Positions 1 to 64,000 of a DNA stretch of 64,000 bases are shown here, piece after piece. Below the pieces are notes generated by a model. It had not been told where the DNA came from. It did no database searches and saw only the letters and a list, made by a program, of their open reading frames with translations. Origin of the DNA: Candidatus Zipacnadia bacterium (GTDB lineage Bacteria > Armatimonadota > Zipacnadia > Zipacnadales > UBA5352); assembly GCA_029820295.1 (NCBI GenBank), contig JALGVA010000002.1:51481-115480 (forward strand), read 5' to 3'. Both the position numbers and the translations under genes were made by a program. Each line of letters opens with the position of its first letter. Within the stretch, counting starts at the first letter, position 1.

Positions 1-1598
1 TCGCCCACCACCGCGAAGATAAGGTACATCCGGCAGTCGGGCCAGCGCTCGATCCACTCGTCGAAGCTCGCGGTGTCCGGCGCCTCGATCACGTTCCCCG
101 CATCGTCAAAGTGGCCGGACCTGGTCCACGGCCCGCTCGCCCAGGGCGCGTTGACGTAGTGCTCCTGCAGGTAGGCCTCCAGCGCCTCGTAGTTGTCGAG
201 GGTGAGGCCGTAGCCGCGCTTGTTGTTGGTGTCGCTCCAACCGCCGACGAGCAGCGTCGTGCGGTCGGGGAAGCGCAGCGGGTAGATACGCAGGTTCAGC
301 GGTACCCGCGCCGAGAAGCCCGCCGCCGAGGACAACTCGACTGCGCCCTCGTGCAGGCCGGGCTCGATCTCCGGGCGGTTGATGGCGAGCCAGACCTGTC
401 GGGTCATCCCCCGCGGCACGTCGATGACCCAGGCGTCGCCGCTGCGCTCGGCCTCGGGCAGCGCGGCCGCCACCGAGGTGAACCAGCGCGTGCCCACGTG
501 CTCCACCTGATGGACCGAGATCCACTCGGGATTGCCGCCGCCGGGCAGGCCGGTGATGCGCAGGCGCAGGCGCCGGTCGCGATCGGACGCGTTCGTGATG
601 TTGAGCACATCCGCGCGGTACTCGTTGCTCATCATCGCGACCGCGAGCGCCGCCGGCTCATCCGTCACCGGCTCCTCGCATGGCGTCAGCGGCTCCCAGC
701 GGTGCTTGTGCCACAGGCGCAGCTCCGGCTGCCCCTGCGCGCGCCACACCTCCGCCTGCAGCCGGAAGATCGCCTCCTCGAGAGGCGTCATGGGCAGGAT
801 CGCGACGAAGCCCTCCATGTCGATGGGCGCCATCTGGGCGATCGCGGTCTCAAGATCATCGGCGCGCGCCTCGAAGTCGGTGCGCCGGTCGGCGGGCAGC
901 TCGGCGATGTCCTCGCGCACCGCGGCCAGGTCGCGCCGGAACTGCGTGGCGATCAGACCGGTGATGCGCACGTCGTCAAGGTAGGTCTGCACGTCGGTCA
1001 GGGGCTCGCCCTCGTACGCCCGGGCCAGCCACGCGTCATCGCCGCGGAAGACCTCGATCTCGTCGCAGACCGTGTAGGGACCCGCCGGCTCGATGGCCAG
1101 CATGAGGTAGCGACCGTGCGTCTGCATCGCGCCGGTGAAGATGGGCAGCACCGCGTACTCGCCGTACCGGGGCAGGGCGCGCTCGGCCAGGTGCATGGCG
1201 ATGAGGTCGCCGACCGCATGCCACGATTCGCCGTCGAGGCTCACGTAGAGGAGGATGCGGGCGGGCCAGTGCACATCGGCCACGCCTGCGGCGGTGTTGA
1301 ACGAGACGCCCCGGATGGGCAGATCCTGGCCCAGGTTGATAGTGATGTACTTCATGCTCATGCCCGTCCAGCCGACGGTGCTGAGCTGCGTCCAGAAGTA
1401 GCCCTCACTGTACTCGCCATCGGTGAGCTGGCTCGCATCGCCGTCGTCCGCGGTGTCGCGGTAGCGTGGCGGCGGCTGCATCGTGTAGGGCCTGCCCAGG
1501 GCGATGTTGTCGCCCGGGTCGGGCAGCGCCGGGTCGGCCTCGGCGATGGCGGCCAGGCAGATGCACGCGATGGCGAACTCAATCGGCAGGGAGCGCAT
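1..1598 (-). CDS. Secreted discoidin (F5/8 type C)-like / glycoside hydrolase-like protein, C-terminus beyond window edge
   Basis: Reverse-strand reading frame open from ATG at 1598 (preceded by GGAGGA) to the window edge: MRSLPIEFAIACICLAAIAEADPALPDPGDNIALGRPYTMQPPPRYRDTADDGDASQLTDGEYS...GWTGMSMKYITINLGQDLPIRGVSFNT. Signal peptide plus 'NIALGRPY...LTDGEYS...ITINLGQ' pattern. Not in the supplied ORF track because its stop lies outside the window. Confidence 0.8.
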   Translation of the reverse strand, partial: MRSLPIEFAIACICLAAIAEADPALPDPGDNIALGRPYTMQPPPRYRDTADDGDASQLTDGEYSEGYFWTQLSTVGWTGMSMKYITINLGQDLPIRGVSFNTAAGVADVHWPARILLYVSLDGESWHAVGDLIAMHLAERALPRYGEYAVLPIFTGAMQTHGRYLMLAIEPAGPYTVCDEIEVFRGDDAWLARAYEGEPLTDVQTYLDDVRITGLIATQFRRDLAAVREDIAELPADRRTDFEARADDLETAIAQMAPIDMEGFVAILPMTPLEEAIFRLQAEVWRAQGQPELRLWHKHRWEPLTPCEEPVTDEPAALAVAMMSNEYRADVLNITNASDRDRRLRLRITGLPGGGNPEWISVHQVEHVGTRWFTSVAAALPEAERSGDAWVIDVPRGMTRQVWLAINRPEIEPGLHEGAVELSSAAGFSARVPLNLRIYPLRFPDRTTLLVGGWSDTNNKRGYGLTLDNYEALEAYLQEHYVNAPWASGPWTRSGHFDDAGNVIEAPDTASFDEWIERWPDCRMYLIFAVVG

Positions 1599-1774
1599 GG
1601 CGTGTCCTCCTCACGGCCACGTCGGCCGCGCGGACAGATTGTCCGCACGCAGGCAGATTCCCTCCCGCGCCGCGCCGGAGGACATCGCGCCCGCGCCGAC
1701 GAAGCAGTCGGCGCAGGCGAACTGCTCGGCAGCATGTCGCACCATCCCGAACGTACACACTCCGGAGGTCTGAC

Positions 1775-3055
1775 ATGAGTGAGCTGGCCCTGCTGGGAGG
1801 ACAGCCGGCCGTCACCAGCCCGCCGCGCGAGCGGTGGGTGCAGGTGAATGACGAAGTCAAGAGCGCCGTCATGGGTCTGCTCGATCAGGGCATCATCACC
1901 ATCTCCGGCCCGACCGGCGTGATCGGCGAGTTCGAGGCGGAGTTCGCGGCCATGACCGGCAGCCGTTACGCGCTGGCGATGAACAGCGGCACGGCCACGC
2001 TGCACAGCGCCTACTTCGCGGTGGGCGTGGGCCCCGGTGACGAGGTGCTGGTGCCCAGCTATACCTGGCACGCCAGTGCCACGCCGGTCATCCACTGCGG
2101 CGCGACGCCGGTGTTCTGCGACATCCGCCCCGAGTCGCTGACCATCGATCCCGACGATGTCGAGCGACGCATCACCGAGCGCACGAAGGCGCTGTGCGTG
2201 GTGCACGTGTTCGGCAATGTCTGCGACATGGACCGGCTGTGCGAGATCGCGGAGCGGCACGACATCGCGCTCATCGAGGACGCCAGCCACGCCCACGGGG
2301 CGCTGTGGCGGGGCCGGCCGGTGGGCAGCTTCGGCCGCGTCGGCTGCTTCAGCCTGCAGGGCAGCAAGGCGGTCAGCGGCGGGGAGGCGGGCGTCGCGGT
2401 CACCGACGACCCGGTGCTGCTGGACCGCATGATCCTGCTGGGGCACTTCGGCCGCCCGCGCGTCGGGGCGGTGGAGGTGGTGAACGAGATCGGCGACATG
2501 AGCCTGGGCATCAAGTACCGCGCGCACCCGTGGGCCATCGCCATGGCCCTCGTTGGCCTGCGGCGGCTGCCGGAGCTGAACAGGCTGCGCACCGCCAACT
2601 ACGATTTCCTCAACGACGAGCTGCGCGACTGCCCCGGCCTGGAGGTCATCGACGCGCTGCCGGGGGCCACGCGCGGGGCGTACCTGGAGTACAAGTTCAA
2701 GCTCTCCGCCGACGCCGTGCGGGTGGCGAACCGCGAGCGTATCGTGGAGGCGATGGCGGCCGAGGGGGCGCCGGTGACCGCCGACCGCTACTCGGACCTC
2801 AACTTCACCTACGGGCTGCTGCACGCCGCGCCGCTGTTCACCAGCGTGAACCGCCGGGAGCTGGGCGGCTGCTTCTACGACCCGGCACGGACCGAGACCC
2901 CGCCGCGGCCGTCCCTGCCGGTCGCGGAGTCGCTCAACCGGCGCCTGATCTCGCTGCCTGGCTTCACCGACGTGGAGCGCGAGTCCCTGGCCGAGGTCGC
3001 GGCGGCGATGCGCAAGGTCATGACGCACCTCGACGAGCTGGCCCGGGAGGCGTAG
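1775..3055 (+). CDS. DegT/DnrJ/EryC1/StrS family PLP-dependent aminotransferase
   Basis: MSELALLGGQPAV...; 'MNSGTATLHSAY', 'VLVPSYTWHASATPV', 'LIEDASHAHGA', PLP-lysine region 'LQGSKAVSGGEAG'. RBS GGAGG upstream of ATG 1775; inside the longer ORF 1466..3055. Confidence 0.93.
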   Translation: MSELALLGGQPAVTSPPRERWVQVNDEVKSAVMGLLDQGIITISGPTGVIGEFEAEFAAMTGSRYALAMNSGTATLHSAYFAVGVGPGDEVLVPSYTWHASATPVIHCGATPVFCDIRPESLTIDPDDVERRITERTKALCVVHVFGNVCDMDRLCEIAERHDIALIEDASHAHGALWRGRPVGSFGRVGCFSLQGSKAVSGGEAGVAVTDDPVLLDRMILLGHFGRPRVGAVEVVNEIGDMSLGIKYRAHPWAIAMALVGLRRLPELNRLRTANYDFLNDELRDCPGLEVIDALPGATRGAYLEYKFKLSADAVRVANRERIVEAMAAEGAPVTADRYSDLNFTYGLLHAAPLFTSVNRRELGGCFYDPARTETPPRPSLPVAESLNRRLISLPGFTDVERESLAEVAAAMRKVMTHLDELAREA

Positions 3056-3075
3056 ACGAAGCAGAGGTGACCGTG

Positions 3076-6000
3076 ATGGTCGCGCTGGTCAGTGTGCTGA
3101 TCGTGCTGGTGTGCACCTCGGTGGCGGGGGCGGCGCCGTCGATGACCGACGAGATCGCGCCCGGCATCTACATGGCCCATGATGATACCGGCCGGGCCTG
3201 GGGCGGCTGGACCATGGGCGTCACGCACATGAACGAGCCGACCTACCAGGCCAGGAAGGTCCTCGACCTGAGCGACCTGCCTGAGGACGTGTGGGCGCAG
3301 GTGCGCGAGGTGCGGCTGTCCGCGTTCATGATGGTGTACGACTACTCGCCGCATGCCAACCCGCCGGTCAATGGCCTCAACGAGCAGTTCGAGGTCGTGG
3401 TCAACGGGACGGTGCACACCTACCCGACCAGCGGCGGGATGCCTCAGTACCGCGACGGGGCTCTCAACATCCCCGACTGGTACGACTTCGCGCTCCCGAA
3501 GGACGAGTTCGTGCGCGGCCCCAACGAGATCATCTTCCGCAAGGCGCCCAGTGAGGGCAACGATGACTACCTCTACATCGGCATCGACGCCATCGCGCCG
3601 CGCGGCAACAGCTCGGTGACCTTTGACGGGGAGACCTGGACGCAGGAGAAGCTGACCGTGCCCGGCGGCAACGGCGAGTACATGGTGCGCCTCTACCTGA
3701 TCACCGCCGACACGAGCTTCACCGCAACCTGGAACGCGGTGACCGGCGAGCTGAGCGACCCCGCCGGGCTGATCCTCTACGCCGGGGGGCACGGCGCCGA
3801 GGACGGGGCGCTGGCGGCGGGTCAGAACGCGCGCGTCGAGTGGCGGCCGGGAGCGCTGGACCGGCTCGAGCCCGCCACCGTCACGGTCGAGGCCGAGGGC
3901 CCGCTGCAGCTCGCGTGGCTCGACGAGGATGGCGCGCCCGGTGAGGCAGTGGCCGGGCCGACCACCGAGCTGCCCGCGAACCGCACCGACAGCGTCTCGG
4001 GCGTCGTGGTGACGGCCGGCGAGGGCGGGGCGCGGCTGAGCCGCATCACGGTCGAGGGCGCACTGAGCTACCACCCGCAGCCCGAGCCGATCGACATGGC
4101 GCCCGTCGTCGCGACTCCTCCTCCACCCGCGCCTCGGCGCCCGCCCACCTGCGCGATGACCGACCGTGCCGCCACGCTCAGCAACGGCACCATCCGCGCG
4201 CGCTTCGAGTTCGGCGAGCGCGTGCGCCTGGCCTCGCTCTACCACCGGCTGGCGGGCGTGGAGATGGCCCGCGTGCCAGAGGAGATCGCGCTGTTCGTGG
4301 TCGAGATCGGCGATCAGCGATACGCGGGCAGCAGCAACTTCACGCTCGCGAGGGTCGAGGCGGTCGAGGGCGGCTTCACCGCGACGCTCGAGCTGGCTGA
4401 TCCCGGCCTGCGCGCGGAGCTGACCGCGACCATCGACGAGGAGGGTCTGCGACTGGGGCTCGACGTCGTCAACGGCGGCGATGAGCCGGTCGACTTCAAG
4501 CTGGCCTTCCCGCATCTGTCGGGGCTCGCGGTGTCGGCCGATCCGGCTGATGACTACTACTACTTCCCCTACGGCGGCGGCATCATCGCCGACCGGCCGG
4601 CGATCCTTCGAGCGGGCTATGGCGATCACCAGGCCCTCTACCAGCTCATCGACCTGTACTCGCCCGCGGCCGGCTGCGGGCTGTCCCTGCGCATCGATGA
4701 CGATGAGGGCTGGCACAAGAACATGGCCCTGCGCAAGCACCTGCCGGGCCGGGCCGAGTCGGCGCCACACCAGCTCATCGCGCGGGTGCGCCCGGAGTAC
4801 CAGTGGACCGAGGTGTCTCTGGCGCCCGTCGATGGCACGGGCATGGCCGCCGAGTACCTGCGCCGCACGCGCGCGCCGGGGGCCTCGTTCGCACCCGAGC
4901 CCGCGGTGCTGGCGGCCCACCCGGGCGACTGGCACGTCGCCATGCAGCGCTATGCCGACTGGGCGCACCGTGTCTGGCAGTGGCGGCCCTACCCGTCCCG
5001 CCTTCATGATGTGCGCAACATGATGCCCGCCGGCTGGGGGCAGGGGGTCCTGTTCCGCGACGGCGCCTATCGCACCGATTTCGTCACGCCGCGCACCGAT
5101 TCGCTGGAGCTGATGAGCTGGTGGGAGTGGTCGGAGCTGGGACCCTTCGGCACACCCATGGACCGGCTCAGCGACGTCATGACCGAGGCGCAGATCGAGC
5201 GCTGGAAGCCGTACTTCGTCGAGGACCCGGTCACCGGCGAGATGATGTGGAACAACCAGCCGGGCGACTACCGCGGCTACAACGAGCGCTTCGGCGGCCT
5301 GCCCGCCTTCCGGCAGGCGATCCAGACCTATCGCGACATGGGCGTCAAGCTGGTCACGCTCTACACCGACCCCTTCCGGCTCGACCAGAACTGCGAGACC
5401 GGCCGGGAGCACGGTGAGGAGTGGGGCGTGGTGGGCGTGGATGGCGAGAAGCTGAAGAACTACCTGGTCTGGAACCCCTGTCATGATCTGCCGGCGGTGC
5501 GCGAGTGGATCGCGCGCGAGCTGGCGCGAGTGATGCGCGAGACCGGCGCCGATGGCATCCGGCTGGACGAGTACGGCCACGCCGGTTGGGCCTGCTACGA
5601 TGAGACGCACCGGCACACCTACGCGGAGTTCGGTATCACGCAGTGGCAGAAGGCCGTTGCCGAAGCCACGCGCATGATCCACGAGGCCATGGACCAGGTG
5701 CGGCCGGACCTGGTCCTCACGACCGAGCACCCCGGCTACGACTATCTGATGCAGTACCTCGAGGGCTGCATCACCTACGACCTGACCGTGCTGTCCTCGC
5801 CCATGCGGCCGCTGGAGTGCAACACCCAACGCTTCTACTTCCCGGAGTGCAAGCCCTACGAACTCGACCATCGCAGCGCCGATGTGCGCGATGTGAAGAA
5901 GTTCTGGAACGCGGTCGAGTCGTTCGAGCGCTACTGGCCGCCGAACTTCCGTGCCATCCTGAACGAGAACCAGGAAATGTACTGGCTGGGCGAGGCCTGG

Positions 6001-6504
6001 CCGCTGCTGGTCACTCCCGGCAACGCGCAGTATGTCTACGTCAACCGCTTCTCGGGCGACGGCAAGACGTTCTACCACCTCTACAACGCCACCGGCCATA
6101 CCTTCGAAGGCGAGGCGCTGGCGGTCGAGCTGGCGGCGGGTGAGCACCTCTTCGACATGCTCGCATGCACCGAGGTCGAGCCCATCGCGCGCGCGGACGG
6201 GCTTGCGGGAGTGCGCCTCTACCTGGCGCGCGACGATGTGGGCTGCGTCGCGCAGCTCACGCGGCGGCTGACCGTGACGCATGCCCGCGATGCGCTGCAG
6301 GTGCAGGTCGAACTGCCCGAGGGCGAGTGCGCCCTGGTGGTCGCCAACACCGACGGTGAGGTGCAGGCGTCGCAGGCCGCGCAGGAGGGGGCGAACACCA
6401 TCGACCTGTCGGGCCTGCCGGAGGACGCGCGGCCGGCGTGCGTGAAGCTGCTGCGCGACGGCCAGCTCGTGGACATCGCCGCGCTGCCGGGCCAGGGAGG
6501 CTGA
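3076..6504 (+). CDS. Secreted TIM-barrel glycoside hydrolase-like protein (DUF6259-like)
   Basis: Signal peptide MVALVSVLIVLVCTSVAGAAPS; TIM-barrel-like strand 'ETGADGIRLDEYGHAGWACYD', 'VRPDLVLTTEHPG'; in frame with ORF 2194..6504. Confidence 0.8.
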   Translation: MVALVSVLIVLVCTSVAGAAPSMTDEIAPGIYMAHDDTGRAWGGWTMGVTHMNEPTYQARKVLDLSDLPEDVWAQVREVRLSAFMMVYDYSPHANPPVNGLNEQFEVVVNGTVHTYPTSGGMPQYRDGALNIPDWYDFALPKDEFVRGPNEIIFRKAPSEGNDDYLYIGIDAIAPRGNSSVTFDGETWTQEKLTVPGGNGEYMVRLYLITADTSFTATWNAVTGELSDPAGLILYAGGHGAEDGALAAGQNARVEWRPGALDRLEPATVTVEAEGPLQLAWLDEDGAPGEAVAGPTTELPANRTDSVSGVVVTAGEGGARLSRITVEGALSYHPQPEPIDMAPVVATPPPPAPRRPPTCAMTDRAATLSNGTIRARFEFGERVRLASLYHRLAGVEMARVPEEIALFVVEIGDQRYAGSSNFTLARVEAVEGGFTATLELADPGLRAELTATIDEEGLRLGLDVVNGGDEPVDFKLAFPHLSGLAVSADPADDYYYFPYGGGIIADRPAILRAGYGDHQALYQLIDLYSPAAGCGLSLRIDDDEGWHKNMALRKHLPGRAESAPHQLIARVRPEYQWTEVSLAPVDGTGMAAEYLRRTRAPGASFAPEPAVLAAHPGDWHVAMQRYADWAHRVWQWRPYPSRLHDVRNMMPAGWGQGVLFRDGAYRTDFVTPRTDSLELMSWWEWSELGPFGTPMDRLSDVMTEAQIERWKPYFVEDPVTGEMMWNNQPGDYRGYNERFGGLPAFRQAIQTYRDMGVKLVTLYTDPFRLDQNCETGREHGEEWGVVGVDGEKLKNYLVWNPCHDLPAVREWIARELARVMRETGADGIRLDEYGHAGWACYDETHRHTYAEFGITQWQKAVAEATRMIHEAMDQVRPDLVLTTEHPGYDYLMQYLEGCITYDLTVLSSPMRPLECNTQRFYFPECKPYELDHRSADVRDVKKFWNAVESFERYWPPNFRAILNENQEMYWLGEAWPLLVTPGNAQYVYVNRFSGDGKTFYHLYNATGHTFEGEALAVELAAGEHLFDMLACTEVEPIARADGLAGVRLYLARDDVGCVAQLTRRLTVTHARDALQVQVELPEGECALVVANTDGEVQASQAAQEGANTIDLSGLPEDARPACVKLLRDGQLVDIAALPGQGG

Positions 6505-6508
6505 GACG

Positions 6509-9500
6509 ATGCGCAGGGCCGTGCCGAGCACCCTCATCACGTGCTCGCTGCTAATCTCCTGGACGTGCGGCGCCGCGGAGATCGACATCTCGGCGGCGCC
6601 GCAGCCCACCGCAGACACCACCTTCCTGCTCGATTTCGAGCAGCCCGACCTGGCCCCGGTGGTGGCCGCCGGGGAGGGGGGGCCGCCTGCCGGGCAGGTC
6701 GAGGTCGCCGAGGGACACCGGGGCGTCGGCGCCGACTTCACCGGGTCGCGAGCGCTGGAGTACCCCGCGCGCGGCAACATCGACCTCAACCAGGGGACGC
6801 TTGAGCTGTGGATCAACACCCATTGGGGCTCGCGCGGCCGCACGCGGTCGCACTACCTGGTCTCCCACCCGCTCGACTGGGGTATCCCCGGCCACATGCG
6901 CCTGTGGTACTGGGCCCCCAGCGAGACCTGGGGCGTGCTGCGCTTCGACTACCACGCGGTCAGCTCGGCCGGCGACGGCTACATCTTCGCGGCGTGGCCC
7001 GGCGATGGCTGGCACCACATCGCCGCCCGCTGGCATAGCCGTGATGGCATCGCGCTCTACATCGATGGCGTGAAGGTGGCGGAGAAGCGCGGGACCTGGG
7101 AGCCACTGCCGCCCGCCGGGGGCCTGCTGACCTTCAGCAACGCGGACAACCCGGCCGACGCCGTCATCGACGATGTGCGCATCCGCAGCACGCCCTCGTA
7201 CGCGCCAGACGAGCCGGCGCTGGTGCTGGACGTGGGTGACGCCGCGATGCTTCAGGCCGACGCGGGCGCGGTCCCGGTGCGTGTGATGAACCGGCGTGAG
7301 GAGCCCGCGACGGGCGCCCTGACGGTCGCCGTGCGCGACTACTTCGGCGAGCGCGTGGCCGAGACTGTCCAGCGGCTCGAGCTTCCCGGCTTCTCCGAGC
7401 GCGTGCTCGACGTCGAGTTCCCGGTCACGCGCCCGAGCCGCTACTTCGTGGCGCAGGTATCGCTGCGCGACGGCGCCGGGGAGGCGATCGTCGAGCGCGA
7501 GGACATCGTGACGGTCAGCGCGCTCAGCGGGCCGCGCAAGGCCATCTGCCTCGACGGCGAGTGGGAGCAGGCCGACGGCGTGTGGGGCGAGTTCACTCCG
7601 CCCGCGGACGGGTGGTCGCCGGTCGTCCTGCCGCGCAAGGAGCCCAGCTTCCCGACGCACCTGCGCTGGTACCGGCGGAGCTTCGAGGTGCCCGCAGAGA
7701 TGGGCGAGCGCGTGCGGCTGGTGCCGCGGCATGTCAAGCAGCGGGCGCGCTGGTGGGTGAACGGCATCGAGGTCGGCGACAGCGAGTACGCCTACGTGCC
7801 CTACAGCTTCGATATCACCGACGCGATCCGCCCGGGCGAGCGCAACGAGATCCTGGTGGCGGTGATGGACTGGGTCGAGTGCGCCCGTCCCGACCTGCAG
7901 GCGCATCTGGCGACCACGCACCCGGGCGACCGCGGTGGCGTCGAGGGCTGGCCCTTTATCAAGCCGTGCGGCGGCGAGGTGCTGCCGGCGGGCATCATCG
8001 AGAGCGTCTGGGTTTACGGCCACGGCGGCGTGTGGGCCTCGGACGTGGCGGTGGTAACCTCGACCCGCAACAGGACCATGACCGTGCGCGGGGTCGTGCA
8101 CAATGACTCCGGCCGGCAGCGGCAGTGCACCGTCGGTAACGTCGTGTTCGACGGAGCGGAGCAGCCGCTGGCGTTACCCGAGTGGGCCGGCAATCTTCCG
8201 GGGGGACAGAGCCGGCGGTTCGAGGTCACGGCACAGTGGGATCAGCCCCGCCTGTGGTGGCCGGACGATCCGCACCTGTACCGTCTGCAGACGGATGTGC
8301 AGGTCGGTGACGCGCTTGAGGACTCAGTCAGCACGCGCTTCGGCTTCCGCGAGTTCCGGCCCGAGGGCGACGTGTTCATGCTCAACGAGGTGCCCATGCA
8401 CCTGTTCGCGGCGGCGTCATGGCCGAACACGGTGCCCATGGGCTGGCCGGGCCGGGTCAGCGACCGGTGGGACGCCACGCGCGTGCTCTTCGAGTCGCTG
8501 CGCGAGGCCGGCCACGATATCTTCCGCGCCCACACCGAGCCGTGGAGCGACCTGCTGGCCGACCTGTGCGACGAGACCGGCATGATGCTGGTGACCGAGG
8601 GCGTGATGAGCTCGATCCCCGGCAAGTACAACTGGAGCCACCCGGACCTCATGCCCAACATGGAGGCGTTCTACCGCCTGTGGCCGCGCCGGGAGATGAA
8701 CCATCCCGCACTGGTGATCCGCAGCATCGAGAACGAGGTCGGTTACCTGCTGCAGGAGCGCATCATGGGCGACCAGGAGACCATCGCGCGCGTGCGCGAC
8801 GGCTTCGTCGAGTGCGGCCGCATCGTGCACGAGGCCGACCCGTCCCGGCCCATCATGTACGAGGGCAGCGGCCCCGTGTTCTACGACGTGGCCGACATCT
8901 ACAACAACCACTATCCGGGCGACGAGTACCGCTGGGCCTGGTACCCCAACGCCTCCTGGTGGCCGGGCCGGCAGATGGACATCTACTTCACCAGGGACTG
9001 GATGTGGGACCGGCGCAAGCCGCTCTACATGGGCGAGTGGGGCTGGTTCCCCGGCGGGCAGGACCAGTTCGCGGCCTACATGGGCCCGGCGGTCTACCGC
9101 CCGGGCGTGACGCTGGGCCTCGCCAAGTCGGTGCTGTGGGAGATGGGCATCGCGGGCATGCGCTACTACGGCGTCTCGGCCAACTGCCCCTGGAACGCGC
9201 TCGAGGGCACGCGCTTCGAGCGCTTCACCACCGACCGCCCTCGGCACCGCGTCGTGCGTGAGGGCTTCGCCAAGCTGAAGGTCGCCATCCGCGAGCGCGG
9301 CAGCGTCTACTTCGTGGGCGACGACGTCACGCGGACGGTGTCGGCGTACAATGACACGCTGCAGGTTCAGGACTTCTCGGTGCGCTGGCGCCTGCTGGTC
9401 GATGGCGCTGTGACCGACGCGGGCGAGTGGTCGGCGACCGTGCCGCCCGCAGGGACGACCCGCCGGGTCATCGTCGCCGACGTGCCGCGCGATCTCGACG

Positions 9501-11431
9501 GCGTCCACGAAGGCAGCTTCGAGGCGACGTTGCACGTCGCGGGCGAGCAGGTGTCCTCCGCCGACAGCCCCTTCCGCGTGTTCCCGCACATCACGCGCCG
9601 GCACGATCTAAGTGTGCTGGCCGCCGGCCTGCGCGCGACCACCATGCGCGGGCTGCAGCGTCTGGGCGTCGCCGTGCGCGAGCTGGGAGAGCTGAGTGCA
9701 CTCCAGGACGGCGCGATGTCGCTCATCATCGGGCCGCATGCGGGCCTCACCGCGGAGGACGCGCCCGCGCTGCGGAGCTTCGTCGAGCGCGGCGGGCAGC
9801 TCGTGGTCCTCCAGCAGATGAGCCGGCCGGCGTGGCTGCCGCTCGACGCGGAGCTTGCGGCCGATGAGCCGATGACCCGATGCTTCGCGTCCTGGCGCGA
9901 CAGCCCGCTGCTGGACGGGCTGGAGGAGCGCGACCTGTCGTTCTGGCCGGACGACCACGTGGTGGCCGAGGGCGGCTGGCGGCGGCCCGAACAGGTGCGC
10001 TACCGGGCGGTCATGGAGGGCGGGGTGGGGCTGGGCCTGTCGCCGCTGGCCGAGGCGCGCGTTGGCGCCGGGCGCGTCTGGCTGGTGCACCTGCCGCTGT
10101 GGGCCAGTACGCCGGTCAACCCGGTCACCGAGCGGGTGGGGCACAACCTGCTGGACGAACTGGGGCGCTTCGAGCCACGTCCGCCGGGCACGGTGGCGCT
10201 GCTCGACGAGCCACATGGCGACGTGGAGGCGCTGCTGGCCGACGTGGGCGCGCACCCGACGTCTCTGACCGGACGGCTGTCCGACGCCGACCTGTCCGGA
10301 CACGCGTGCGTGGTCGTCGAGGCCGCGCCGGAGAGCATGGCCGAAGCGGTCGCGAACACGGAGCGACTGCGGGGCTTCGTCGCCGCCGGGGGCACCGTGT
10401 GGCTGCACGGCGTCCGGCCCGAGAGCGCCGACGCGGTGGCCGAGCTGTGCGGACGCAGTGTGCGGCTGGAGGGGCTGTTCGAGCTGCCGTTGACGCTGCT
10501 GCCGCATCCGCTGACCGCGGGCATGACCGAGGCGCAACTGCACTGGTCGGTGGACCCCGCCAACTTCCGCCCGGTCAGGGCCGACATGGTGGACTGGATG
10601 GTTGACGTCGCGGGCGGGCGCGCTGTCACTGAGCCCGCGGCGCTGGTGGAGGCGCCGCACGGCAGCGGGCGCTTCCTGATCGATCAGCTCCACTGGGAGA
10701 CCGAGTTCCGCAATCGCACTCGAGCGCGCGAGTTCGTCGCCGGGTTGTGCGCCAACCTGGGCGTCGAGCTGTCCCCGGTCGAGCCGCCGGAGCCCGCAGT
10801 CACCTTCGTGGCGCACTTCGACGGCAGCGCGGTCGCCGACTACGCCGCCGGCAGGGCCACGCCGGAGCCGATCGAGGACATCGCCTTCGTCGAGGGCAAG
10901 TTCGGCCGGGCGGTGGACTTCACCGGAACCGAGGACCTGCGCTACCAGCAGCGGCTGAACCTGGATATCAACAGCGGCACCATCGAACTGTGGTTCAACG
11001 GCAGCGCGGCGGACGACCAGATCCTCTTCCGCACCACGCCGGGCCAGTTCAACGACGCCGACTTCGTCGCGTTGTGGACCTGGCAGGGCCTGCTGCGCCT
11101 CGACCACCACTCGCTGCCGGGCGGCCTGGGCAGCGGCTACATGGTGCACAAGTTGGAGCTGTCCCCGGGCTGGCACCACATCGCCGCCACCTGGGACCAC
11201 AGCAGCGGCGCCGCGCTCTACGTAGACGGCCAGATGGTCGCCCGCAAGGAGGGCGGCTGGGAGCCCACGGAGGCCCGCTTCCGCCACTTCACGCTCAGCG
11301 CGCCGCATCGCCCCGTGACCGGGGCGATCGACGAGCTGCGCATCCTGACCTACGCGCTGACCCCCGAGCAGATCGCCGCCGACGCGGCCGCGACTGAGCC
11401 CTTCCCGGCCCCACACGACGGAGGCCCCTGA
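6509..11431 (+). CDS. Large secreted GH2-type glycoside hydrolase with N- and C-terminal LamG/concanavalin-like domains
   Basis: Signal peptide; N-terminal 'DFTGSRALEYPARGNIDLNQGTLELWINTHWG' and C-terminal 'DFTGTEDLRYQQRLNLDINSGTIELWFNG' are LamG-like. Middle has GH2 sandwich 'WYRRSFEVP...WWVNGIEVG' and TIM-barrel acid/base-like motif 'VIRSIENEVGYL'. Confidence 0.85.
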   Translation: MRRAVPSTLITCSLLISWTCGAAEIDISAAPQPTADTTFLLDFEQPDLAPVVAAGEGGPPAGQVEVAEGHRGVGADFTGSRALEYPARGNIDLNQGTLELWINTHWGSRGRTRSHYLVSHPLDWGIPGHMRLWYWAPSETWGVLRFDYHAVSSAGDGYIFAAWPGDGWHHIAARWHSRDGIALYIDGVKVAEKRGTWEPLPPAGGLLTFSNADNPADAVIDDVRIRSTPSYAPDEPALVLDVGDAAMLQADAGAVPVRVMNRREEPATGALTVAVRDYFGERVAETVQRLELPGFSERVLDVEFPVTRPSRYFVAQVSLRDGAGEAIVEREDIVTVSALSGPRKAICLDGEWEQADGVWGEFTPPADGWSPVVLPRKEPSFPTHLRWYRRSFEVPAEMGERVRLVPRHVKQRARWWVNGIEVGDSEYAYVPYSFDITDAIRPGERNEILVAVMDWVECARPDLQAHLATTHPGDRGGVEGWPFIKPCGGEVLPAGIIESVWVYGHGGVWASDVAVVTSTRNRTMTVRGVVHNDSGRQRQCTVGNVVFDGAEQPLALPEWAGNLPGGQSRRFEVTAQWDQPRLWWPDDPHLYRLQTDVQVGDALEDSVSTRFGFREFRPEGDVFMLNEVPMHLFAAASWPNTVPMGWPGRVSDRWDATRVLFESLREAGHDIFRAHTEPWSDLLADLCDETGMMLVTEGVMSSIPGKYNWSHPDLMPNMEAFYRLWPRREMNHPALVIRSIENEVGYLLQERIMGDQETIARVRDGFVECGRIVHEADPSRPIMYEGSGPVFYDVADIYNNHYPGDEYRWAWYPNASWWPGRQMDIYFTRDWMWDRRKPLYMGEWGWFPGGQDQFAAYMGPAVYRPGVTLGLAKSVLWEMGIAGMRYYGVSANCPWNALEGTRFERFTTDRPRHRVVREGFAKLKVAIRERGSVYFVGDDVTRTVSAYNDTLQVQDFSVRWRLLVDGAVTDAGEWSATVPPAGTTRRVIVADVPRDLDGVHEGSFEATLHVAGEQVSSADSPFRVFPHITRRHDLSVLAAGLRATTMRGLQRLGVAVRELGELSALQDGAMSLIIGPHAGLTAEDAPALRSFVERGGQLVVLQQMSRPAWLPLDAELAADEPMTRCFASWRDSPLLDGLEERDLSFWPDDHVVAEGGWRRPEQVRYRAVMEGGVGLGLSPLAEARVGAGRVWLVHLPLWASTPVNPVTERVGHNLLDELGRFEPRPPGTVALLDEPHGDVEALLADVGAHPTSLTGRLSDADLSGHACVVVEAAPESMAEAVANTERLRGFVAAGGTVWLHGVRPESADAVAELCGRSVRLEGLFELPLTLLPHPLTAGMTEAQLHWSVDPANFRPVRADMVDWMVDVAGGRAVTEPAALVEAPHGSGRFLIDQLHWETEFRNRTRAREFVAGLCANLGVELSPVEPPEPAVTFVAHFDGSAVADYAAGRATPEPIEDIAFVEGKFGRAVDFTGTEDLRYQQRLNLDINSGTIELWFNGSAADDQILFRTTPGQFNDADFVALWTWQGLLRLDHHSLPGGLGSGYMVHKLELSPGWHHIAATWDHSSGAALYVDGQMVARKEGGWEPTEARFRHFTLSAPHRPVTGAIDELRILTYALTPEQIAADAAATEPFPAPHDGGP

Positions 11432-11648
11432 GCGCGCAGAGCGCCGTGACCGGTTTCATCCGCCGCGGAACCGTTCCCGCCGCAGAGGCGTCCAAGTGCC
11501 CGCAGAGGAATGCGCAGGCGGCGCGCACAGAGGAGCCTCGGTCGGCCCGCGCGAAGCCACCGGCTGAACCTCAGGAGCGTCGGCCCCACCCGGTGGCGTG
11601 ACCGCAGGGGCGCGCCGCGTTGATCTCACACGCCGGGATGTGACACCC

Positions 11649-13712
11649 ATGGTCGGACGCAATCGGCGATTCTCGCCGGATGGCTGCCGCGCACTGCGCG
11701 CACTGATCACCACCTGTCTGCTGCTGGCCGGCGCGGTCGCCGCGTGCGCGGCGCCCGCAGGCATGGTGTCGATGCGCGATTGCCGGTCGCCGCGCTGGTT
11801 CGGCAACGGCGCCAGTGTCGTGTTCGTATCCGACCACTACGGGCAGACCGACCTGTTCGTGTGCGACGGACAGGGGATGAACGTGCGCCGACTGACCGAC
11901 GACGCCGCCGAGGAGGCGGCGCCGGCGTGGTCGCCCGACGGCACGCGCATCGCCTTCGAGAAGGTGGTGGACGGCAACCGGGAGATCTGCGTCATCAACG
12001 TCGATGGCACCGACCTGCGCATGCCCGCGCCCGACCCGGCCGAGGACCGCGGTCCGGCCTGGGCGCCGGATGGCAGCCTGATCGCATTCTGGTCCGAGCG
12101 CGGCGGGGACGTGTGCGTCTGGTCGGTGCGGCCCGACGGCGCCGATCTGCGCCGGCGCATCGACTCGCGCGGCGATGACGTGGACCCGGCGTGGTCGAAT
12201 GATGGCGAGCGCATGTGCTGGGCCTCCACCCGCGATGAGGCGGAGGGCCGCTGGCGCATCTTCACCGGCCCGACGTGGCGCCTGCGCAGCGCCGACCTGC
12301 ACGGCTACTTCCCGCTGGGTTCGCGCGCTCCCGCGTGGTCACCCGACGACACGCGCATCGTGGTGGTCTGCGACGGCGACCTCCAGCTCGTGGGGCTTGA
12401 GGACCGCAGTGTGCTGCGCCTCACCGCCGACCCGGCGGAGGACGCCTGCCCCGCATGGCTGCCCGGCGGCGACCGCGTCGGCTTCCACTCCATGCGCGGC
12501 GGCACCGCCCAGCTCTACACAATGGCGACCGACGGCACCGAGCCCGAGCGCTTCGACGCGTGGGTGCCCGGTGAACCCGAGCCCGTGGTCGCCGCCGAGC
12601 CGGTGGCGGACGAGGATCTGCTGTTGATCCCGCGCGCGCCCGGCGGCGCCAGCTCGCCCGGGCCACTGCTGGTCGCGCGCCCGCAGTCCGGCCAGGGCAC
12701 GCAGGCGAGTGGCGGCGCGCCCAGGCCCGGCGAGACCGCCACGGGGGCGCTCAGCGGCCCGCCGGTCGATCCGCGCGCGCGGCGGGCGATCATCGATCTG
12801 CTGGGCATGTTGCAGGAGGGCAGGCAGCCGGACGCGACCTGGTACATGGAGAACCTGGACCTGCTGATCGGGGCCGCCACCGGGCCTCCGGGGACGATGC
12901 AGGACGTCGTCGGGATGTTCAGCGGCGGCGAGACCGGCATCGGCGATCCGGACGCGACCGACGCGCTGGCCGGCGTTATCGGTCAGATGGTGGGCGGCAC
13001 CGTCGGGGGCGTCAACGTCGCCGCGCTGGTGGCCGAGCCGGGCGTGCGCCGCGGCCTGACCAGCGTCTTCGGCATGCTGGGCGGACTCTTCCGCTCGGTA
13101 TTCGGCTCCGGCGGCGAGCGCCGGCACGAAGTCCGGGCGCGCGTGCCCTACGAGGAGCAGCGCTCGCGGCTGGTGCCGCTGACCCTGTCGGATATCTGGA
13201 AGACCGGCGCGGCCAAGTGGGGCCCGTGGGTATTCGTCAGCGGGAAGAACCTCAACACCGCGCAGATGGATCGGGAGGCCAACCGGACCGTGGGGCGCGA
13301 AGCGCGCGATGACTGGAACGGGCGCATCCTCACCATCCGGCACGGTGAGCGCGACCTCAACATCACCTTCGACCCGAACACCCAGGTGGTGCGCGTGGGC
13401 GCGGGCGATGGGGAGATGTACCTCGCCGAGGGCCGCCAGGTCGATGCCACTGCGGCGCGCCGCCGCGCGCTGCGACTTCCGGAGGCGGTGGACAACCTGC
13501 TCGACTACCCGCCCACGCAGCGCCTGGCGCCCTGCCACGTGTGGGTCGGCACCTGGCGCATCGAGGTCACGCAGTACTCGATCGTCGCCGACAACTTCGC
13601 GTCCACGTCAGGCGGCACCGCAGTGCTGTCCGACAACGGGCAACTGCTGTGGCGCCATCCCGACGGCAGCGGCCTGCTGTGGCGGGCGGAGGACTATCCG
13701 CCACTGGGCTGA
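11649..13712 (+). CDS. TolB/PD40 beta-propeller protein with an unassigned C-terminal module
   Basis: Repeats 'APAWSPDGTRIAF', 'GPAWAPDGSLIAFWS', 'DPAWSNDGERMCWAS', 'APAWSPDDTRIVVV', 'CPAWLPGGDRVGFHS'. ATG 11649 in frame with ORF 11598..13712. Confidence 0.85.
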   Translation: MVGRNRRFSPDGCRALRALITTCLLLAGAVAACAAPAGMVSMRDCRSPRWFGNGASVVFVSDHYGQTDLFVCDGQGMNVRRLTDDAAEEAAPAWSPDGTRIAFEKVVDGNREICVINVDGTDLRMPAPDPAEDRGPAWAPDGSLIAFWSERGGDVCVWSVRPDGADLRRRIDSRGDDVDPAWSNDGERMCWASTRDEAEGRWRIFTGPTWRLRSADLHGYFPLGSRAPAWSPDDTRIVVVCDGDLQLVGLEDRSVLRLTADPAEDACPAWLPGGDRVGFHSMRGGTAQLYTMATDGTEPERFDAWVPGEPEPVVAAEPVADEDLLLIPRAPGGASSPGPLLVARPQSGQGTQASGGAPRPGETATGALSGPPVDPRARRAIIDLLGMLQEGRQPDATWYMENLDLLIGAATGPPGTMQDVVGMFSGGETGIGDPDATDALAGVIGQMVGGTVGGVNVAALVAEPGVRRGLTSVFGMLGGLFRSVFGSGGERRHEVRARVPYEEQRSRLVPLTLSDIWKTGAAKWGPWVFVSGKNLNTAQMDREANRTVGREARDDWNGRILTIRHGERDLNITFDPNTQVVRVGAGDGEMYLAEGRQVDATAARRRALRLPEAVDNLLDYPPTQRLAPCHVWVGTWRIEVTQYSIVADNFASTSGGTAVLSDNGQLLWRHPDGSGLLWRAEDYPPLG

Positions 13713-13722
13713 TCCGCGCGGC

Positions 13723-16700
13723 TCAGTCGGCCACGGCCATCTCCCAGCGCGTGGTCCAGCTCCGGCCGCTGGCCAGCGTCTGCCGGCGGTACATCCACTC
13801 GAGCGTGTAGCGGCCCTGATCGGTCCCGTCCCACCAGCGGTAGAGCTGCAGCAGCTCCGGCCCGGCGGTGACCGTCACGCGCGGGCCATCGGGCGGGCCG
13901 AGCGTGAACGACGGCTCGGCCAGCGTGGCATTGGCGGGCCGGCTTCGCATCCCGCCCTCCTCCTCGGCCACACCGGCCATGGCTGCCCACACCTCGCGCG
14001 CCTGATCGGGCCCGGCGTAGACCTGCTCGCCCTCCGGGGTCCTGATGGTCAGCGTCGGCGTCGGCCCGAGCTGCAGCGCGCCGTGCGACCAGTAGCTGAT
14101 CTCGTGCTCGTCGGGCGACTCGTTACGCACTGTGATCGTGACCTGCACCGACGTGCCGGTCTCGGGCACCGACCAGGTCTTCTCCAGCACCAGGCCGCCC
14201 AGCGCCCAGTGCGACAGCCGCCGACGGAAGCTCACGGTGGCGCGCCCGGCCTTGATCTCACGCGCGACCAGCTCGTACTCGGCCTGACCATCCTCGCTTG
14301 ACCGCGCCTCCTCCGGCCACCAGAACCGATCCTGGGCGAAGCCCGCGCCGTCGAACCGACTCACCAGTTCCCGCCCGTCGCCATGCACCTGCCACGACCA
14401 CAGGTTCCCGGAGGGCGCAAGCCCCAGCTCCTGGTCGGCTGAGGAGATGCGCACCTCGGCGTAGCCGTCGCCGTCGAGGTCCGCCCAGTCGATGGTCAGC
14501 TCGCCCTCGCGGATGGTGGCTGCGCCGCCGCGCGCCTGCGCCTCGGCGCTGCGGGCCGCGAAGCGCGCGCGCACCTCGGCCTCGGCGACGCTGCCCGCGA
14601 AGCCGTCCTCGGGGACCGCGCGGCTCAGCACCAACATGCCCGCGCTCAGCGCCGGCACCTCGAAGTGCAGCCCCTCTGCCAGTTCCTCGGCCGTCCACGT
14701 CTGCCCCTCACCGGGCGCGAGCGCCGCGCGCGTGACCGGATCGTACGCGTACCACGTGCCATCCGGCGCATCCGCCACGCCGACCAGCACGGTGGCGGGC
14801 TTGTCCGGATGCATGTTGCACACCGCCGCCAGGGCCTCGCCGTTTCGCTCAAAGGCGAAGGCCATCGCGAAGCGATCCCACTGGGGCGAGGTAATGCGGA
14901 TGGTCCCGGTGGCGGTCTGCACCTGCGTCTCGCTCTCGGGTAGAACCCGGACGGTCACCCCGTCCGGGTCACGCCGGCCGTCGAAGACGAAGTCCTCAAC
15001 CGTGGCGAGGTCACGCATGGCGCGCGTGATCTCCCACACGTACTCCATGTCCATGCCGCGCACCAGGTCCGGCCAGTGCGAAGCGCCGATGGCGCCCAGG
15101 AAGGCGGGCGTGAGGAAGTCGAAGTACATGCTGCGCGGCGACTTGGCCGCCGACCAGCCGCCGTCGGCGACCATGCTGGTGCTGGTCATCGGCCACAGCC
15201 GGGCGTCGGGCAGGTAGTCGCGCATCCCGCCGACGTTGCGCGCAAAGTCCATCGGGCTGGCGGTGTATATCATGGGCAGGTGGATCAGGCGCGGGATGTC
15301 GTTGTAGGCGTGGTAGTCCACGTGGCGGTCGGGTGGGATGCCGGAGCCCTGGCAGATGGCGATGTCAAGGTCGGGGTCGATGGCGTGCACGTGCTGCGCC
15401 CACAGGCGCACGACCTCGCCGAGCTGCCAGGTGCGGAAGGCGAGGAAGCGTTCGCGCAGCTCGCCCTGCAGGCGCTCGGGCGTGAGCGTCGCGACGTCGA
15501 GGCCCTCGCGTGCTGCGAAGGCGGCCACGGTCTCCGGCTCATCCCACAGCGGGTTGCGCAGGGCGTTGGCGGGCTCCCAGTCCCAGAACGCGCCGGTGAT
15601 GATCGGGCTGAGGGTGCGGTAGTGGTCCGCCCAGGGCTCGAAGGCCGCGGTGCCCTGTGCGATGATGCGCGTCTCGGCGCCCGGCCCGGAGATGAGCTGC
15701 CTGTATCCGCCGGGGATGTTGGCCCACAGCTCGCCGCCGTCCTCGCGCAGGCGCTGCTGGAAGTACGCCCGCCAGCCCGTGGGCTCAGCGGACGCCAGGT
15801 GGTGGGTCACGCCCATGCCCCGCACCATCTCGTAGACGCGCGCCCGCAGCGGCTCGGGCACGTCGCCGAACAGGCCCCAGCAGAAGAAGCCCCGGTAGCG
15901 CGTCGGCCGCGGGCCGGCGGGCAGCGATGGCAGCACCTTGAGCGGCACGCGCCGCTCCTCCAGCGCCTGCCCGTCGACCTCCGCCTGCACGTACACGGCG
16001 GCGCCCTCGGCCACACCGCCGGCATCCAGCCACAGCGTCAGCCCGCAGTGCGAGACGGTCCGGCGCAGCCCCGCCAGCAGCTCGTCCGACAGGGCGATGC
16101 GGTAGCGGGTGAACGGCTCGTCGCCATGCGTCACCGGCTCGGACTCGCCCAGCAGGCCGAAGTCGCCCACACCCGCGGGCAGGTCGAGCAGTATCTCAGC
16201 CGTCTCAAAGCGGCTGCGGTCGCCCAGGAGCATGATGCGCACGAAGTTGGGCGCGCCCCGCACCAGCGGCCAGATGTCGCCGCGACCGTACTGCGCCGGG
16301 TAGAGGCGCATGGTCAGCGGTTCGGTCACCTCCCGCAGGGCCACGTCATCGAATGAGATCATCCCCAGGTCGAAGGCCCGGAGCAGTATCACCACCGCCT
16401 CGATGCCGGGGCGCACGTTGATGTCCAGGTTAAAGGGCGTCCACTCCTTCTCGGCGCCAAGGGTCAGGTGGAGCGTATCGGCGACCGGCGCCCCGAAGTC
16501 CCAGGGCGCGGGCGTCTCGCCGTAGAGCTGCACCTGGATGCGCGCCTGTGCGGCCTCGGTCGCACGGTAGAAGCCGGTGAGCTTGAGCAGGCCCTCAGGG
16601 ACCTCGACCGGCCCGGAGGCCAGCACACTGCGCACGGCCTCGTCGCCGACGTTCTCCACGCCGACCATGCCCGCCGCGCGCTCGCCCGAATGCCCCTCCG

Positions 16701-16866
16701 CCCACCGGAACTCGGCCCGCGAGGGCTTCGATGACCAGACCAGGAAGCGCCACCCCTCGAGGCGGTCGCCGCCGGCCTCGAAATCACCGTTGGGCAGCAG
16801 GTTGTCCTGGGCCACGGCGCCCGTCGCGGCCAGCAGCAGCGCGAGCATCCATCCGCAGGCTCTCAT
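13723..16866 (-). CDS. Secreted glycan-active-like protein with N-terminal carbohydrate-binding-like domain
   Basis: MRACGWMLALLLAATGAVAQDNLLPNGDFEAGGDRLEGWRF (signal peptide, then CBM-like 'NLLPNGDFEAG..EGW'); probable TIM-barrel middle ('HAIDPDLDIAICQGSG'). RBS GGAGG before ATG 16866. Confidence 0.78.
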   Translation of the reverse strand: MRACGWMLALLLAATGAVAQDNLLPNGDFEAGGDRLEGWRFLVWSSKPSRAEFRWAEGHSGERAAGMVGVENVGDEAVRSVLASGPVEVPEGLLKLTGFYRATEAAQARIQVQLYGETPAPWDFGAPVADTLHLTLGAEKEWTPFNLDINVRPGIEAVVILLRAFDLGMISFDDVALREVTEPLTMRLYPAQYGRGDIWPLVRGAPNFVRIMLLGDRSRFETAEILLDLPAGVGDFGLLGESEPVTHGDEPFTRYRIALSDELLAGLRRTVSHCGLTLWLDAGGVAEGAAVYVQAEVDGQALEERRVPLKVLPSLPAGPRPTRYRGFFCWGLFGDVPEPLRARVYEMVRGMGVTHHLASAEPTGWRAYFQQRLREDGGELWANIPGGYRQLISGPGAETRIIAQGTAAFEPWADHYRTLSPIITGAFWDWEPANALRNPLWDEPETVAAFAAREGLDVATLTPERLQGELRERFLAFRTWQLGEVVRLWAQHVHAIDPDLDIAICQGSGIPPDRHVDYHAYNDIPRLIHLPMIYTASPMDFARNVGGMRDYLPDARLWPMTSTSMVADGGWSAAKSPRSMYFDFLTPAFLGAIGASHWPDLVRGMDMEYVWEITRAMRDLATVEDFVFDGRRDPDGVTVRVLPESETQVQTATGTIRITSPQWDRFAMAFAFERNGEALAAVCNMHPDKPATVLVGVADAPDGTWYAYDPVTRAALAPGEGQTWTAEELAEGLHFEVPALSAGMLVLSRAVPEDGFAGSVAEAEVRARFAARSAEAQARGGAATIREGELTIDWADLDGDGYAEVRISSADQELGLAPSGNLWSWQVHGDGRELVSRFDGAGFAQDRFWWPEEARSSEDGQAEYELVAREIKAGRATVSFRRRLSHWALGGLVLEKTWSVPETGTSVQVTITVRNESPDEHEISYWSHGALQLGPTPTLTIRTPEGEQVYAGPDQAREVWAAMAGVAEEEGGMRSRPANATLAEPSFTLGPPDGPRVTVTAGPELLQLYRWWDGTDQGRYTLEWMYRRQTLASGRSWTTRWEMAVAD

Positions 16867-16885
16867 CGGCGCCTCCATCGCGACT

Positions 16886-17200
16886 TCATTCGGCGGCCGT
16901 GCCTCTGACCGGCCGCACCTCGACCGTGCATCCGTCGCCGCAGGTGACCTCAATGGTCGTGCGCCCCGGCTCAGTACCGACAACGCGCGCCTGTGCGGGG
17001 TCGTCCAGAGGCCACTCGCCGTGCAGCGTCAGGCACACGATACGTTCGGGGCTACGCTGGACCTCGTCCGTCCAACCCGGGTCCGGGTCGCGGATGCTGA
17101 GCACGCACGCGTCGCCGGCCGACCACTCCCAGGCCGGCGCCTGTCTGCCGATCTTGGAGTGATCGGCGGAGAGTGCCGGCGGCGCCCCGCTGCGGCGGCA
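16886..17200 (-). pseudogene. Orphan 3' coding fragment (possible gene remnant)
   Basis: Reverse frame reads ...GAPPALSADHSKIGRQAPAWEWSAGDACVLSIRDPDPGWTDEVQRSPERIVCLTLHGEWPLDDPAQARVVGTEPGRTTIEVTCGDGCTVEVRPVRGTAAE*. An in-frame TGA lies immediately upstream and there is no good ATG/RBS for the whole stretch. Confidence 0.35.
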
Positions 17201-17244
17201 TCATGCGCCCTGCGATCTCAGGCAGCGTGTGCGCCTCCTCCGGA

Positions 17245-19173
17245 TCACTGTGCCCGGCGCCACTGCTCCCGCAATCCGGCGAGGTAGCGCAGCAGCGTGT
17301 AGCCATCCAGCGCCCGGGCGGTCTCGGGCTCGGTGCGACGCAGGAAGTCCTCAGCGGCCTCGACCTCGGCGACCGCCTCGTCGATGCGGCCGGCCTCGCG
17401 ATGCTCCTGCATGGCCGCGTAGCGCCCGAGCAACTGGTGGTAGTGCTGCAGCAGTCGCCACGAGCGAGCGTGCCGGCCACCGGCCGCCACCGCGCAGTCA
17501 TCCAGCGTCCCCGCGAAGGCGTCGAGGTGAGCCCGCAGGCGCCCGGCCTGTCCCGGCTCCACCTGCTGCCACCAGTCGGCCCCGTGGCGCGGCGCGCCCG
17601 CCGCCTCGACGACGCCATCGAGGAAGGCCATCGCCGTCTCGCCGTCGTCCCCGTAGGCCAGCCGGAAGTAGCGCTCGCGCTCGTCCGGCCCCGCCGTCTC
17701 CCCGCACAGCAATCGCGCGGTCGCCCAGTAGGGCCATCCGGTCGGGTAGAAGCTGCGTTGGGCGCCGCAGTTCATCAGCCCGCCCAGGTCCATGGCCACG
17801 TAGTCCTTGAGGTCCTGCGGCATGAGCGTGGCCAGGTCGATCGACAGCCGGTCGCCCATCCACGGCCACATGAAGTGGTAGTCGAAGCAGAACGAGTTGT
17901 CGCGGTCGCCCCAGCCCCAGATGCGCCACAGATCGACGAGCTGGCGGTTGTGCCGGGGCATGGCCATCTGGTTGCGTGCCGGGCGCTCAAGCTGCTCGCC
18001 CGAGTCGCACTCGGGATCGGCCATGCTGTGTGCGTAGCAGCGGCTGATGGGCGCGAACATGGAGATGAGGTTGTCGTGGTCACGGTTGATGGCCACCTCT
18101 TCGGGCGGCCACAGCAGGTCGTGGTAGGCCAGCAGCACGATCTTCATGCCCGGCGCCATCTGCGCCAGCCGCGGCGACAGCTCGTTGGCCAGCACCGCGT
18201 ACCAGTCGGCGGGAGAGTACTCGCTGCAGGCGGCGCACTCGCAGTGGTTGTTGGGCGCGTCCGAGAGCCAGAAGTGCAGGGCATCGACCTCGCGGTGCCG
18301 GTCGGCCCACGCCAGCACCGCGTCCACCATGCGCCGCCGGGCCTCCGGGTTCGAGTAGCACAGCTCGGTGTTGATGGGGATGTCGCCCCACAGCCGCCGC
18401 TCGCCGTTGACCTGCGCGATGAGTTCCCGCTCGGCGTCGGCGATCTCGCCCTTGTACGTGACCCAGCCATCCGTGGGCAGCCCCAGCGCGGCGGCCGTCC
18501 AGCCGTGGCCCACCTGGTGCAGGAGCAGCCCGCGGCGCTTGACCTCGGCGACCACCTGCCGGTCGAGCGCCTCGCACTCATCCTCGGTCAGCTCGCGCGC
18601 GTCATCCCACTCGGAGTTGAGCCGGTGCTCATACCACAGCCGCCAGAAGTAGCCCGCGACCTGGAACTGCAGGAAGTACGCGTTGTAGCCGACCTTCGGC
18701 ATCCACGCGATCATATCCAGCACGTGCTCGAGCGCCGGCGCGCCCTCGATGCACACGCCGCGGTGCCGGTGTGGCGGTGCGCACACCAGGTCGAAGCCCT
18801 GCAGAGGCACGTCGTCGATGGCCGGCAGCACCTCGCCGTCGTCCCCCGGCCACAGCCACTCCGCGCCCAGCCGGCGCAGGTACTCGTAGGCGCCCATCAG
18901 CACGCTGCGCGGGTTGGTGCCGCCGATGATCAGCGCATCGCCCGCCGAGCGCACGCAGGAGGCGTCATCCCACGCGGCGTCGCGCACCTTCGGCAGCCGC
19001 GCGGCATCGCCCAGCGCGTCCGCCACGCCGAGCCAGATGCCCGCGGCGCCGGTCATCTCCTGCGCGCCGATGAGTTGCACCTCATCGCCGGTCATCTGAG
19101 AGAGGCAGCGCTGCAACTCCTCTCCGGCCAGCACAAGCGCCGGATGGTCGCCTAGAACATGGACTGTCAGCAT
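17245..19173 (-). CDS. DUF4838 domain protein (alpha-glucuronidase-like N-terminal region)
   Basis: MLTVHVLGDHPALVLAGEELQRCLSQMTGDEVQL...'IIGGTNPRSVLMGAYEYLRRLGAEWLWPGDDGEVLP', 'HFWLSDAPNNHCECAACSEYSPADWYA'; typical DUF4838 layout. Confidence 0.85.
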   Translation of the reverse strand: MLTVHVLGDHPALVLAGEELQRCLSQMTGDEVQLIGAQEMTGAAGIWLGVADALGDAARLPKVRDAAWDDASCVRSAGDALIIGGTNPRSVLMGAYEYLRRLGAEWLWPGDDGEVLPAIDDVPLQGFDLVCAPPHRHRGVCIEGAPALEHVLDMIAWMPKVGYNAYFLQFQVAGYFWRLWYEHRLNSEWDDARELTEDECEALDRQVVAEVKRRGLLLHQVGHGWTAAALGLPTDGWVTYKGEIADAERELIAQVNGERRLWGDIPINTELCYSNPEARRRMVDAVLAWADRHREVDALHFWLSDAPNNHCECAACSEYSPADWYAVLANELSPRLAQMAPGMKIVLLAYHDLLWPPEEVAINRDHDNLISMFAPISRCYAHSMADPECDSGEQLERPARNQMAMPRHNRQLVDLWRIWGWGDRDNSFCFDYHFMWPWMGDRLSIDLATLMPQDLKDYVAMDLGGLMNCGAQRSFYPTGWPYWATARLLCGETAGPDERERYFRLAYGDDGETAMAFLDGVVEAAGAPRHGADWWQQVEPGQAGRLRAHLDAFAGTLDDCAVAAGGRHARSWRLLQHYHQLLGRYAAMQEHREAGRIDEAVAEVEAAEDFLRRTEPETARALDGYTLLRYLAGLREQWRRAQ

Positions 19174-19220
19174 CGCCTGTCATCCTCCCGTCGCCTCGAC
19201 ACGCCGACGCCGGAGCCACC

Positions 19221-20306
19221 TCAGTCGCGCCCCAGCCACAGCTCGATCGGCGTGGCGTCCGGCGGTGGCGTGAAGGGCAGCTCGACCTTCCGGCCGGTGC
19301 CCGCGCTCTCGTAAGCCGCGAAGATGATCTCCATGACCTTGCGCCCGTCCTCGCCGGTCTCCAGCGGCTGCTCGCCCGCGAGCATGCAGTCCACGAAGTG
19401 CTGCATCTCCTGCGGGAAGCCGTAGTTCCACGCCTCTTCGTACATGGTGAACGACCAGCCGCGCGTGGTGCTCGCCTTCTCGACCGCGTAGTCGTAGCCG
19501 GTCTCGGAGTAGGTCAGCAGCGAACTGCCGCGCAGCAGGTCGGCGAAGATGACGCCCTCCGAGCCGTAGACCTCGGCGCGATCGTCCATGCCGCCCTTCT
19601 TGATCCACGACTCCTCGGCCATCCCGCGCGCGCCGCCGTCGAACTCGACGATGATGATCGCGTCGTCATCGCCGCGCGTGCGGTCGCCGTGCAGGTGCGT
19701 GGCCATGTCCGCGTAGACGTTCACCGCCTCGGGCTTGCCCAGCATCCACCGGAAGAACTCGAAGCCGTGGCAGCCCATGTCCAGCGTCACACCACCGCCG
19801 GACAGCTCCACGTCCCAGAACCAGTCGGCGTGCGGGCCATCGTGCTTCTCGGCCTGCTTGAGCAGGTAGACCTCGCCCAGCGCGCCTGACTCCACGAGCT
19901 GCCTGGCACGCACGTACTTGGGCGCGAAGCACAGCTCCTCGGCGTACGCGAGCGTTACGCCCGCATCCGCGCAGGCTGCGATCATCCGGTCGGCCTCGGC
20001 CATGGTGGTGCACAGCGGCTTCTCGCAGATCACGTGCTTGCCCGCCGCGGCCGCGTCGCAGCAGGCTTGGGCGTGCAGGTAGTTGGGCAGTGCGAGGATC
20101 ACCGCATCGACCTCGGGCAGCTCCAGCATCTCGCGGTAGTCGGTGAACCACTTCGGGATGCCGTGCCGCTCGGCGAAGTCGCGCACGTGCTCCTCCGTCG
20201 GCGACGCCGCCGCAACCAGTTCCGCGTTGGCGATGCGCGCAAACGACTCCGCGTGGATCTCCGCCACGAACCGCGAGCCGATCATGCCGACGCCCAGCCT
20301 GTCCAT
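19221..20306 (-). CDS. Gfo/Idh/MocA family oxidoreductase
   Basis: MDRLGVGMIGSRFVAEIHAESFARIANAELVAAAS...'VICEKPLCTTMAEADRMIAAC' (EKP motif). RBS GGAGG upstream of ATG 20306. Confidence 0.93.
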   Translation of the reverse strand: MDRLGVGMIGSRFVAEIHAESFARIANAELVAAASPTEEHVRDFAERHGIPKWFTDYREMLELPEVDAVILALPNYLHAQACCDAAAAGKHVICEKPLCTTMAEADRMIAACADAGVTLAYAEELCFAPKYVRARQLVESGALGEVYLLKQAEKHDGPHADWFWDVELSGGGVTLDMGCHGFEFFRWMLGKPEAVNVYADMATHLHGDRTRGDDDAIIIVEFDGGARGMAEESWIKKGGMDDRAEVYGSEGVIFADLLRGSSLLTYSETGYDYAVEKASTTRGWSFTMYEEAWNYGFPQEMQHFVDCMLAGEQPLETGEDGRKVMEIIFAAYESAGTGRKVELPFTPPPDATPIELWLGRD

Positions 20307-20349
20307 CTCCGGCACCTCCCTGCAGGTGTCTTCCTGCGCAGGCCCCTGC

Positions 20350-20366
20350 AGAGCGCTCCGCGCTCT
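20350..20366. promoter_or_regulatory. Perfect inverted repeat AGAGCGC-TCC-GCGCTCT in a divergent intergenic region
   Basis: Read directly; lies between Gfo/Idh/MocA (-) and SGNH hydrolase (+). Similar to the repeat at 30402-30420. Confidence 0.4.
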
Positions 20367-20473
20367 CCGCGCCATGCTCCGCCGCGCCCTGCAGCGCATA
20401 ATTGCTTCGCCGCCAGGCCGCGCGCACCTGCGCCGCGCAGGTCCCGGCGACGCGCAGGTGGAAGTACTGCGTC

Positions 20474-21157
20474 ATGATGATGGCGATGTTGACCGCAGCC
20501 GTCGCGTTGGCGGCCCTCGCCGGCGAGGCGCCGCAGGTCGAGGCCGGCACCACCTGCCGGCCGCCGGTGGTGCGCAAGCTGCTCATCATCGGCAACAGCA
20601 TCACCCGCCACGGGCCGAACGAGGCGCTGGGCTGGCCCTATGACTGTGGCATGGCCGCGACCGGCCCCGAGCGCGACTACGCGCACTTGACCCTCGGGCG
20701 CATCGCGCGCGCCCAGCCGCAGCTCCGGCCGGAGATGGTGCTGACGTCGCTCAGCGACGAGGCGCATATGCGCGGCTTCGAGCACGTGCTGCCCGTGGAC
20801 GCCGATCTGGTCATCATCCAGGTGGGCGACAACTACCGTGGCGCGGTCAACCAGGAGGAGCTGCAGGAGCCCTACGCCCGGATAGTCGCAGCGATCAGGG
20901 CGAGCGGCGATGCGCGGGTGTTTTGCATCAGCACCTGGGGGAACGCCGCGCTGAACCCGTTCCTGCGAGCGGCCGCCGAACAGGAGGGCGCGGTCTTCGT
21001 GGACATCAGCCACCTGTTCGCCGATCCGCTCAACCGGGCGGCGTCCGAGGGGCACTTCACGCACGCCGGCGTCAACTGGCACCCCGGCGACCGAGGGATG
21101 GCCGCCATCGCCGAGACGTTGTGGACGCACCTGAGCGCGCTGTGGGAGACCGACTGA
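20474..21157 (+). CDS. SGNH/GDSL-type hydrolase, secreted
   Basis: 'RKLLIIGNSITRHGP' (Ser block), 'VIIQVGDNYRG' (GxN block), 'GVNWHPGDRGMAAIA' (His block). Start is one of several closely spaced ATGs. Confidence 0.85.
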   Translation: MMMAMLTAAVALAALAGEAPQVEAGTTCRPPVVRKLLIIGNSITRHGPNEALGWPYDCGMAATGPERDYAHLTLGRIARAQPQLRPEMVLTSLSDEAHMRGFEHVLPVDADLVIIQVGDNYRGAVNQEELQEPYARIVAAIRASGDARVFCISTWGNAALNPFLRAAAEQEGAVFVDISHLFADPLNRAASEGHFTHAGVNWHPGDRGMAAIAETLWTHLSALWETD

Positions 21158-21173
21158 CCGCGGGCGCTCCCGC

Positions 21174-24100
21174 TCAGAACTCGCCGCGCACGGTGCTCTC
21201 CCCGGCTGGAAGCGTCAGCCGCAGCAGGCCGTCGGCGTAGTTGACGGCCACCTCGGTCCCGTCCTCAGCCTGCAGCCGCGAAGGCTGTGCAGGCAACCGC
21301 ACCTCGGCCATGCCCGCTTCGAGCAGCGAAGCGGTGACCTCGAAGGCCTCAGGCCCCGCCTCGCCGGGCGCGATGCTCAGCGCCACGTTGCCGGGGGCGG
21401 CCAGGTGCGCCAGCACCCGGCCGTCCGCCGACAGCTCGGTGCCCGAGAGCAGCGCGAACTCCCGCGGCGCCTCACTCTCGCGGGCGCGCACCCAGGCCGC
21501 CCGCCCGCGCACACTGCAGCCCGCAACCTCGCCGAACTTCGCCGCGCTCTCGAGGAAGACCGCCCGATCGACCATGCCCTCGCGCGCGCAGATTGCGCCC
21601 ACGCAGCCGTCGCCTTCGACGCGCTCGGGCGCCGGCGGCTCTGCCTCCGAGTCCGCGCGGACCGGCTGCAGGACAACCAGGAAGCGCTGGCGGTCGGTCG
21701 GCGCGGGCGCGTGCATCGAGAAGTAGCGCGTGCGGTCGCGCTCGAGCGGCGCGGGTGTGGTCAGGATGTCGATCTGCGCATCGGCCGGGAAGAGCGGCGT
21801 GGCATAGAGTGTGGCCTTCTCGCCGCGCACGACCATCCGCCCCGGGCCGGCGGCGGCGTCCTGCACGCCGATCGGGCGCACGGCGTGCAGCAGCCAGTGG
21901 TAGAGCAGCGGCTCGGCGGCCGAGGCCAGCTCGTCGTAGACGATTGCCACGTCGGGCTTGATGAACAGGATGTCGCGGCGGAACCCGTTGAGCACCGGCT
22001 CAGCGCGTGTGTAGGCCGGCGCCGCTTCGCCGCTGGCGTAGTCGCATGCGCTCGCGAGCAGCACGCTCGTCAGCCGGCCGCGCGGCGTGATGCCCTCGCC
22101 GGGCTCGGCCAGCCACTGCGCGCCGTACTGCCGCCCGGTCTGATCGCCCCACACGGCGGGCTGGGTGTGCCCACCGGGCAGGATGGTGTTGTGCGCATTG
22201 GTGCCCTGGAACCAGGCGTAGAGATCGTACTGCGTCTGCGTCAACTGGCTCTCGCCCGAGGGCGGAGTGGGCAGGTCGGGCAGGATGTCCTCGCCGAACG
22301 CCCGCATGCGGAAGGCGTTGTTGTCACCGTGGTCCTTGCCCATCTCCGGTCCCGAGCGGAAGAAGATGCTCACCGCATCCTGCGACCAGTCGCTGCGCAT
22401 CTTCACCCAGCCCAGGTCGCGGAAGGCCACCGAGGGCCGACCGCGGTCCGGCGGCTGGGGCGTGACCTCCGGGTCGTAGAACAGGAACTCGAAGACCGCG
22501 GGGTACCACGGCCCGACCGCGCCCGGCTCCCAGCCGAACGGCCAGTCCTGGTTACGGTAGTCGGGCATGTGCTTCTTCACGCGACGGTCGATGTACCAGA
22601 TCATCCCGCGCATCTCGCGGTCGCCGTCCCAGGTGCGCAGGTAGAAGTACGAGGCGTCGTTGTCGCTCTTGCGCAGCTCGAACTCGATGGCTCCGTGCGT
22701 CAGCGGCGGCAGCGCGAATGACAGCATTCCGGCCTGGTCATCGGAGGCGTCGGTGAAGCGCAGGATCGGCTCCTCCCCCGGGATTACCTCTACGATCTGC
22801 GCATCGGGCGGCCGGATGCCGATGTCACCGCCCGCCTGCAGCTTGCCCTCCCCCAGGTCGGCCAGCGTCAGCACCGGCCGCGCTTCGTCGGCCGAGAGAT
22901 CGAGCACGCGCAGGCCGCGGATGTCCACAACGCAGTCGGTCCTCCAGTGGCCCATGAACGCGAAGCGGTCGATGCTCGCGAACTCGCGGTCGAGCATCGG
23001 CATGTCCTCGAGCAACCTGCCGTCGATGGTGGTGCGGAAGCGCTGGGTGGCCGCGTCCCATTCGAGGCGCACGTGGTACCAGGTGTTCGGCTCGTACGGT
23101 GGTGTGATGATGCCGCCGCTGCCGGGCCAGCGGCGGCTGTGCGCGGATGACGACAGGCCCAGGCCGTTGGCGAGTGCGATCCACTGTGTCTCGGAATCGT
23201 CGTAGCGCGAGGCCAGCTCCAGCAGCGAGTAGCGCACGTCGTAGGGGGGCAGCGACGCGTCTTCGGCGAGCAGTTCGCGATCACGCACGATGAAGTCGGC
23301 GACGTGGTCGAGATTCGAGCCCTCGTAGAGATCACAGCCATTGCGGCGCATGGCGGCCAGGAACAGCAGGCCGTTCTGCAGGCAGTAGGTCAGCCAGCCG
23401 CCCGAACCGTCGATGTACTCGCCATCGCGGCCGATGCTGGACGGGAGGATCTTGTCGCGCCAGCAGATGATCTCGGTCTCCAGCCATCGTCGAGCCTGCG
23501 GCTCCTCGTAGAGCTGCGCCAGCGCGCCCACGGCGGGCGCCGCGTGCGAGACCCAGGTGTGGTTGTTGGCGATGCCGCCGCGGTGCCCGGGCAGCGCCTG
23601 CTCCGCCAGCCCGCCGCGGTGCGTCTGGAAGGTCTCGCCCAGACGGCGCAGCCCGTCCTGGATCTGCGCGCGCTCGTCGTCGGCGAGCTGGTCGTAGAGC
23701 CAGTCGTAGCCGATGGCGAGGCCCATGTATGAGTGGGCAGACTGGTTGTCGGCGAGGGCACTCTTGACGCTCCACTGCTGCCACGTCGAGTAGTGCAGCA
23801 TCCACTGCTTCGCACGGTCGGCGAAGCGCTGCTCGCCGGTGAGCAGCCAGGCCATGGCGAGCGTGGGCACGATGTCGTTGATGGCGTGGCCGGCGTCGTA
23901 GAACTCGTAGTGAATGCGCAGGTAGTAGGCGGTGTAGTTGCCCTGCTCGTCGCGGGGCTGGTCGGGGCCCTCGTCGGGCTCGGGCGGGATGTCGGCCGTC
24001 ACCGCGGCCTCGGCGCTGCGCACGATCAGGTCGGCCGCCTGCGACCAGGGCTCGGTCGCCATCCGCTCCCGCATGGCGGGAATGTCCTCGGCACTGAAGA

Positions 24101-24233
24101 ACAGGTACGGGTGTTCTCGCGGGGTCTGCAGCAAGGTGTCCACCTCCCCGGCGAGGCCGGGCACGGCGGCGCACGCCACGGCGAGCACAACGCAGCGCAT
24201 CTGCCACGGCAATCGAGTCGTCACGACCGTCAT
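21174..24233 (-). CDS. Secreted heparinase II/III-like (alginate-lyase-like) protein
   Basis: MTVVTTRLPWQMRCVVLAVACAAVPGLAGEV...'HPYLFFSAEDIPAMRERMATEPW'; 'NNHTWVSHAAPAVGALA'; C-terminal beta region 'GTNAHNTILPGGHTQPA'. Confidence 0.82.
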   Translation of the reverse strand: MTVVTTRLPWQMRCVVLAVACAAVPGLAGEVDTLLQTPREHPYLFFSAEDIPAMRERMATEPWSQAADLIVRSAEAAVTADIPPEPDEGPDQPRDEQGNYTAYYLRIHYEFYDAGHAINDIVPTLAMAWLLTGEQRFADRAKQWMLHYSTWQQWSVKSALADNQSAHSYMGLAIGYDWLYDQLADDERAQIQDGLRRLGETFQTHRGGLAEQALPGHRGGIANNHTWVSHAAPAVGALAQLYEEPQARRWLETEIICWRDKILPSSIGRDGEYIDGSGGWLTYCLQNGLLFLAAMRRNGCDLYEGSNLDHVADFIVRDRELLAEDASLPPYDVRYSLLELASRYDDSETQWIALANGLGLSSSAHSRRWPGSGGIITPPYEPNTWYHVRLEWDAATQRFRTTIDGRLLEDMPMLDREFASIDRFAFMGHWRTDCVVDIRGLRVLDLSADEARPVLTLADLGEGKLQAGGDIGIRPPDAQIVEVIPGEEPILRFTDASDDQAGMLSFALPPLTHGAIEFELRKSDNDASYFYLRTWDGDREMRGMIWYIDRRVKKHMPDYRNQDWPFGWEPGAVGPWYPAVFEFLFYDPEVTPQPPDRGRPSVAFRDLGWVKMRSDWSQDAVSIFFRSGPEMGKDHGDNNAFRMRAFGEDILPDLPTPPSGESQLTQTQYDLYAWFQGTNAHNTILPGGHTQPAVWGDQTGRQYGAQWLAEPGEGITPRGRLTSVLLASACDYASGEAAPAYTRAEPVLNGFRRDILFIKPDVAIVYDELASAAEPLLYHWLLHAVRPIGVQDAAAGPGRMVVRGEKATLYATPLFPADAQIDILTTPAPLERDRTRYFSMHAPAPTDRQRFLVVLQPVRADSEAEPPAPERVEGDGCVGAICAREGMVDRAVFLESAAKFGEVAGCSVRGRAAWVRARESEAPREFALLSGTELSADGRVLAHLAAPGNVALSIAPGEAGPEAFEVTASLLEAGMAEVRLPAQPSRLQAEDGTEVAVNYADGLLRLTLPAGESTVRGEF

Positions 24234-24422
24234 CTCCCATCGGTGTCGTCCGGCCGGGAGCCTGGCGACCAAGAACACTGCTCCCCCCTTCGCCGGCGCC
24301 TGCCGCTATCCCTCGGCGGACGGTGCGAGAGTCCGACATGGGCTTGACGCGCACATGCAGGATGCCGGCGCCGGTGGGACGAAACATGCGGCCATGTGAC
24401 CGCCACCACAATGGAGGACATC

Positions 24423-25361
24423 ATGGCCTTCCCTGAACTCGCCGAAGCGTTACGCATCGAGCGCCTGACGCCGCCCACCGGACGCGTCTCCATGGTGCTC
24501 GACACCGATACCGCCAACGAAATCGACGATCAGTTCGCGGTTGCCTACGCGCTGCTGGCGCCGGAGCGGCTGGAGGTGGAGGCGCTCTACGCGGCGCCGT
24601 TCTCGATCACGGACTCCGTCGGCCCCGAGGAGGGCATGGAGCGCAGCTACGAGGAGATCGTGCGCGTGCTGGACCGCATGGGCCGCTCGCCCGAGGGGTT
24701 CGTGCTGAAGGGATCGCGGGGCTACCTGCCCGCGGCCGACAGGCCGGTGATCAGCCCGGCGGCGGAGGACCTGGTGGAACGCGCGCTGGCCCCGCGCGAG
24801 GGTCCGCTCTACGTGTTGGCGATCGGCGCCATCACCAACGTGGCCTCGGCGCTGCTGATGGCGCCGGAGATCATCGAGCGCGTGGTGGTGGTGTGGCTGG
24901 GCGGACATCCGCACTCATGGCACACCGCCATCGAGTTCAACCTGCACCAGGACCTGCACGCCGTCCGCGTGATCCTCGATAGCGGCGTCCCCTTCGTGCA
25001 GATCCCGTGCAAGAACGTATCCGAGCACCTCACCACCACCCTGGCCGAGCTGGAGGCGCACATCGCCGGCCGCAACCCCCTGTGCGACTACCTGTGCGAG
25101 ATCTTCCGCAACCACTCCGACGACCACTTCGCCTGGGCCAAGGTGCTCTGGGACATCTCGGGGGTCGCCTGGCTGCTGGACGCGAGCTGGGTGCCCAGCG
25201 TGCTCACGCACTCGCCGCTGCTGACCGAGATGGGTACCTGGTCGCTCGACCGCTCGCGGCACTTCATCCGCGAGGCCGTGCACTGCAACCGCAACGCCAT
25301 CTTCGGCGACCTGTTCCGCAGGCTGGCGAGGGCCGATGAGCCCCGCGGAACCGAGGAGTGA
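24423..25361 (+). CDS. Nucleoside hydrolase (inosine-uridine-preferring family)
   Basis: 'MVLDTDTANEIDDQFAVAYAL' (IUNH DxDxxxxxDD signature), 'LAIGAITNVASALL'. RBS GGAGGACATC-ATG. Confidence 0.92.
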   Translation: MAFPELAEALRIERLTPPTGRVSMVLDTDTANEIDDQFAVAYALLAPERLEVEALYAAPFSITDSVGPEEGMERSYEEIVRVLDRMGRSPEGFVLKGSRGYLPAADRPVISPAAEDLVERALAPREGPLYVLAIGAITNVASALLMAPEIIERVVVVWLGGHPHSWHTAIEFNLHQDLHAVRVILDSGVPFVQIPCKNVSEHLTTTLAELEAHIAGRNPLCDYLCEIFRNHSDDHFAWAKVLWDISGVAWLLDASWVPSVLTHSPLLTEMGTWSLDRSRHFIREAVHCNRNAIFGDLFRRLARADEPRGTEE

Positions 25362-26500
25362 GCGCCGTGTCGAGCGCGAGGTTCGCCTTCCGCCACCACC
25401 TGATCGACACCGAGCTGCCACCCGGGGCGTACGGGCAGACCGCGGTGGCGGACCTCGATGGCTGCGGGCGGCCGGAGTTCATCACCGGCCAGCGTTACGG
25501 GACCATCTTCTGGTACAAGTTCCACGCGCCCGACCGCTGGACGCGACACGTGCTGGGCGAGGACTCGCCCTCGGACGTGGGCGCGTGCGTGGTGGACGTG
25601 GATGGCGACGGCAGGCCCGACCTGGTCACCGGCGGGGCATGGTACCGTAATCCGGGAGACGCCGGGGCGCCGTTCGAACGCTTCGTCTTCGACCCCGAAC
25701 TGCGGGGCGTGCATGATGTGGTTGCGGGCGATCTCGACCGTGACGGCCTCCCTGAGATCGTGACCATGTCTGACCAGAACAGCCTGCGCCGGTACCTGAT
25801 TCCCGACGATCCGCGCCGGCCGTGGACCTGCACGGAGATCGGGCCAGCGGTGCACGCCGGGGCCGCACCGGGCGACATCGACGGCGACGGCGCGCTCGAC
25901 GTGGTGCGCACCGATGTGTGGTTTCGCAACGTCCGCGGTGACGGCAGCGAGTGGGTGCCGGTCGAGATCGGCCCGAACACGCCGCCTCCCGAGGACTTCC
26001 GGCCGCCCTTCGCCTTCGATGCCACCAAGAGCGTCGTGTGCGACATGAACCGCGACGGGAGCAACGACATCGTGTTCGTGGACGCCGAGATCCCCGGCGG
26101 CAAGGTGTGGTGGATGGAGAACCTCGATGGCGATGGCCGGCGCTGGCTGCGCCACGAGGTGCCCAACGCCGATCGGGTTCGCCGGGGCGCCTATCACTCT
26201 CTGCAGGTGGGCGATCTCGATGGCGACGGCGACCTCGACATCTTCACCTGCGAGATGGAGGCGGTGGGCGGCGGCGCCGATCCGCGCTGGTATATCTGGG
26301 AGAACCTCGACGGCGTCGGCGGGGCGTGGCAGGAGCACGTGGTCCTCGACGCCAACCTGGGCGGCCACGAGGCCGTCGTCGCCGACTTCACCGGCAACGG
26401 CCTGCCCGATCTCATAGGCAAGCCGTGGCGCCCTCGGGCGGAGAACGCCCTGGGCGGGCGCATGTTCGTGGTGTTTCTCGAGAACGTGTCGGCACGATGA
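25358..26500 (+). CDS. VCBS/FG-GAP repeat protein
   Basis: Repeats 'VDVDGDGRPDLVTGG', 'GDLDRDGLPEIVTM', 'GDIDGDGALDVVRT', 'GDLDGDGDLDIFTC', 'ADFTGNGLPDLIG'. GTG start overlaps the upstream TGA (GTGA, 4 bp). Confidence 0.88.
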   Translation: MSAVSSARFAFRHHLIDTELPPGAYGQTAVADLDGCGRPEFITGQRYGTIFWYKFHAPDRWTRHVLGEDSPSDVGACVVDVDGDGRPDLVTGGAWYRNPGDAGAPFERFVFDPELRGVHDVVAGDLDRDGLPEIVTMSDQNSLRRYLIPDDPRRPWTCTEIGPAVHAGAAPGDIDGDGALDVVRTDVWFRNVRGDGSEWVPVEIGPNTPPPEDFRPPFAFDATKSVVCDMNRDGSNDIVFVDAEIPGGKVWWMENLDGDGRRWLRHEVPNADRVRRGAYHSLQVGDLDGDGDLDIFTCEMEAVGGGADPRWYIWENLDGVGGAWQEHVVLDANLGGHEAVVADFTGNGLPDLIGKPWRPRAENALGGRMFVVFLENVSAR

Positions 26501-26524
26501 GAGTAACTGCGCGCCCGCCGCGGA

Positions 26525-27670
26525 CTACTCCACCGCGACCAGTTCACGCAGCCACAGCGAGTTGATGACCTCAGTGTTCTCGAGCACCGCGGTGCCGTCG
26601 CCGACCATCACCGTGCTCACCAGATCCATGTCCAGGGCGCCGTTGGGGTCCACCTCGTTGTCACCGAGGTTGAAGCTCGACACCGGGATGGTCAGCGTCT
26701 CCCACCCGCCGGTCGACTCCAGCGGCACCAGGGCGTAGTAGCTGGCCTTGTTCTGCTCGCCCGCCCCCCATCGCTCCTCCACGCTGACGATCAGCGTCGC
26801 CGGGCTGTTGGTCATGGCCTCGACGCGGATGGCCCCCATGCCCGCCAGCGAGCCCGGCGCGACCAGATGCATGATGGCGAACAGCGTGCCCGGCGGGACA
26901 TCGTAGTCAACGCGCAGGGCGTGGCCGCCATCGGCCAGCTCTTCGGAGACGGCGTTCACGTCCCGCCCGCCGATGAAGGCGAAGCCGCGCAGCGGGGGCG
27001 AGTAGTGGCCGATGGTCACGCCCGGGCCTTCCTCTGCCGGGGCCTCGGGGGCGCGCCCGAGCAGGCGGAGATCGTCCAGCCACAGCGTCTGCTCCTCGGG
27101 TGGGTCCACGTGGAACAGCGGCGTGCCCTCCGCCAGCATGCGTAGGAAGCTGTCGGCGTCGAGGAAGCTGACCGTGTTGACCAGGCCCGGGTCGAGCGTC
27201 CCGTTCGGGTCATCGGGGCCGTTCAGGTCCGGGAGGAAGTCGTCCAGGGACAGTCTGTACTCATGCCATGCCCCGGAGTTGCACCAGAGCATGCAGTTGT
27301 AGCGCGGGCCCTCCGGCCCCTCGCTCAGGTTCACCACGATGGGCGTGGACAGCGCGGTGGCGATGGCGAACGAGACCCCGCGCAGGTCCCCGAACTGATC
27401 GACCAGCGGCACCACCAGGGCGCCCGGGAAGCCCCTCCCGGCTCCGCCCGGAGTCGCGGCTTCCTGCATATAGTCCACCTGCAGTGACCGCTCGCCGGCG
27501 AACACGACCTCGGGGTCATCGATGGTGCACATCAGCGCCTCCGCGTCGGCGCTCACGACGCCCGCGGTGTCCTCCTCGAAGTCCAGCAGGAGCAAGGTGT
27601 CATCCTCCTGCGCCCCGGCGAAGCTGCACAGCATGAACGCCATGACTGCGGCGCTCACGAGATCTCTCAT
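26525..27670 (-). CDS. Secreted protein with two tandem carbohydrate-binding-like jelly-roll domains
   Basis: MRDLVSAAVMAFMLCSFAGAQED; internal repeats 'DPNGTLDPGLVNTV...LWLDDLRLL' and 'DPNGALDMDLVSTV...LWLRELVAV'. Confidence 0.75.
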   Translation of the reverse strand: MRDLVSAAVMAFMLCSFAGAQEDDTLLLLDFEEDTAGVVSADAEALMCTIDDPEVVFAGERSLQVDYMQEAATPGGAGRGFPGALVVPLVDQFGDLRGVSFAIATALSTPIVVNLSEGPEGPRYNCMLWCNSGAWHEYRLSLDDFLPDLNGPDDPNGTLDPGLVNTVSFLDADSFLRMLAEGTPLFHVDPPEEQTLWLDDLRLLGRAPEAPAEEGPGVTIGHYSPPLRGFAFIGGRDVNAVSEELADGGHALRVDYDVPPGTLFAIMHLVAPGSLAGMGAIRVEAMTNSPATLIVSVEERWGAGEQNKASYYALVPLESTGGWETLTIPVSSFNLGDNEVDPNGALDMDLVSTVMVGDGTAVLENTEVINSLWLRELVAVE

Positions 27671-27749
27671 AATCGACTCCCTTCACACCGTCGCCGCACC
27701 ACTCTCGTCGGTGTCTACGCGCGAGACCACGCCCGGGTTGCACTTGTGC

Positions 27750-30179
27750 TCAGGCCCCGCCGCCCGCCAGATCGCGCGTCTCCACCAGCTTCCAGCTCTC
27801 ACCGCCATCGGGCGACATGATCACCGCGCGGCGGTTGCCCCAGTGGTCGTTGCGATAGAACCAGTGCGTGGACCAGTAGTCGTAGGAGACGAACAGCCGC
27901 CCGCTCCGGTCGATGGTCAGACGGTGGTAGAAGACGCTGTACTCCGAGAACGCCGCGCGCACCAGCACCCGCGGCTCCTCCCACGGCTGCCCCGGGCGCT
28001 TGCGCTGGTAGGCGAGCGTAGCGTGCGTGCTGTTCGGAAAAGGCTCGCCCGAGCGCCACAGGCGGAAGACCACGTGCAGTGTGCCGTCAGGGCCACAGAC
28101 GAAGCCGATGTAGGTCATGTTCAGGCCCTCGCCCGCGCTCACCGGCTCGGTCCAGCCCGCGCCGGCATCGTTGGGCTGCAGCGAGCGCGCGTATTGGAAG
28201 GGCCGCCCGTGGGTGCCCACGAGCACGTGCAGGAAGCCCTCGCCATCCATGGTGATGCTGGGCGAGTTGTGCACGTCGTTGGGCGGCGGTCCGTATCCGA
28301 TCAGCACGGGTTCTCCCAGCTCACCGGTCTCGCGGTCATAGGTGACGCAGTAGGTGGGCACGCCCGGGACCTCGACCTCCGGGTCGGTGGCCTCGCCCCA
28401 CGCCACGTGGACCTTCGTGCCGCGCGACACCACCGACGACGGGATGCCCGAGTGCGCCGACAGCCCGATGCAGGCGCGCGTGATCAGGATCGGCCGGCCG
28501 ATCTCGATGCGGCCATCGACCTTGCGTGGCACGAACAGCTCGAGGTCGTTGAGGCTGCGCCAGCGCAGGTTCGGGTCGCGGGCGGTGCGGCGGAAGCGCA
28601 CGAGCGGCGGCGGGCCGTCAGGGATGTTGTGCCCGGAGAACTGCTCGATGTCCAGCCCGCCGCGATCGCCGGGCAGCTCATAGGCCGCGAAGGTGCGCCC
28701 GCCGTCCTGCGAGTGCAGCAGCGCGTTGCGCCCCGCGCAGGTCGCAGGCAGGTAGATGTCGCCGTCGCGGTCGAAGGCGATCTTGGTCGAGGCCAGGCCG
28801 ACGGCGCTGCCCTCGAAGGCCTCGGGACGGGAGGTGATCGCGTCCTGCAGGCCCAGGGGCGTCCACTGCCCCTCGCGCCAGGTGGTGATGTCGCCGCCGG
28901 TGCGCATGAACGGTTGGTTGTCAGCGCCGAAGTAGACCTGGTACTGGGTCGGGTAGTCGGGCAGGTAGCCGAACTGGGCGTTCTCGTGCTCGTAGGGATG
29001 TAGCTCGATGGGCATGTCGAGCAGCCCGGTGGCGGGCGCCTCGCCGGCGCGCGCGATGAGCGTCGAGTAGGTCGTGACCTCCGGCGTGTCGGCCGGCGTC
29101 ACCCGCACATGGCACAGGTGCGGCCCCTCGCCCTCGGGCACGGTGAAGCGCACGGTCACCGGCGTCAGCCCGCGCGCGTCGAGGGTCACGCGCTCGGGCG
29201 AGACCTCGACCGGCCACTCCCCGTCGGAAAACTCCAGGCTGAGCGCGAACTCGCGCTCAGCCAGCGCGTTGTTCTGAACCTGCAGCTCGATCTCGCCCTC
29301 AGTACCGGGCTCGCCGTAGACCGTGCGCTGATAGGGAGTGAGCAGCCAGCGGTTCTCGATGAACGCGAACCACGAGGCCGGGTCGGGCGACCAGTAGCAG
29401 GCGTTGTAGATCGGCTCGGCGTCGCCCCACCGCGTGAGGCCGTCGGCGTTGATCGTCGCCCGCATGGCCGGGAAGCGCAGCTCCCACGGGATCGCGTCGC
29501 GGTGCTCACCGGCGGAGATGGTCACCGACGCGTTCCCCTCGGCATCCGGCGTGAGCGTGCCCATGAGCGTGTCGTCGCCCGCGTACAGCTCAACCGGCCC
29601 GGCATCGACCGGCAGCCGAGACAGCTCGACTGCGAACTCGCCCTGGCGCGGGTGAAAACACACCACGCCGGGCCTGTCCGGGCTCTCAAGCACGATGGGC
29701 TCCTGATGGCGCTCGTCACGGTGCCCGCGCGCGGTCTCGATCAGGTAGCGCGGGCAGTTGGTGCGGAAGCCCCAGACCATGTTCTGGCCGTAGCGGTCCC
29801 GCGACACGGTGATGTTCAGCGCGTAGATGCCGGGGCGATCGACCTGCGCGCGCAGCGTGACGGTCGCGGGCGGCCCCAGGCCACTGCCCACCGCCGCGCC
29901 ATCGTCCGGGATAAACTCCTCAGCCAGCACCCGCCGGTCGGGCCCGGCCAGTATCGCGCGCAGCTCGCTCGTGGTGTTGCGCGCGTTGCGGTCGCGCTTC
30001 ACGACCTCGATTACCAGCTCTCCGGATTCGGCCAGGAAGTACACGCCTCCGCAGCCGCCGATGAGCGGCTCGAAGTCAGGCTTGGCCATGGCGACCTCCT
30101 CCGCCGGCTGAGCGGCGCAGAACTGAGATGCGGCGCAAGCGAGCAGCATGAGGGCAAATGCGGATGACCTCGTGGGCAT
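27750..30179 (-). CDS. Secreted BNR/sialidase-like propeller protein
   Basis: MPTRSSAFALMLLACAASQFCAAQPAEE; 'SQDGGRTFAAYELPG', 'PSSVVSRGTKVHVAWGEA', 'NSPSITMDGEGFLHVLVGTHG', 'IMSPDGGESWKLVETRD'. Confidence 0.78.
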   Translation of the reverse strand: MPTRSSAFALMLLACAASQFCAAQPAEEVAMAKPDFEPLIGGCGGVYFLAESGELVIEVVKRDRNARNTTSELRAILAGPDRRVLAEEFIPDDGAAVGSGLGPPATVTLRAQVDRPGIYALNITVSRDRYGQNMVWGFRTNCPRYLIETARGHRDERHQEPIVLESPDRPGVVCFHPRQGEFAVELSRLPVDAGPVELYAGDDTLMGTLTPDAEGNASVTISAGEHRDAIPWELRFPAMRATINADGLTRWGDAEPIYNACYWSPDPASWFAFIENRWLLTPYQRTVYGEPGTEGEIELQVQNNALAEREFALSLEFSDGEWPVEVSPERVTLDARGLTPVTVRFTVPEGEGPHLCHVRVTPADTPEVTTYSTLIARAGEAPATGLLDMPIELHPYEHENAQFGYLPDYPTQYQVYFGADNQPFMRTGGDITTWREGQWTPLGLQDAITSRPEAFEGSAVGLASTKIAFDRDGDIYLPATCAGRNALLHSQDGGRTFAAYELPGDRGGLDIEQFSGHNIPDGPPPLVRFRRTARDPNLRWRSLNDLELFVPRKVDGRIEIGRPILITRACIGLSAHSGIPSSVVSRGTKVHVAWGEATDPEVEVPGVPTYCVTYDRETGELGEPVLIGYGPPPNDVHNSPSITMDGEGFLHVLVGTHGRPFQYARSLQPNDAGAGWTEPVSAGEGLNMTYIGFVCGPDGTLHVVFRLWRSGEPFPNSTHATLAYQRKRPGQPWEEPRVLVRAAFSEYSVFYHRLTIDRSGRLFVSYDYWSTHWFYRNDHWGNRRAVIMSPDGGESWKLVETRDLAGGGA

Positions 30180-30401
30180 GATCTCTCTCCTGATCCGGCC
30201 TTCGCGCGGACAGCAGCGTTTCCTTCGCGACGGGCAGGCCCGCATCCTGCCCACACGGTGGCGCCTCGAGTCCCCAGCTCAGCCTGCCTCGAGCGCGCGG
30301 CTCAGAGGGAGCGCCGGGACCCGCGTGGAACTATGATGGGCACGCCGTGTTGTGGTACTGCAAAGAGCGTCCCTCGGGTGTTTGCTGCGCGAACCCCTTA
30401 A

Positions 30402-30420
30402 GAGAGCGCTGCGCGCTCTC
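30402..30420. promoter_or_regulatory. Perfect inverted repeat GAGAGCGC-TGC-GCGCTCTC upstream of the membrane protein/A2M/VanW block
   Basis: Read directly; lies between the BNR protein (-) and the membrane protein (+). Confidence 0.4.
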
Positions 30421-30445
30421 CATGATGGCTGCAGGAGGGATCGGC

Positions 30446-32077
30446 GTGCAGACGACACCGGCAGCCGTCGCACTGGTCGCAGCCGCCGTTGCGCTCGTGT
30501 ATGCGAACCTCCAGGCCCGCGTCGCGCGGGCCGCGGGCGCGGACGACTCGGAGGGGCCACCCCGCGCATTGCTGATGTGGTATGCAGCGCTCGTGGTCGC
30601 GGGCTTCCTCGCGACTCTCCCGACGCGCCCCCCGTTCGCGCCCGGACTGACCTTCGGCTGGGGTTTCCTCATCGGCGGCCTGGCGGGAGTCTACGCCGCC
30701 TTCGAGGTCGCGCGCTCGTGGCGCAACGGCGCCTGGCTGGCGCGCGCCATCGGCCTCGTCGGCGCCGCCACCGCGGGCCCGGCCCTCATCCTCCTGCTCT
30801 TCGCCGGCAATCCCGACCACGCGCTCATGGGCTGCGCGCTGGGTGCGGTGCTGCTGGCGCTCATCTGGCGCCTGTGCCTGGGGCCGCTGGCCGCGCGTGA
30901 GCCGTCCGGCGACGAGGCGGCCAGCCAGACGCGCGGCGCCGACCTGTTCGCGCTGGTGGCGGTGGCGACGGCGGTCGCCACTCGCCTGGGCGTGGAGCAC
31001 TTCGGAGGCGACGCCGCCGGCCCTCACGGCGCCCTGCGCGCCCTGCCGCCGCTGATCGCCGGCCTGTCGGCGCTGGCGCTGATCGTGCCCTCAGCGTTGG
31101 CGGCCCCCGGACGAGTCGGTGGGGCGCGGCTGCGCGCGCTGCTGGTCGGGCTGGTGGCGGCGGCGATCACGCTGGTGGTCGTGGTGGTGCTGGCGTGGAA
31201 GGTTCTGGGCGTATGGGCGCCGGCGCTCGCGGCGCTGACCGGCTTCGCGGGCTTCGCGCTGATCGCCTGGCTGGCCTGCCCGATCGAGGAGGACGGTGGC
31301 GCGGAGGCGCGCCGCCCGGTGCTCGAGGTCTTCGGCATCGCGCTGGTGGCGCTGGCGATGGTGGCCGTAGGCTTCAAGCTGCTGCACGGTTACGGCGAAT
31401 CGCTGGCGCTGATGGCGGGCATCGCGCCGGTCATGGTGGTAGCCGCGGCGGCAGGGACGGATCGCCGGAGCATGTCGGCGCCACTGCTGGCGGCGGGCTA
31501 CGCGCTGGTGCTGCTGCTCGCGACCTACCGGCTGCTCCTGGAGCATCTCCCGGGCGCCGAACCGCTGCAGATGCAGGCACACTACGACTATTTCGCGCTG
31601 GTGCTGGGGGCGGCGGCCGTCTTCGGGCTGCTGGCGTGGGCCGAGATGGCGCGCCGCGTGGCCGCGCGCGGCGACGAGACCGAGGCCGTGCGGACGCTGA
31701 TCGGCCGCGCGCCGGGGCCGCTGATCGCGGTGGTGCTGGCGCCCATGCTGCTGCTGGTGCTGTGGGGTGAGGGCGCGGTTGGGGGGCTGCTGGTCGGGCT
31801 GGTGATCGCCGAGCTGGCGTGGATGATGGTGGTCGCGTGGAGCACCGGCGCGGATCGCCTCGTGGCCCTGTCGGCGGCCCCGCACGCGGCGCTGGTGGCA
31901 GTGGCGCTGGTTGCGGCGCAGCTCTCTCCGCGCGTTGCGGAGCTGGTGGAGCTGAGCCGGGCGTGGAAGGCCGGCGTGGTGTTGATCGTCGCCGGCGTAG
32001 CGGTGGTGTGGCTGGTGCTGGCGGCGGTGCTGGGCGCGCGGCGGCCGACTGCGGCGGGCGGTGAGAGCGATGCGTGA
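30446..32077 (+). CDS. Polytopic integral membrane protein of unknown function
   Basis: Long succession of hydrophobic segments. GTG at 30446 has the best RBS (AGGAGGGATCGGC-GTG); alternative ATGs at 30422/30425 in the same frame (ORF 30347..32077). Confidence 0.8.
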   Translation: MQTTPAAVALVAAAVALVYANLQARVARAAGADDSEGPPRALLMWYAALVVAGFLATLPTRPPFAPGLTFGWGFLIGGLAGVYAAFEVARSWRNGAWLARAIGLVGAATAGPALILLLFAGNPDHALMGCALGAVLLALIWRLCLGPLAAREPSGDEAASQTRGADLFALVAVATAVATRLGVEHFGGDAAGPHGALRALPPLIAGLSALALIVPSALAAPGRVGGARLRALLVGLVAAAITLVVVVVLAWKVLGVWAPALAALTGFAGFALIAWLACPIEEDGGAEARRPVLEVFGIALVALAMVAVGFKLLHGYGESLALMAGIAPVMVVAAAAGTDRRSMSAPLLAAGYALVLLLATYRLLLEHLPGAEPLQMQAHYDYFALVLGAAAVFGLLAWAEMARRVAARGDETEAVRTLIGRAPGPLIAVVLAPMLLLVLWGEGAVGGLLVGLVIAELAWMMVVAWSTGADRLVALSAAPHAALVAVALVAAQLSPRVAELVELSRAWKAGVVLIVAGVAVVWLVLAAVLGARRPTAAGGESDA

Positions 32078-35000
32078 GCGCGGCCCGTGGCGGACGGTGG
32101 CGCTGGCGGTGGCCGTGGCGGCGGTGGGCGTGGTGCTGGCGTGGCTGGTGATGGGCGAGACCCCGCGCGGGAATCTCATGGGCGTGGTCATCGCCGAGGA
32201 GTTGGGCATCCCCATCCCGGATGCCAGGGTCACTCTGACCCCGGCCCACGGGCGCGGCAGTCAGTTGCGGATCAGGACCGACGCTGAGGGTCGCTTCCGC
32301 TTCGACGACATTGTGACCGGCGGCTGGCGGCTCATGGCCTCGGCGCAGGCGCACACCATGACCGGCCCGCGGCGCGTACAGGTCGATGAGGGCGCGACCA
32401 CGCGGCTGCGCGTGGAGCTGCCCCCGGTCGAGCCCTTCATGAGCCTGTCGATCGCCAACGAGGTGTTCACGCCCGACGAGGAGCCGCGGATCCGCGCCCG
32501 CGGCTTCACGTCGCTGGGCGCGCTCGATGTCTCGATCTACCGCATCCGCGCCGCGGAGATGCAGCAGGGCCGCCCGACGCACCTCGCGGGGCTGCTGGGC
32601 ATGCGCGATCCCTCGCCCGACCGGTGGCCGCTGGAGGGCAGCGACCGACTGGAGCGCGTCAGCCGCCGGACAATGCCCATCACCGGGCGCGAGGCCGAGG
32701 GCATCTTCACCATGCGCCTTGACCTGCCCGGGCTGAAGCCTGGTGTCTACGTGGTGGCGGTCGAGAACGAAGAGCTGCAGCGGATCGCGGTGCTCAACGT
32801 CACCGACCTGGCGCTGGTGTGCAAGTGGTCGGCGCAGGCCCTGCTGGCATGGGCCGTGGACATCGCCAGCGGCGAGCCGCGCGAGGGCGTGCAGATCACC
32901 GCGGTCGCCGACGCCCGGCCGGTTGGCGAGGGCATCACCGGTCCCGATGGCCTGTTCGCGCTGGAGATCGCGGACGCGCCCGACTACGGTCGCGTCACGG
33001 TGACCGCGCGCGCCGGCGACGCCGTCGCGACCGTGGAGACCTGGTCCTACGGCCCGCGCGAGGGTGACGCTCACCGGGTCTATTGCTACACCGACCGCCC
33101 CGCCTACCGCCCCGGCGACCAGGTACACTACAAGGGCGTCACGCGCGCGGTGGACGGCGAGGCGTACAGCGTCCCCGCCGGCGTCCCGGTGCAGGTGCAG
33201 GTGCGCGATGACCTGGACAACCTCATCCACACCGCGAACCTGCGCACCGGCGACTTCGGCTCCTTCGACGGCACACTGCAGCTCCCTGACGCGGCGATCC
33301 CGGGCGTGTACGCGCTCAAGACCTCCATCGCTGGCGAGCCGCATTACAGCGACTTCATCGTCGCCGAGTACCGCAAGCCCGAGTGGGAGGTGAAGGTGAC
33401 GACGCCGCGCGACCGCTACGTGCGTGGCGACGAGATCGAGGTCACCGCCGAGGCCACCTACTTCTACGGCGCGCCCGTGGCCGACGCGTCGGTCGAGTAC
33501 CACGTGACCCGCAGCGAGCAATGGTACTGGCCCGAAGCCGACGAGTGGGACTGGGGCGACTACGACTGGTACGACGACTACGGTGAGGGCGGCGAGGTCG
33601 TGGCCTCGGGTTTCGGCACCACCGACAGCGCCGGGCGCCTGGTCTTCACCGTGCCGACCGTGATGGAGGAGGCCGAGGGCGACGAGGGCTGGCGCATGCC
33701 GAGCGACTACAGCTACCGCATCGAGGTCGAGGTCACCGACCCCAGTCGTCACTCGGTGAGTGCCTCGCATCGGGTGAGCGTGGTGCAGGGCGAGTTCCGG
33801 CTGCAGGTGGAGGCCGACCCCTCGATCCTGCAGGTCGCGGAGACCACGCAGGTCACCATCAAGGCGACCGACCACGACGGCGACCCCGTGCGCGCCAGCG
33901 GCGAGGTGCGGCTCGACCTGACCGAGTGGCGCGGCGCCCAGGAGCGCTTCGAGGCGCGCGAGCACCTCGCCTGGGCCACGGACGAGGCCGGGACGACCAC
34001 GGTCGGCTTCACGCCCGCCGAGGAGGGCAGCTACCGGGTGCTTGCCACCGCCACCGACGCGCGCGGCAATGCGATCGCCGCCGGCGAGTGGCTGTGGGTG
34101 ACGCGCGAGGCGCACTTCAGCTACAACTACCCCTACGGCGAGCTGGACCTGGTGGCCGACCGGCGCAGCTACGAGGAGGGCGACACCGCGCGCATCCTGG
34201 TCAACACCGAGCTGGCGCCGGTCACCGCGCTGCTGACCGTGGAGAGCGACACCATCCGCAGCCATCGGCTGATCGAGCTGCCGGCCACCTCGACCATGGT
34301 CGAGGTGAAGCTGGAGCCGCAGTGGGCGCCCAACTGCTGGATCGGCGTCACCTTCGTGCGCGACAAGCGCTTCGTGATGGATGAGCTGCCGGTGCGCATC
34401 GCGCCGGTGAGCCGGAAGCTGGAGGTGACGGTGGCGAGCGACCGCGAACAGTACGGGCCGGGCGAGGACGCCGTGTTCACGGTGCATGCTACCGACCCCG
34501 ATGGCCGCGCGGCGCGGGCCGAGGTGTCGCTGGCGGTGGTGGACGAGGCGCTGTTCGCGCTCTATCCGGACCGCACGCGCGCGATCGTGGACTTCTTCTA
34601 CCCGCGCCGCGGCCACTACGTGCAGACCGACTTCTCCTTCCCGACGGTCTACCTCGACGGCGCCGACAAGGGCGCGCTGGCGCAGATCGCGACGCGCAGC
34701 CGCTTCGTGGACACCGCGTTGTGGATGCCCTCGGCGGTCACCGACGCGTCCGGCGAGGCCACTTTCCGCTTCGTCATGCCCGACAATCTCACCACCTGGC
34801 GCGCCACCGCACGCGCGCACACCCTCGACACCACCGTCGGTGAGGCCACGCACACCGCGCTGTGCACCCGGCCCTTCCTGGTGCGCCTGGCGGGGCCGCG
34901 CTTCATCACACAGGACGACCGCCTGCGCCTGGCCGCCATCGTGCACAACCGCACCGACGGGCCGCTGCAGGCCGACGTGGGTCTCAGGGCCGATCTGCTG

Positions 35001-36788
35001 GACGTCAGCGGCGGGTCGCAGTCCGGGCAGGTGGCGCCGGGCGAGGCGCGGCGCTTCGAGTGGGAGGTGTCCGCGCCCGCCGTGGGCGACGCCACCGTGC
35101 GCGTGGCGGCGAAGTCCGGCGAGTACGAGGACGCCATGCAGACCACACTGCCCGTGCACCCGCGCGGCCGGCATCGTGTCGAGCAGCGCGCGGGCGTCGT
35201 GCCCTCACGCCAGGTGGAGTCACTCCCCATCCGCGCCGACGCCATCGCGGGCGCATCGGCGCTTACCGTGCGCCTGACGCCCTCGCTGGCCGGTGCGATG
35301 CTCGGATCGCTCGACTACCTCGCGGCCTATCCCTACGGCTGCATTGAGCAGACCACCTCCGCCTTCCTGCCCGACGTGATCATCGCGCGCATGCTCGACC
35401 GGCTCCACCTCGACGCGCCGGGCCTGCGCGAGCGCCTGCCGAAGATGGTGCAGAACGGGCTGCTCAAGATCTACGGCTACCAGCGCAGCGACGGCGGCTG
35501 GGGCTGGTGGGGCTACGATGACGCCGAGCCGTGGATGACCGCCTACGTCGTGTTCGCGCTGCACCAGGCGCGGCAGGCCGGCTATGAGGTCAGTGCGCCG
35601 GTGCTGGGCGACGGCGTGGGGCGGCTGGCGGAGCTTTACGTGAACACCAGGAGCGATGACCACGAGCGCGCCTGGGCCGCGTACGTGCTGGCCCTGGCCG
35701 GACGCGCCGATGTCGTGCGGCGGGGGCGCTCGGGCGAGGGCGTGAAGGAGCTGATCGCTGCCGCCGAGCGCGGGCCCGCGGATGTGCGCGCGCTCACCTG
35801 CCTGGCGCTGCACGCCATCGGCGAGACCGTGGCGGCGCGCGATCTGCTCGACCGGCTGTGGCGCAGCGCCGAGCAGTCGGAGGACATCATCCACTGGGAG
35901 GCGGGCGGCAGCGACTACTGGCGTTCGCCCGACTCGCAGACCACGGCGCTGGCGCTGACGGCGGTCTGCCGGCTCACGCCCGATGATCCGCGCCTGACCA
36001 GGGTCGCCCGCTGGCTGCTGGTCACCCGTCGGGGCGATCACTGGTACTCCACGCGCGACACCGCGTTCGTGCTTTACGCACTGGCCGAGTACCTGCCGCT
36101 GACCGGAGAGGCCACCCCGGACTTCACCGCCACCGTCGAGGCGGACGGCGAGCAGCTCCTGTCGCGGCACTTCACGCGCGCGGACGTTGTCCGACCCGAG
36201 GTGGTCGTGCGCGTGCCTACTGAGCACCTGACTCCCGGCTCCACAGTCGAGGTCGCGATCGACCGCGAGGGTGCGGGACGGCTGTACTACACGGTGGAGC
36301 TGGACCAGTACGTGCCCGAGGATCTCGACCGGCCGCTGGTGAGCGGGACGGGCATCACCATCCAGCGCAGCTACCGCCTCGTGACCACGCGCGCGGAAAC
36401 AGGGGAGACGCTGCGCCGCGAGGCGGTGGGCGAGGCGCGGACGCAGTTCCGCAGCGGCGAGGTGATCGAGGTCACGCTGACCGTGCACAGCGAGCGCGCG
36501 CACGAGTACATGATGCTCGAGGACCCGCTGCCCGCGGGCTGCGAGATTCTCGACCGCGGCAGCGTGCCCATCTGGGAGTGGGACTGGTGGTGGGCCGACC
36601 AGATCCCGCGCGATGACCTGATGGCCTTCGCGCTGCGCGACCTGCCGGCGGGCACGCGCACGCTCAGCTACCGCATGAAGGCGCAGGTGCCGGGGGAGTA
36701 CACCGCGATGCCGCCGACCGCGTGGAACATGTACGATCCGCGCGTACGTGTCACGGGCGCCGCGGACGAGGTGGTTATCCTGCCGTAG
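32070..36788 (+). CDS. Bacterial alpha-2-macroglobulin family protein with thioester motif
   Basis: 1572 aa; 'CYTDRPAYRPGDQVHYKG' (MG domain), 'TDASGEATFRFVMPDNLTTWRATA', thioester 'YPYGCIEQTTS' (35340-35351), then TED-like 'QRSDGGWGWWGYDDAEPWMTAYVVFAL'. Start overlaps the upstream stop by 8 bp. Confidence 0.93.
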   Translation: MRERGPWRTVALAVAVAAVGVVLAWLVMGETPRGNLMGVVIAEELGIPIPDARVTLTPAHGRGSQLRIRTDAEGRFRFDDIVTGGWRLMASAQAHTMTGPRRVQVDEGATTRLRVELPPVEPFMSLSIANEVFTPDEEPRIRARGFTSLGALDVSIYRIRAAEMQQGRPTHLAGLLGMRDPSPDRWPLEGSDRLERVSRRTMPITGREAEGIFTMRLDLPGLKPGVYVVAVENEELQRIAVLNVTDLALVCKWSAQALLAWAVDIASGEPREGVQITAVADARPVGEGITGPDGLFALEIADAPDYGRVTVTARAGDAVATVETWSYGPREGDAHRVYCYTDRPAYRPGDQVHYKGVTRAVDGEAYSVPAGVPVQVQVRDDLDNLIHTANLRTGDFGSFDGTLQLPDAAIPGVYALKTSIAGEPHYSDFIVAEYRKPEWEVKVTTPRDRYVRGDEIEVTAEATYFYGAPVADASVEYHVTRSEQWYWPEADEWDWGDYDWYDDYGEGGEVVASGFGTTDSAGRLVFTVPTVMEEAEGDEGWRMPSDYSYRIEVEVTDPSRHSVSASHRVSVVQGEFRLQVEADPSILQVAETTQVTIKATDHDGDPVRASGEVRLDLTEWRGAQERFEAREHLAWATDEAGTTTVGFTPAEEGSYRVLATATDARGNAIAAGEWLWVTREAHFSYNYPYGELDLVADRRSYEEGDTARILVNTELAPVTALLTVESDTIRSHRLIELPATSTMVEVKLEPQWAPNCWIGVTFVRDKRFVMDELPVRIAPVSRKLEVTVASDREQYGPGEDAVFTVHATDPDGRAARAEVSLAVVDEALFALYPDRTRAIVDFFYPRRGHYVQTDFSFPTVYLDGADKGALAQIATRSRFVDTALWMPSAVTDASGEATFRFVMPDNLTTWRATARAHTLDTTVGEATHTALCTRPFLVRLAGPRFITQDDRLRLAAIVHNRTDGPLQADVGLRADLLDVSGGSQSGQVAPGEARRFEWEVSAPAVGDATVRVAAKSGEYEDAMQTTLPVHPRGRHRVEQRAGVVPSRQVESLPIRADAIAGASALTVRLTPSLAGAMLGSLDYLAAYPYGCIEQTTSAFLPDVIIARMLDRLHLDAPGLRERLPKMVQNGLLKIYGYQRSDGGWGWWGYDDAEPWMTAYVVFALHQARQAGYEVSAPVLGDGVGRLAELYVNTRSDDHERAWAAYVLALAGRADVVRRGRSGEGVKELIAAAERGPADVRALTCLALHAIGETVAARDLLDRLWRSAEQSEDIIHWEAGGSDYWRSPDSQTTALALTAVCRLTPDDPRLTRVARWLLVTRRGDHWYSTRDTAFVLYALAEYLPLTGEATPDFTATVEADGEQLLSRHFTRADVVRPEVVVRVPTEHLTPGSTVEVAIDREGAGRLYYTVELDQYVPEDLDRPLVSGTGITIQRSYRLVTTRAETGETLRREAVGEARTQFRSGEVIEVTLTVHSERAHEYMMLEDPLPAGCEILDRGSVPIWEWDWWWADQIPRDDLMAFALRDLPAGTRTLSYRMKAQVPGEYTAMPPTAWNMYDPRVRVTGAADEVVILP

Positions 36789-36805
36789 CCACGGGACGAG
36801 CGCTG

Positions 36806-37564
36806 ATGCGCAGCAGGCTGTCGTGGACAATCGGCGCGGCGTTCGCGCTCGCGATCGTGGCGCTGGTGGCGATGCCGCCGGCCCAGGTGGTGGTGGGCAG
36901 CTACCGCACGCCCTTCGACGGGCGCAGCGAGCACCAGCGCCTGAACGCGTTGCGGGCCGCTCAGGCGCTCGATGGCGCGGTCATCGCGGCCGGCGCGACG
37001 CTCTCCTTCAACCGCACGGTGGGCCCGTGGACCGCCGACCGCGGCTACCTCAAGGCGCCGGTCAGCTTCGGCGGTGAGATCGAGCCGGCGTGGGGCGGCG
37101 GCGTCTGCCAGACCTCGACCACGCTCTTCAACGCGGCGCTGCTGGCGGGGCTGGAGATCGTCGAGCGCCATCGCCACCAGTGGGCGCCGCACTACGCGCC
37201 CCTGGGCCGCGACGCCGCGGTCGCGCAGTACGACATCGACCTGCGCATCCGCAACCCGCACCCGTGGCCGGTGCGCATCGAGGCGCAGCCGGCGGCCGAC
37301 TCGCTGGGCATCGTGCTGCTGGGACGCCGCGCCGGGCCGCTGGCGGCGGTGCACACACAGGTGCGTGCCGTGGTACCGCCGGGCGAGGTGCTGCGCATCG
37401 ACCCCGAGCTGCTGCCCGGCGAGTGCCACCGCGTCGTGCGCGGCCGGCCCGGCTACCGGGTGCTGGTTTACCGCCGGTCCCTCGACGCCGCCGGTGGTGG
37501 CCGCGAGCTGGTCTCGGAGGACCGCTACCCGCCCATGAACCGCCTGGTGGTGGCCGGCCCGTAG
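36806..37564 (+). CDS. VanW family protein
   Basis: N-terminal TM; 'SFNRTVGPWTADRGYLKAPVSFGGEIEPAWGGGVCQTSTTLFNAALLAGLEIVERHRHQW' is the VanW core. Confidence 0.92.
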   Translation: MRSRLSWTIGAAFALAIVALVAMPPAQVVVGSYRTPFDGRSEHQRLNALRAAQALDGAVIAAGATLSFNRTVGPWTADRGYLKAPVSFGGEIEPAWGGGVCQTSTTLFNAALLAGLEIVERHRHQWAPHYAPLGRDAAVAQYDIDLRIRNPHPWPVRIEAQPAADSLGIVLLGRRAGPLAAVHTQVRAVVPPGEVLRIDPELLPGECHRVVRGRPGYRVLVYRRSLDAAGGGRELVSEDRYPPMNRLVVAGP

Positions 37565-37703
37565 CGGGTCCGCGCGACGCGCACGGCGCATCCCCCTGGA
37601 CGCTCGATGGCGCCTCAAGAAGGACATCGCCCCCTTCATGCCGCAATGAGCCGGTGACACGAACTCGTACCACCGGTATCCGGGTCCCCGCGGAGGAGAG
37701 CCC

Positions 37704-40280
37704 ATGGCGTGTCGCGGCGTTGCACTACAACTGATCTGGATCCTGGGAGCATCGGCCATGAGCGCGTCACAGAGCCCCGCCGCCGAGGGCTGGGTCCATC
37801 CCGCGGGACTGATCGACCGTGCCACGCTCGACGAGGTCCGCCACAAGCGTGACACACAGCCGTGGGCGCAGGCGGTCATCGACGGGCTCGATCGCGGGGT
37901 GCAGCCGTGGCTGGCGCAGTCCTCCGAGCGCCTCGAGGAGCTGCTGCCCAGGGGAAAGGTCCAGGTCTACTGGCTGCTGATCTGTCCCGAGTGCCGCGGT
38001 CGCATGACCTTCGATCCGTTCAACGACCAGACCGCGACCTGCGAGGTCTGCGGCCGGACCTTCGCGCTCTCGGAGCCGTCGATCGCGACGCCGCCGGATG
38101 CGGCCTACGCGGGCACGCTCTACGACGGCTGGGGCTGCCACTACCTGCTGGCCATCTCCCGCACCACCCAGGAGCTGGCGTTGCTGCACGCCCTGGGCGC
38201 CGACGACAGCTACGCGCGGCGCGCCGCGGACATTCTGCGCATCTTTGCCCGGCACATCGGCCCGCTGCCCGTGCTGGGTGACAGTCATCGAGTCATCTGG
38301 ACCTACGCCTACGAAGGCGACATAAGCGTGCTGCGGCCGCTGATCGTGGCCTATGAGCTGCTGCGCGACGTGGACGGCCTGTTCACCGACGAGGATCACC
38401 GCGCGATCCGCGAGGACCTGATCCGGCACTGGACCGACTCGGTCCTGCGCTTTCAGGAGGATGCCACCCAGCGTCACAACAACACCTACCGCTGGCTGAC
38501 CACGGTCGTGCTGGCGGGCTGTGCGCTCGAGGATGCCGACTACGTGGACTGGGCCTTCGGCGTGCGTAAGTACTCGCCGGCGCAGCGCCCGAACCATCAC
38601 AGCCTGGCGTGGCTGGCCGAAAACAACTACCTGGACGACGGCGCCTTCTGGGGGCTGTGCAGCGCCTACCACCTCTACGCCCTCGGCCCGCACTGCGAGG
38701 CGATGGTGCTGGGTCGCAGGCTGTCTCAGCAGATGCCCGACCTCTTCCCGCCCGAACTATTCGACGAGATGGACCCGGCCCACCCGCGCGGGCAGGTCGC
38801 GCGCAACGCCATCAAGTGGTTCACCGCTCAGTGCTTCCCCGACCTCACCATGGCTCCCTTCGGCGACATGGGCGGGCGCGTCAGCCTGGCCACGTACCCC
38901 CTCACCGCCGAGATCGGCTACCGCTACCTGGGCATCGAGGAGGTGGGCAGCTACCGTTCGTTCCGCGAGGGCAAGCGCGGACTCACCGGCCTGCTCTACG
39001 GCGCCGACACCATCGAGGAGCGACCATGGCCCTGCGAGAGCGTGCACCTGTCCAGCGGCTTCGTGGCCCTCAAGCGCGAGACGAACGCCGGCAACCGGCT
39101 CTACGCGGGGCTGAATGCGCTCATCCCCGGCAGCGGTCACGCGCACGCCGACCGGCTGAACCTGATCACCTACGCGCGCGACCGGATGCTCTCGGGCGAG
39201 AAGCGCACGCGCTACGATGACCCCGAGCAGCGCGTCTACAGCGGCGCCTCCTACGCGCACAACACGGTCACCGTGGACGAGACCTCGCAGGTGCACGGCA
39301 ACTACCTCGAAGGCGGGCGCATCCCGCACATCGAGACCTTCGTGGACTTCCCGGTGGTGCAGGTGGCCGAGGCGCACGGCGACCGGGTCTACGAGCAGAC
39401 GCGCGCCTACCGCCGCCTGCTGTGCCAGTTCGACGACTACCTCGTGGACATCTTCCGCGTCGAGGGCGGGACGACGCATGACTGGTTCTTCCACGGCGTC
39501 GGCGAGAGTCCGGTCCTGACCATCCCGCTGGAGGAGCGCCCGTCCTTCGAGCCTGCTGCCTACGTCGTCCGCGGCGCACCCGAGTACCGAACGGGCGTGA
39601 CCGATGACACCTTCTCGGCTACCTGGCGCATCCCCGCCGCCCCCGACGCCGACCTGCCCGGGCGCCGGCGCGACGTGTTCTCGCGCGTGACCCTCGCCGG
39701 CTTCCCGGCGCAGAGCGTGAGCGTGCTCAGCACCTGGCCCAGCCCCGCTGCGCACAGCCTGATGGTGCGCCACACCGGGACCGATGACCCCTTTGTGGCG
39801 GTGCATGAGGCCTGGGTGGACGAGCCGGTGGTCACGGGCGTGCGCGCGTTGCCGGGGTCCAGTGACGCGGCGGTCGAGGTGACGCACGCGGACGGCTCCC
39901 GCCGCGTCGTGGTCTACGGCTCAGGAAGCGCCGGGGATGATGCCTCCCTGCGGGGGCGGGTGGGCGTACTTGACTTTGGCCCCGACGGCCGGCTGCGCGG
40001 CCTCGCGCTGGTGCGCGGCCGGGAGCTGCGCTGGGGCGGAGCACGCCTGCTGCGCAGCAGAGACGACGTGTGCGTATCCCTGAGCTTCGACGGCGGCGAG
40101 GTCACGGCCGTGTCCTCGCCGCCGATCGCCTGGCACACGGTCGGGGGCCGCCGCGTCCTCGCGTCCGGCAGCGAGGCGACGGTGCAGGTGCGCGTCCCCG
40201 CTGCGCTCTCCCCTACCGGCGCGGAGTGGGCAGCCACCATCGACCTCCCCGGACAGGACGGCCTCGGAGCCGCCGGCTAG
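37704..40280 (+). CDS. Heparinase II/III-like protein with a four-cysteine zinc-ribbon-like insert
   Basis: 'CPECRGRMTFDPFNDQTATCEVCGRTF'; 'TYAYEGDISVLRPLIVAYELLRD'; 'GHAHADRLNLITYARDRMLSGE' and 'YAHNTVTVDETSQVHGN', typical of heparinase II/III catalytic regions. Confidence 0.85.
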   Translation: MACRGVALQLIWILGASAMSASQSPAAEGWVHPAGLIDRATLDEVRHKRDTQPWAQAVIDGLDRGVQPWLAQSSERLEELLPRGKVQVYWLLICPECRGRMTFDPFNDQTATCEVCGRTFALSEPSIATPPDAAYAGTLYDGWGCHYLLAISRTTQELALLHALGADDSYARRAADILRIFARHIGPLPVLGDSHRVIWTYAYEGDISVLRPLIVAYELLRDVDGLFTDEDHRAIREDLIRHWTDSVLRFQEDATQRHNNTYRWLTTVVLAGCALEDADYVDWAFGVRKYSPAQRPNHHSLAWLAENNYLDDGAFWGLCSAYHLYALGPHCEAMVLGRRLSQQMPDLFPPELFDEMDPAHPRGQVARNAIKWFTAQCFPDLTMAPFGDMGGRVSLATYPLTAEIGYRYLGIEEVGSYRSFREGKRGLTGLLYGADTIEERPWPCESVHLSSGFVALKRETNAGNRLYAGLNALIPGSGHAHADRLNLITYARDRMLSGEKRTRYDDPEQRVYSGASYAHNTVTVDETSQVHGNYLEGGRIPHIETFVDFPVVQVAEAHGDRVYEQTRAYRRLLCQFDDYLVDIFRVEGGTTHDWFFHGVGESPVLTIPLEERPSFEPAAYVVRGAPEYRTGVTDDTFSATWRIPAAPDADLPGRRRDVFSRVTLAGFPAQSVSVLSTWPSPAAHSLMVRHTGTDDPFVAVHEAWVDEPVVTGVRALPGSSDAAVEVTHADGSRRVVVYGSGSAGDDASLRGRVGVLDFGPDGRLRGLALVRGRELRWGGARLLRSRDDVCVSLSFDGGEVTAVSSPPIAWHTVGGRRVLASGSEATVQVRVPAALSPTGAEWAATIDLPGQDGLGAAG

Positions 40281-43200
40281 CCCGACGTCAGGTGCAGCAC
40301 GCGGATGTCGCCCGGTGCGAGTTCCAGCACCACCGGCGCCAGCGGATCGTGCGCCGCGCCGGTCTCGTACTCCACCAGCCGCGGGTCGCGCGGCAGGTTG
40401 CGCAGCGTCAGCGTCACCGTTTCGGCCGCGTTCCCCGGGTTCATGACGATGATCAGGCGCTCGTCGCCATGGACCAGCGTCGCGAGGCGCGTCGCGTCCA
40501 GCTCCGGCTCGGACACCACCAGCTCATCGCGCCGCTGGAAGTCGAGGAAGAAGCGCTCGTGCTCGGCCACCAGCGCCGACACCCAGCCGATGCCCCAGTA
40601 GCCCGCGCCGTCGAGCACCGGCATGTACCAGATCAAAAAGCCGTTGCCCTCGTCGTCGAGCATCGCGCGCATCAGCCGAATGCGCCATGCCTCGAGCGTG
40701 GGGTAGGCGCGCTCGGCCACGAAGCGCTTCTCCACGTACATGCACCCGGAGGTGAAGGGCATCTCGCCCAGCGTGTCCATGGTGCGCTGGATGGTCTCGC
40801 GGTCGCCGTTGTAGCCGGCGATGCCCCAGTCGATGGCTCCGCTCATCAGCGCCCAGTCCACGCCGTAGAGCCACCTGGTGCGGTCGGTCGCGTAGCCGCT
40901 GTAGACCGAGAACGGGACGTCCGGGTCGGCCTGGCGGATGGCGTCGCGGATGATCGCGGCCATGCGCGCGTTCTGCTCGCAGCGGAAATCGACCCAGCGG
41001 TCCTGGTGCTGCTCGAATATCTCCTCCCGTGAAGGCACGGCCTCGAGCCCGGCCCACTCGGCGAAGGCCGTCCGGCAGCGGTCACACAGGCAGATCGAGT
41101 CCTCGTAGGTGACGGGGAACTCGTGGTCCCAGTCGATCATGTCGTAGGAGTTCTCGGCCACACGCGCCGCGAACCACTCGTAGAGCGCCGGGATGAACTC
41201 ATTCTCGGTGTCCAACACGATGGTCGGGCAGATCTGGTGATCATCGACCCGCCCGCTGCGGCAGACTGCCTTGTGGTCGGGATGGCGCTCCAGATACTCG
41301 CGGTCGATAGGCGACGGGTTATAGCCGTTGCGCGGGATGTGCCAGACGAAGCGCATTCCGTGCGGCTTCACCAGCTCCGCGGTCTCGCTCTGGTTGCTTC
41401 CCCACAGCCAGTTGATACCCGCGTCGAGGATCATCTCGGCGTTGGCGGCGGTCACGTCCGGGTTCTCGTAGGCGGAGCTGGCGTAGCAGACGATGATCGG
41501 CACCTGCTCGGGCGCCCGGCGCTTCATCGCGGGCAGGATGTGCACGGTGCTGGCGCGCTCTACCTCGACCACGTGTCCGCCCATGGCCTCATAGTGCGTG
41601 TACGCGACCAGTGTGTCCGCGTCGGGCGAGCCCACGTCCGCGACCAGGCAGGCGCGCCCGACGGTCTGCGGCGCCCGGATGTTCTCGCCGCGCGCGAGCA
41701 TGCGCACCACATAGCGCGCGCCGGGCTTGACCTCGATGGTGGGCCCGCTCACCCACAGGCCCATCTGCTGGTCGACCTGCTCCTCTGTGCCATGCAGGTA
41801 GACCGCGCGCGTGGGCCGGCCGTCGCGCTCGGTGGTGACGATGTGCGGCTCGCCATCCCAGCGCTCACCCTCGAAGTCGCCGTCCGGAACGATGTTCTCG
41901 TCGGTGCCCTTCTCCACGATGGTGATGTCGTCATACCAGCACTCGCCGGAGATGCCCCGGTTCTGCCATTTGAGCGGCAGCACCCCCAGCAGCTCGGCGA
42001 AGGGCGGCGCGGTGACCTCGACCTCGAACTCGCGCCAGTCGAAGGTGCCGCCCAGTGACAGCGCCGAGACATACTGGGCCTGTGTGCTCTCCTCGTTCTT
42101 CCACAGCAGCTCCAGGGTGAAGCCGCCGGTGAGCGTGCCGATGGGCGTCATCCGGTAACGCGTGTAATCGCGGCCGTCGTGCTGCACGCGCGTCTCGTCC
42201 AGCATCTCGAGCTGCGAGCCGTCGAGCCCGTCGAGCGCCACGATGCGGATCGGGTCGGGCATGTCGAGACAGAAGACGTAGTCGGAGGGCGGCGCGCCCA
42301 CGTAGTTCAGCAGCGGTTTGACGAACATCTGCGACTCGCGCGGCAGGTACAGGTCGGTCTCCAGCGGCCAGAAGCGCTCGCGCCGGTCGGCCACGGCGAG
42401 CACGCGGCGCAGGCAGATGGTGCGCGCGGGGAGCGCGACCGTCCCATCGACGCCGGGCGCGGGCAGCTCCTCCCAGTCGTGGGCGTCGAATCCGGGCAGC
42501 TCCCATCCCTGCTCGGGCGCGGCGGCCCAGCGCCAGCCACGGTCGAAGCCGAACTGCTGCTCGCCGCAGGTCAGGTTCCCGCCGATGCTCTCGGCCCCGC
42601 GCAGCCTGATCGCGAGCACATTCTCGCCCGGCTGCAGCGGCGTGCTCACCGGCGCGCGCTCCCCCGAGACGAGTGCGGCGAGCGGCTCACCGTTGTGCGT
42701 CATCTCGCCCTCCCCGCCGCGCAGTGTCAGCGAACCCGCCAGCTCGCCCCCCGGCGCCGACTGCACGAACCACGGTGAGCGGTAGAGCACGGTGCCATCC
42801 GCGAGGATGAGTTGGTAGCGCACATCGGGCGGCGCCTGGGTCACCAGCGACGGGTACTGCAAGCTCGCGGCTGTGGCCCCCGCGCTGACCGACATGCGGC
42901 GCACGATGTCGCGGTCGGTTCGTACGACCAGCTCGGCCGTGGCGTCGGCCGCGAGCCCGTCCAGCGCCAGCTCCAGCGCCGAAGCGCTGAGCGAGAGCCC
43001 GGCCAGGTCCGCCGGCCGCACCTGCGCGGTCTCCTCGCCGAAGATCATGCGCCCGAACTGCTCGGGCTGGTGAAAGCCACCGCTCAGCCCGCTCCAGGTG
43101 CTCGACTCGTTGTTGGGGTTCTGGTTGCGGCACAGGTTCAGGCCCCACTCCTCGCCCGCCGTCGGCGGATCGACGCCCAGGCCGGCCAGCGGGATGGCGA

Positions 43201-43726
43201 TCTCGACGTACCAGGCCTCTTCATCGGCGCGGGCGGCGGCCTGCCAGTCGAGATCGAAGTCGCCGTCCATGCCGCGCGCGTCGTAGCGCGTCCCGAGCAT
43301 GTTGACGGCGAGCTGGTAGTAGTCACCCGACGCCCCTGGCTGCAGGAAGATTTCGATGCTCTCGTCGCCGAACACATTGCCGTCATACTCGGTCACGTTC
43401 TGCCGGAGCAGATGGAGCTGCTGGGTCATCGGCGCGAGCGAACGCTCGAAGCAGGTGACGGCCAGGTAGAGCCGGTTGCCGTCGTGGCACATGAGCGCCT
43501 CGGTCTGCTGGGTGGCCGGTGCGCCGCCGCCGTTGAGCAGGAAGGGCGTCAGTACGGCCGCCCCTCGCCACGCCGGGTCGTCGAACGTGCCATCGATGTC
43601 GGGCGCGATATCAGTCTCCCCCACCAGTACCAGCGCGGGGCCGTCGGTCTGGCCGAACGCCACGCCGGCCACCAGCAGCAACGCGAGCGCGGCGGCGGTT
43701 CGCGTCAGAACTCGGCGCGTGTCCAT
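40277..43726 (-). CDS. Secreted CBM9/DOMON-like plus TIM-barrel protein (paralog 1 of 3)
   Basis: MDTRRVLTRTAAALALLLVAGVAFGQ; CBM9 'DIDGTFDDPAWRGAAVLTPF...SIEIFLQPGASGDYYQLAVNMLGTRYD'; 'IDWDHEFPVTYEDSICLCDRCRTAFAEWAG'. Confidence 0.85.
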   Translation of the reverse strand: MDTRRVLTRTAAALALLLVAGVAFGQTDGPALVLVGETDIAPDIDGTFDDPAWRGAAVLTPFLLNGGGAPATQQTEALMCHDGNRLYLAVTCFERSLAPMTQQLHLLRQNVTEYDGNVFGDESIEIFLQPGASGDYYQLAVNMLGTRYDARGMDGDFDLDWQAAARADEEAWYVEIAIPLAGLGVDPPTAGEEWGLNLCRNQNPNNESSTWSGLSGGFHQPEQFGRMIFGEETAQVRPADLAGLSLSASALELALDGLAADATAELVVRTDRDIVRRMSVSAGATAASLQYPSLVTQAPPDVRYQLILADGTVLYRSPWFVQSAPGGELAGSLTLRGGEGEMTHNGEPLAALVSGERAPVSTPLQPGENVLAIRLRGAESIGGNLTCGEQQFGFDRGWRWAAAPEQGWELPGFDAHDWEELPAPGVDGTVALPARTICLRRVLAVADRRERFWPLETDLYLPRESQMFVKPLLNYVGAPPSDYVFCLDMPDPIRIVALDGLDGSQLEMLDETRVQHDGRDYTRYRMTPIGTLTGGFTLELLWKNEESTQAQYVSALSLGGTFDWREFEVEVTAPPFAELLGVLPLKWQNRGISGECWYDDITIVEKGTDENIVPDGDFEGERWDGEPHIVTTERDGRPTRAVYLHGTEEQVDQQMGLWVSGPTIEVKPGARYVVRMLARGENIRAPQTVGRACLVADVGSPDADTLVAYTHYEAMGGHVVEVERASTVHILPAMKRRAPEQVPIIVCYASSAYENPDVTAANAEMILDAGINWLWGSNQSETAELVKPHGMRFVWHIPRNGYNPSPIDREYLERHPDHKAVCRSGRVDDHQICPTIVLDTENEFIPALYEWFAARVAENSYDMIDWDHEFPVTYEDSICLCDRCRTAFAEWAGLEAVPSREEIFEQHQDRWVDFRCEQNARMAAIIRDAIRQADPDVPFSVYSGYATDRTRWLYGVDWALMSGAIDWGIAGYNGDRETIQRTMDTLGEMPFTSGCMYVEKRFVAERAYPTLEAWRIRLMRAMLDDEGNGFLIWYMPVLDGAGYWGIGWVSALVAEHERFFLDFQRRDELVVSEPELDATRLATLVHGDERLIIVMNPGNAAETVTLTLRNLPRDPRLVEYETGAAHDPLAPVVLELAPGDIRVLHLTSG

Positions 43727-43776
43727 GGTTGCCTCCATCTGTCTGTGCTTGCGGCAACTGCATCGTCTTCGTCGCC

Positions 43777-46700
43777 TTACTGCGCCAGCCTCACGATCAG
43801 CGCCCGCGCGTCGTGCGCCGGCACAGTGAGCTGCACCTGCGCCGCGTCGGCGAAGGTCTGCCCGGTGTAGTACTCGCTGACCGCTCCGGTGGCGCCGGCG
43901 ATGGCCAGCGTGTGCGTCTCCTCCACGGAACTCGGGTTGACGATGATCGCCAGCAGCTCGCCGTCGCGCTCGAGCACGAAACGCGCGCGCTCGGGCACGC
44001 CCTGCACGCGCTCATCGGCGCGCCGGCCCTCGACGAAGAACGCCTCGTGATCGGCGACCAGCGACGCGGCCTCGGCGATGCGCGTGTAGTCCAGCCCGTC
44101 CATGGGCGTCCACTGATAGTGCATGACGCCGCGGCAGCCCGCCAGCAGGTGCTTCAGGTAGTCCACCTTCAGGTTCGGATTGCGCGGCGGCCGGTAGTAG
44201 GCCTCGCCGCCGAGCAGCGGCACGCCGTCCAGTGCCGTCACGGTGTCGGCGATCACCTGCTCGTTCCAGCCATAACCCGCCGACGCGACGTCACAGAAGT
44301 CGCGCATGATCGACCAGTCGATACAATACAACCCGCGCGCCCGCGGCGTCTGGTAGCCGCTGTAGGTGTACATCTCGCCATCGGGCACGGCCATGCGCAG
44401 GCCCTCGCGGTAGACGCCCGAAAGCTGCGCCCAGGTCTGGCAGCAGAACTCGGTCCACTGCTCCTTGTGCTGCTCCATCACGAGGGTCGGCGTCAGCTCG
44501 CCCGCGATGCCAAACTGCTCGGCGAAGGCGCCGAGGCAGCGCGGGCAGAAGCAGGCGGTCATGGGCCCGTACTCCATGTCCCACCACAGGCCCTGCGGCG
44601 GCACGGGCGCCTCGCGCAGGTAGCTGGCCAGCGCCTCGGTAGTGCGCTGCCGCCCCTCGTTGATGATCCACCGCGGGCAGGCGAAGGTGTAGCCCGAGCC
44701 GCGGTGGGCCTCATCGAAGTCCACGAAGCGGTTGCCCTCAGTGTCGATGCCGCGATGCCAGTGATAATGCGTGGACTCGGCCACGATCTTGAAGCCGCGC
44801 TCGGCCAGCAGTGGGTAGTAGACCTCGCGCGCATGGGTGCGCTCGATGTAGGCGTTGAAGCCCGCGGCCGCCATCGTGTCCAGCAGCGCCGTCATGTCCG
44901 GCCCGGCGTAGTTGCCTGCGCCGAAGCCGTGGCACATGAGCAGCTCGATCTCCCGCGGGCGCTTGCCCGGCAGCGGCGGGAGCACGGTCAGCGGCACATC
45001 GCGCGGCACCTCAACCACGGCTCCGCCCTCGCCCTCGACCCACAGGTACACGTGCTTCACGCCGGGAGGCAGATCTCCGGCACGCACCACCAGCCCCAGC
45101 GTGTGCAGCCGCTCGTTGTCGTACGACTCGTGTGCTCCCTCGCGATACGTGACCGGCTGCAGCAGCTCCCACGCCAGCTCATGGCGCGTCCACTGCTCGC
45201 CGTCGCGCTCGAAGGGCTCCGCCTGATAGCCCGCCCACGTGCCGGTCCATTCGTAGGGCTGCTTGTCCGCCCAATCGAGCAGCTCCAGGCCCGGCGGCGT
45301 CTCGATCACCAGCACGGCGCCCTGCAGCGGTCGCTCCAGCGGACTTGCCACCACCAGCGGCAGGTGCTGCGCGCCGCCGGCGACGATGTGGATGTCGTCC
45401 GGGTCGCCCAGGCTGGCGAAGTGCGTCGCCTCGGCCGCGATGACCCGTCGGAAGCACGTGCCCTGCGCGGGGTCGAGCTTCCCGCCCGCGTCCGCGGCGG
45501 GCCGCCAGCCGCTGTCGTCGAACTGCGGCTCCAGCCAGCCCTCGGCCGGCGCATCCGCCTGCCGCCAGCCCGCCGTGCCCGCGAGGTTGAGCCCGCCGAC
45601 GGTCACACGTACCGCCACCGGTTCCTCAGCGACCACCCCGAGCACGTTCGGACCCGGCTCGAGATAGCCCACCAGCGGCTCTGCGCCGCCGCGCCCGAGC
45701 GACGCGCCGTTCAGGAAGACCTCGCACGGGCCGTCGGCGCTGATGGTCGCCGCGGCGACGGCGGCGGTCGCGAAGTGACACACCGGCGACTGGTAGTAGA
45801 GCGCGTCGGTGGCGGCATCCAGCGCCGCGTAGACCACCGACACTTCTCCCGGCGTGTCGATCTCAATGGGCAGCTCGGCGCGCTCGGTCGCCCCCGCCGC
45901 GACCGGCACGGCGCGCGTGTTGCTGGTCGTGCGCTCGCCCTGGGTCACCCGCCAGCGCAGCACCACCTCGCCGCCGGCGATTCCGGTCAGCGTCGGCTCG
46001 ATGGCGTTGGCGCCCATCATCAGCGCCGGGATCGTGCCCGCCTCGACCACGACCCGCGGCGCCTCCGCGAGCAGCACCAGCCGGCCGAACTCGTCGGGCG
46101 CGTGGAAGCCGTGGGTGACCGGTGAGAACATGCTCACCTCGTTCTGAGCGATGTTGTTGCGGCATACGTTGAGCCACAGCGCCGACCCGGCGGCGGGCTC
46201 GATGCCCAGGCTACTCCACGGGATGGCGACTTCGGCGCTCCAGAAGCCCTCGTCGCCGGTGGCGCCCGCCGCCTGCCACGGCACATCCCAGCTCCCGTCC
46301 ATCCCCCGGCCTTCGTAACGGGTGCCGAGCGCGTTGGTCACGAACTGCATGTAGTCCGTGGGCGCGTCGGGGGGGCCGAGGAAGATCTCGATGGAATCAT
46401 CGTGAAAGACCCGACCGTCGTGCTCGGTCGCGCGCGCGATGAACTCGCCGGTGCGCTGCAGCGCCGGCCGTAGCACCTCGGCGCGGCAGCGCACCGCGAG
46501 GTAGAGGTCCCGCGCGTCCCACAGCGCGCGCAACTCGCTGGTCTCCTTCGGCAGGCCCTCGCCCTTGCGGGCGAAGAACTGCTGTGCCGCGGGCGTGGTC
46601 GCCCAGCAGGCATCATCGAGCCGGCCGTCGATCGCCGGAGCGGCCGTGGTGGGCGCGGCGGCCAGCGCGGTCGGCTCCCAGGCGCGCGAGCGCGTTACCG

Positions 46701-47211
46701 GTCCGATCCAGTAGTCGGTGGTGACGCCCGCCTCGTGGCCGTAGAAGTCCTGCCAGGCCGAGAAGAAGATCATCTTCACACGCGAGAAGTCGAGCGGCGC
46801 GTCCTGCGGCTGCGCGCGCACGAAGTCCCAGCTCATGGGCAGCCAGCGGCCGAGCTGATGGGCGGGGATATCGCGCCGCATCATCACCTGGTGATTGGCA
46901 GCGTCGAAGAGCTGCACCTGGATATGTGTGCTCGCGCCGGTGGTGTTCGCCAGCAACTCCCAGTGCAGCGTGTCGTAGCCGCGCCAGTCCTGCGGCTCGG
47001 CGAAGATGTGGCGGATGGCCGCGACGCCCGTGCCCGTGCAGGGCAGGCGCATGTGCAGCGCGCGGCGGCCGTCCCGGTTCTCGACCACAAGCGGCTTGAT
47101 CGGCTCATCGACGGTGAAGGCCGCGGGGTCGTCCATGGTCAGCACGGTCACATCGGCGCAGGCAACGCCGGCGGGAATCGCGGCAAGCAGCAGCACGGCG
47201 AGAAAGCGCAT
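43777..47211 (-). CDS. Secreted CBM9/DOMON-like plus TIM-barrel protein (paralog 2 of 3)
   Basis: MRFLAVLLLAAIPAGVACADV; 'AIDGRLDDACWATTPAAQQFF...DSIEIFLGPPDAPTDYMQFVTNALGTRYEG'; 'WWDMEYGPMTACFCPRCLGAFAEQFGI'. Start placed at MRFLAV, inside ORF 43777..47418. Confidence 0.85.
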   Translation of the reverse strand: MRFLAVLLLAAIPAGVACADVTVLTMDDPAAFTVDEPIKPLVVENRDGRRALHMRLPCTGTGVAAIRHIFAEPQDWRGYDTLHWELLANTTGASTHIQVQLFDAANHQVMMRRDIPAHQLGRWLPMSWDFVRAQPQDAPLDFSRVKMIFFSAWQDFYGHEAGVTTDYWIGPVTRSRAWEPTALAAAPTTAAPAIDGRLDDACWATTPAAQQFFARKGEGLPKETSELRALWDARDLYLAVRCRAEVLRPALQRTGEFIARATEHDGRVFHDDSIEIFLGPPDAPTDYMQFVTNALGTRYEGRGMDGSWDVPWQAAGATGDEGFWSAEVAIPWSSLGIEPAAGSALWLNVCRNNIAQNEVSMFSPVTHGFHAPDEFGRLVLLAEAPRVVVEAGTIPALMMGANAIEPTLTGIAGGEVVLRWRVTQGERTTSNTRAVPVAAGATERAELPIEIDTPGEVSVVYAALDAATDALYYQSPVCHFATAAVAAATISADGPCEVFLNGASLGRGGAEPLVGYLEPGPNVLGVVAEEPVAVRVTVGGLNLAGTAGWRQADAPAEGWLEPQFDDSGWRPAADAGGKLDPAQGTCFRRVIAAEATHFASLGDPDDIHIVAGGAQHLPLVVASPLERPLQGAVLVIETPPGLELLDWADKQPYEWTGTWAGYQAEPFERDGEQWTRHELAWELLQPVTYREGAHESYDNERLHTLGLVVRAGDLPPGVKHVYLWVEGEGGAVVEVPRDVPLTVLPPLPGKRPREIELLMCHGFGAGNYAGPDMTALLDTMAAAGFNAYIERTHAREVYYPLLAERGFKIVAESTHYHWHRGIDTEGNRFVDFDEAHRGSGYTFACPRWIINEGRQRTTEALASYLREAPVPPQGLWWDMEYGPMTACFCPRCLGAFAEQFGIAGELTPTLVMEQHKEQWTEFCCQTWAQLSGVYREGLRMAVPDGEMYTYSGYQTPRARGLYCIDWSIMRDFCDVASAGYGWNEQVIADTVTALDGVPLLGGEAYYRPPRNPNLKVDYLKHLLAGCRGVMHYQWTPMDGLDYTRIAEAASLVADHEAFFVEGRRADERVQGVPERARFVLERDGELLAIIVNPSSVEETHTLAIAGATGAVSEYYTGQTFADAAQVQLTVPAHDARALIVRLAQ

Positions 47212-47255
47212 GAAGTCACCTCGCAGAAACTCGTTGGGCTTCTCTCTCTCGGGGA

Positions 47256-50200
47256 CTATGGGCGCAGCACCACCCAGCGGCAGTTGAGGGGCTCGACCTG
47301 CGCGGTGAGCGCCCTCCCGTCGAGGGCTATGCCGCCGTCGTGGTCCTGGCGGGCGATGCTCAGGCCCGCCGGGACGGTCGCGGTGGCGGCGAGGTCGCCG
47401 CCGGTGGTGTCGTTGCACAGCATCACCAGCAGCTCATCGCCCAGGCGCCAGGCCACGCGCGTGGTGCCCGCGATCTCCTCGCCGGCCAGCTCATCGGCGG
47501 CGTAGGTACCGTCCACGAAGAAGTCCTCGATGGGCGCAAGGGTGCGGCTGGCGTCGGCGTAGGCGGTGTAGTGGCGGCCGTCGGTCGGGCCCCACCACCA
47601 TTGCGTGGTGCCGTCGGCGCCCCACGCGACGGACTTGATGATCTGCATGCGCGTGATGCGGCCGTCGGCGATGTAGTGTGAGGTGCGGCTGTGGCCGACG
47701 CTGAGCGTGTTCCACACCGGAATGTCCCTGAGGCCGTGCACCAGCTCGACGAAGCTGCGCGTGCCGGCGGTGAAGGTGGTCGCCAGATCGCCCACGCCGC
47801 GCGAGTAGAAGCTGGGCGTGGCCACGTCGATCACCGGGATGACCGTGGTCCAGTCGACGCGGTAGGCGCGCCGGGTGTGGTCGTTCTGCACCGCGCTGTA
47901 GACCGCGAGCCGCCAGTCCACGCCCCGCGCGCGCGCGTACGACTTCATGCGCGCGCACACGCGCGCGGTCTGTCCGGTCGCGAACTCCAGCCATTGCTCG
48001 GCGTAGCTGCTCTGGATCTTCAGCGGCGTCAGCTCGACATCATCCGCGATGCCCGCGAACTGCCGGAACGCCGCCAGGCAACGGTCGCAGAAGCACACGT
48101 TGAATGAGCCCGGCCCCTCCAGGTCCCACCAGGTACCCACGTAGCGCCCCTCGGCGACGTCCGCGAGGATCGGGTCCATCAGCCCCGCGATGGCGTCGTT
48201 GTCCTCGGCGATCATGATCTCCGGGCAAATCATGCGCTCGTCGCGCTCACCCTCGAAGTTGATGGCGGCGTGCTCGGGGTGCGCCTCCAGGTAGGCCTCA
48301 TTCCACCAGAACCACCACAGCATGCGCCAGGAGGCCATGCCGCGCGCGTGGATCTCGTCCGACCACTTCGCGTCGCGCGCGGAGATCCACGCGTCCACCA
48401 TGTTGATGCCGCAGAGCCGGTAGGTGTCGAGCAGGCGCGACCAGAACTCCTCGGTGGGGCTGATGGTCCAGCACGACATGCCCAGCGTCAGGTGCTGCAG
48501 CGGCGCGCCGCGCGGCTCGGGCAGGATGAACAGCTCACCGGCGTGCTCGGGCTCGACCTCATCGCCGGACTCCAGGTGGAACCAGAACGGATGGCTGCCC
48601 TCGGCCAGATCATCGGACGGGATCAGCCCGGCGATCCAGCCATGGTAGAACGGCGCGGTGGCGATGTCGCGCGGGGGCAGGCCGCGATCGGCGGCGAAGA
48701 CCCAGCGGACGAAGCGCCGACCGTCGCGCTCGACAGGCTCGCGGCTCACCAGCGTCGGCTTGTAGTACAGCTCGTGCACCTCGCCGGTGGCCTGGATCAC
48801 CTCGATGCCCTCGGGCACGGTGAGCACGAACGAGAAGTCCTCGTAGGTCTGCTCGGAGTGGTTGCCGGGCATGAAGATCAGGTGCTGGACGGTACCCTTG
48901 CAGACCATCAGGCGATTGCCGTCCTTCTCGGCCGGGAAGACCGCGCTGTTGAGGCCCATGCTGTGCACCACACCGGTGAAGATCGCGCACAGCACATCCG
49001 TCGCGCCGGGCGTCGAGCCCAGCGTAAGCCGCAGCTCATACTCGCCGGGGCCCCTGAGCGCGTAGGGCGCCTCCACCACCTGTGACGCACCCGCGGGCAG
49101 CTCGGCGGCGATCGGCAGCGCCTCCGCGGCGCCGCCGGGTGCGGCCACGGTCAGCTCGCCCGCGAGCCCGCGCGGCGCGTCGCCGGGGTTGGCCACAGTC
49201 AGGCGCAGGGTGCGCTCGCCGTCGCGCTCGTCCAGGCCGGTGTGCACATGCGCGACCTGCAGCGGTGGCGCGCCGAAGACGAGCACTCCGAAGCGCTCCG
49301 GCACGTGGAAGCCGTCGAAGGTCGGTGACCAGCAGGTGGCCTCGCGCACCGGCAGGCGCGAGCGACACAGGTTCATCCGCCAGGCCTGTCCGGGCTCGGG
49401 CGCGGGAGCCTCCAGATCGGTAAAGGGCACCGCAATCTCGACCGACCAGAAGTCCTCGCCGCGCCCCGCCGCCGCGGTCCACGCCGGCGCCACGGCGCGC
49501 TCTGCGGGCAGATCGTCCTGGCGCACGCCGGCGGCGTTGACGATCAGGTGCGCGTAGGTACCGTCGCCCTCCGGGTCGAGGAACAGCTCCACGCAGTCGT
49601 CCGTCCACACGCGGCCGCTGCCCGGCGCGGCATCCGCCTGCACCTGGCCCATCAGCGGCTCGTCGCAGCGCACACCCAGGTAGAGCGCCTCCGCGTCGTG
49701 CACCAGCCGCGCCGTGGTCTGCGCGGCGGCGAACGACTCTCCACGTATGGCGATGAAGCGGTCCATCACGCCCCCGGACTCCCAGCACGCGTCGTCGAGC
49801 ACGCCGTCGATCTCCGGCGGCGCGCTCGCGGCGGGGCACACCGTCGCGCGCAGACCCTGCGACAGCTCGGCCGCGTCGGCGGCCGGCACCTGCGCGGCGG
49901 GGGGCAGGTAGTCGATCGGCCCGGCTCCCGCCTGAGCACCCGCCTGCGCGGCGGCGGCCAGATCGCCCTGGGCCAGGACCACGTTGTGTGCAAAGCGCAC
50001 TTCGTCGCCGGGCGCGAAGTCGCGCATGGGGTGCAGGCGCATGGCCAGCGACAGCCGATCGTCGTCGCTGCGGCCGATGTAGTTCACGCGGTACATCTCC
50101 GGCCGGCTCACCGGCACCACGACCAGGCCGTGGCCGGTCACGGATGAGCTGAAGCCGTACCAGTCGGCCTTGAGTTCCAGCGCCAGGCTGTTGACCTCCA

Positions 50201-50720
50201 GGTCGGTAACCGGCAGCTCGCCGCCGGGGGTGGTCAGCCGGTCGAGGCCGGCCGCACACTGGAGGCCCACCGGCACGATCAGATGCGGCGTAGTCTCGGC
50301 CGCGGCCTGGAGCTGATAGCTGAGCTGGAGCACCGGGCTGCCGTCGCGGATGGTCACGGCCTTGCGCAGCGCGAAGCCGCCAAAGCTCGCACAGTCGAAG
50401 GTGAGGGTCACGCCGTCGGGCAGGTCGGTCTGCGCCACGCCCGTGGCCGGCATCCAGCTCTCATCGACCCAGTGCTGCTGCTCGCTGAAGTAGAGCCCCG
50501 CGCGCAGTGCGGTGGCGACCGGCTGCGGCACGCCCGCGGGCGTGAGGCCGGTCAGGTTGCCACACGACTTCTCGACGTCGAAGACCGCTGTGAACATGCC
50601 GTTGTCCACGGTGATCTCGGTGTCGGTGCGTATGACCTGCGCCGCCCATCCGTTGGCCGCGGCGGCCAGCAGGAGGGCCGCCGACAGCGCACGCGCCGGC
50701 TTCCCTGCGTATGACCTCAT
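47256..50720 (-). CDS. Secreted CBM9/DOMON-like plus TIM-barrel protein (paralog 3 of 3)
   Basis: MRSYAGKPARALSAALLLAAAANGWAAQ; 'EIDGVLDDACWESGGVMDRF...DDCVELFLDPEGDGTYAHLIVNAAGVRQD'; 'WWDLEGPGSFNVCFCDRCLAAFRQFAGI'. Confidence 0.85.
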   Translation of the reverse strand: MRSYAGKPARALSAALLLAAAANGWAAQVIRTDTEITVDNGMFTAVFDVEKSCGNLTGLTPAGVPQPVATALRAGLYFSEQQHWVDESWMPATGVAQTDLPDGVTLTFDCASFGGFALRKAVTIRDGSPVLQLSYQLQAAAETTPHLIVPVGLQCAAGLDRLTTPGGELPVTDLEVNSLALELKADWYGFSSSVTGHGLVVVPVSRPEMYRVNYIGRSDDDRLSLAMRLHPMRDFAPGDEVRFAHNVVLAQGDLAAAAQAGAQAGAGPIDYLPPAAQVPAADAAELSQGLRATVCPAASAPPEIDGVLDDACWESGGVMDRFIAIRGESFAAAQTTARLVHDAEALYLGVRCDEPLMGQVQADAAPGSGRVWTDDCVELFLDPEGDGTYAHLIVNAAGVRQDDLPAERAVAPAWTAAAGRGEDFWSVEIAVPFTDLEAPAPEPGQAWRMNLCRSRLPVREATCWSPTFDGFHVPERFGVLVFGAPPLQVAHVHTGLDERDGERTLRLTVANPGDAPRGLAGELTVAAPGGAAEALPIAAELPAGASQVVEAPYALRGPGEYELRLTLGSTPGATDVLCAIFTGVVHSMGLNSAVFPAEKDGNRLMVCKGTVQHLIFMPGNHSEQTYEDFSFVLTVPEGIEVIQATGEVHELYYKPTLVSREPVERDGRRFVRWVFAADRGLPPRDIATAPFYHGWIAGLIPSDDLAEGSHPFWFHLESGDEVEPEHAGELFILPEPRGAPLQHLTLGMSCWTISPTEEFWSRLLDTYRLCGINMVDAWISARDAKWSDEIHARGMASWRMLWWFWWNEAYLEAHPEHAAINFEGERDERMICPEIMIAEDNDAIAGLMDPILADVAEGRYVGTWWDLEGPGSFNVCFCDRCLAAFRQFAGIADDVELTPLKIQSSYAEQWLEFATGQTARVCARMKSYARARGVDWRLAVYSAVQNDHTRRAYRVDWTTVIPVIDVATPSFYSRGVGDLATTFTAGTRSFVELVHGLRDIPVWNTLSVGHSRTSHYIADGRITRMQIIKSVAWGADGTTQWWWGPTDGRHYTAYADASRTLAPIEDFFVDGTYAADELAGEEIAGTTRVAWRLGDELLVMLCNDTTGGDLAATATVPAGLSIARQDHDGGIALDGRALTAQVEPLNCRWVVLRP

Positions 50721-50881
50721 CTCGCCTCAGCTCCACGCTCGCCGTCCAGGTCGGCGGCCTGCGGCCGCCGCTGGGGCGTAACTTTCCATGCCGGGACCTC
50801 CCCGACCTTCGCGCGCGACCTGTCGCTCGGCGGTGTACATTGGTGACATATGACGTTTTGCTCGCGACACAAGGAGGAATC

Positions 50882-50944
50882 ATGGCAGAAAAGGAGGAAC
50901 ACATCGCCGTCGGGAAGAGCACGGCGAAGGGCATCTGTGCGTGA
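50882..50944 (+). CDS. Candidate 20-aa leader peptide (uORF) upstream of the DUF1559 gene
   Basis: AAGGAGGAATC-ATG followed by [20 protein letters not shown]; strong Shine-Dalgarno, 40 nt before the DUF1559 ATG. Confidence 0.35.
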
Positions 50945-50984
50945 GAGGGTCGCATCAATCTTGTCGAACAGAGAGGCGATAGTG

Positions 50985-51611
50985 ATGCGCAGGTCGGGCT
51001 TTACCCTGATCGAGCTGCTGGTCGTCATCGCGATCATCGCGATCCTGGCGGCCATCCTGTTCCCGGTCTTCGCGCGGGCGCGGGAGAAGGCGCGCCAGAC
51101 GAGCTGTCTGTCGAACCTCAAGCAACTTGGCCTTGCTCTCCAGATGTACGCACAGGACTACGACGAGTACCACCCGCGCTACTGCCGGGTTGAGGTCGCG
51201 GGCTGGGACGACGGGGTGAATGTGGGCGGGTACACCGTCTACAGCGGGCTCATCCCCTACGTGAAGAACACCCAGATCTTCGTGTGCCCCAGCGACCGGC
51301 CTCCGGGCCAGATCAACTGGAGCAGTTGGGGCTACAACATCACGACATATACCTCCTACGGCCTGAACTGGTACTACTACCTCTCGCCCCCCTACATGGA
51401 CGAGACCTTCAACGGCGACGACCCGGCACGGGTCGCGGCCATGACCGAGTTCGACGCCAGCTATCACACCGCGTACTGGCCGTGGATGAACAACGATGGC
51501 CTGTTCCTGCATAACGGCGGCCAGAACGTGGTGTTCGGCGATGGCCACACCAAGTGGTACAGCCGGACGGACATCATCAGCGGCTTCAACTCCTACGGCT
51601 ACAAGTCATAG
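50985..51611 (+). CDS. DUF1559 / H-X9-DG prepilin-type protein (copy 1)
   Basis: [50 protein letters not shown] (type II prepilin-like leader and helix); C-terminal '[17 protein letters not shown]' matches the H-X9-DG motif. Confidence 0.95.
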
Positions 51612-51637
51612 CGCACGTCGCGAGGGAGTAGAACCTG

Positions 51638-51669
51638 CGGGCCCCGCGGGCTTGCCGCCGGGGGGCCCG
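51638..51669 (+). terminator. GC-rich hairpin after DUF1559 copy 1
   Basis: Stem CGGGCCCC/GGGGCCCG with inner GCGG/CCGC; followed by TTCGTGTACCG, no long T-tract. Confidence 0.5.
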
Positions 51670-51847
51670 TTCGTGTACCGTATGCATGTGACCCCTCGTC
51701 CCCGCAGCATTCGGGTTGGGCCCACCGGCGAAAGAGGAATCCATGCAGAAAAGGCGAAGCCAGAACAGCGGCGTGCTTTCAGCCCGCCGACGCTCCTTAC
51801 GTGAGGGGCATCTGCATCCATCTCAGGCGACAGGAGAAGGTAACGCA

Positions 51848-52483
51848 ATGCGCAGGTCAGGTTTCACGCTCATCGAACTGCTGGTCGTCATCGCAATCAT
51901 CGCGATCCTGGCGGCCATCCTGTTCCCGGTCTTCGCCCGGGCGCGGGAGAAGGCACGGCAGACCAGTTGTCTGTCCAACCTCAAACAGCTCGGACTCGGT
52001 CTCGCGATGTACAGCCAGGACTACGACGAGTGCCACCCGGTCTACTGCCGGGTGGTGATCGCGCCCAGCTACACCAACGGCGTCGATACCGGTGGCCACA
52101 CGATGTACGGCGCGCTCGTCCCCTACGTCAAGAACGCCCAGATCTTCCAGTGCCCGAGCCACCGGCCCGTGACCGGCATCAACTGGAACAACTGGGGGTA
52201 CGCCATCACCACCAAGACGTCCTACGGCATCAACCTCTACTACCTGAACAACAGTTCCTACAAGTACGCCAGCGACACCCTCAGCAACGATGACCCGGCC
52301 CGCGTCGCCTGCATGACCGAGTGGGACGGCAGCTACCACTCCGTCTACTGGCCGTGGATGAACAGCGATGGCCTCTACCTGCACAACGGCGGCCAGAACG
52401 TCGCGTTCGCCGACGGCCACAGCAAGTGGTACAGCGAGACGGACATCGTTAGCGGCTTCGACCAGTACGGCTACAAGATGTAG
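51848..52483 (+). CDS. DUF1559 / H-X9-DG prepilin-type protein (copy 2)
   Basis: [61 protein letters not shown]; '[17 protein letters not shown]'. Frame is also open to an upstream ATG at 51743. Confidence 0.95.
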
Positions 52484-52507
52484 CCGCAACCACGTCTGAG
52501 CCGACCC

Positions 52508-52539
52508 GACAGGCCCCCCGCAGTCGCGGGGGGCCTGTC
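52508..52539 (+). terminator. Strong hairpin (14-bp perfect stem) after DUF1559 copy 2, in a convergent gap
   Basis: GACAGGCCCCCCGC-AGTC-GCGGGGGGCCTGTC, followed by CGTGTACCG. Confidence 0.7.
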
Positions 52540-52562
52540 CGTGTACCGGGACCGCGGATCAT

Positions 52563-54872
52563 TCAGCGCGGGAGCAGCCGCAGGGCGTGGCGGCCGGCGG
52601 GCAGCCGCACGGTCACCGAGCCGGCGGTCCGTCGGACCGGCTCCAGCACCTCGTCGTCAAGCTCGACGCCGGTCGCGCCCCCGAAGGTCACCAGTGTCTC
52701 CTCCGCCGCCTGCACCTCACCGGACGCGCCCTGCATGGCGATGGTCACCGGCTGCGCGGAGCGGACCTTAACGCCATCGGCGGAGAAGCGCGTGCAGTCC
52801 ACCACCAGCCAGCCGCCCTGCGCGCCGCGGCGCAGTGCGAACACAGTCGCGTCGGTCTCGGCGCCGAGCGCCGCGATGCGCCCACCGTCCGCGTTGAAGC
52901 CGATGGTGTCGGTCTCGCCCACCGTGAAGGTGACCGCTCCGCCGGAGGCGTCCGCCGTGACCGCAGGCATGGCGTCACCGCCGCGCACCGGATAGAGCAG
53001 CGTGGCGAACAGCCCGCGGTCGCGTGGCTGCGGCGTGCCGACGATGTGGAAGGCCGGCATGTCCTCGACCGACTGCATGGTGGCCACCCACGCCGCCTTC
53101 TGCTCATCGGTCAGGCGGTCCGCGGGGACATAGCGCAGGTAGCGGGCAATGCGCTCGACCGTGGGCGGGGACACGGTCACCTCGTCGGGGGCCGCGAAGT
53201 GGATGAGCAGGTCGGCGGCCTCGCCGCGCATGATGAACTCGCCCTCGCCGCGCGCGTCGATCTGCCGATGCCGGTCCGAGTGCAGCAGCAGCTCGTAGCG
53301 GCGCGGCTGATCGTCCTTGATGACGTCGTCGACGATCACGAAGTAGGACGGGCGCACGAAGACCACGTGGCGCAACGCGCGCCGCACGGGCGAGCGCGCG
53401 TCATAGGCCGGCTCGGGGTTGGCGCGCAGGTAGTCGAACAGGTCGCTGTGTACGAACTCGTCGATGGTCCCGTGGCTGTTGATGGCCTGGGCGTCATCGT
53501 CGATCATCACCAGGCTGTGCGCCGCCGAGCACATGCCCCAGCCGTAGTTGGGCGAGGTGCCCGAGTCATCGATGAAGCGCTCGCCGAAGGCGTTGAGGAT
53601 GAAGTTGCCGTGGTCGGCCTGACTGTGGCCGTGGCTGGGGCGACGCGATTCGAGCGCGAAGTGCACGTCCTCGGTGCTCTCGAAGCCGGTGCGCAGCACG
53701 ACCTTGCCCGCGCCCTCGCAGTAGAGCGCCCCGCCCAGGCGCGGCGAGGAATCGGGGTATTCGATGGGCACGTCCTTCCACCACAGCAGCGGGAAGGAGT
53801 TGTCCTCGGCCGAGAAGATGTTGCCCTGCACCGCCAGGCCGTGCGGGCCATGCACGTACTCGTAGTACCAGCGCGCGAGGCCGTCATCGAGCAGCCGCGC
53901 CAGCCCCACCATGTTCTGCGGGCAGCCCGCGGCGCCCTCGGTGCGCGCGGTGCTCTCATAGCTGGTCTGGCGATCATAGACGCCGAACTCGCCCTGCCCG
54001 TCGCGCTGGGGCTCGAGGCGGTAGAGCTGGTAGATGACGTTGCGACGCAGCTTCGGCGTGTCCGCCAGGTTCTCGCCGGTCAGCCGCTCCCAGGCGATGT
54101 AGAAGCCCAGCAGGTAGTTCAAGGACAGCGTGTTGTAGCACGACTCCGAGGCGTAGTAGAACGCGCCCTGGTCGTCGAAGCCGTTCTGAACCCAGGCGGG
54201 AAGCTGCTGCGCGCAGAACTGCGCCCACTCCTCGGCCCTGGGGTATTCGCCGATGAGCGCGATGGCGGTCACGCCGAAGGGGCCATAGGTGCGCGGAGCC
54301 ATGCTGCTGTGGTAGTTCACTGCGCCGCGGCCGTCGTCGCCGTAGAGGAACCTGGACATCTCCTCGGCCTCGGAGGCGATCTTAGCCGCGACCGTGGCGG
54401 CGCGCTCGGGGCCCAGGCGGTCGAAGAGCAGGTCGTAGGCCACCGCCGCCCCCTGCAGCAGCACGCCGCGGTTGGGCTCGTAACCCACGTACCAGGTGGG
54501 CCAGGTGCACACCTTCATGAGCGCGTCCACGGCCAGCTCGCCGTAGCGCTCGTCCGCGCCGATGGTCCAGGCCACCGACAGGTCGATGAGGCCGCGCGCG
54601 GCGCTCCAGTTGCACTTCTGATCGACGACCTCCGACCACTCACGCGCGTCGAGGTCGATCGCATCCAGCAGGATGTCGCAGTGCGCGATGACCTGCTGAT
54701 ACATCCACTGCGCAGTGCCTGACGTGACCGCCTCGCGCAGGGCCGGGATGTCCTCCTCCGAGAAGAAGATGCGTGGATGGTTGGCCGGGTCGGGCTGCAC
54801 GGTCTGGGCCGATGCCATCGAGGCACACATGGCTATCACGCACGCCATCAGGATGAGATGGGCCGACTTCAT
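52563..54872 (-). CDS. Secreted heparinase II/III-like protein
   Basis: MKSAHLILMACVIAMCASMASAQTVQPDPANHPRIFFSEEDIPALREAV; 'RRPSHGHSQADHGNFILNAFGERFIDDSG'. N-terminus resembles the 21174..24233 protein. Confidence 0.85.
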   Translation of the reverse strand: MKSAHLILMACVIAMCASMASAQTVQPDPANHPRIFFSEEDIPALREAVTSGTAQWMYQQVIAHCDILLDAIDLDAREWSEVVDQKCNWSAARGLIDLSVAWTIGADERYGELAVDALMKVCTWPTWYVGYEPNRGVLLQGAAVAYDLLFDRLGPERAATVAAKIASEAEEMSRFLYGDDGRGAVNYHSSMAPRTYGPFGVTAIALIGEYPRAEEWAQFCAQQLPAWVQNGFDDQGAFYYASESCYNTLSLNYLLGFYIAWERLTGENLADTPKLRRNVIYQLYRLEPQRDGQGEFGVYDRQTSYESTARTEGAAGCPQNMVGLARLLDDGLARWYYEYVHGPHGLAVQGNIFSAEDNSFPLLWWKDVPIEYPDSSPRLGGALYCEGAGKVVLRTGFESTEDVHFALESRRPSHGHSQADHGNFILNAFGERFIDDSGTSPNYGWGMCSAAHSLVMIDDDAQAINSHGTIDEFVHSDLFDYLRANPEPAYDARSPVRRALRHVVFVRPSYFVIVDDVIKDDQPRRYELLLHSDRHRQIDARGEGEFIMRGEAADLLIHFAAPDEVTVSPPTVERIARYLRYVPADRLTDEQKAAWVATMQSVEDMPAFHIVGTPQPRDRGLFATLLYPVRGGDAMPAVTADASGGAVTFTVGETDTIGFNADGGRIAALGAETDATVFALRRGAQGGWLVVDCTRFSADGVKVRSAQPVTIAMQGASGEVQAAEETLVTFGGATGVELDDEVLEPVRRTAGSVTVRLPAGRHALRLLPR

Positions 54873-54974
54873 TGCCGAAAGGGACCTCCAGTCGGGTCGG
54901 TCGCGGCGGTAGGGACGCACACCTGGTGCTTCGCCCTCGAAGGCGCACCGGCCTTCATGCCACGCGAGAGGAGC

Positions 54975-55161
54975 GCGCCCGCGGGCGCAGGAGACGCTCG
55001 CGTCGCAAACGCGAGCACCGACGGCGCAGCGGCGCAGACGTCGTGCCGAGTGCAGCGAGGCGCGAGACTGCGCCGCCACCGGCGATGCGCGCGGAGGTCC
55101 GTCCGAAGGACGGGGCGTAGCGCGCGAGCCGGCCGCGGGCGCCGACCGGTCGCTACCGGTC
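54975..55161. repeat. Cluster of four perfect short hairpins in a divergent intergenic region
   Basis: GCGCCC-GC-GGGCGC (54975-54988), GCTCGCGT-CGCAA-ACGCGAGC (54996-55016), CCGTCC-GAA-GGACGG (55099-55113), GACCGGT-CGCT-ACCGGTC (55144-55161). Confidence 0.5.
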
Positions 55162-55339
55162 CCGGCCTGCCGCTGAGCACACCGTTCGGCCGATTGCGCG
55201 CGAAGACACATGCGCCTCACCCACGCCGTCGCCGTCAAGCTGCGCAACGTGCCATCAGGAGGTGCGGGCACGCGCGTCGCGAAGCCACTCGCACACCACC
55301 GAACGCGAAGCCGTCGCTCGACCAGGAGGACGCCACAAA

Positions 55340-58300
55340 ATGTGCGCGCGCACGCTGAGCCTGTCATGCATCGCCATCATCGCCATTGCCCTGATGCTGC
55401 CCTGCACATCTCCCGGTGACGACGCCCCGGTCGGCGAGAACCTGGTGTCGAACCCGTCGATCGAAGAGGGCGCGGACGACGCGCCGGCCGACTGGCGGTT
55501 CTGGGGTTGGGCGCCTGAGGGCATGCCCCGCACGTCCACCGGCGTCTGGGACAGCGAGGTCGCCCGCACCGGGGAGCGCTCGCTCAAGATCGTCAACCCC
55601 GCCGCGTCGGACGTGGGCACGTGGACCAACCGCGAGGGGGATGGCTTCATCCCGGTCGAGCCGGGCGAAGTGTACACCGCCAGCGCCTGGATGATGGTCG
55701 AGTCGGTGGAGCCCGGCCAGTTCACCAACTTCCGCGCGGGCTTCTGCCGCATCGACGCCGATGGCGAGATAAGCTACCTGCCGGCCGACACGCGCCGGGA
55801 GATCGCCCCCGCGGACGGCGGCTTCCCCGAGGCCGGGGTGTGGCGCCGCTTCGCGGTGGCCGCGCGCGCGCCGACGGACGCGACGCACATAGGCGTGGAC
55901 ATCGACCTGCACGGCCCGGGCACCGCGTGGATCGACGACGTGGCGGTGACGCGCGGCTACGACATCGCGGCGCTGGGCGGCGAGCCGCCGGCCGCGGAGA
56001 TCACCATCGCGCAGGACCCCGACCTCGACCCGCCATCGGCCGACGCGCCGCTGTCGGTGACCTTCCGGGTCACCAACGGCCTGCAGGCGCGCCCGTTGAC
56101 GCTCGAGTGCGAGGTGCTCGACTACTGGTTCCGCCCGTCGGTGTTCACGCAGGATCTGCAGCTCGACGTGGCCGAGATGCGCGAGGTGACGGTCGAGTTC
56201 GACGATGCCACGCGCGCGCGGCTGTTCGACATGCGCGAGAAGGCGGGGGCCAACGGCTTCCGGGTCACGGGCGTACTGCGCGCCGGCGATGACGAGGTGG
56301 CGCGCACGCGCAAGGGCTACCGCTTCGCCAACCGTGTGCGCGAATGGGAGCCGCTCCCGCCGCTGCCGCCGCGCGCCGAGCGCGTCGATGACCTGTTCGG
56401 CGAACAGACGCTGGTCGATGTCATCAACTGCGGCGACCCCGATGACCCGCACCCCTACTTCGAGGGCGGGCGTGGCATGGGCGCCAAGACCACCGGCGCG
56501 GTACCCAATGAGGCCTGGAAGGACATCTACCGCGAGCCCGCGCCGGCGTTCACCACCATCGAGACCATCCTCGGGAAGCGCTGCCGCGTCACCCACGGCT
56601 GGGGCTGGTTCGCCTACAAGTTCAACCGCCCCGGCCTCAAACCCGGCACGCCCTACCTGGTCGTGATGGAGTACCCCGAGGATACCGGCCGCACCTACAA
56701 CATCTTCAACACCGGCATCTCGTGCAGCCTGGTCGGCGGCTACGGCTTCCACACCGGCCGGACGCTGGGCGACCACTGGACGCGTACGCTCAACTCCGAG
56801 TACGCCGACTACCCGCTCAGCGGCGAGATCCGGCGCTGGCACAGCCTGTTCCACCTGGGCGAGCAGACGTGGGCGCCCGGGGACCCATGGCGCACCTCGG
56901 CCACGCGCGCCGACTCCGAGGACGGCTTCTGGTTCATCGTGGGCGGCGTGGGGCCCAGCCAGGACGCGCTCGCGAGCGGCGCGGCGGTGAGCACCATCAA
57001 GCTCTACGAGATCAGCAACGTGCCCGCACTGTTCCCGCGCATTGAGGAGCCGCCGCTGGAGCTGGGACGACGCGAGATGTTCGTCACCGCCGAGAGCGAC
57101 GGCGTCACCAAGTACCTGCAGGACGAAGAGTCGCTGGCGGACTGGGCACGTGTGCGGCTCCATGACGCGCGCTTCATGGGCTTGAGCGGCGTCTCGCCCA
57201 ACCGAAACAACTATCTCGACCGGCTGCTGCAGAGCAACCGCGAGGAGGGGACGGGCCTGCGCATCTTCCCGCGCTGGATGATCGAGCGCGAGGTGCTGGG
57301 CAAGGTGGGCGTGCCGCCCGAGGGGGTCGCCAAGGGCCCCGATGGCGAGGACATCGCCGGGCAGCGGCTCACGCAGCTTCCCGACATCCTGCACCCGAAC
57401 ACGCTGCGCGAGGTGCTGCGCCTGATCACCGAGGAGCTGTCGGCGCAGGCCGCCGACCCCGCGCTGGCGGGGATGATGCTCTACAAGCACTACGGCAGCC
57501 CTATCCCGGTCAGCTTCAGCGACTACGCTCTGGGACGGTTCGAGGAGGAGACCGACACGCGCATCGAGGGCGCCGACTCCGCGGCGCGGCGCGCCTGGCT
57601 GCTGGCCAACCGCAAGGAGGAGTACTACCGCTGGTGGTACGCGCACAAGCGCGAGTTCCTGCTGGCCATCCGCGACCACCTGCGCGCGCTGCGACCGGAC
57701 TTGAAGCTGTTCTACTTCCCGTGGCACAGCGACGACGACTTCCCGTTCTCCTGCGGTCGCCTGCGCTACGCCGGTGAGCCGATGATGGACAGGATCTACG
57801 TGCCGGGCACCAACATCCTGCTGGTGCCGAGCTTCACCGTGCCGCCCGAGCAGTGGACCGAAGAGCAGAAGCGCAACCCCTTCCTGGCGCGCTCCTACTA
57901 CCGCGAGCGCATCGCGCCCGAGCTTGAGGGCCAGGTGACCATCGAGGACGTGCTCTACGGCCGCTACAAGGACATGCCCCAGTTCTGGGGCGCACCGCGC
58001 AGCGGGGAGCTCCCGCACCTGCTCTACCCCGACCAGATGGACCTTATCGCGATGTTCACCGAGCCGGGCGGGATCTACGCCAACCACGTGGGCTACAGCC
58101 CGCGGCTGTTCCGCGAGGACGACGGCATCGTCTACTGGGCACCGGTGCGCTACACCTTCACGGCCGACAACCCTCAGTTCCTCGACCTGTTCCGCACCGG
58201 CGAGGGCTCGGCCATCGCGGTGCACATGCCCTACAATGAGGAGACCACGCATCTGAACGTCCCCTCGATCCACGGAGCGCTGGGCGTCGAGCACGGCGGC

Positions 58301-59770
58301 CCGTTCTGCATGATGGAAGAGGTCCTGTCGATGGCGCACTCGGACCCCGTGTACATCATGGAGAGCATGTGGGAGCCGCTCAAGCGCGGCTTCCCGCACC
58401 ACGCGCGCGCCTTCGCTCAGGCCTATCGGGCGCTGCCGGCGCTGCCCACGACCGTGCTTGAGGGTGCCGTTACGCCCGCCGACGAGGCCATCGTGGTGCG
58501 CTCGTGTGAGACCGACTACGGGCAGTACCTGGCCGTCATCAACACCGCCTTCGACCTGCGGCAGCGGCAGGTCGCGCTGACCATCACACCCGCAGTGCAG
58601 GCGGTCGAGCGCGTGGTCAATCTCGGCACCGGCGAGGCCGTGCCCTTCGCCGACGTGGGCGACGGCCGCATCCGCATCGACCTGCCGGCGCCGCCCATGT
58701 CGCTGACCAGCCTGCGCGTGATCGACCGCGTCCCGCGCGCGGTCGTGCGCGACATCCGCATCGAGCCGGAGGTGTTCTCGCCCAACGGTGACGGCGCGCA
58801 GGATACCGTCACGGTCACCGGCCGCACGGTTATGCAGATCGCCGAAGGCCGGTGGTCGGCGGAGATCATCGATGGCGACGGCCGCGTGGTGCGCCGCTTC
58901 GAGGGCGATGCGCCCCGGGTGCAGTTCGCCTGGGACGGGCTGACCGACGACGGCGAGCGCTGCGCCGATGGCGACTACGACATCCGCTTCGTGGCCGACG
59001 CGTTCCCGGAGATCGAGCAGCGCCGCGGGATGACCGTGGACACCAGGCCACCGGAGACGCGGGTCGTGCTGGAGCAGGACCGGATGGACGTGCCGGTCAA
59101 CAACGTCGAGCTGAGCGGGCGCCTCAGTGCGATGGTCGCGGGCGAGTCGCTGCACCTGCTCCGGGAGGGCATGCCCGACCGCACCGTGCCGCTGGGCGCG
59201 GACGGCTCATTCACCGTGGGGGTCGAGGGCCTGAACCTGGGGGACAACACGTTGTCGCTCGTGGTCCGCGACCGCGCGGGCAACGCCACCGAGCCCGCGT
59301 CGGTGCAGGTGCGCTTCGCCCTCGACATGACCGGCCCCATCGGCTTCGACTTCGGCGCCGGACCGATCATGGAGGGCTTCAGCGCCATCCGCAACGACAC
59401 GCGCTACTCGCCCGAGCGCGGCTACGGCTGGATCAAGTACGATAACGTGTGGAAGGGCGACCGCGGGGTGGGCGACCACCTGATCCGCGACTACTGCAGC
59501 GGCGGCGAGGATCGCGAGTGGGCCGTCGCCCTGCCCGACGGCTCCTACACCGTGACCGTGGTCATGGTCGATACCCTCTTCGACCAGTTCACACCCGACA
59601 TCTACCTCGAAGGTGAGCAGGTTTTCGAGAGCACGTCGATCCGGGCGAACGAGCCCATCCGACCCAGCTTCCAGACGCAGGTGAGCGACGGCCTGCTCAA
59701 CTGTGAGTTCATCAACCCGGGCGGTCTGCCCTACTTCGCGCTCAACGGTATCATCATCGAGCGCAACTGA
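55340..59770 (+). CDS. 1476-aa secreted modular protein (N-terminal CBM-like, catalytic-like middle, FlgD-like Ig, C-terminal galactose-binding-like domain)
   Basis: 'NLVSNPSIEEGADDAPADWRF' at N-terminus; 'EVFSPNGDGAQDTVTVTGRT...FAWDGLTDDGERCADGDYDIRF' (FlgD/CHU-like Ig); C-terminal 'IGFDFGAGPIMEGFSAIRNDTRYSPERGYGW'. RBS GGAGG upstream of ATG 55340. Confidence 0.82.
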   Translation: MCARTLSLSCIAIIAIALMLPCTSPGDDAPVGENLVSNPSIEEGADDAPADWRFWGWAPEGMPRTSTGVWDSEVARTGERSLKIVNPAASDVGTWTNREGDGFIPVEPGEVYTASAWMMVESVEPGQFTNFRAGFCRIDADGEISYLPADTRREIAPADGGFPEAGVWRRFAVAARAPTDATHIGVDIDLHGPGTAWIDDVAVTRGYDIAALGGEPPAAEITIAQDPDLDPPSADAPLSVTFRVTNGLQARPLTLECEVLDYWFRPSVFTQDLQLDVAEMREVTVEFDDATRARLFDMREKAGANGFRVTGVLRAGDDEVARTRKGYRFANRVREWEPLPPLPPRAERVDDLFGEQTLVDVINCGDPDDPHPYFEGGRGMGAKTTGAVPNEAWKDIYREPAPAFTTIETILGKRCRVTHGWGWFAYKFNRPGLKPGTPYLVVMEYPEDTGRTYNIFNTGISCSLVGGYGFHTGRTLGDHWTRTLNSEYADYPLSGEIRRWHSLFHLGEQTWAPGDPWRTSATRADSEDGFWFIVGGVGPSQDALASGAAVSTIKLYEISNVPALFPRIEEPPLELGRREMFVTAESDGVTKYLQDEESLADWARVRLHDARFMGLSGVSPNRNNYLDRLLQSNREEGTGLRIFPRWMIEREVLGKVGVPPEGVAKGPDGEDIAGQRLTQLPDILHPNTLREVLRLITEELSAQAADPALAGMMLYKHYGSPIPVSFSDYALGRFEEETDTRIEGADSAARRAWLLANRKEEYYRWWYAHKREFLLAIRDHLRALRPDLKLFYFPWHSDDDFPFSCGRLRYAGEPMMDRIYVPGTNILLVPSFTVPPEQWTEEQKRNPFLARSYYRERIAPELEGQVTIEDVLYGRYKDMPQFWGAPRSGELPHLLYPDQMDLIAMFTEPGGIYANHVGYSPRLFREDDGIVYWAPVRYTFTADNPQFLDLFRTGEGSAIAVHMPYNEETTHLNVPSIHGALGVEHGGPFCMMEEVLSMAHSDPVYIMESMWEPLKRGFPHHARAFAQAYRALPALPTTVLEGAVTPADEAIVVRSCETDYGQYLAVINTAFDLRQRQVALTITPAVQAVERVVNLGTGEAVPFADVGDGRIRIDLPAPPMSLTSLRVIDRVPRAVVRDIRIEPEVFSPNGDGAQDTVTVTGRTVMQIAEGRWSAEIIDGDGRVVRRFEGDAPRVQFAWDGLTDDGERCADGDYDIRFVADAFPEIEQRRGMTVDTRPPETRVVLEQDRMDVPVNNVELSGRLSAMVAGESLHLLREGMPDRTVPLGADGSFTVGVEGLNLGDNTLSLVVRDRAGNATEPASVQVRFALDMTGPIGFDFGAGPIMEGFSAIRNDTRYSPERGYGWIKYDNVWKGDRGVGDHLIRDYCSGGEDREWAVALPDGSYTVTVVMVDTLFDQFTPDIYLEGEQVFESTSIRANEPIRPSFQTQVSDGLLNCEFINPGGLPYFALNGIIIERN

Positions 59771-59842
59771 TGCGGCCACGTCGGCAACGGGGGCAGATCG
59801 GGCATCGCGAGCAGCACGACTCAAGGGCAGGCCACCGGCACC

Positions 59843-61840
59843 ATGCAGGAGATGGCGTCACAGGACACCACCGCGGGCGAGCCCCGCACGTCTCTGACCT
59901 TCGGGCAGGCGGCATGGGCCTTCGGGCTGGCGCTGCTGCTGCTGGTGGCCGCGAACCTGTTCGTGCTGCGCTACGACCTGGAGGGCGGGCGCTCCTACGG
60001 CATCCGCGACGTGCCGCCGGCGCTGCCCTGGTTCCTGCTGCTGGTGCTGCTGCTGGCGAGCGCCGCCGCGCGCCGCATCGCGCCGCGCCTGGCGCTGGAG
60101 CGCCGACAGGCGCTGCTGATCTTCGGCTTGCTGGCGCTGGCGATCCCGATCTCTGGCTTCATGGGCGTGCGCTCGTTGCTGCCCCACCTGTCCTTGCTGC
60201 AGTATTACCAGGGCCCCGACAACGAGTTCGCGCGCATCGCCGCGCACATCCCGGACCACCTGATCCCCAAAGACCCCGACGTGATCATCCCCGCCTATGA
60301 GGGCAGCGAGAGCGGCACCGTGATGTGGGCGCCCTGGCTGGGGCCGATCGGCCTGTGGGGCGGGTTCATGCTGGCGCTGGGGCTGGGCACGCTGTGCTGG
60401 ATCACGCTGCTGCGCAACTACTGGAACCGCAGCGAGCACCTGAGCTACCCCATGCTGGAGCTGCCGCGGCAGTTCGTCGGGGCGGGTGTCTACGGGCACA
60501 GCGACCGCGGCTTCCTGCGGGACCCGCTGATGTGGCTGGGCTTCGCGCTGGCGGTGATCTTTCACGCCGGCGACATCCTCAAGTACTTCAACCCATCGAT
60601 CCCGGCCATCCCCGGGCGCACCGACCTCGCGCCGCTGCTGACTGAGGGCCCGTTGCGCCATGCCCTGCCGCTGCGCTTCTACATCAGCCCGCTGACCATG
60701 GGTGCGGCCTATCTGGTGCCCCAGAATGTGCTGTTCTCGGTCTGGGCGGTCTACCTGCTCTACAAGGTCGTGGCCGTGATCGGCGGCACCATGGGAGTGC
60801 AGGCGGGCGACGCCTTCCCGTTCTACCAGGAGCAGGCTACCGGCGGCTACATCGCCTACGGGCTGCTGCTGATCTGGGCCGCGCGCAAGCACATCGCCAG
60901 GCTGTGGCGCATGGCGGTGCACGCCCGACGGGATGGCGAGACCTACCCGCTCACGCCGCGGCTGGCCATCTTCGGGGTGATCGGCGTGGGGCTGTTCGTC
61001 CTGGGCTGGTGCCACGTGAACGGCTTCACGCTCAAGCTGGCCGCGCCCTACTTCGTGATCCTGCTGCTCTACGTGACGGTGCAGGCGCGCATCCGCGCCG
61101 AGACCGGCGTGCCGCTGGCCTGGGACTACCCCTTCGGCACGCAGAAGACCATCTTCCAGCGGGTTCTCGGCGCCGAGGGCATCATGGCCGTGGGCGGCGA
61201 GCGCGGGCTGGTGATGCTCTCGTTCTACTCGTGGCTGGCGCGCTACAACTACCTCGGGCACACCGCGGCCTTCCAGATCGACGACGTCACGCTGTGGGAG
61301 GAGCAGCGGGTGCTGTGGCGGCGCGCACTGTGGTTCGTGGTGGCGGCGCTGGTGCTCGGGATTGCGCTGGGGTTCGCCATACACCTGAAGGCCTATTATG
61401 ACTGGGGCGCGTCGCTGCTGCAGGGCGGCGCCCTCTACGGCGGGGCCAACACACAGGTGGCGCGGGGGGAGTACATCAACCTCAGCGCCGAGCTACTTGC
61501 CCCGGGCGTGCGCGACGCCACGCGCACCAAGTACATCATCCTGGGCTTCGTGCTGGTGCCCGTGCTGGCGCTGGTGCGCAAGAGCTTCCTGCGCTTCCCG
61601 GTGCATCCGCTGGGCTTCCTGCTGGCCACCTGCTACGGCCCCACCCCGTACTACTGGTCCGACTTCTTCCTGGCCTGGATCGCGAAGACCCTCGTCCTGG
61701 TGCTCGGCGGTGCGGGCAGCTACCGCCGGCTGGTGCCACTGTTCCTGGGGATGGTGCTGGGCAGCGCCATGGCCTACGACGTCGTGTGGATGATCGTGCG
61801 CGCGCTGCTGCCCGAGGGCGTGGTGCGCGGCTACGTCTGA
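59843..61840 (+). CDS. Polytopic membrane protein, DUF6785/DUF6784-like
   Basis: Many TM segments; 'MWAPWLGPIGLWGGFMLALGLGTLCWITLLRNYWNRSEHLSYPMLELPRQFV', 'IRAETGVPLAWDYPFGTQK', 'HPLGFLLATCYGPTPYYWSDFFLAWIAKTLVLVLGGAGSYRRLVPLFLGMVLG'. Confidence 0.82.
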   Translation: MQEMASQDTTAGEPRTSLTFGQAAWAFGLALLLLVAANLFVLRYDLEGGRSYGIRDVPPALPWFLLLVLLLASAAARRIAPRLALERRQALLIFGLLALAIPISGFMGVRSLLPHLSLLQYYQGPDNEFARIAAHIPDHLIPKDPDVIIPAYEGSESGTVMWAPWLGPIGLWGGFMLALGLGTLCWITLLRNYWNRSEHLSYPMLELPRQFVGAGVYGHSDRGFLRDPLMWLGFALAVIFHAGDILKYFNPSIPAIPGRTDLAPLLTEGPLRHALPLRFYISPLTMGAAYLVPQNVLFSVWAVYLLYKVVAVIGGTMGVQAGDAFPFYQEQATGGYIAYGLLLIWAARKHIARLWRMAVHARRDGETYPLTPRLAIFGVIGVGLFVLGWCHVNGFTLKLAAPYFVILLLYVTVQARIRAETGVPLAWDYPFGTQKTIFQRVLGAEGIMAVGGERGLVMLSFYSWLARYNYLGHTAAFQIDDVTLWEEQRVLWRRALWFVVAALVLGIALGFAIHLKAYYDWGASLLQGGALYGGANTQVARGEYINLSAELLAPGVRDATRTKYIILGFVLVPVLALVRKSFLRFPVHPLGFLLATCYGPTPYYWSDFFLAWIAKTLVLVLGGAGSYRRLVPLFLGMVLGSAMAYDVVWMIVRALLPEGVVRGYV

Positions 61841-61946
61841 CGGCCGCACGATCCGCACCTGCGCGCCGATGCCTGCCGGCAACCGTCGGGGGCGTAGCCG
61901 ACCGTCCGCGCGACCGCGCATCATCTCGGCCACGTCGGGGCGGAGC

Positions 61947-63890
61947 ATGACTCGACGCGCCATCGTCATCGGAATCATCTGCGTCCTGCTCATCGCGGTC
62001 GCCACCCCGTACACCGACCTGGTGGTGCAGGGCACCTGGCTGGGCCTGACCAGCTTCCCCATCAGCGCGTTCTTCGTGCTGATCGTGCTGGCGGGCGCGC
62101 TCAATGTCCTGCCCCGAGCGTTCGGCATCGGCCTGAGCACCGCCGAGCTGCTGGTCATCTACGCCATGGCGCTGGTGGCCGCGGGGATCCCCAGCTTCGG
62201 CCTCACCGGTCTGCTCATCCCCTACATGGCCGGGCCGCTCTACTTCGCCACCGAGGAGAACCGCTGGGCAGATACGCTCTGGCCGCTGCTGCCCGACTGG
62301 CTGCACCCGCCCGCCGGGCCGACGGTGACGGGGCTCTACGAGGGCCTGCGTCCGGGTGTGCCCATCCCGTGGGGAGACTGGCTGGGGCCGCTGGCGGCGT
62401 GGACCGTGCTGGCGGCGGGCGTCTACGCCGCGCTCTTTTGCCTTACCGCGCTTCTGCGCCGGCGCTGGATTGACGATGAGAAGCTGGTCTTCCCGCTCAT
62501 CCAGCTCCCCATCGAGGTCGCGCAGTACGAGGCCGCGCACGCGGTACTGCCCGGGCTGCTGACCAACCGGATCATGTGGCTGTTCTTCGCGCTCCCGTTC
62601 ACCATCCACACGATCAACGGACTGCACTCGTATATCCCGGCCATGCCGGCCATCAACGTGCACGAGATCTCGCTCAACGCGGCCATCACCGCGCGGCCGT
62701 GGACGGCGCTCAAGCCGTTGTGGCTGCGCGTGCTGTTCAGCATCATCGGCCTCGCTTTCATCCTGCCCGCGGAGCTGTCGCTGAGCCTGTGGCTGTTCTA
62801 CTTCTTCTTCCTGGGGCAGCAGGTGGCGGGGGAGGCGCTGGGGCTGCCCATGCCGTCGGTGCAGGCCTACCCGGTGCGCGCCTTCGTGGCCCATCAGATG
62901 ATCGGCGGCATCCTGTGCTTTCTGGTGCTCGGGCTGGCGGCGGCGCGTGGCGGCCTCGCCGACATCTGGGCCCATGCGCGCCGACCGCTCACCGGCGAGC
63001 CGCCGCCGAGGTCATCGGACCGGCGCGAACCGTTGCCCTACGCAGTCGCGCTGTGGGGCGCGGTCGGGGCGCTGGGGCTGATCGTGGCATGGGGCGCGGC
63101 TGCCGGGGCCAGCGCGCTGGTGACGCTCGTCCTCTTCGTCCTGTTCTTCGCGGTGCACATCGTGGCCACGCGCCTGGTGTGCGAGGGAGGCATGCTGTAC
63201 GTCCAACACCCCTATCGGCCGCTGAACCTGATCCTCGCGGCGGTGGGCACGCGCGCACTGGCGCCGCGCACCATCGCCATCAGCACGCTCTTCGACCATC
63301 TGTGGATGCTCGACAACCGCAGCCCGCTGATGCCGTCGCTGATGCAGAGCATGCGCCTCGCCGACGCCGGCGGCATCGATCGCCGGCGGTTGTTCGGGGC
63401 GCTGACGCTCTCGGTCGCGCTCGCGGTCGTGGTCTCGTACGTGGCCTATCTGCGGCTGATGTACGTGCACGGGGGGACGGCGCTCAATACGTGGTTCACC
63501 AGTTACTACACGCGCAACCTCTACTGCACGTGGACCAACCACCTCGTGACCAGTGGCGAACCGGCGCAGCCGTGGGCGTTCGCGACCATGGGCGTGGGCG
63601 CCGCCACCATGTGGGCGCTGGTGACGCTGCACCGCCTGTACATCTGGTGGCCGCTGCACCCCATCGGCTACCTGATGGGTGCGTCATGGCCGATGCTCAA
63701 CTACTGGTTCCCGATCCTCGTCGGCTGGGTGCTCAAGAGCGCGGTGGTGCGCTTCGGTGGCCATCGCGTCTACCGGCAGGTGCTGCCGGGCTTCCTGGGC
63801 CTGATCTTCGGCGAGTTCCTCAGCGCGGGCCTGTGGACGGTGGTGGACCTGATCGCGGGCGTGCGCGGGCACCAGATCTTCTCGTTCTGA
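61947..63890 (+). CDS. Polytopic membrane protein, DUF6785/DUF6784-like (paralog)
   Basis: MTRRAIVIGIICVLLIAVATPYTDLVVQGTWLGLTSFP; 'WIDDEKLVFPLIQLPIEV', 'HPIGYLMGASWPMLNYWFPILVGWVLKSAVVRFGGHRVYRQVLPGFLGLIFGEF' aligns with the C-terminus of the upstream paralog. Confidence 0.84.
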   Translation: MTRRAIVIGIICVLLIAVATPYTDLVVQGTWLGLTSFPISAFFVLIVLAGALNVLPRAFGIGLSTAELLVIYAMALVAAGIPSFGLTGLLIPYMAGPLYFATEENRWADTLWPLLPDWLHPPAGPTVTGLYEGLRPGVPIPWGDWLGPLAAWTVLAAGVYAALFCLTALLRRRWIDDEKLVFPLIQLPIEVAQYEAAHAVLPGLLTNRIMWLFFALPFTIHTINGLHSYIPAMPAINVHEISLNAAITARPWTALKPLWLRVLFSIIGLAFILPAELSLSLWLFYFFFLGQQVAGEALGLPMPSVQAYPVRAFVAHQMIGGILCFLVLGLAAARGGLADIWAHARRPLTGEPPPRSSDRREPLPYAVALWGAVGALGLIVAWGAAAGASALVTLVLFVLFFAVHIVATRLVCEGGMLYVQHPYRPLNLILAAVGTRALAPRTIAISTLFDHLWMLDNRSPLMPSLMQSMRLADAGGIDRRRLFGALTLSVALAVVVSYVAYLRLMYVHGGTALNTWFTSYYTRNLYCTWTNHLVTSGEPAQPWAFATMGVGAATMWALVTLHRLYIWWPLHPIGYLMGASWPMLNYWFPILVGWVLKSAVVRFGGHRVYRQVLPGFLGLIFGEFLSAGLWTVVDLIAGVRGHQIFSF

Positions 63891-63926
63891 TCTGCGAACG
63901 AGGCCAGACGTCGTTGCCGTGAGCCT

Positions 63927-63945
63927 GAGGATGCTTCGCATCCTC
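63927..63945 (+). terminator. Hairpin downstream of the DUF6785/6784-like gene
   Basis: GAGGATGC-TTC-GCATCCTC, 8-bp perfect stem, 37 nt after the stop codon; no T-tract. Confidence 0.45.
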
Positions 63946-64000
63946 CTGGAGGGGCCGCGGCGAGCGCCGCCGGCGCGGCTGCGATCACTTCGTCTGTCAG

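Follow-up and report, generated by a model that had tools for sequence, protein, structure and literature searches.

The window analysed here is a stretch of 64,000 nucleotides with a GC content of 70%, taken from an assembly of Candidatus Zipacnadia bacterium (phylum Armatimonadota) that counts 5.6 Mb in 331 contigs. It holds a row of three genes, P1, P2 and P3, each of which encodes a large secreted protein with a CBM9 domain and a C-terminal barrel. The features of the row, and the heparinase II/III-like genes around it, are:

40277..43738, minus strand: P1, 1153 aa, secreted; CBM9, beta-rich linkers and a GH42/GHL10-like barrel
43016..43627, minus strand: CBM9 of P1, aromatic-clamp equivalents F123 and F222
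41120..41131, minus strand: W870-D871-H872-E873 of P1, at the end of beta4, with E873 aligned to the GH42 acid/base E141
41075..41092, minus strand: C883, C885 and C888 of P1, with C837 (codon 41228-41230) the proposed zinc site
40280..41521, minus strand: barrel and C-terminal beta-sandwich of P1 (residues 740-1153), from AlphaFold2 and Foldseek
43777..47211, minus strand: P2, 1144 aa, secreted; N-terminal module of ~180 aa, CBM9 and barrel
46054..46665, minus strand: CBM9 of P2, aromatic-clamp equivalents F269 and F369
43780..44967, minus strand: barrel and C-terminal beta-sandwich of P2 (residues 749-1144), from BLAST homology
47256..50720, minus strand: P3, 1154 aa, secreted; N-terminal module of ~295 aa, CBM9 and barrel
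49247..49835, minus strand: CBM9 of P3, aromatic-clamp equivalents W372 and F471
47259..48512, minus strand: barrel and C-terminal beta-sandwich of P3 (residues 737-1154), from BLAST homology
21174-24278, 37704-40280 and 52563-55367: heparinase II/III-like genes, two of them also with DUF4962, near or adjoining the trio

The third-position GC of the three reading frames (0.92-0.93) marks them as real genes, and each N-terminus reads as a signal-peptide-like segment. An initial reading of the sequence without database searches (the sequence-only reading) had already described three secreted same-strand reading frames in a row, and these were recovered at 1153, 1144 and 1154 aa. The start of P2 lies at position 47211, at the ATG ahead of MRFLAVLLLAA; a GTG-start reading frame of 1213 aa was discarded as an over-extension. 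The order of transcription is P3, P2, P1, with spacers of 44 bp and then 38 bp, somewhat shorter than the 45-50 bp first estimated. The proposed architecture of a CBM9 domain with a C-terminal barrel holds for all three proteins, on the basis of Pfam, fold and profile matches. Moreover, the homology extends beyond CBM9, the point on which the sequence-only reading had said that it could fail: the pairwise identity in BLAST amounts to 31-37% for the CBM9 domains and 26-29% for the barrels (E 1e-25 to 1e-37). The modules N-terminal to CBM9 differ between the proteins in pairwise alignments. For P1 the model of residues 1-745 reached a pLDDT of 64 and was of low confidence except for CBM9, and the middle beta-domains were therefore left without a name.

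The CBM9 domains of P2 and P3 score above the Pfam cut-off for CBM9_1, whereas that of P1 remains below it and gave a sub-threshold match to CBM9_2 only. However, the best fold matches of the P1 model are the CBM9 structures 7nwn and 1i82 (fold E 1e-9), and a profile made of the three sequences aligns with CBM9-2 of T. maritima at an E-value of 9.5e-8. In the CBM9 of Xyn10A two Trp positions sandwich the terminal sugar, and in the alignment both of these positions are aromatic in P1, P2 and P3. As judged from sequence, the combination of a profile or fold match with the two sandwiching aromatics places all three domains within CBM9, where they would serve to tether the enzyme onto glycan chains.

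The barrel was harder to place. Neither the barrels of P1-P3 nor those of 33 relatives score above the cut-off of any Pfam or NCBIfam family, in line with the earlier statement that no CAZy family could be named with confidence, for which a search of the C-terminal part with HMMs had been proposed. More specifically, the GH42 model PF02449 gave no match in P1-P3 at E<=1 and a best value of 0.0045 among the 33 relatives, the GHL10 model PF02638 gave no match in P1-P3 and hit one of the 33 relatives at E 0.0049, and a phmmer search of the PDB with the single P1 sequence returned nothing useful. The barrel family thus escapes the models that stand behind annotation. A family profile was built from 37 relatives and compared by hhalign. 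It matched the GHL10 proteins of the same genome group with a probability of 99.5% (E 1.5e-22, 268 columns) and true GH42 proteins with 98.6% (E 6.2e-16, 293 columns, most of the barrel), whereas ten unrelated proteins of the window each stayed below 2%. The structural model that had been suggested as a check gave, with good confidence, a TIM barrel that carries a beta-sandwich at its C-terminus (P1; pLDDT 90.2, pTM 0.88), and its nearest solved folds are those of GH42 and Cwp19: in Foldseek against the PDB 6y2k (GH42) and 5oq3 (Cwp19) come out equal at E 5.7e-11, with 1kwg and 6lvw slightly behind. The TM-score to GH42 and Cwp19 is only about 0.55 and many other TIM-barrel families appear at similar Foldseek E-values, so that the barrel is to be seen as a relative and not as a member. 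The best reading of profiles and model is an unclassified family that would lie between GHL10 and GH42 and belong to neither.

A CxCxxC motif next to an acidic residue had been noted in each protein, and it is indeed present in all three (C883/885/888 in P1, C887/889/892 in P2 and C876/878/881 in P3). The family alignment revealed a fourth Cys, C837 in P1, that is conserved as strongly as the other three, each position being kept in 50-51 of 52 homologous barrels. C837, E873, C883, C885 and C888 of P1 align with C106, E141, C150, C152 and C155 of 1kwg, the GH42 enzyme of T. thermophilus A4; the profile-to-PDB match with 1kwg alone is marginal (E 0.011). The GH42 enzyme Gal42 has been modelled with zinc in the equivalent four-Cys cluster, and the zinc of Bca-beta-gal, also of GH42, was reported to be stabilising and not catalysing (PMC8573354). 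The cluster, which is common in GH42 though not universal there, appears by its aligned positions to be present in the trio as well.

Relatives that have lost Cys residues bear on the role of the cluster. In a paralog from another genome (L120:493-4896, in G022) the four Cys have become Ser, Gly, Gly and Asn, while the Glu of beta4 and that of beta7 are both kept; in a distant paralog (L018) one Cys only is lost. The joint loss of the four is expected if they form one structural metal site, and the retention of the beta4 Glu argues for a structural zinc. For the same reason a catalytic zinc was set aside as the leading idea. The suggestion that the Cys motif binds a metal is thus supported, with the amendments that the site needs C837 and that its role is probably structural. 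From the comparison with GH42 the cluster is probably a structural zinc site of the GH42 type, in which C837, C883, C885 and C888 would clamp the loop after beta4 beside the active site. The paralog without the four Cys offers a natural test of this site. As a mark specific to the trio the motif did not stand up: CxCxxC is also found in GHL10 members and in other TIM-barrel glycosidase-like families of this genome, which makes it a trait of the superfamily.

Conservation over the 52 homologous barrels (P1 numbering) singles out a small set of residues: E873 (52/52), D871 (49/52), D970 (47/52), Y976 (49/52) and D/E1043 (49/52). In the AlphaFold2 model E873 follows beta4, Y976 lies at the end of beta6, residue 999 on beta7, and D1043 belongs to the loop that follows beta8. 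Reading the beta4 segment of P1 (DMIDWDHE) as a GH18-like DxxDxDxE motif was ruled out, since the family conserves only W-D-x-E. On the strength of its alignment and invariance E873, at the end of beta4, would be the general acid. Residue 999 aligns with the GH42 nucleophile, and here the family is split. A Glu is found in all 17 members of one clade (L012-type), but in 0/5 of the P1, 1/3 of the P2 and 0/3 of the P3 group, and in 1/14 and 0/5 of the others. P1 has a Cys and P3 no acid, and P2 itself has the Glu where its two orthologs have Val. The split allows natural homologs to be used for a direct test of how a catalytic nucleophile is gained or lost.

In our view, P1, P2 and P3 represent an unclassified family of secreted, predicted glycan-cleaving enzymes with a barrel of the zinc type, a reading to which we assign a probability of roughly 0.6. 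Because the beta7 nucleophile is missing, an ordinary double displacement with two Glu residues would be impossible in P1 and P3. Cwp19 has Gly328 in place of the beta7 Glu (PMC5765458) and nevertheless shows lytic transglycosylase activity (PMC6016235), from which we infer a mechanism without beta7 nucleophile for P1 and P3 too. As has been proposed for GHL10, cleavage would then probably be inverting, assisted by the substrate or of the transglycosylase type, with the conserved D871, D970, Y976 and D/E1043 as candidate partners of the acid.

Two other readings of the active site have to be considered, both of which we regard as rather improbable. The barrels could be ordinary retaining glycosidases with GH42-like chemistry, in which another carboxylate, such as D1043 of the beta8 loop or E1003 of P1, takes the place of the beta7 Glu. 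The conservation of D/E1043, the full two-Glu set throughout one clade and the beta7 Glu of P2 agree with this, but outside the Glu clade position 999 is occupied by C, V, T, Q, R, K, M, A or L, and a near relative of P1 (L030) has no acid at the position of E1003. Conversely, P1 and P3 could be non-catalytic, glycan-binding pseudo-enzymes that aid P2 or the L012-type enzymes. That the beta7 acid is missing, as in every P1 and P3 ortholog examined, would also be expected of a lectin-like barrel, and the CBM9 together with several beta-domains points to binding; yet in a dead site the remaining residues should have been lost as well, whereas E873 is kept in all 52 barrels and neither D970 nor Y976 nor D1043 varies within the groups of P1 and P3. 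That the trio arose by recent local tandem duplication with later specialisation, as first proposed from the common strand, adjacency, short spacers and domains in common, is very improbable and was rejected in its recent form: a maximum-likelihood tree of the barrels places P1, P2 and P3 apart, in three deep clades that each also hold orthologs from other families within the order or the phylum, and forcing the three groups into one clade is rejected by the AU test (p=1.3e-5). Moreover, the gene order P3-P2-P1 was found again in a different family of the same order (G028:C345), which marks the arrangement as old and conserved rather than as a newly formed tandem array. A very ancient duplication is possible as the source of the row.

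In addition to the three heparinase II/III-like genes the window encodes GH2, DUF6259, DUF4838 and BNR_4 proteins. Two adjoining DUF6785/DUF6784 proteins are encoded at 59843-63890 (plus strand), and a copy of the first, 64% identical, lies near the barrel gene in L120. The presence of three heparinase II/III-like genes beside the trio suggests an acidic polysaccharide as target, and the neighbourhood as a whole (the heparinase II/III-like genes, GH2, DUF6259, DUF4838 and DUF6785) would fit the breakdown of a complex, possibly acidic, polysaccharide. Within it, a gene for a bacterial alpha-2-macroglobulin is followed by a VanW-like gene (32061-37564, plus strand). Two DUF1559 (SBP_bac_10) pseudopilin-like genes with prepilin-type N-terminal motifs (50850-52483, plus strand) are divergent from P3. 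Such genes also lie close to the barrel genes in L118, L120 and L125 and in the vicinity of members of the family in G028, G022 and G045. The link between DUF1559 and the barrel genes is suggestive, and weak in view of the 61 DUF1559 matches in the genome itself.

Relatives of the barrel, distant members included, are present in 91 of the 291 genomes of the phylum that were searched. The source genome (G000, 5.6 Mb) contains a large repertoire of barrel glycosidases, with 29 matches to CBM9_1, 23 to the GH42 model and 15 to GHL10. In a published survey very few extracellular CAZymes were reported for Zipacnadia (PMC10290634), and barrel families of this kind may be part of the missing extracellular repertoire. 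A more far-reaching proposal, which we put forward tentatively and consider less probable than not, is that of a new GH family in which a zinc-stabilised barrel of the GH42 type has kept the acid and repeatedly lost the beta7 nucleophile. Two mechanisms would then exist among the related secreted enzymes of one genome, and P3, P2 and P1 would act jointly on one complex polysaccharide.

A comparison with known systems shows where the trio stands. With the CBM9 domains of T. maritima Xyn10A (1i82) and C. kristjanssonii (7nwn) it shares the profile, the fold and the two aromatic clamp positions, but most of the clamp Trp are Phe and the domain is joined to a different catalytic barrel. With the beta-galactosidases of GH42 (PF02449; 1kwg, 6lvw, 6y2k) the barrel has in common the fold, the positions and spacing of the four Cys, and an acid/base Glu ahead of CxCxxC. 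One clade of the family, and P2, retain the GH42 nucleophile on beta7, which P1 and P3 lack. Where GH42 has the NE motif the trio has WDxE, of which the Glu aligns with E141 while the Asn before it is missing; the GH42M trimerisation domain found no match in the trio, whose proteins differ from GH42 in being secreted and multimodular. The best profile match is to the peptidoglycan-cleaving GHL10 (PF02638; Cwp19 of C. difficile, 5oq3), likewise a TIM barrel, which has an acid on beta4, a Tyr at the end of beta6 and no acid on beta7 (PMC5765458), a pattern matched by P1 and P3 and partly by P2. The GHL10 members of the same genome also carry CxCxxC after beta4, as the trio does. In contrast to GHL10, the beta4 motif of the trio is WDxE, CBM9 and further modules are attached, and the beta7 position, a fixed Gly in GHL10, varies over the barrel family except in one clade.
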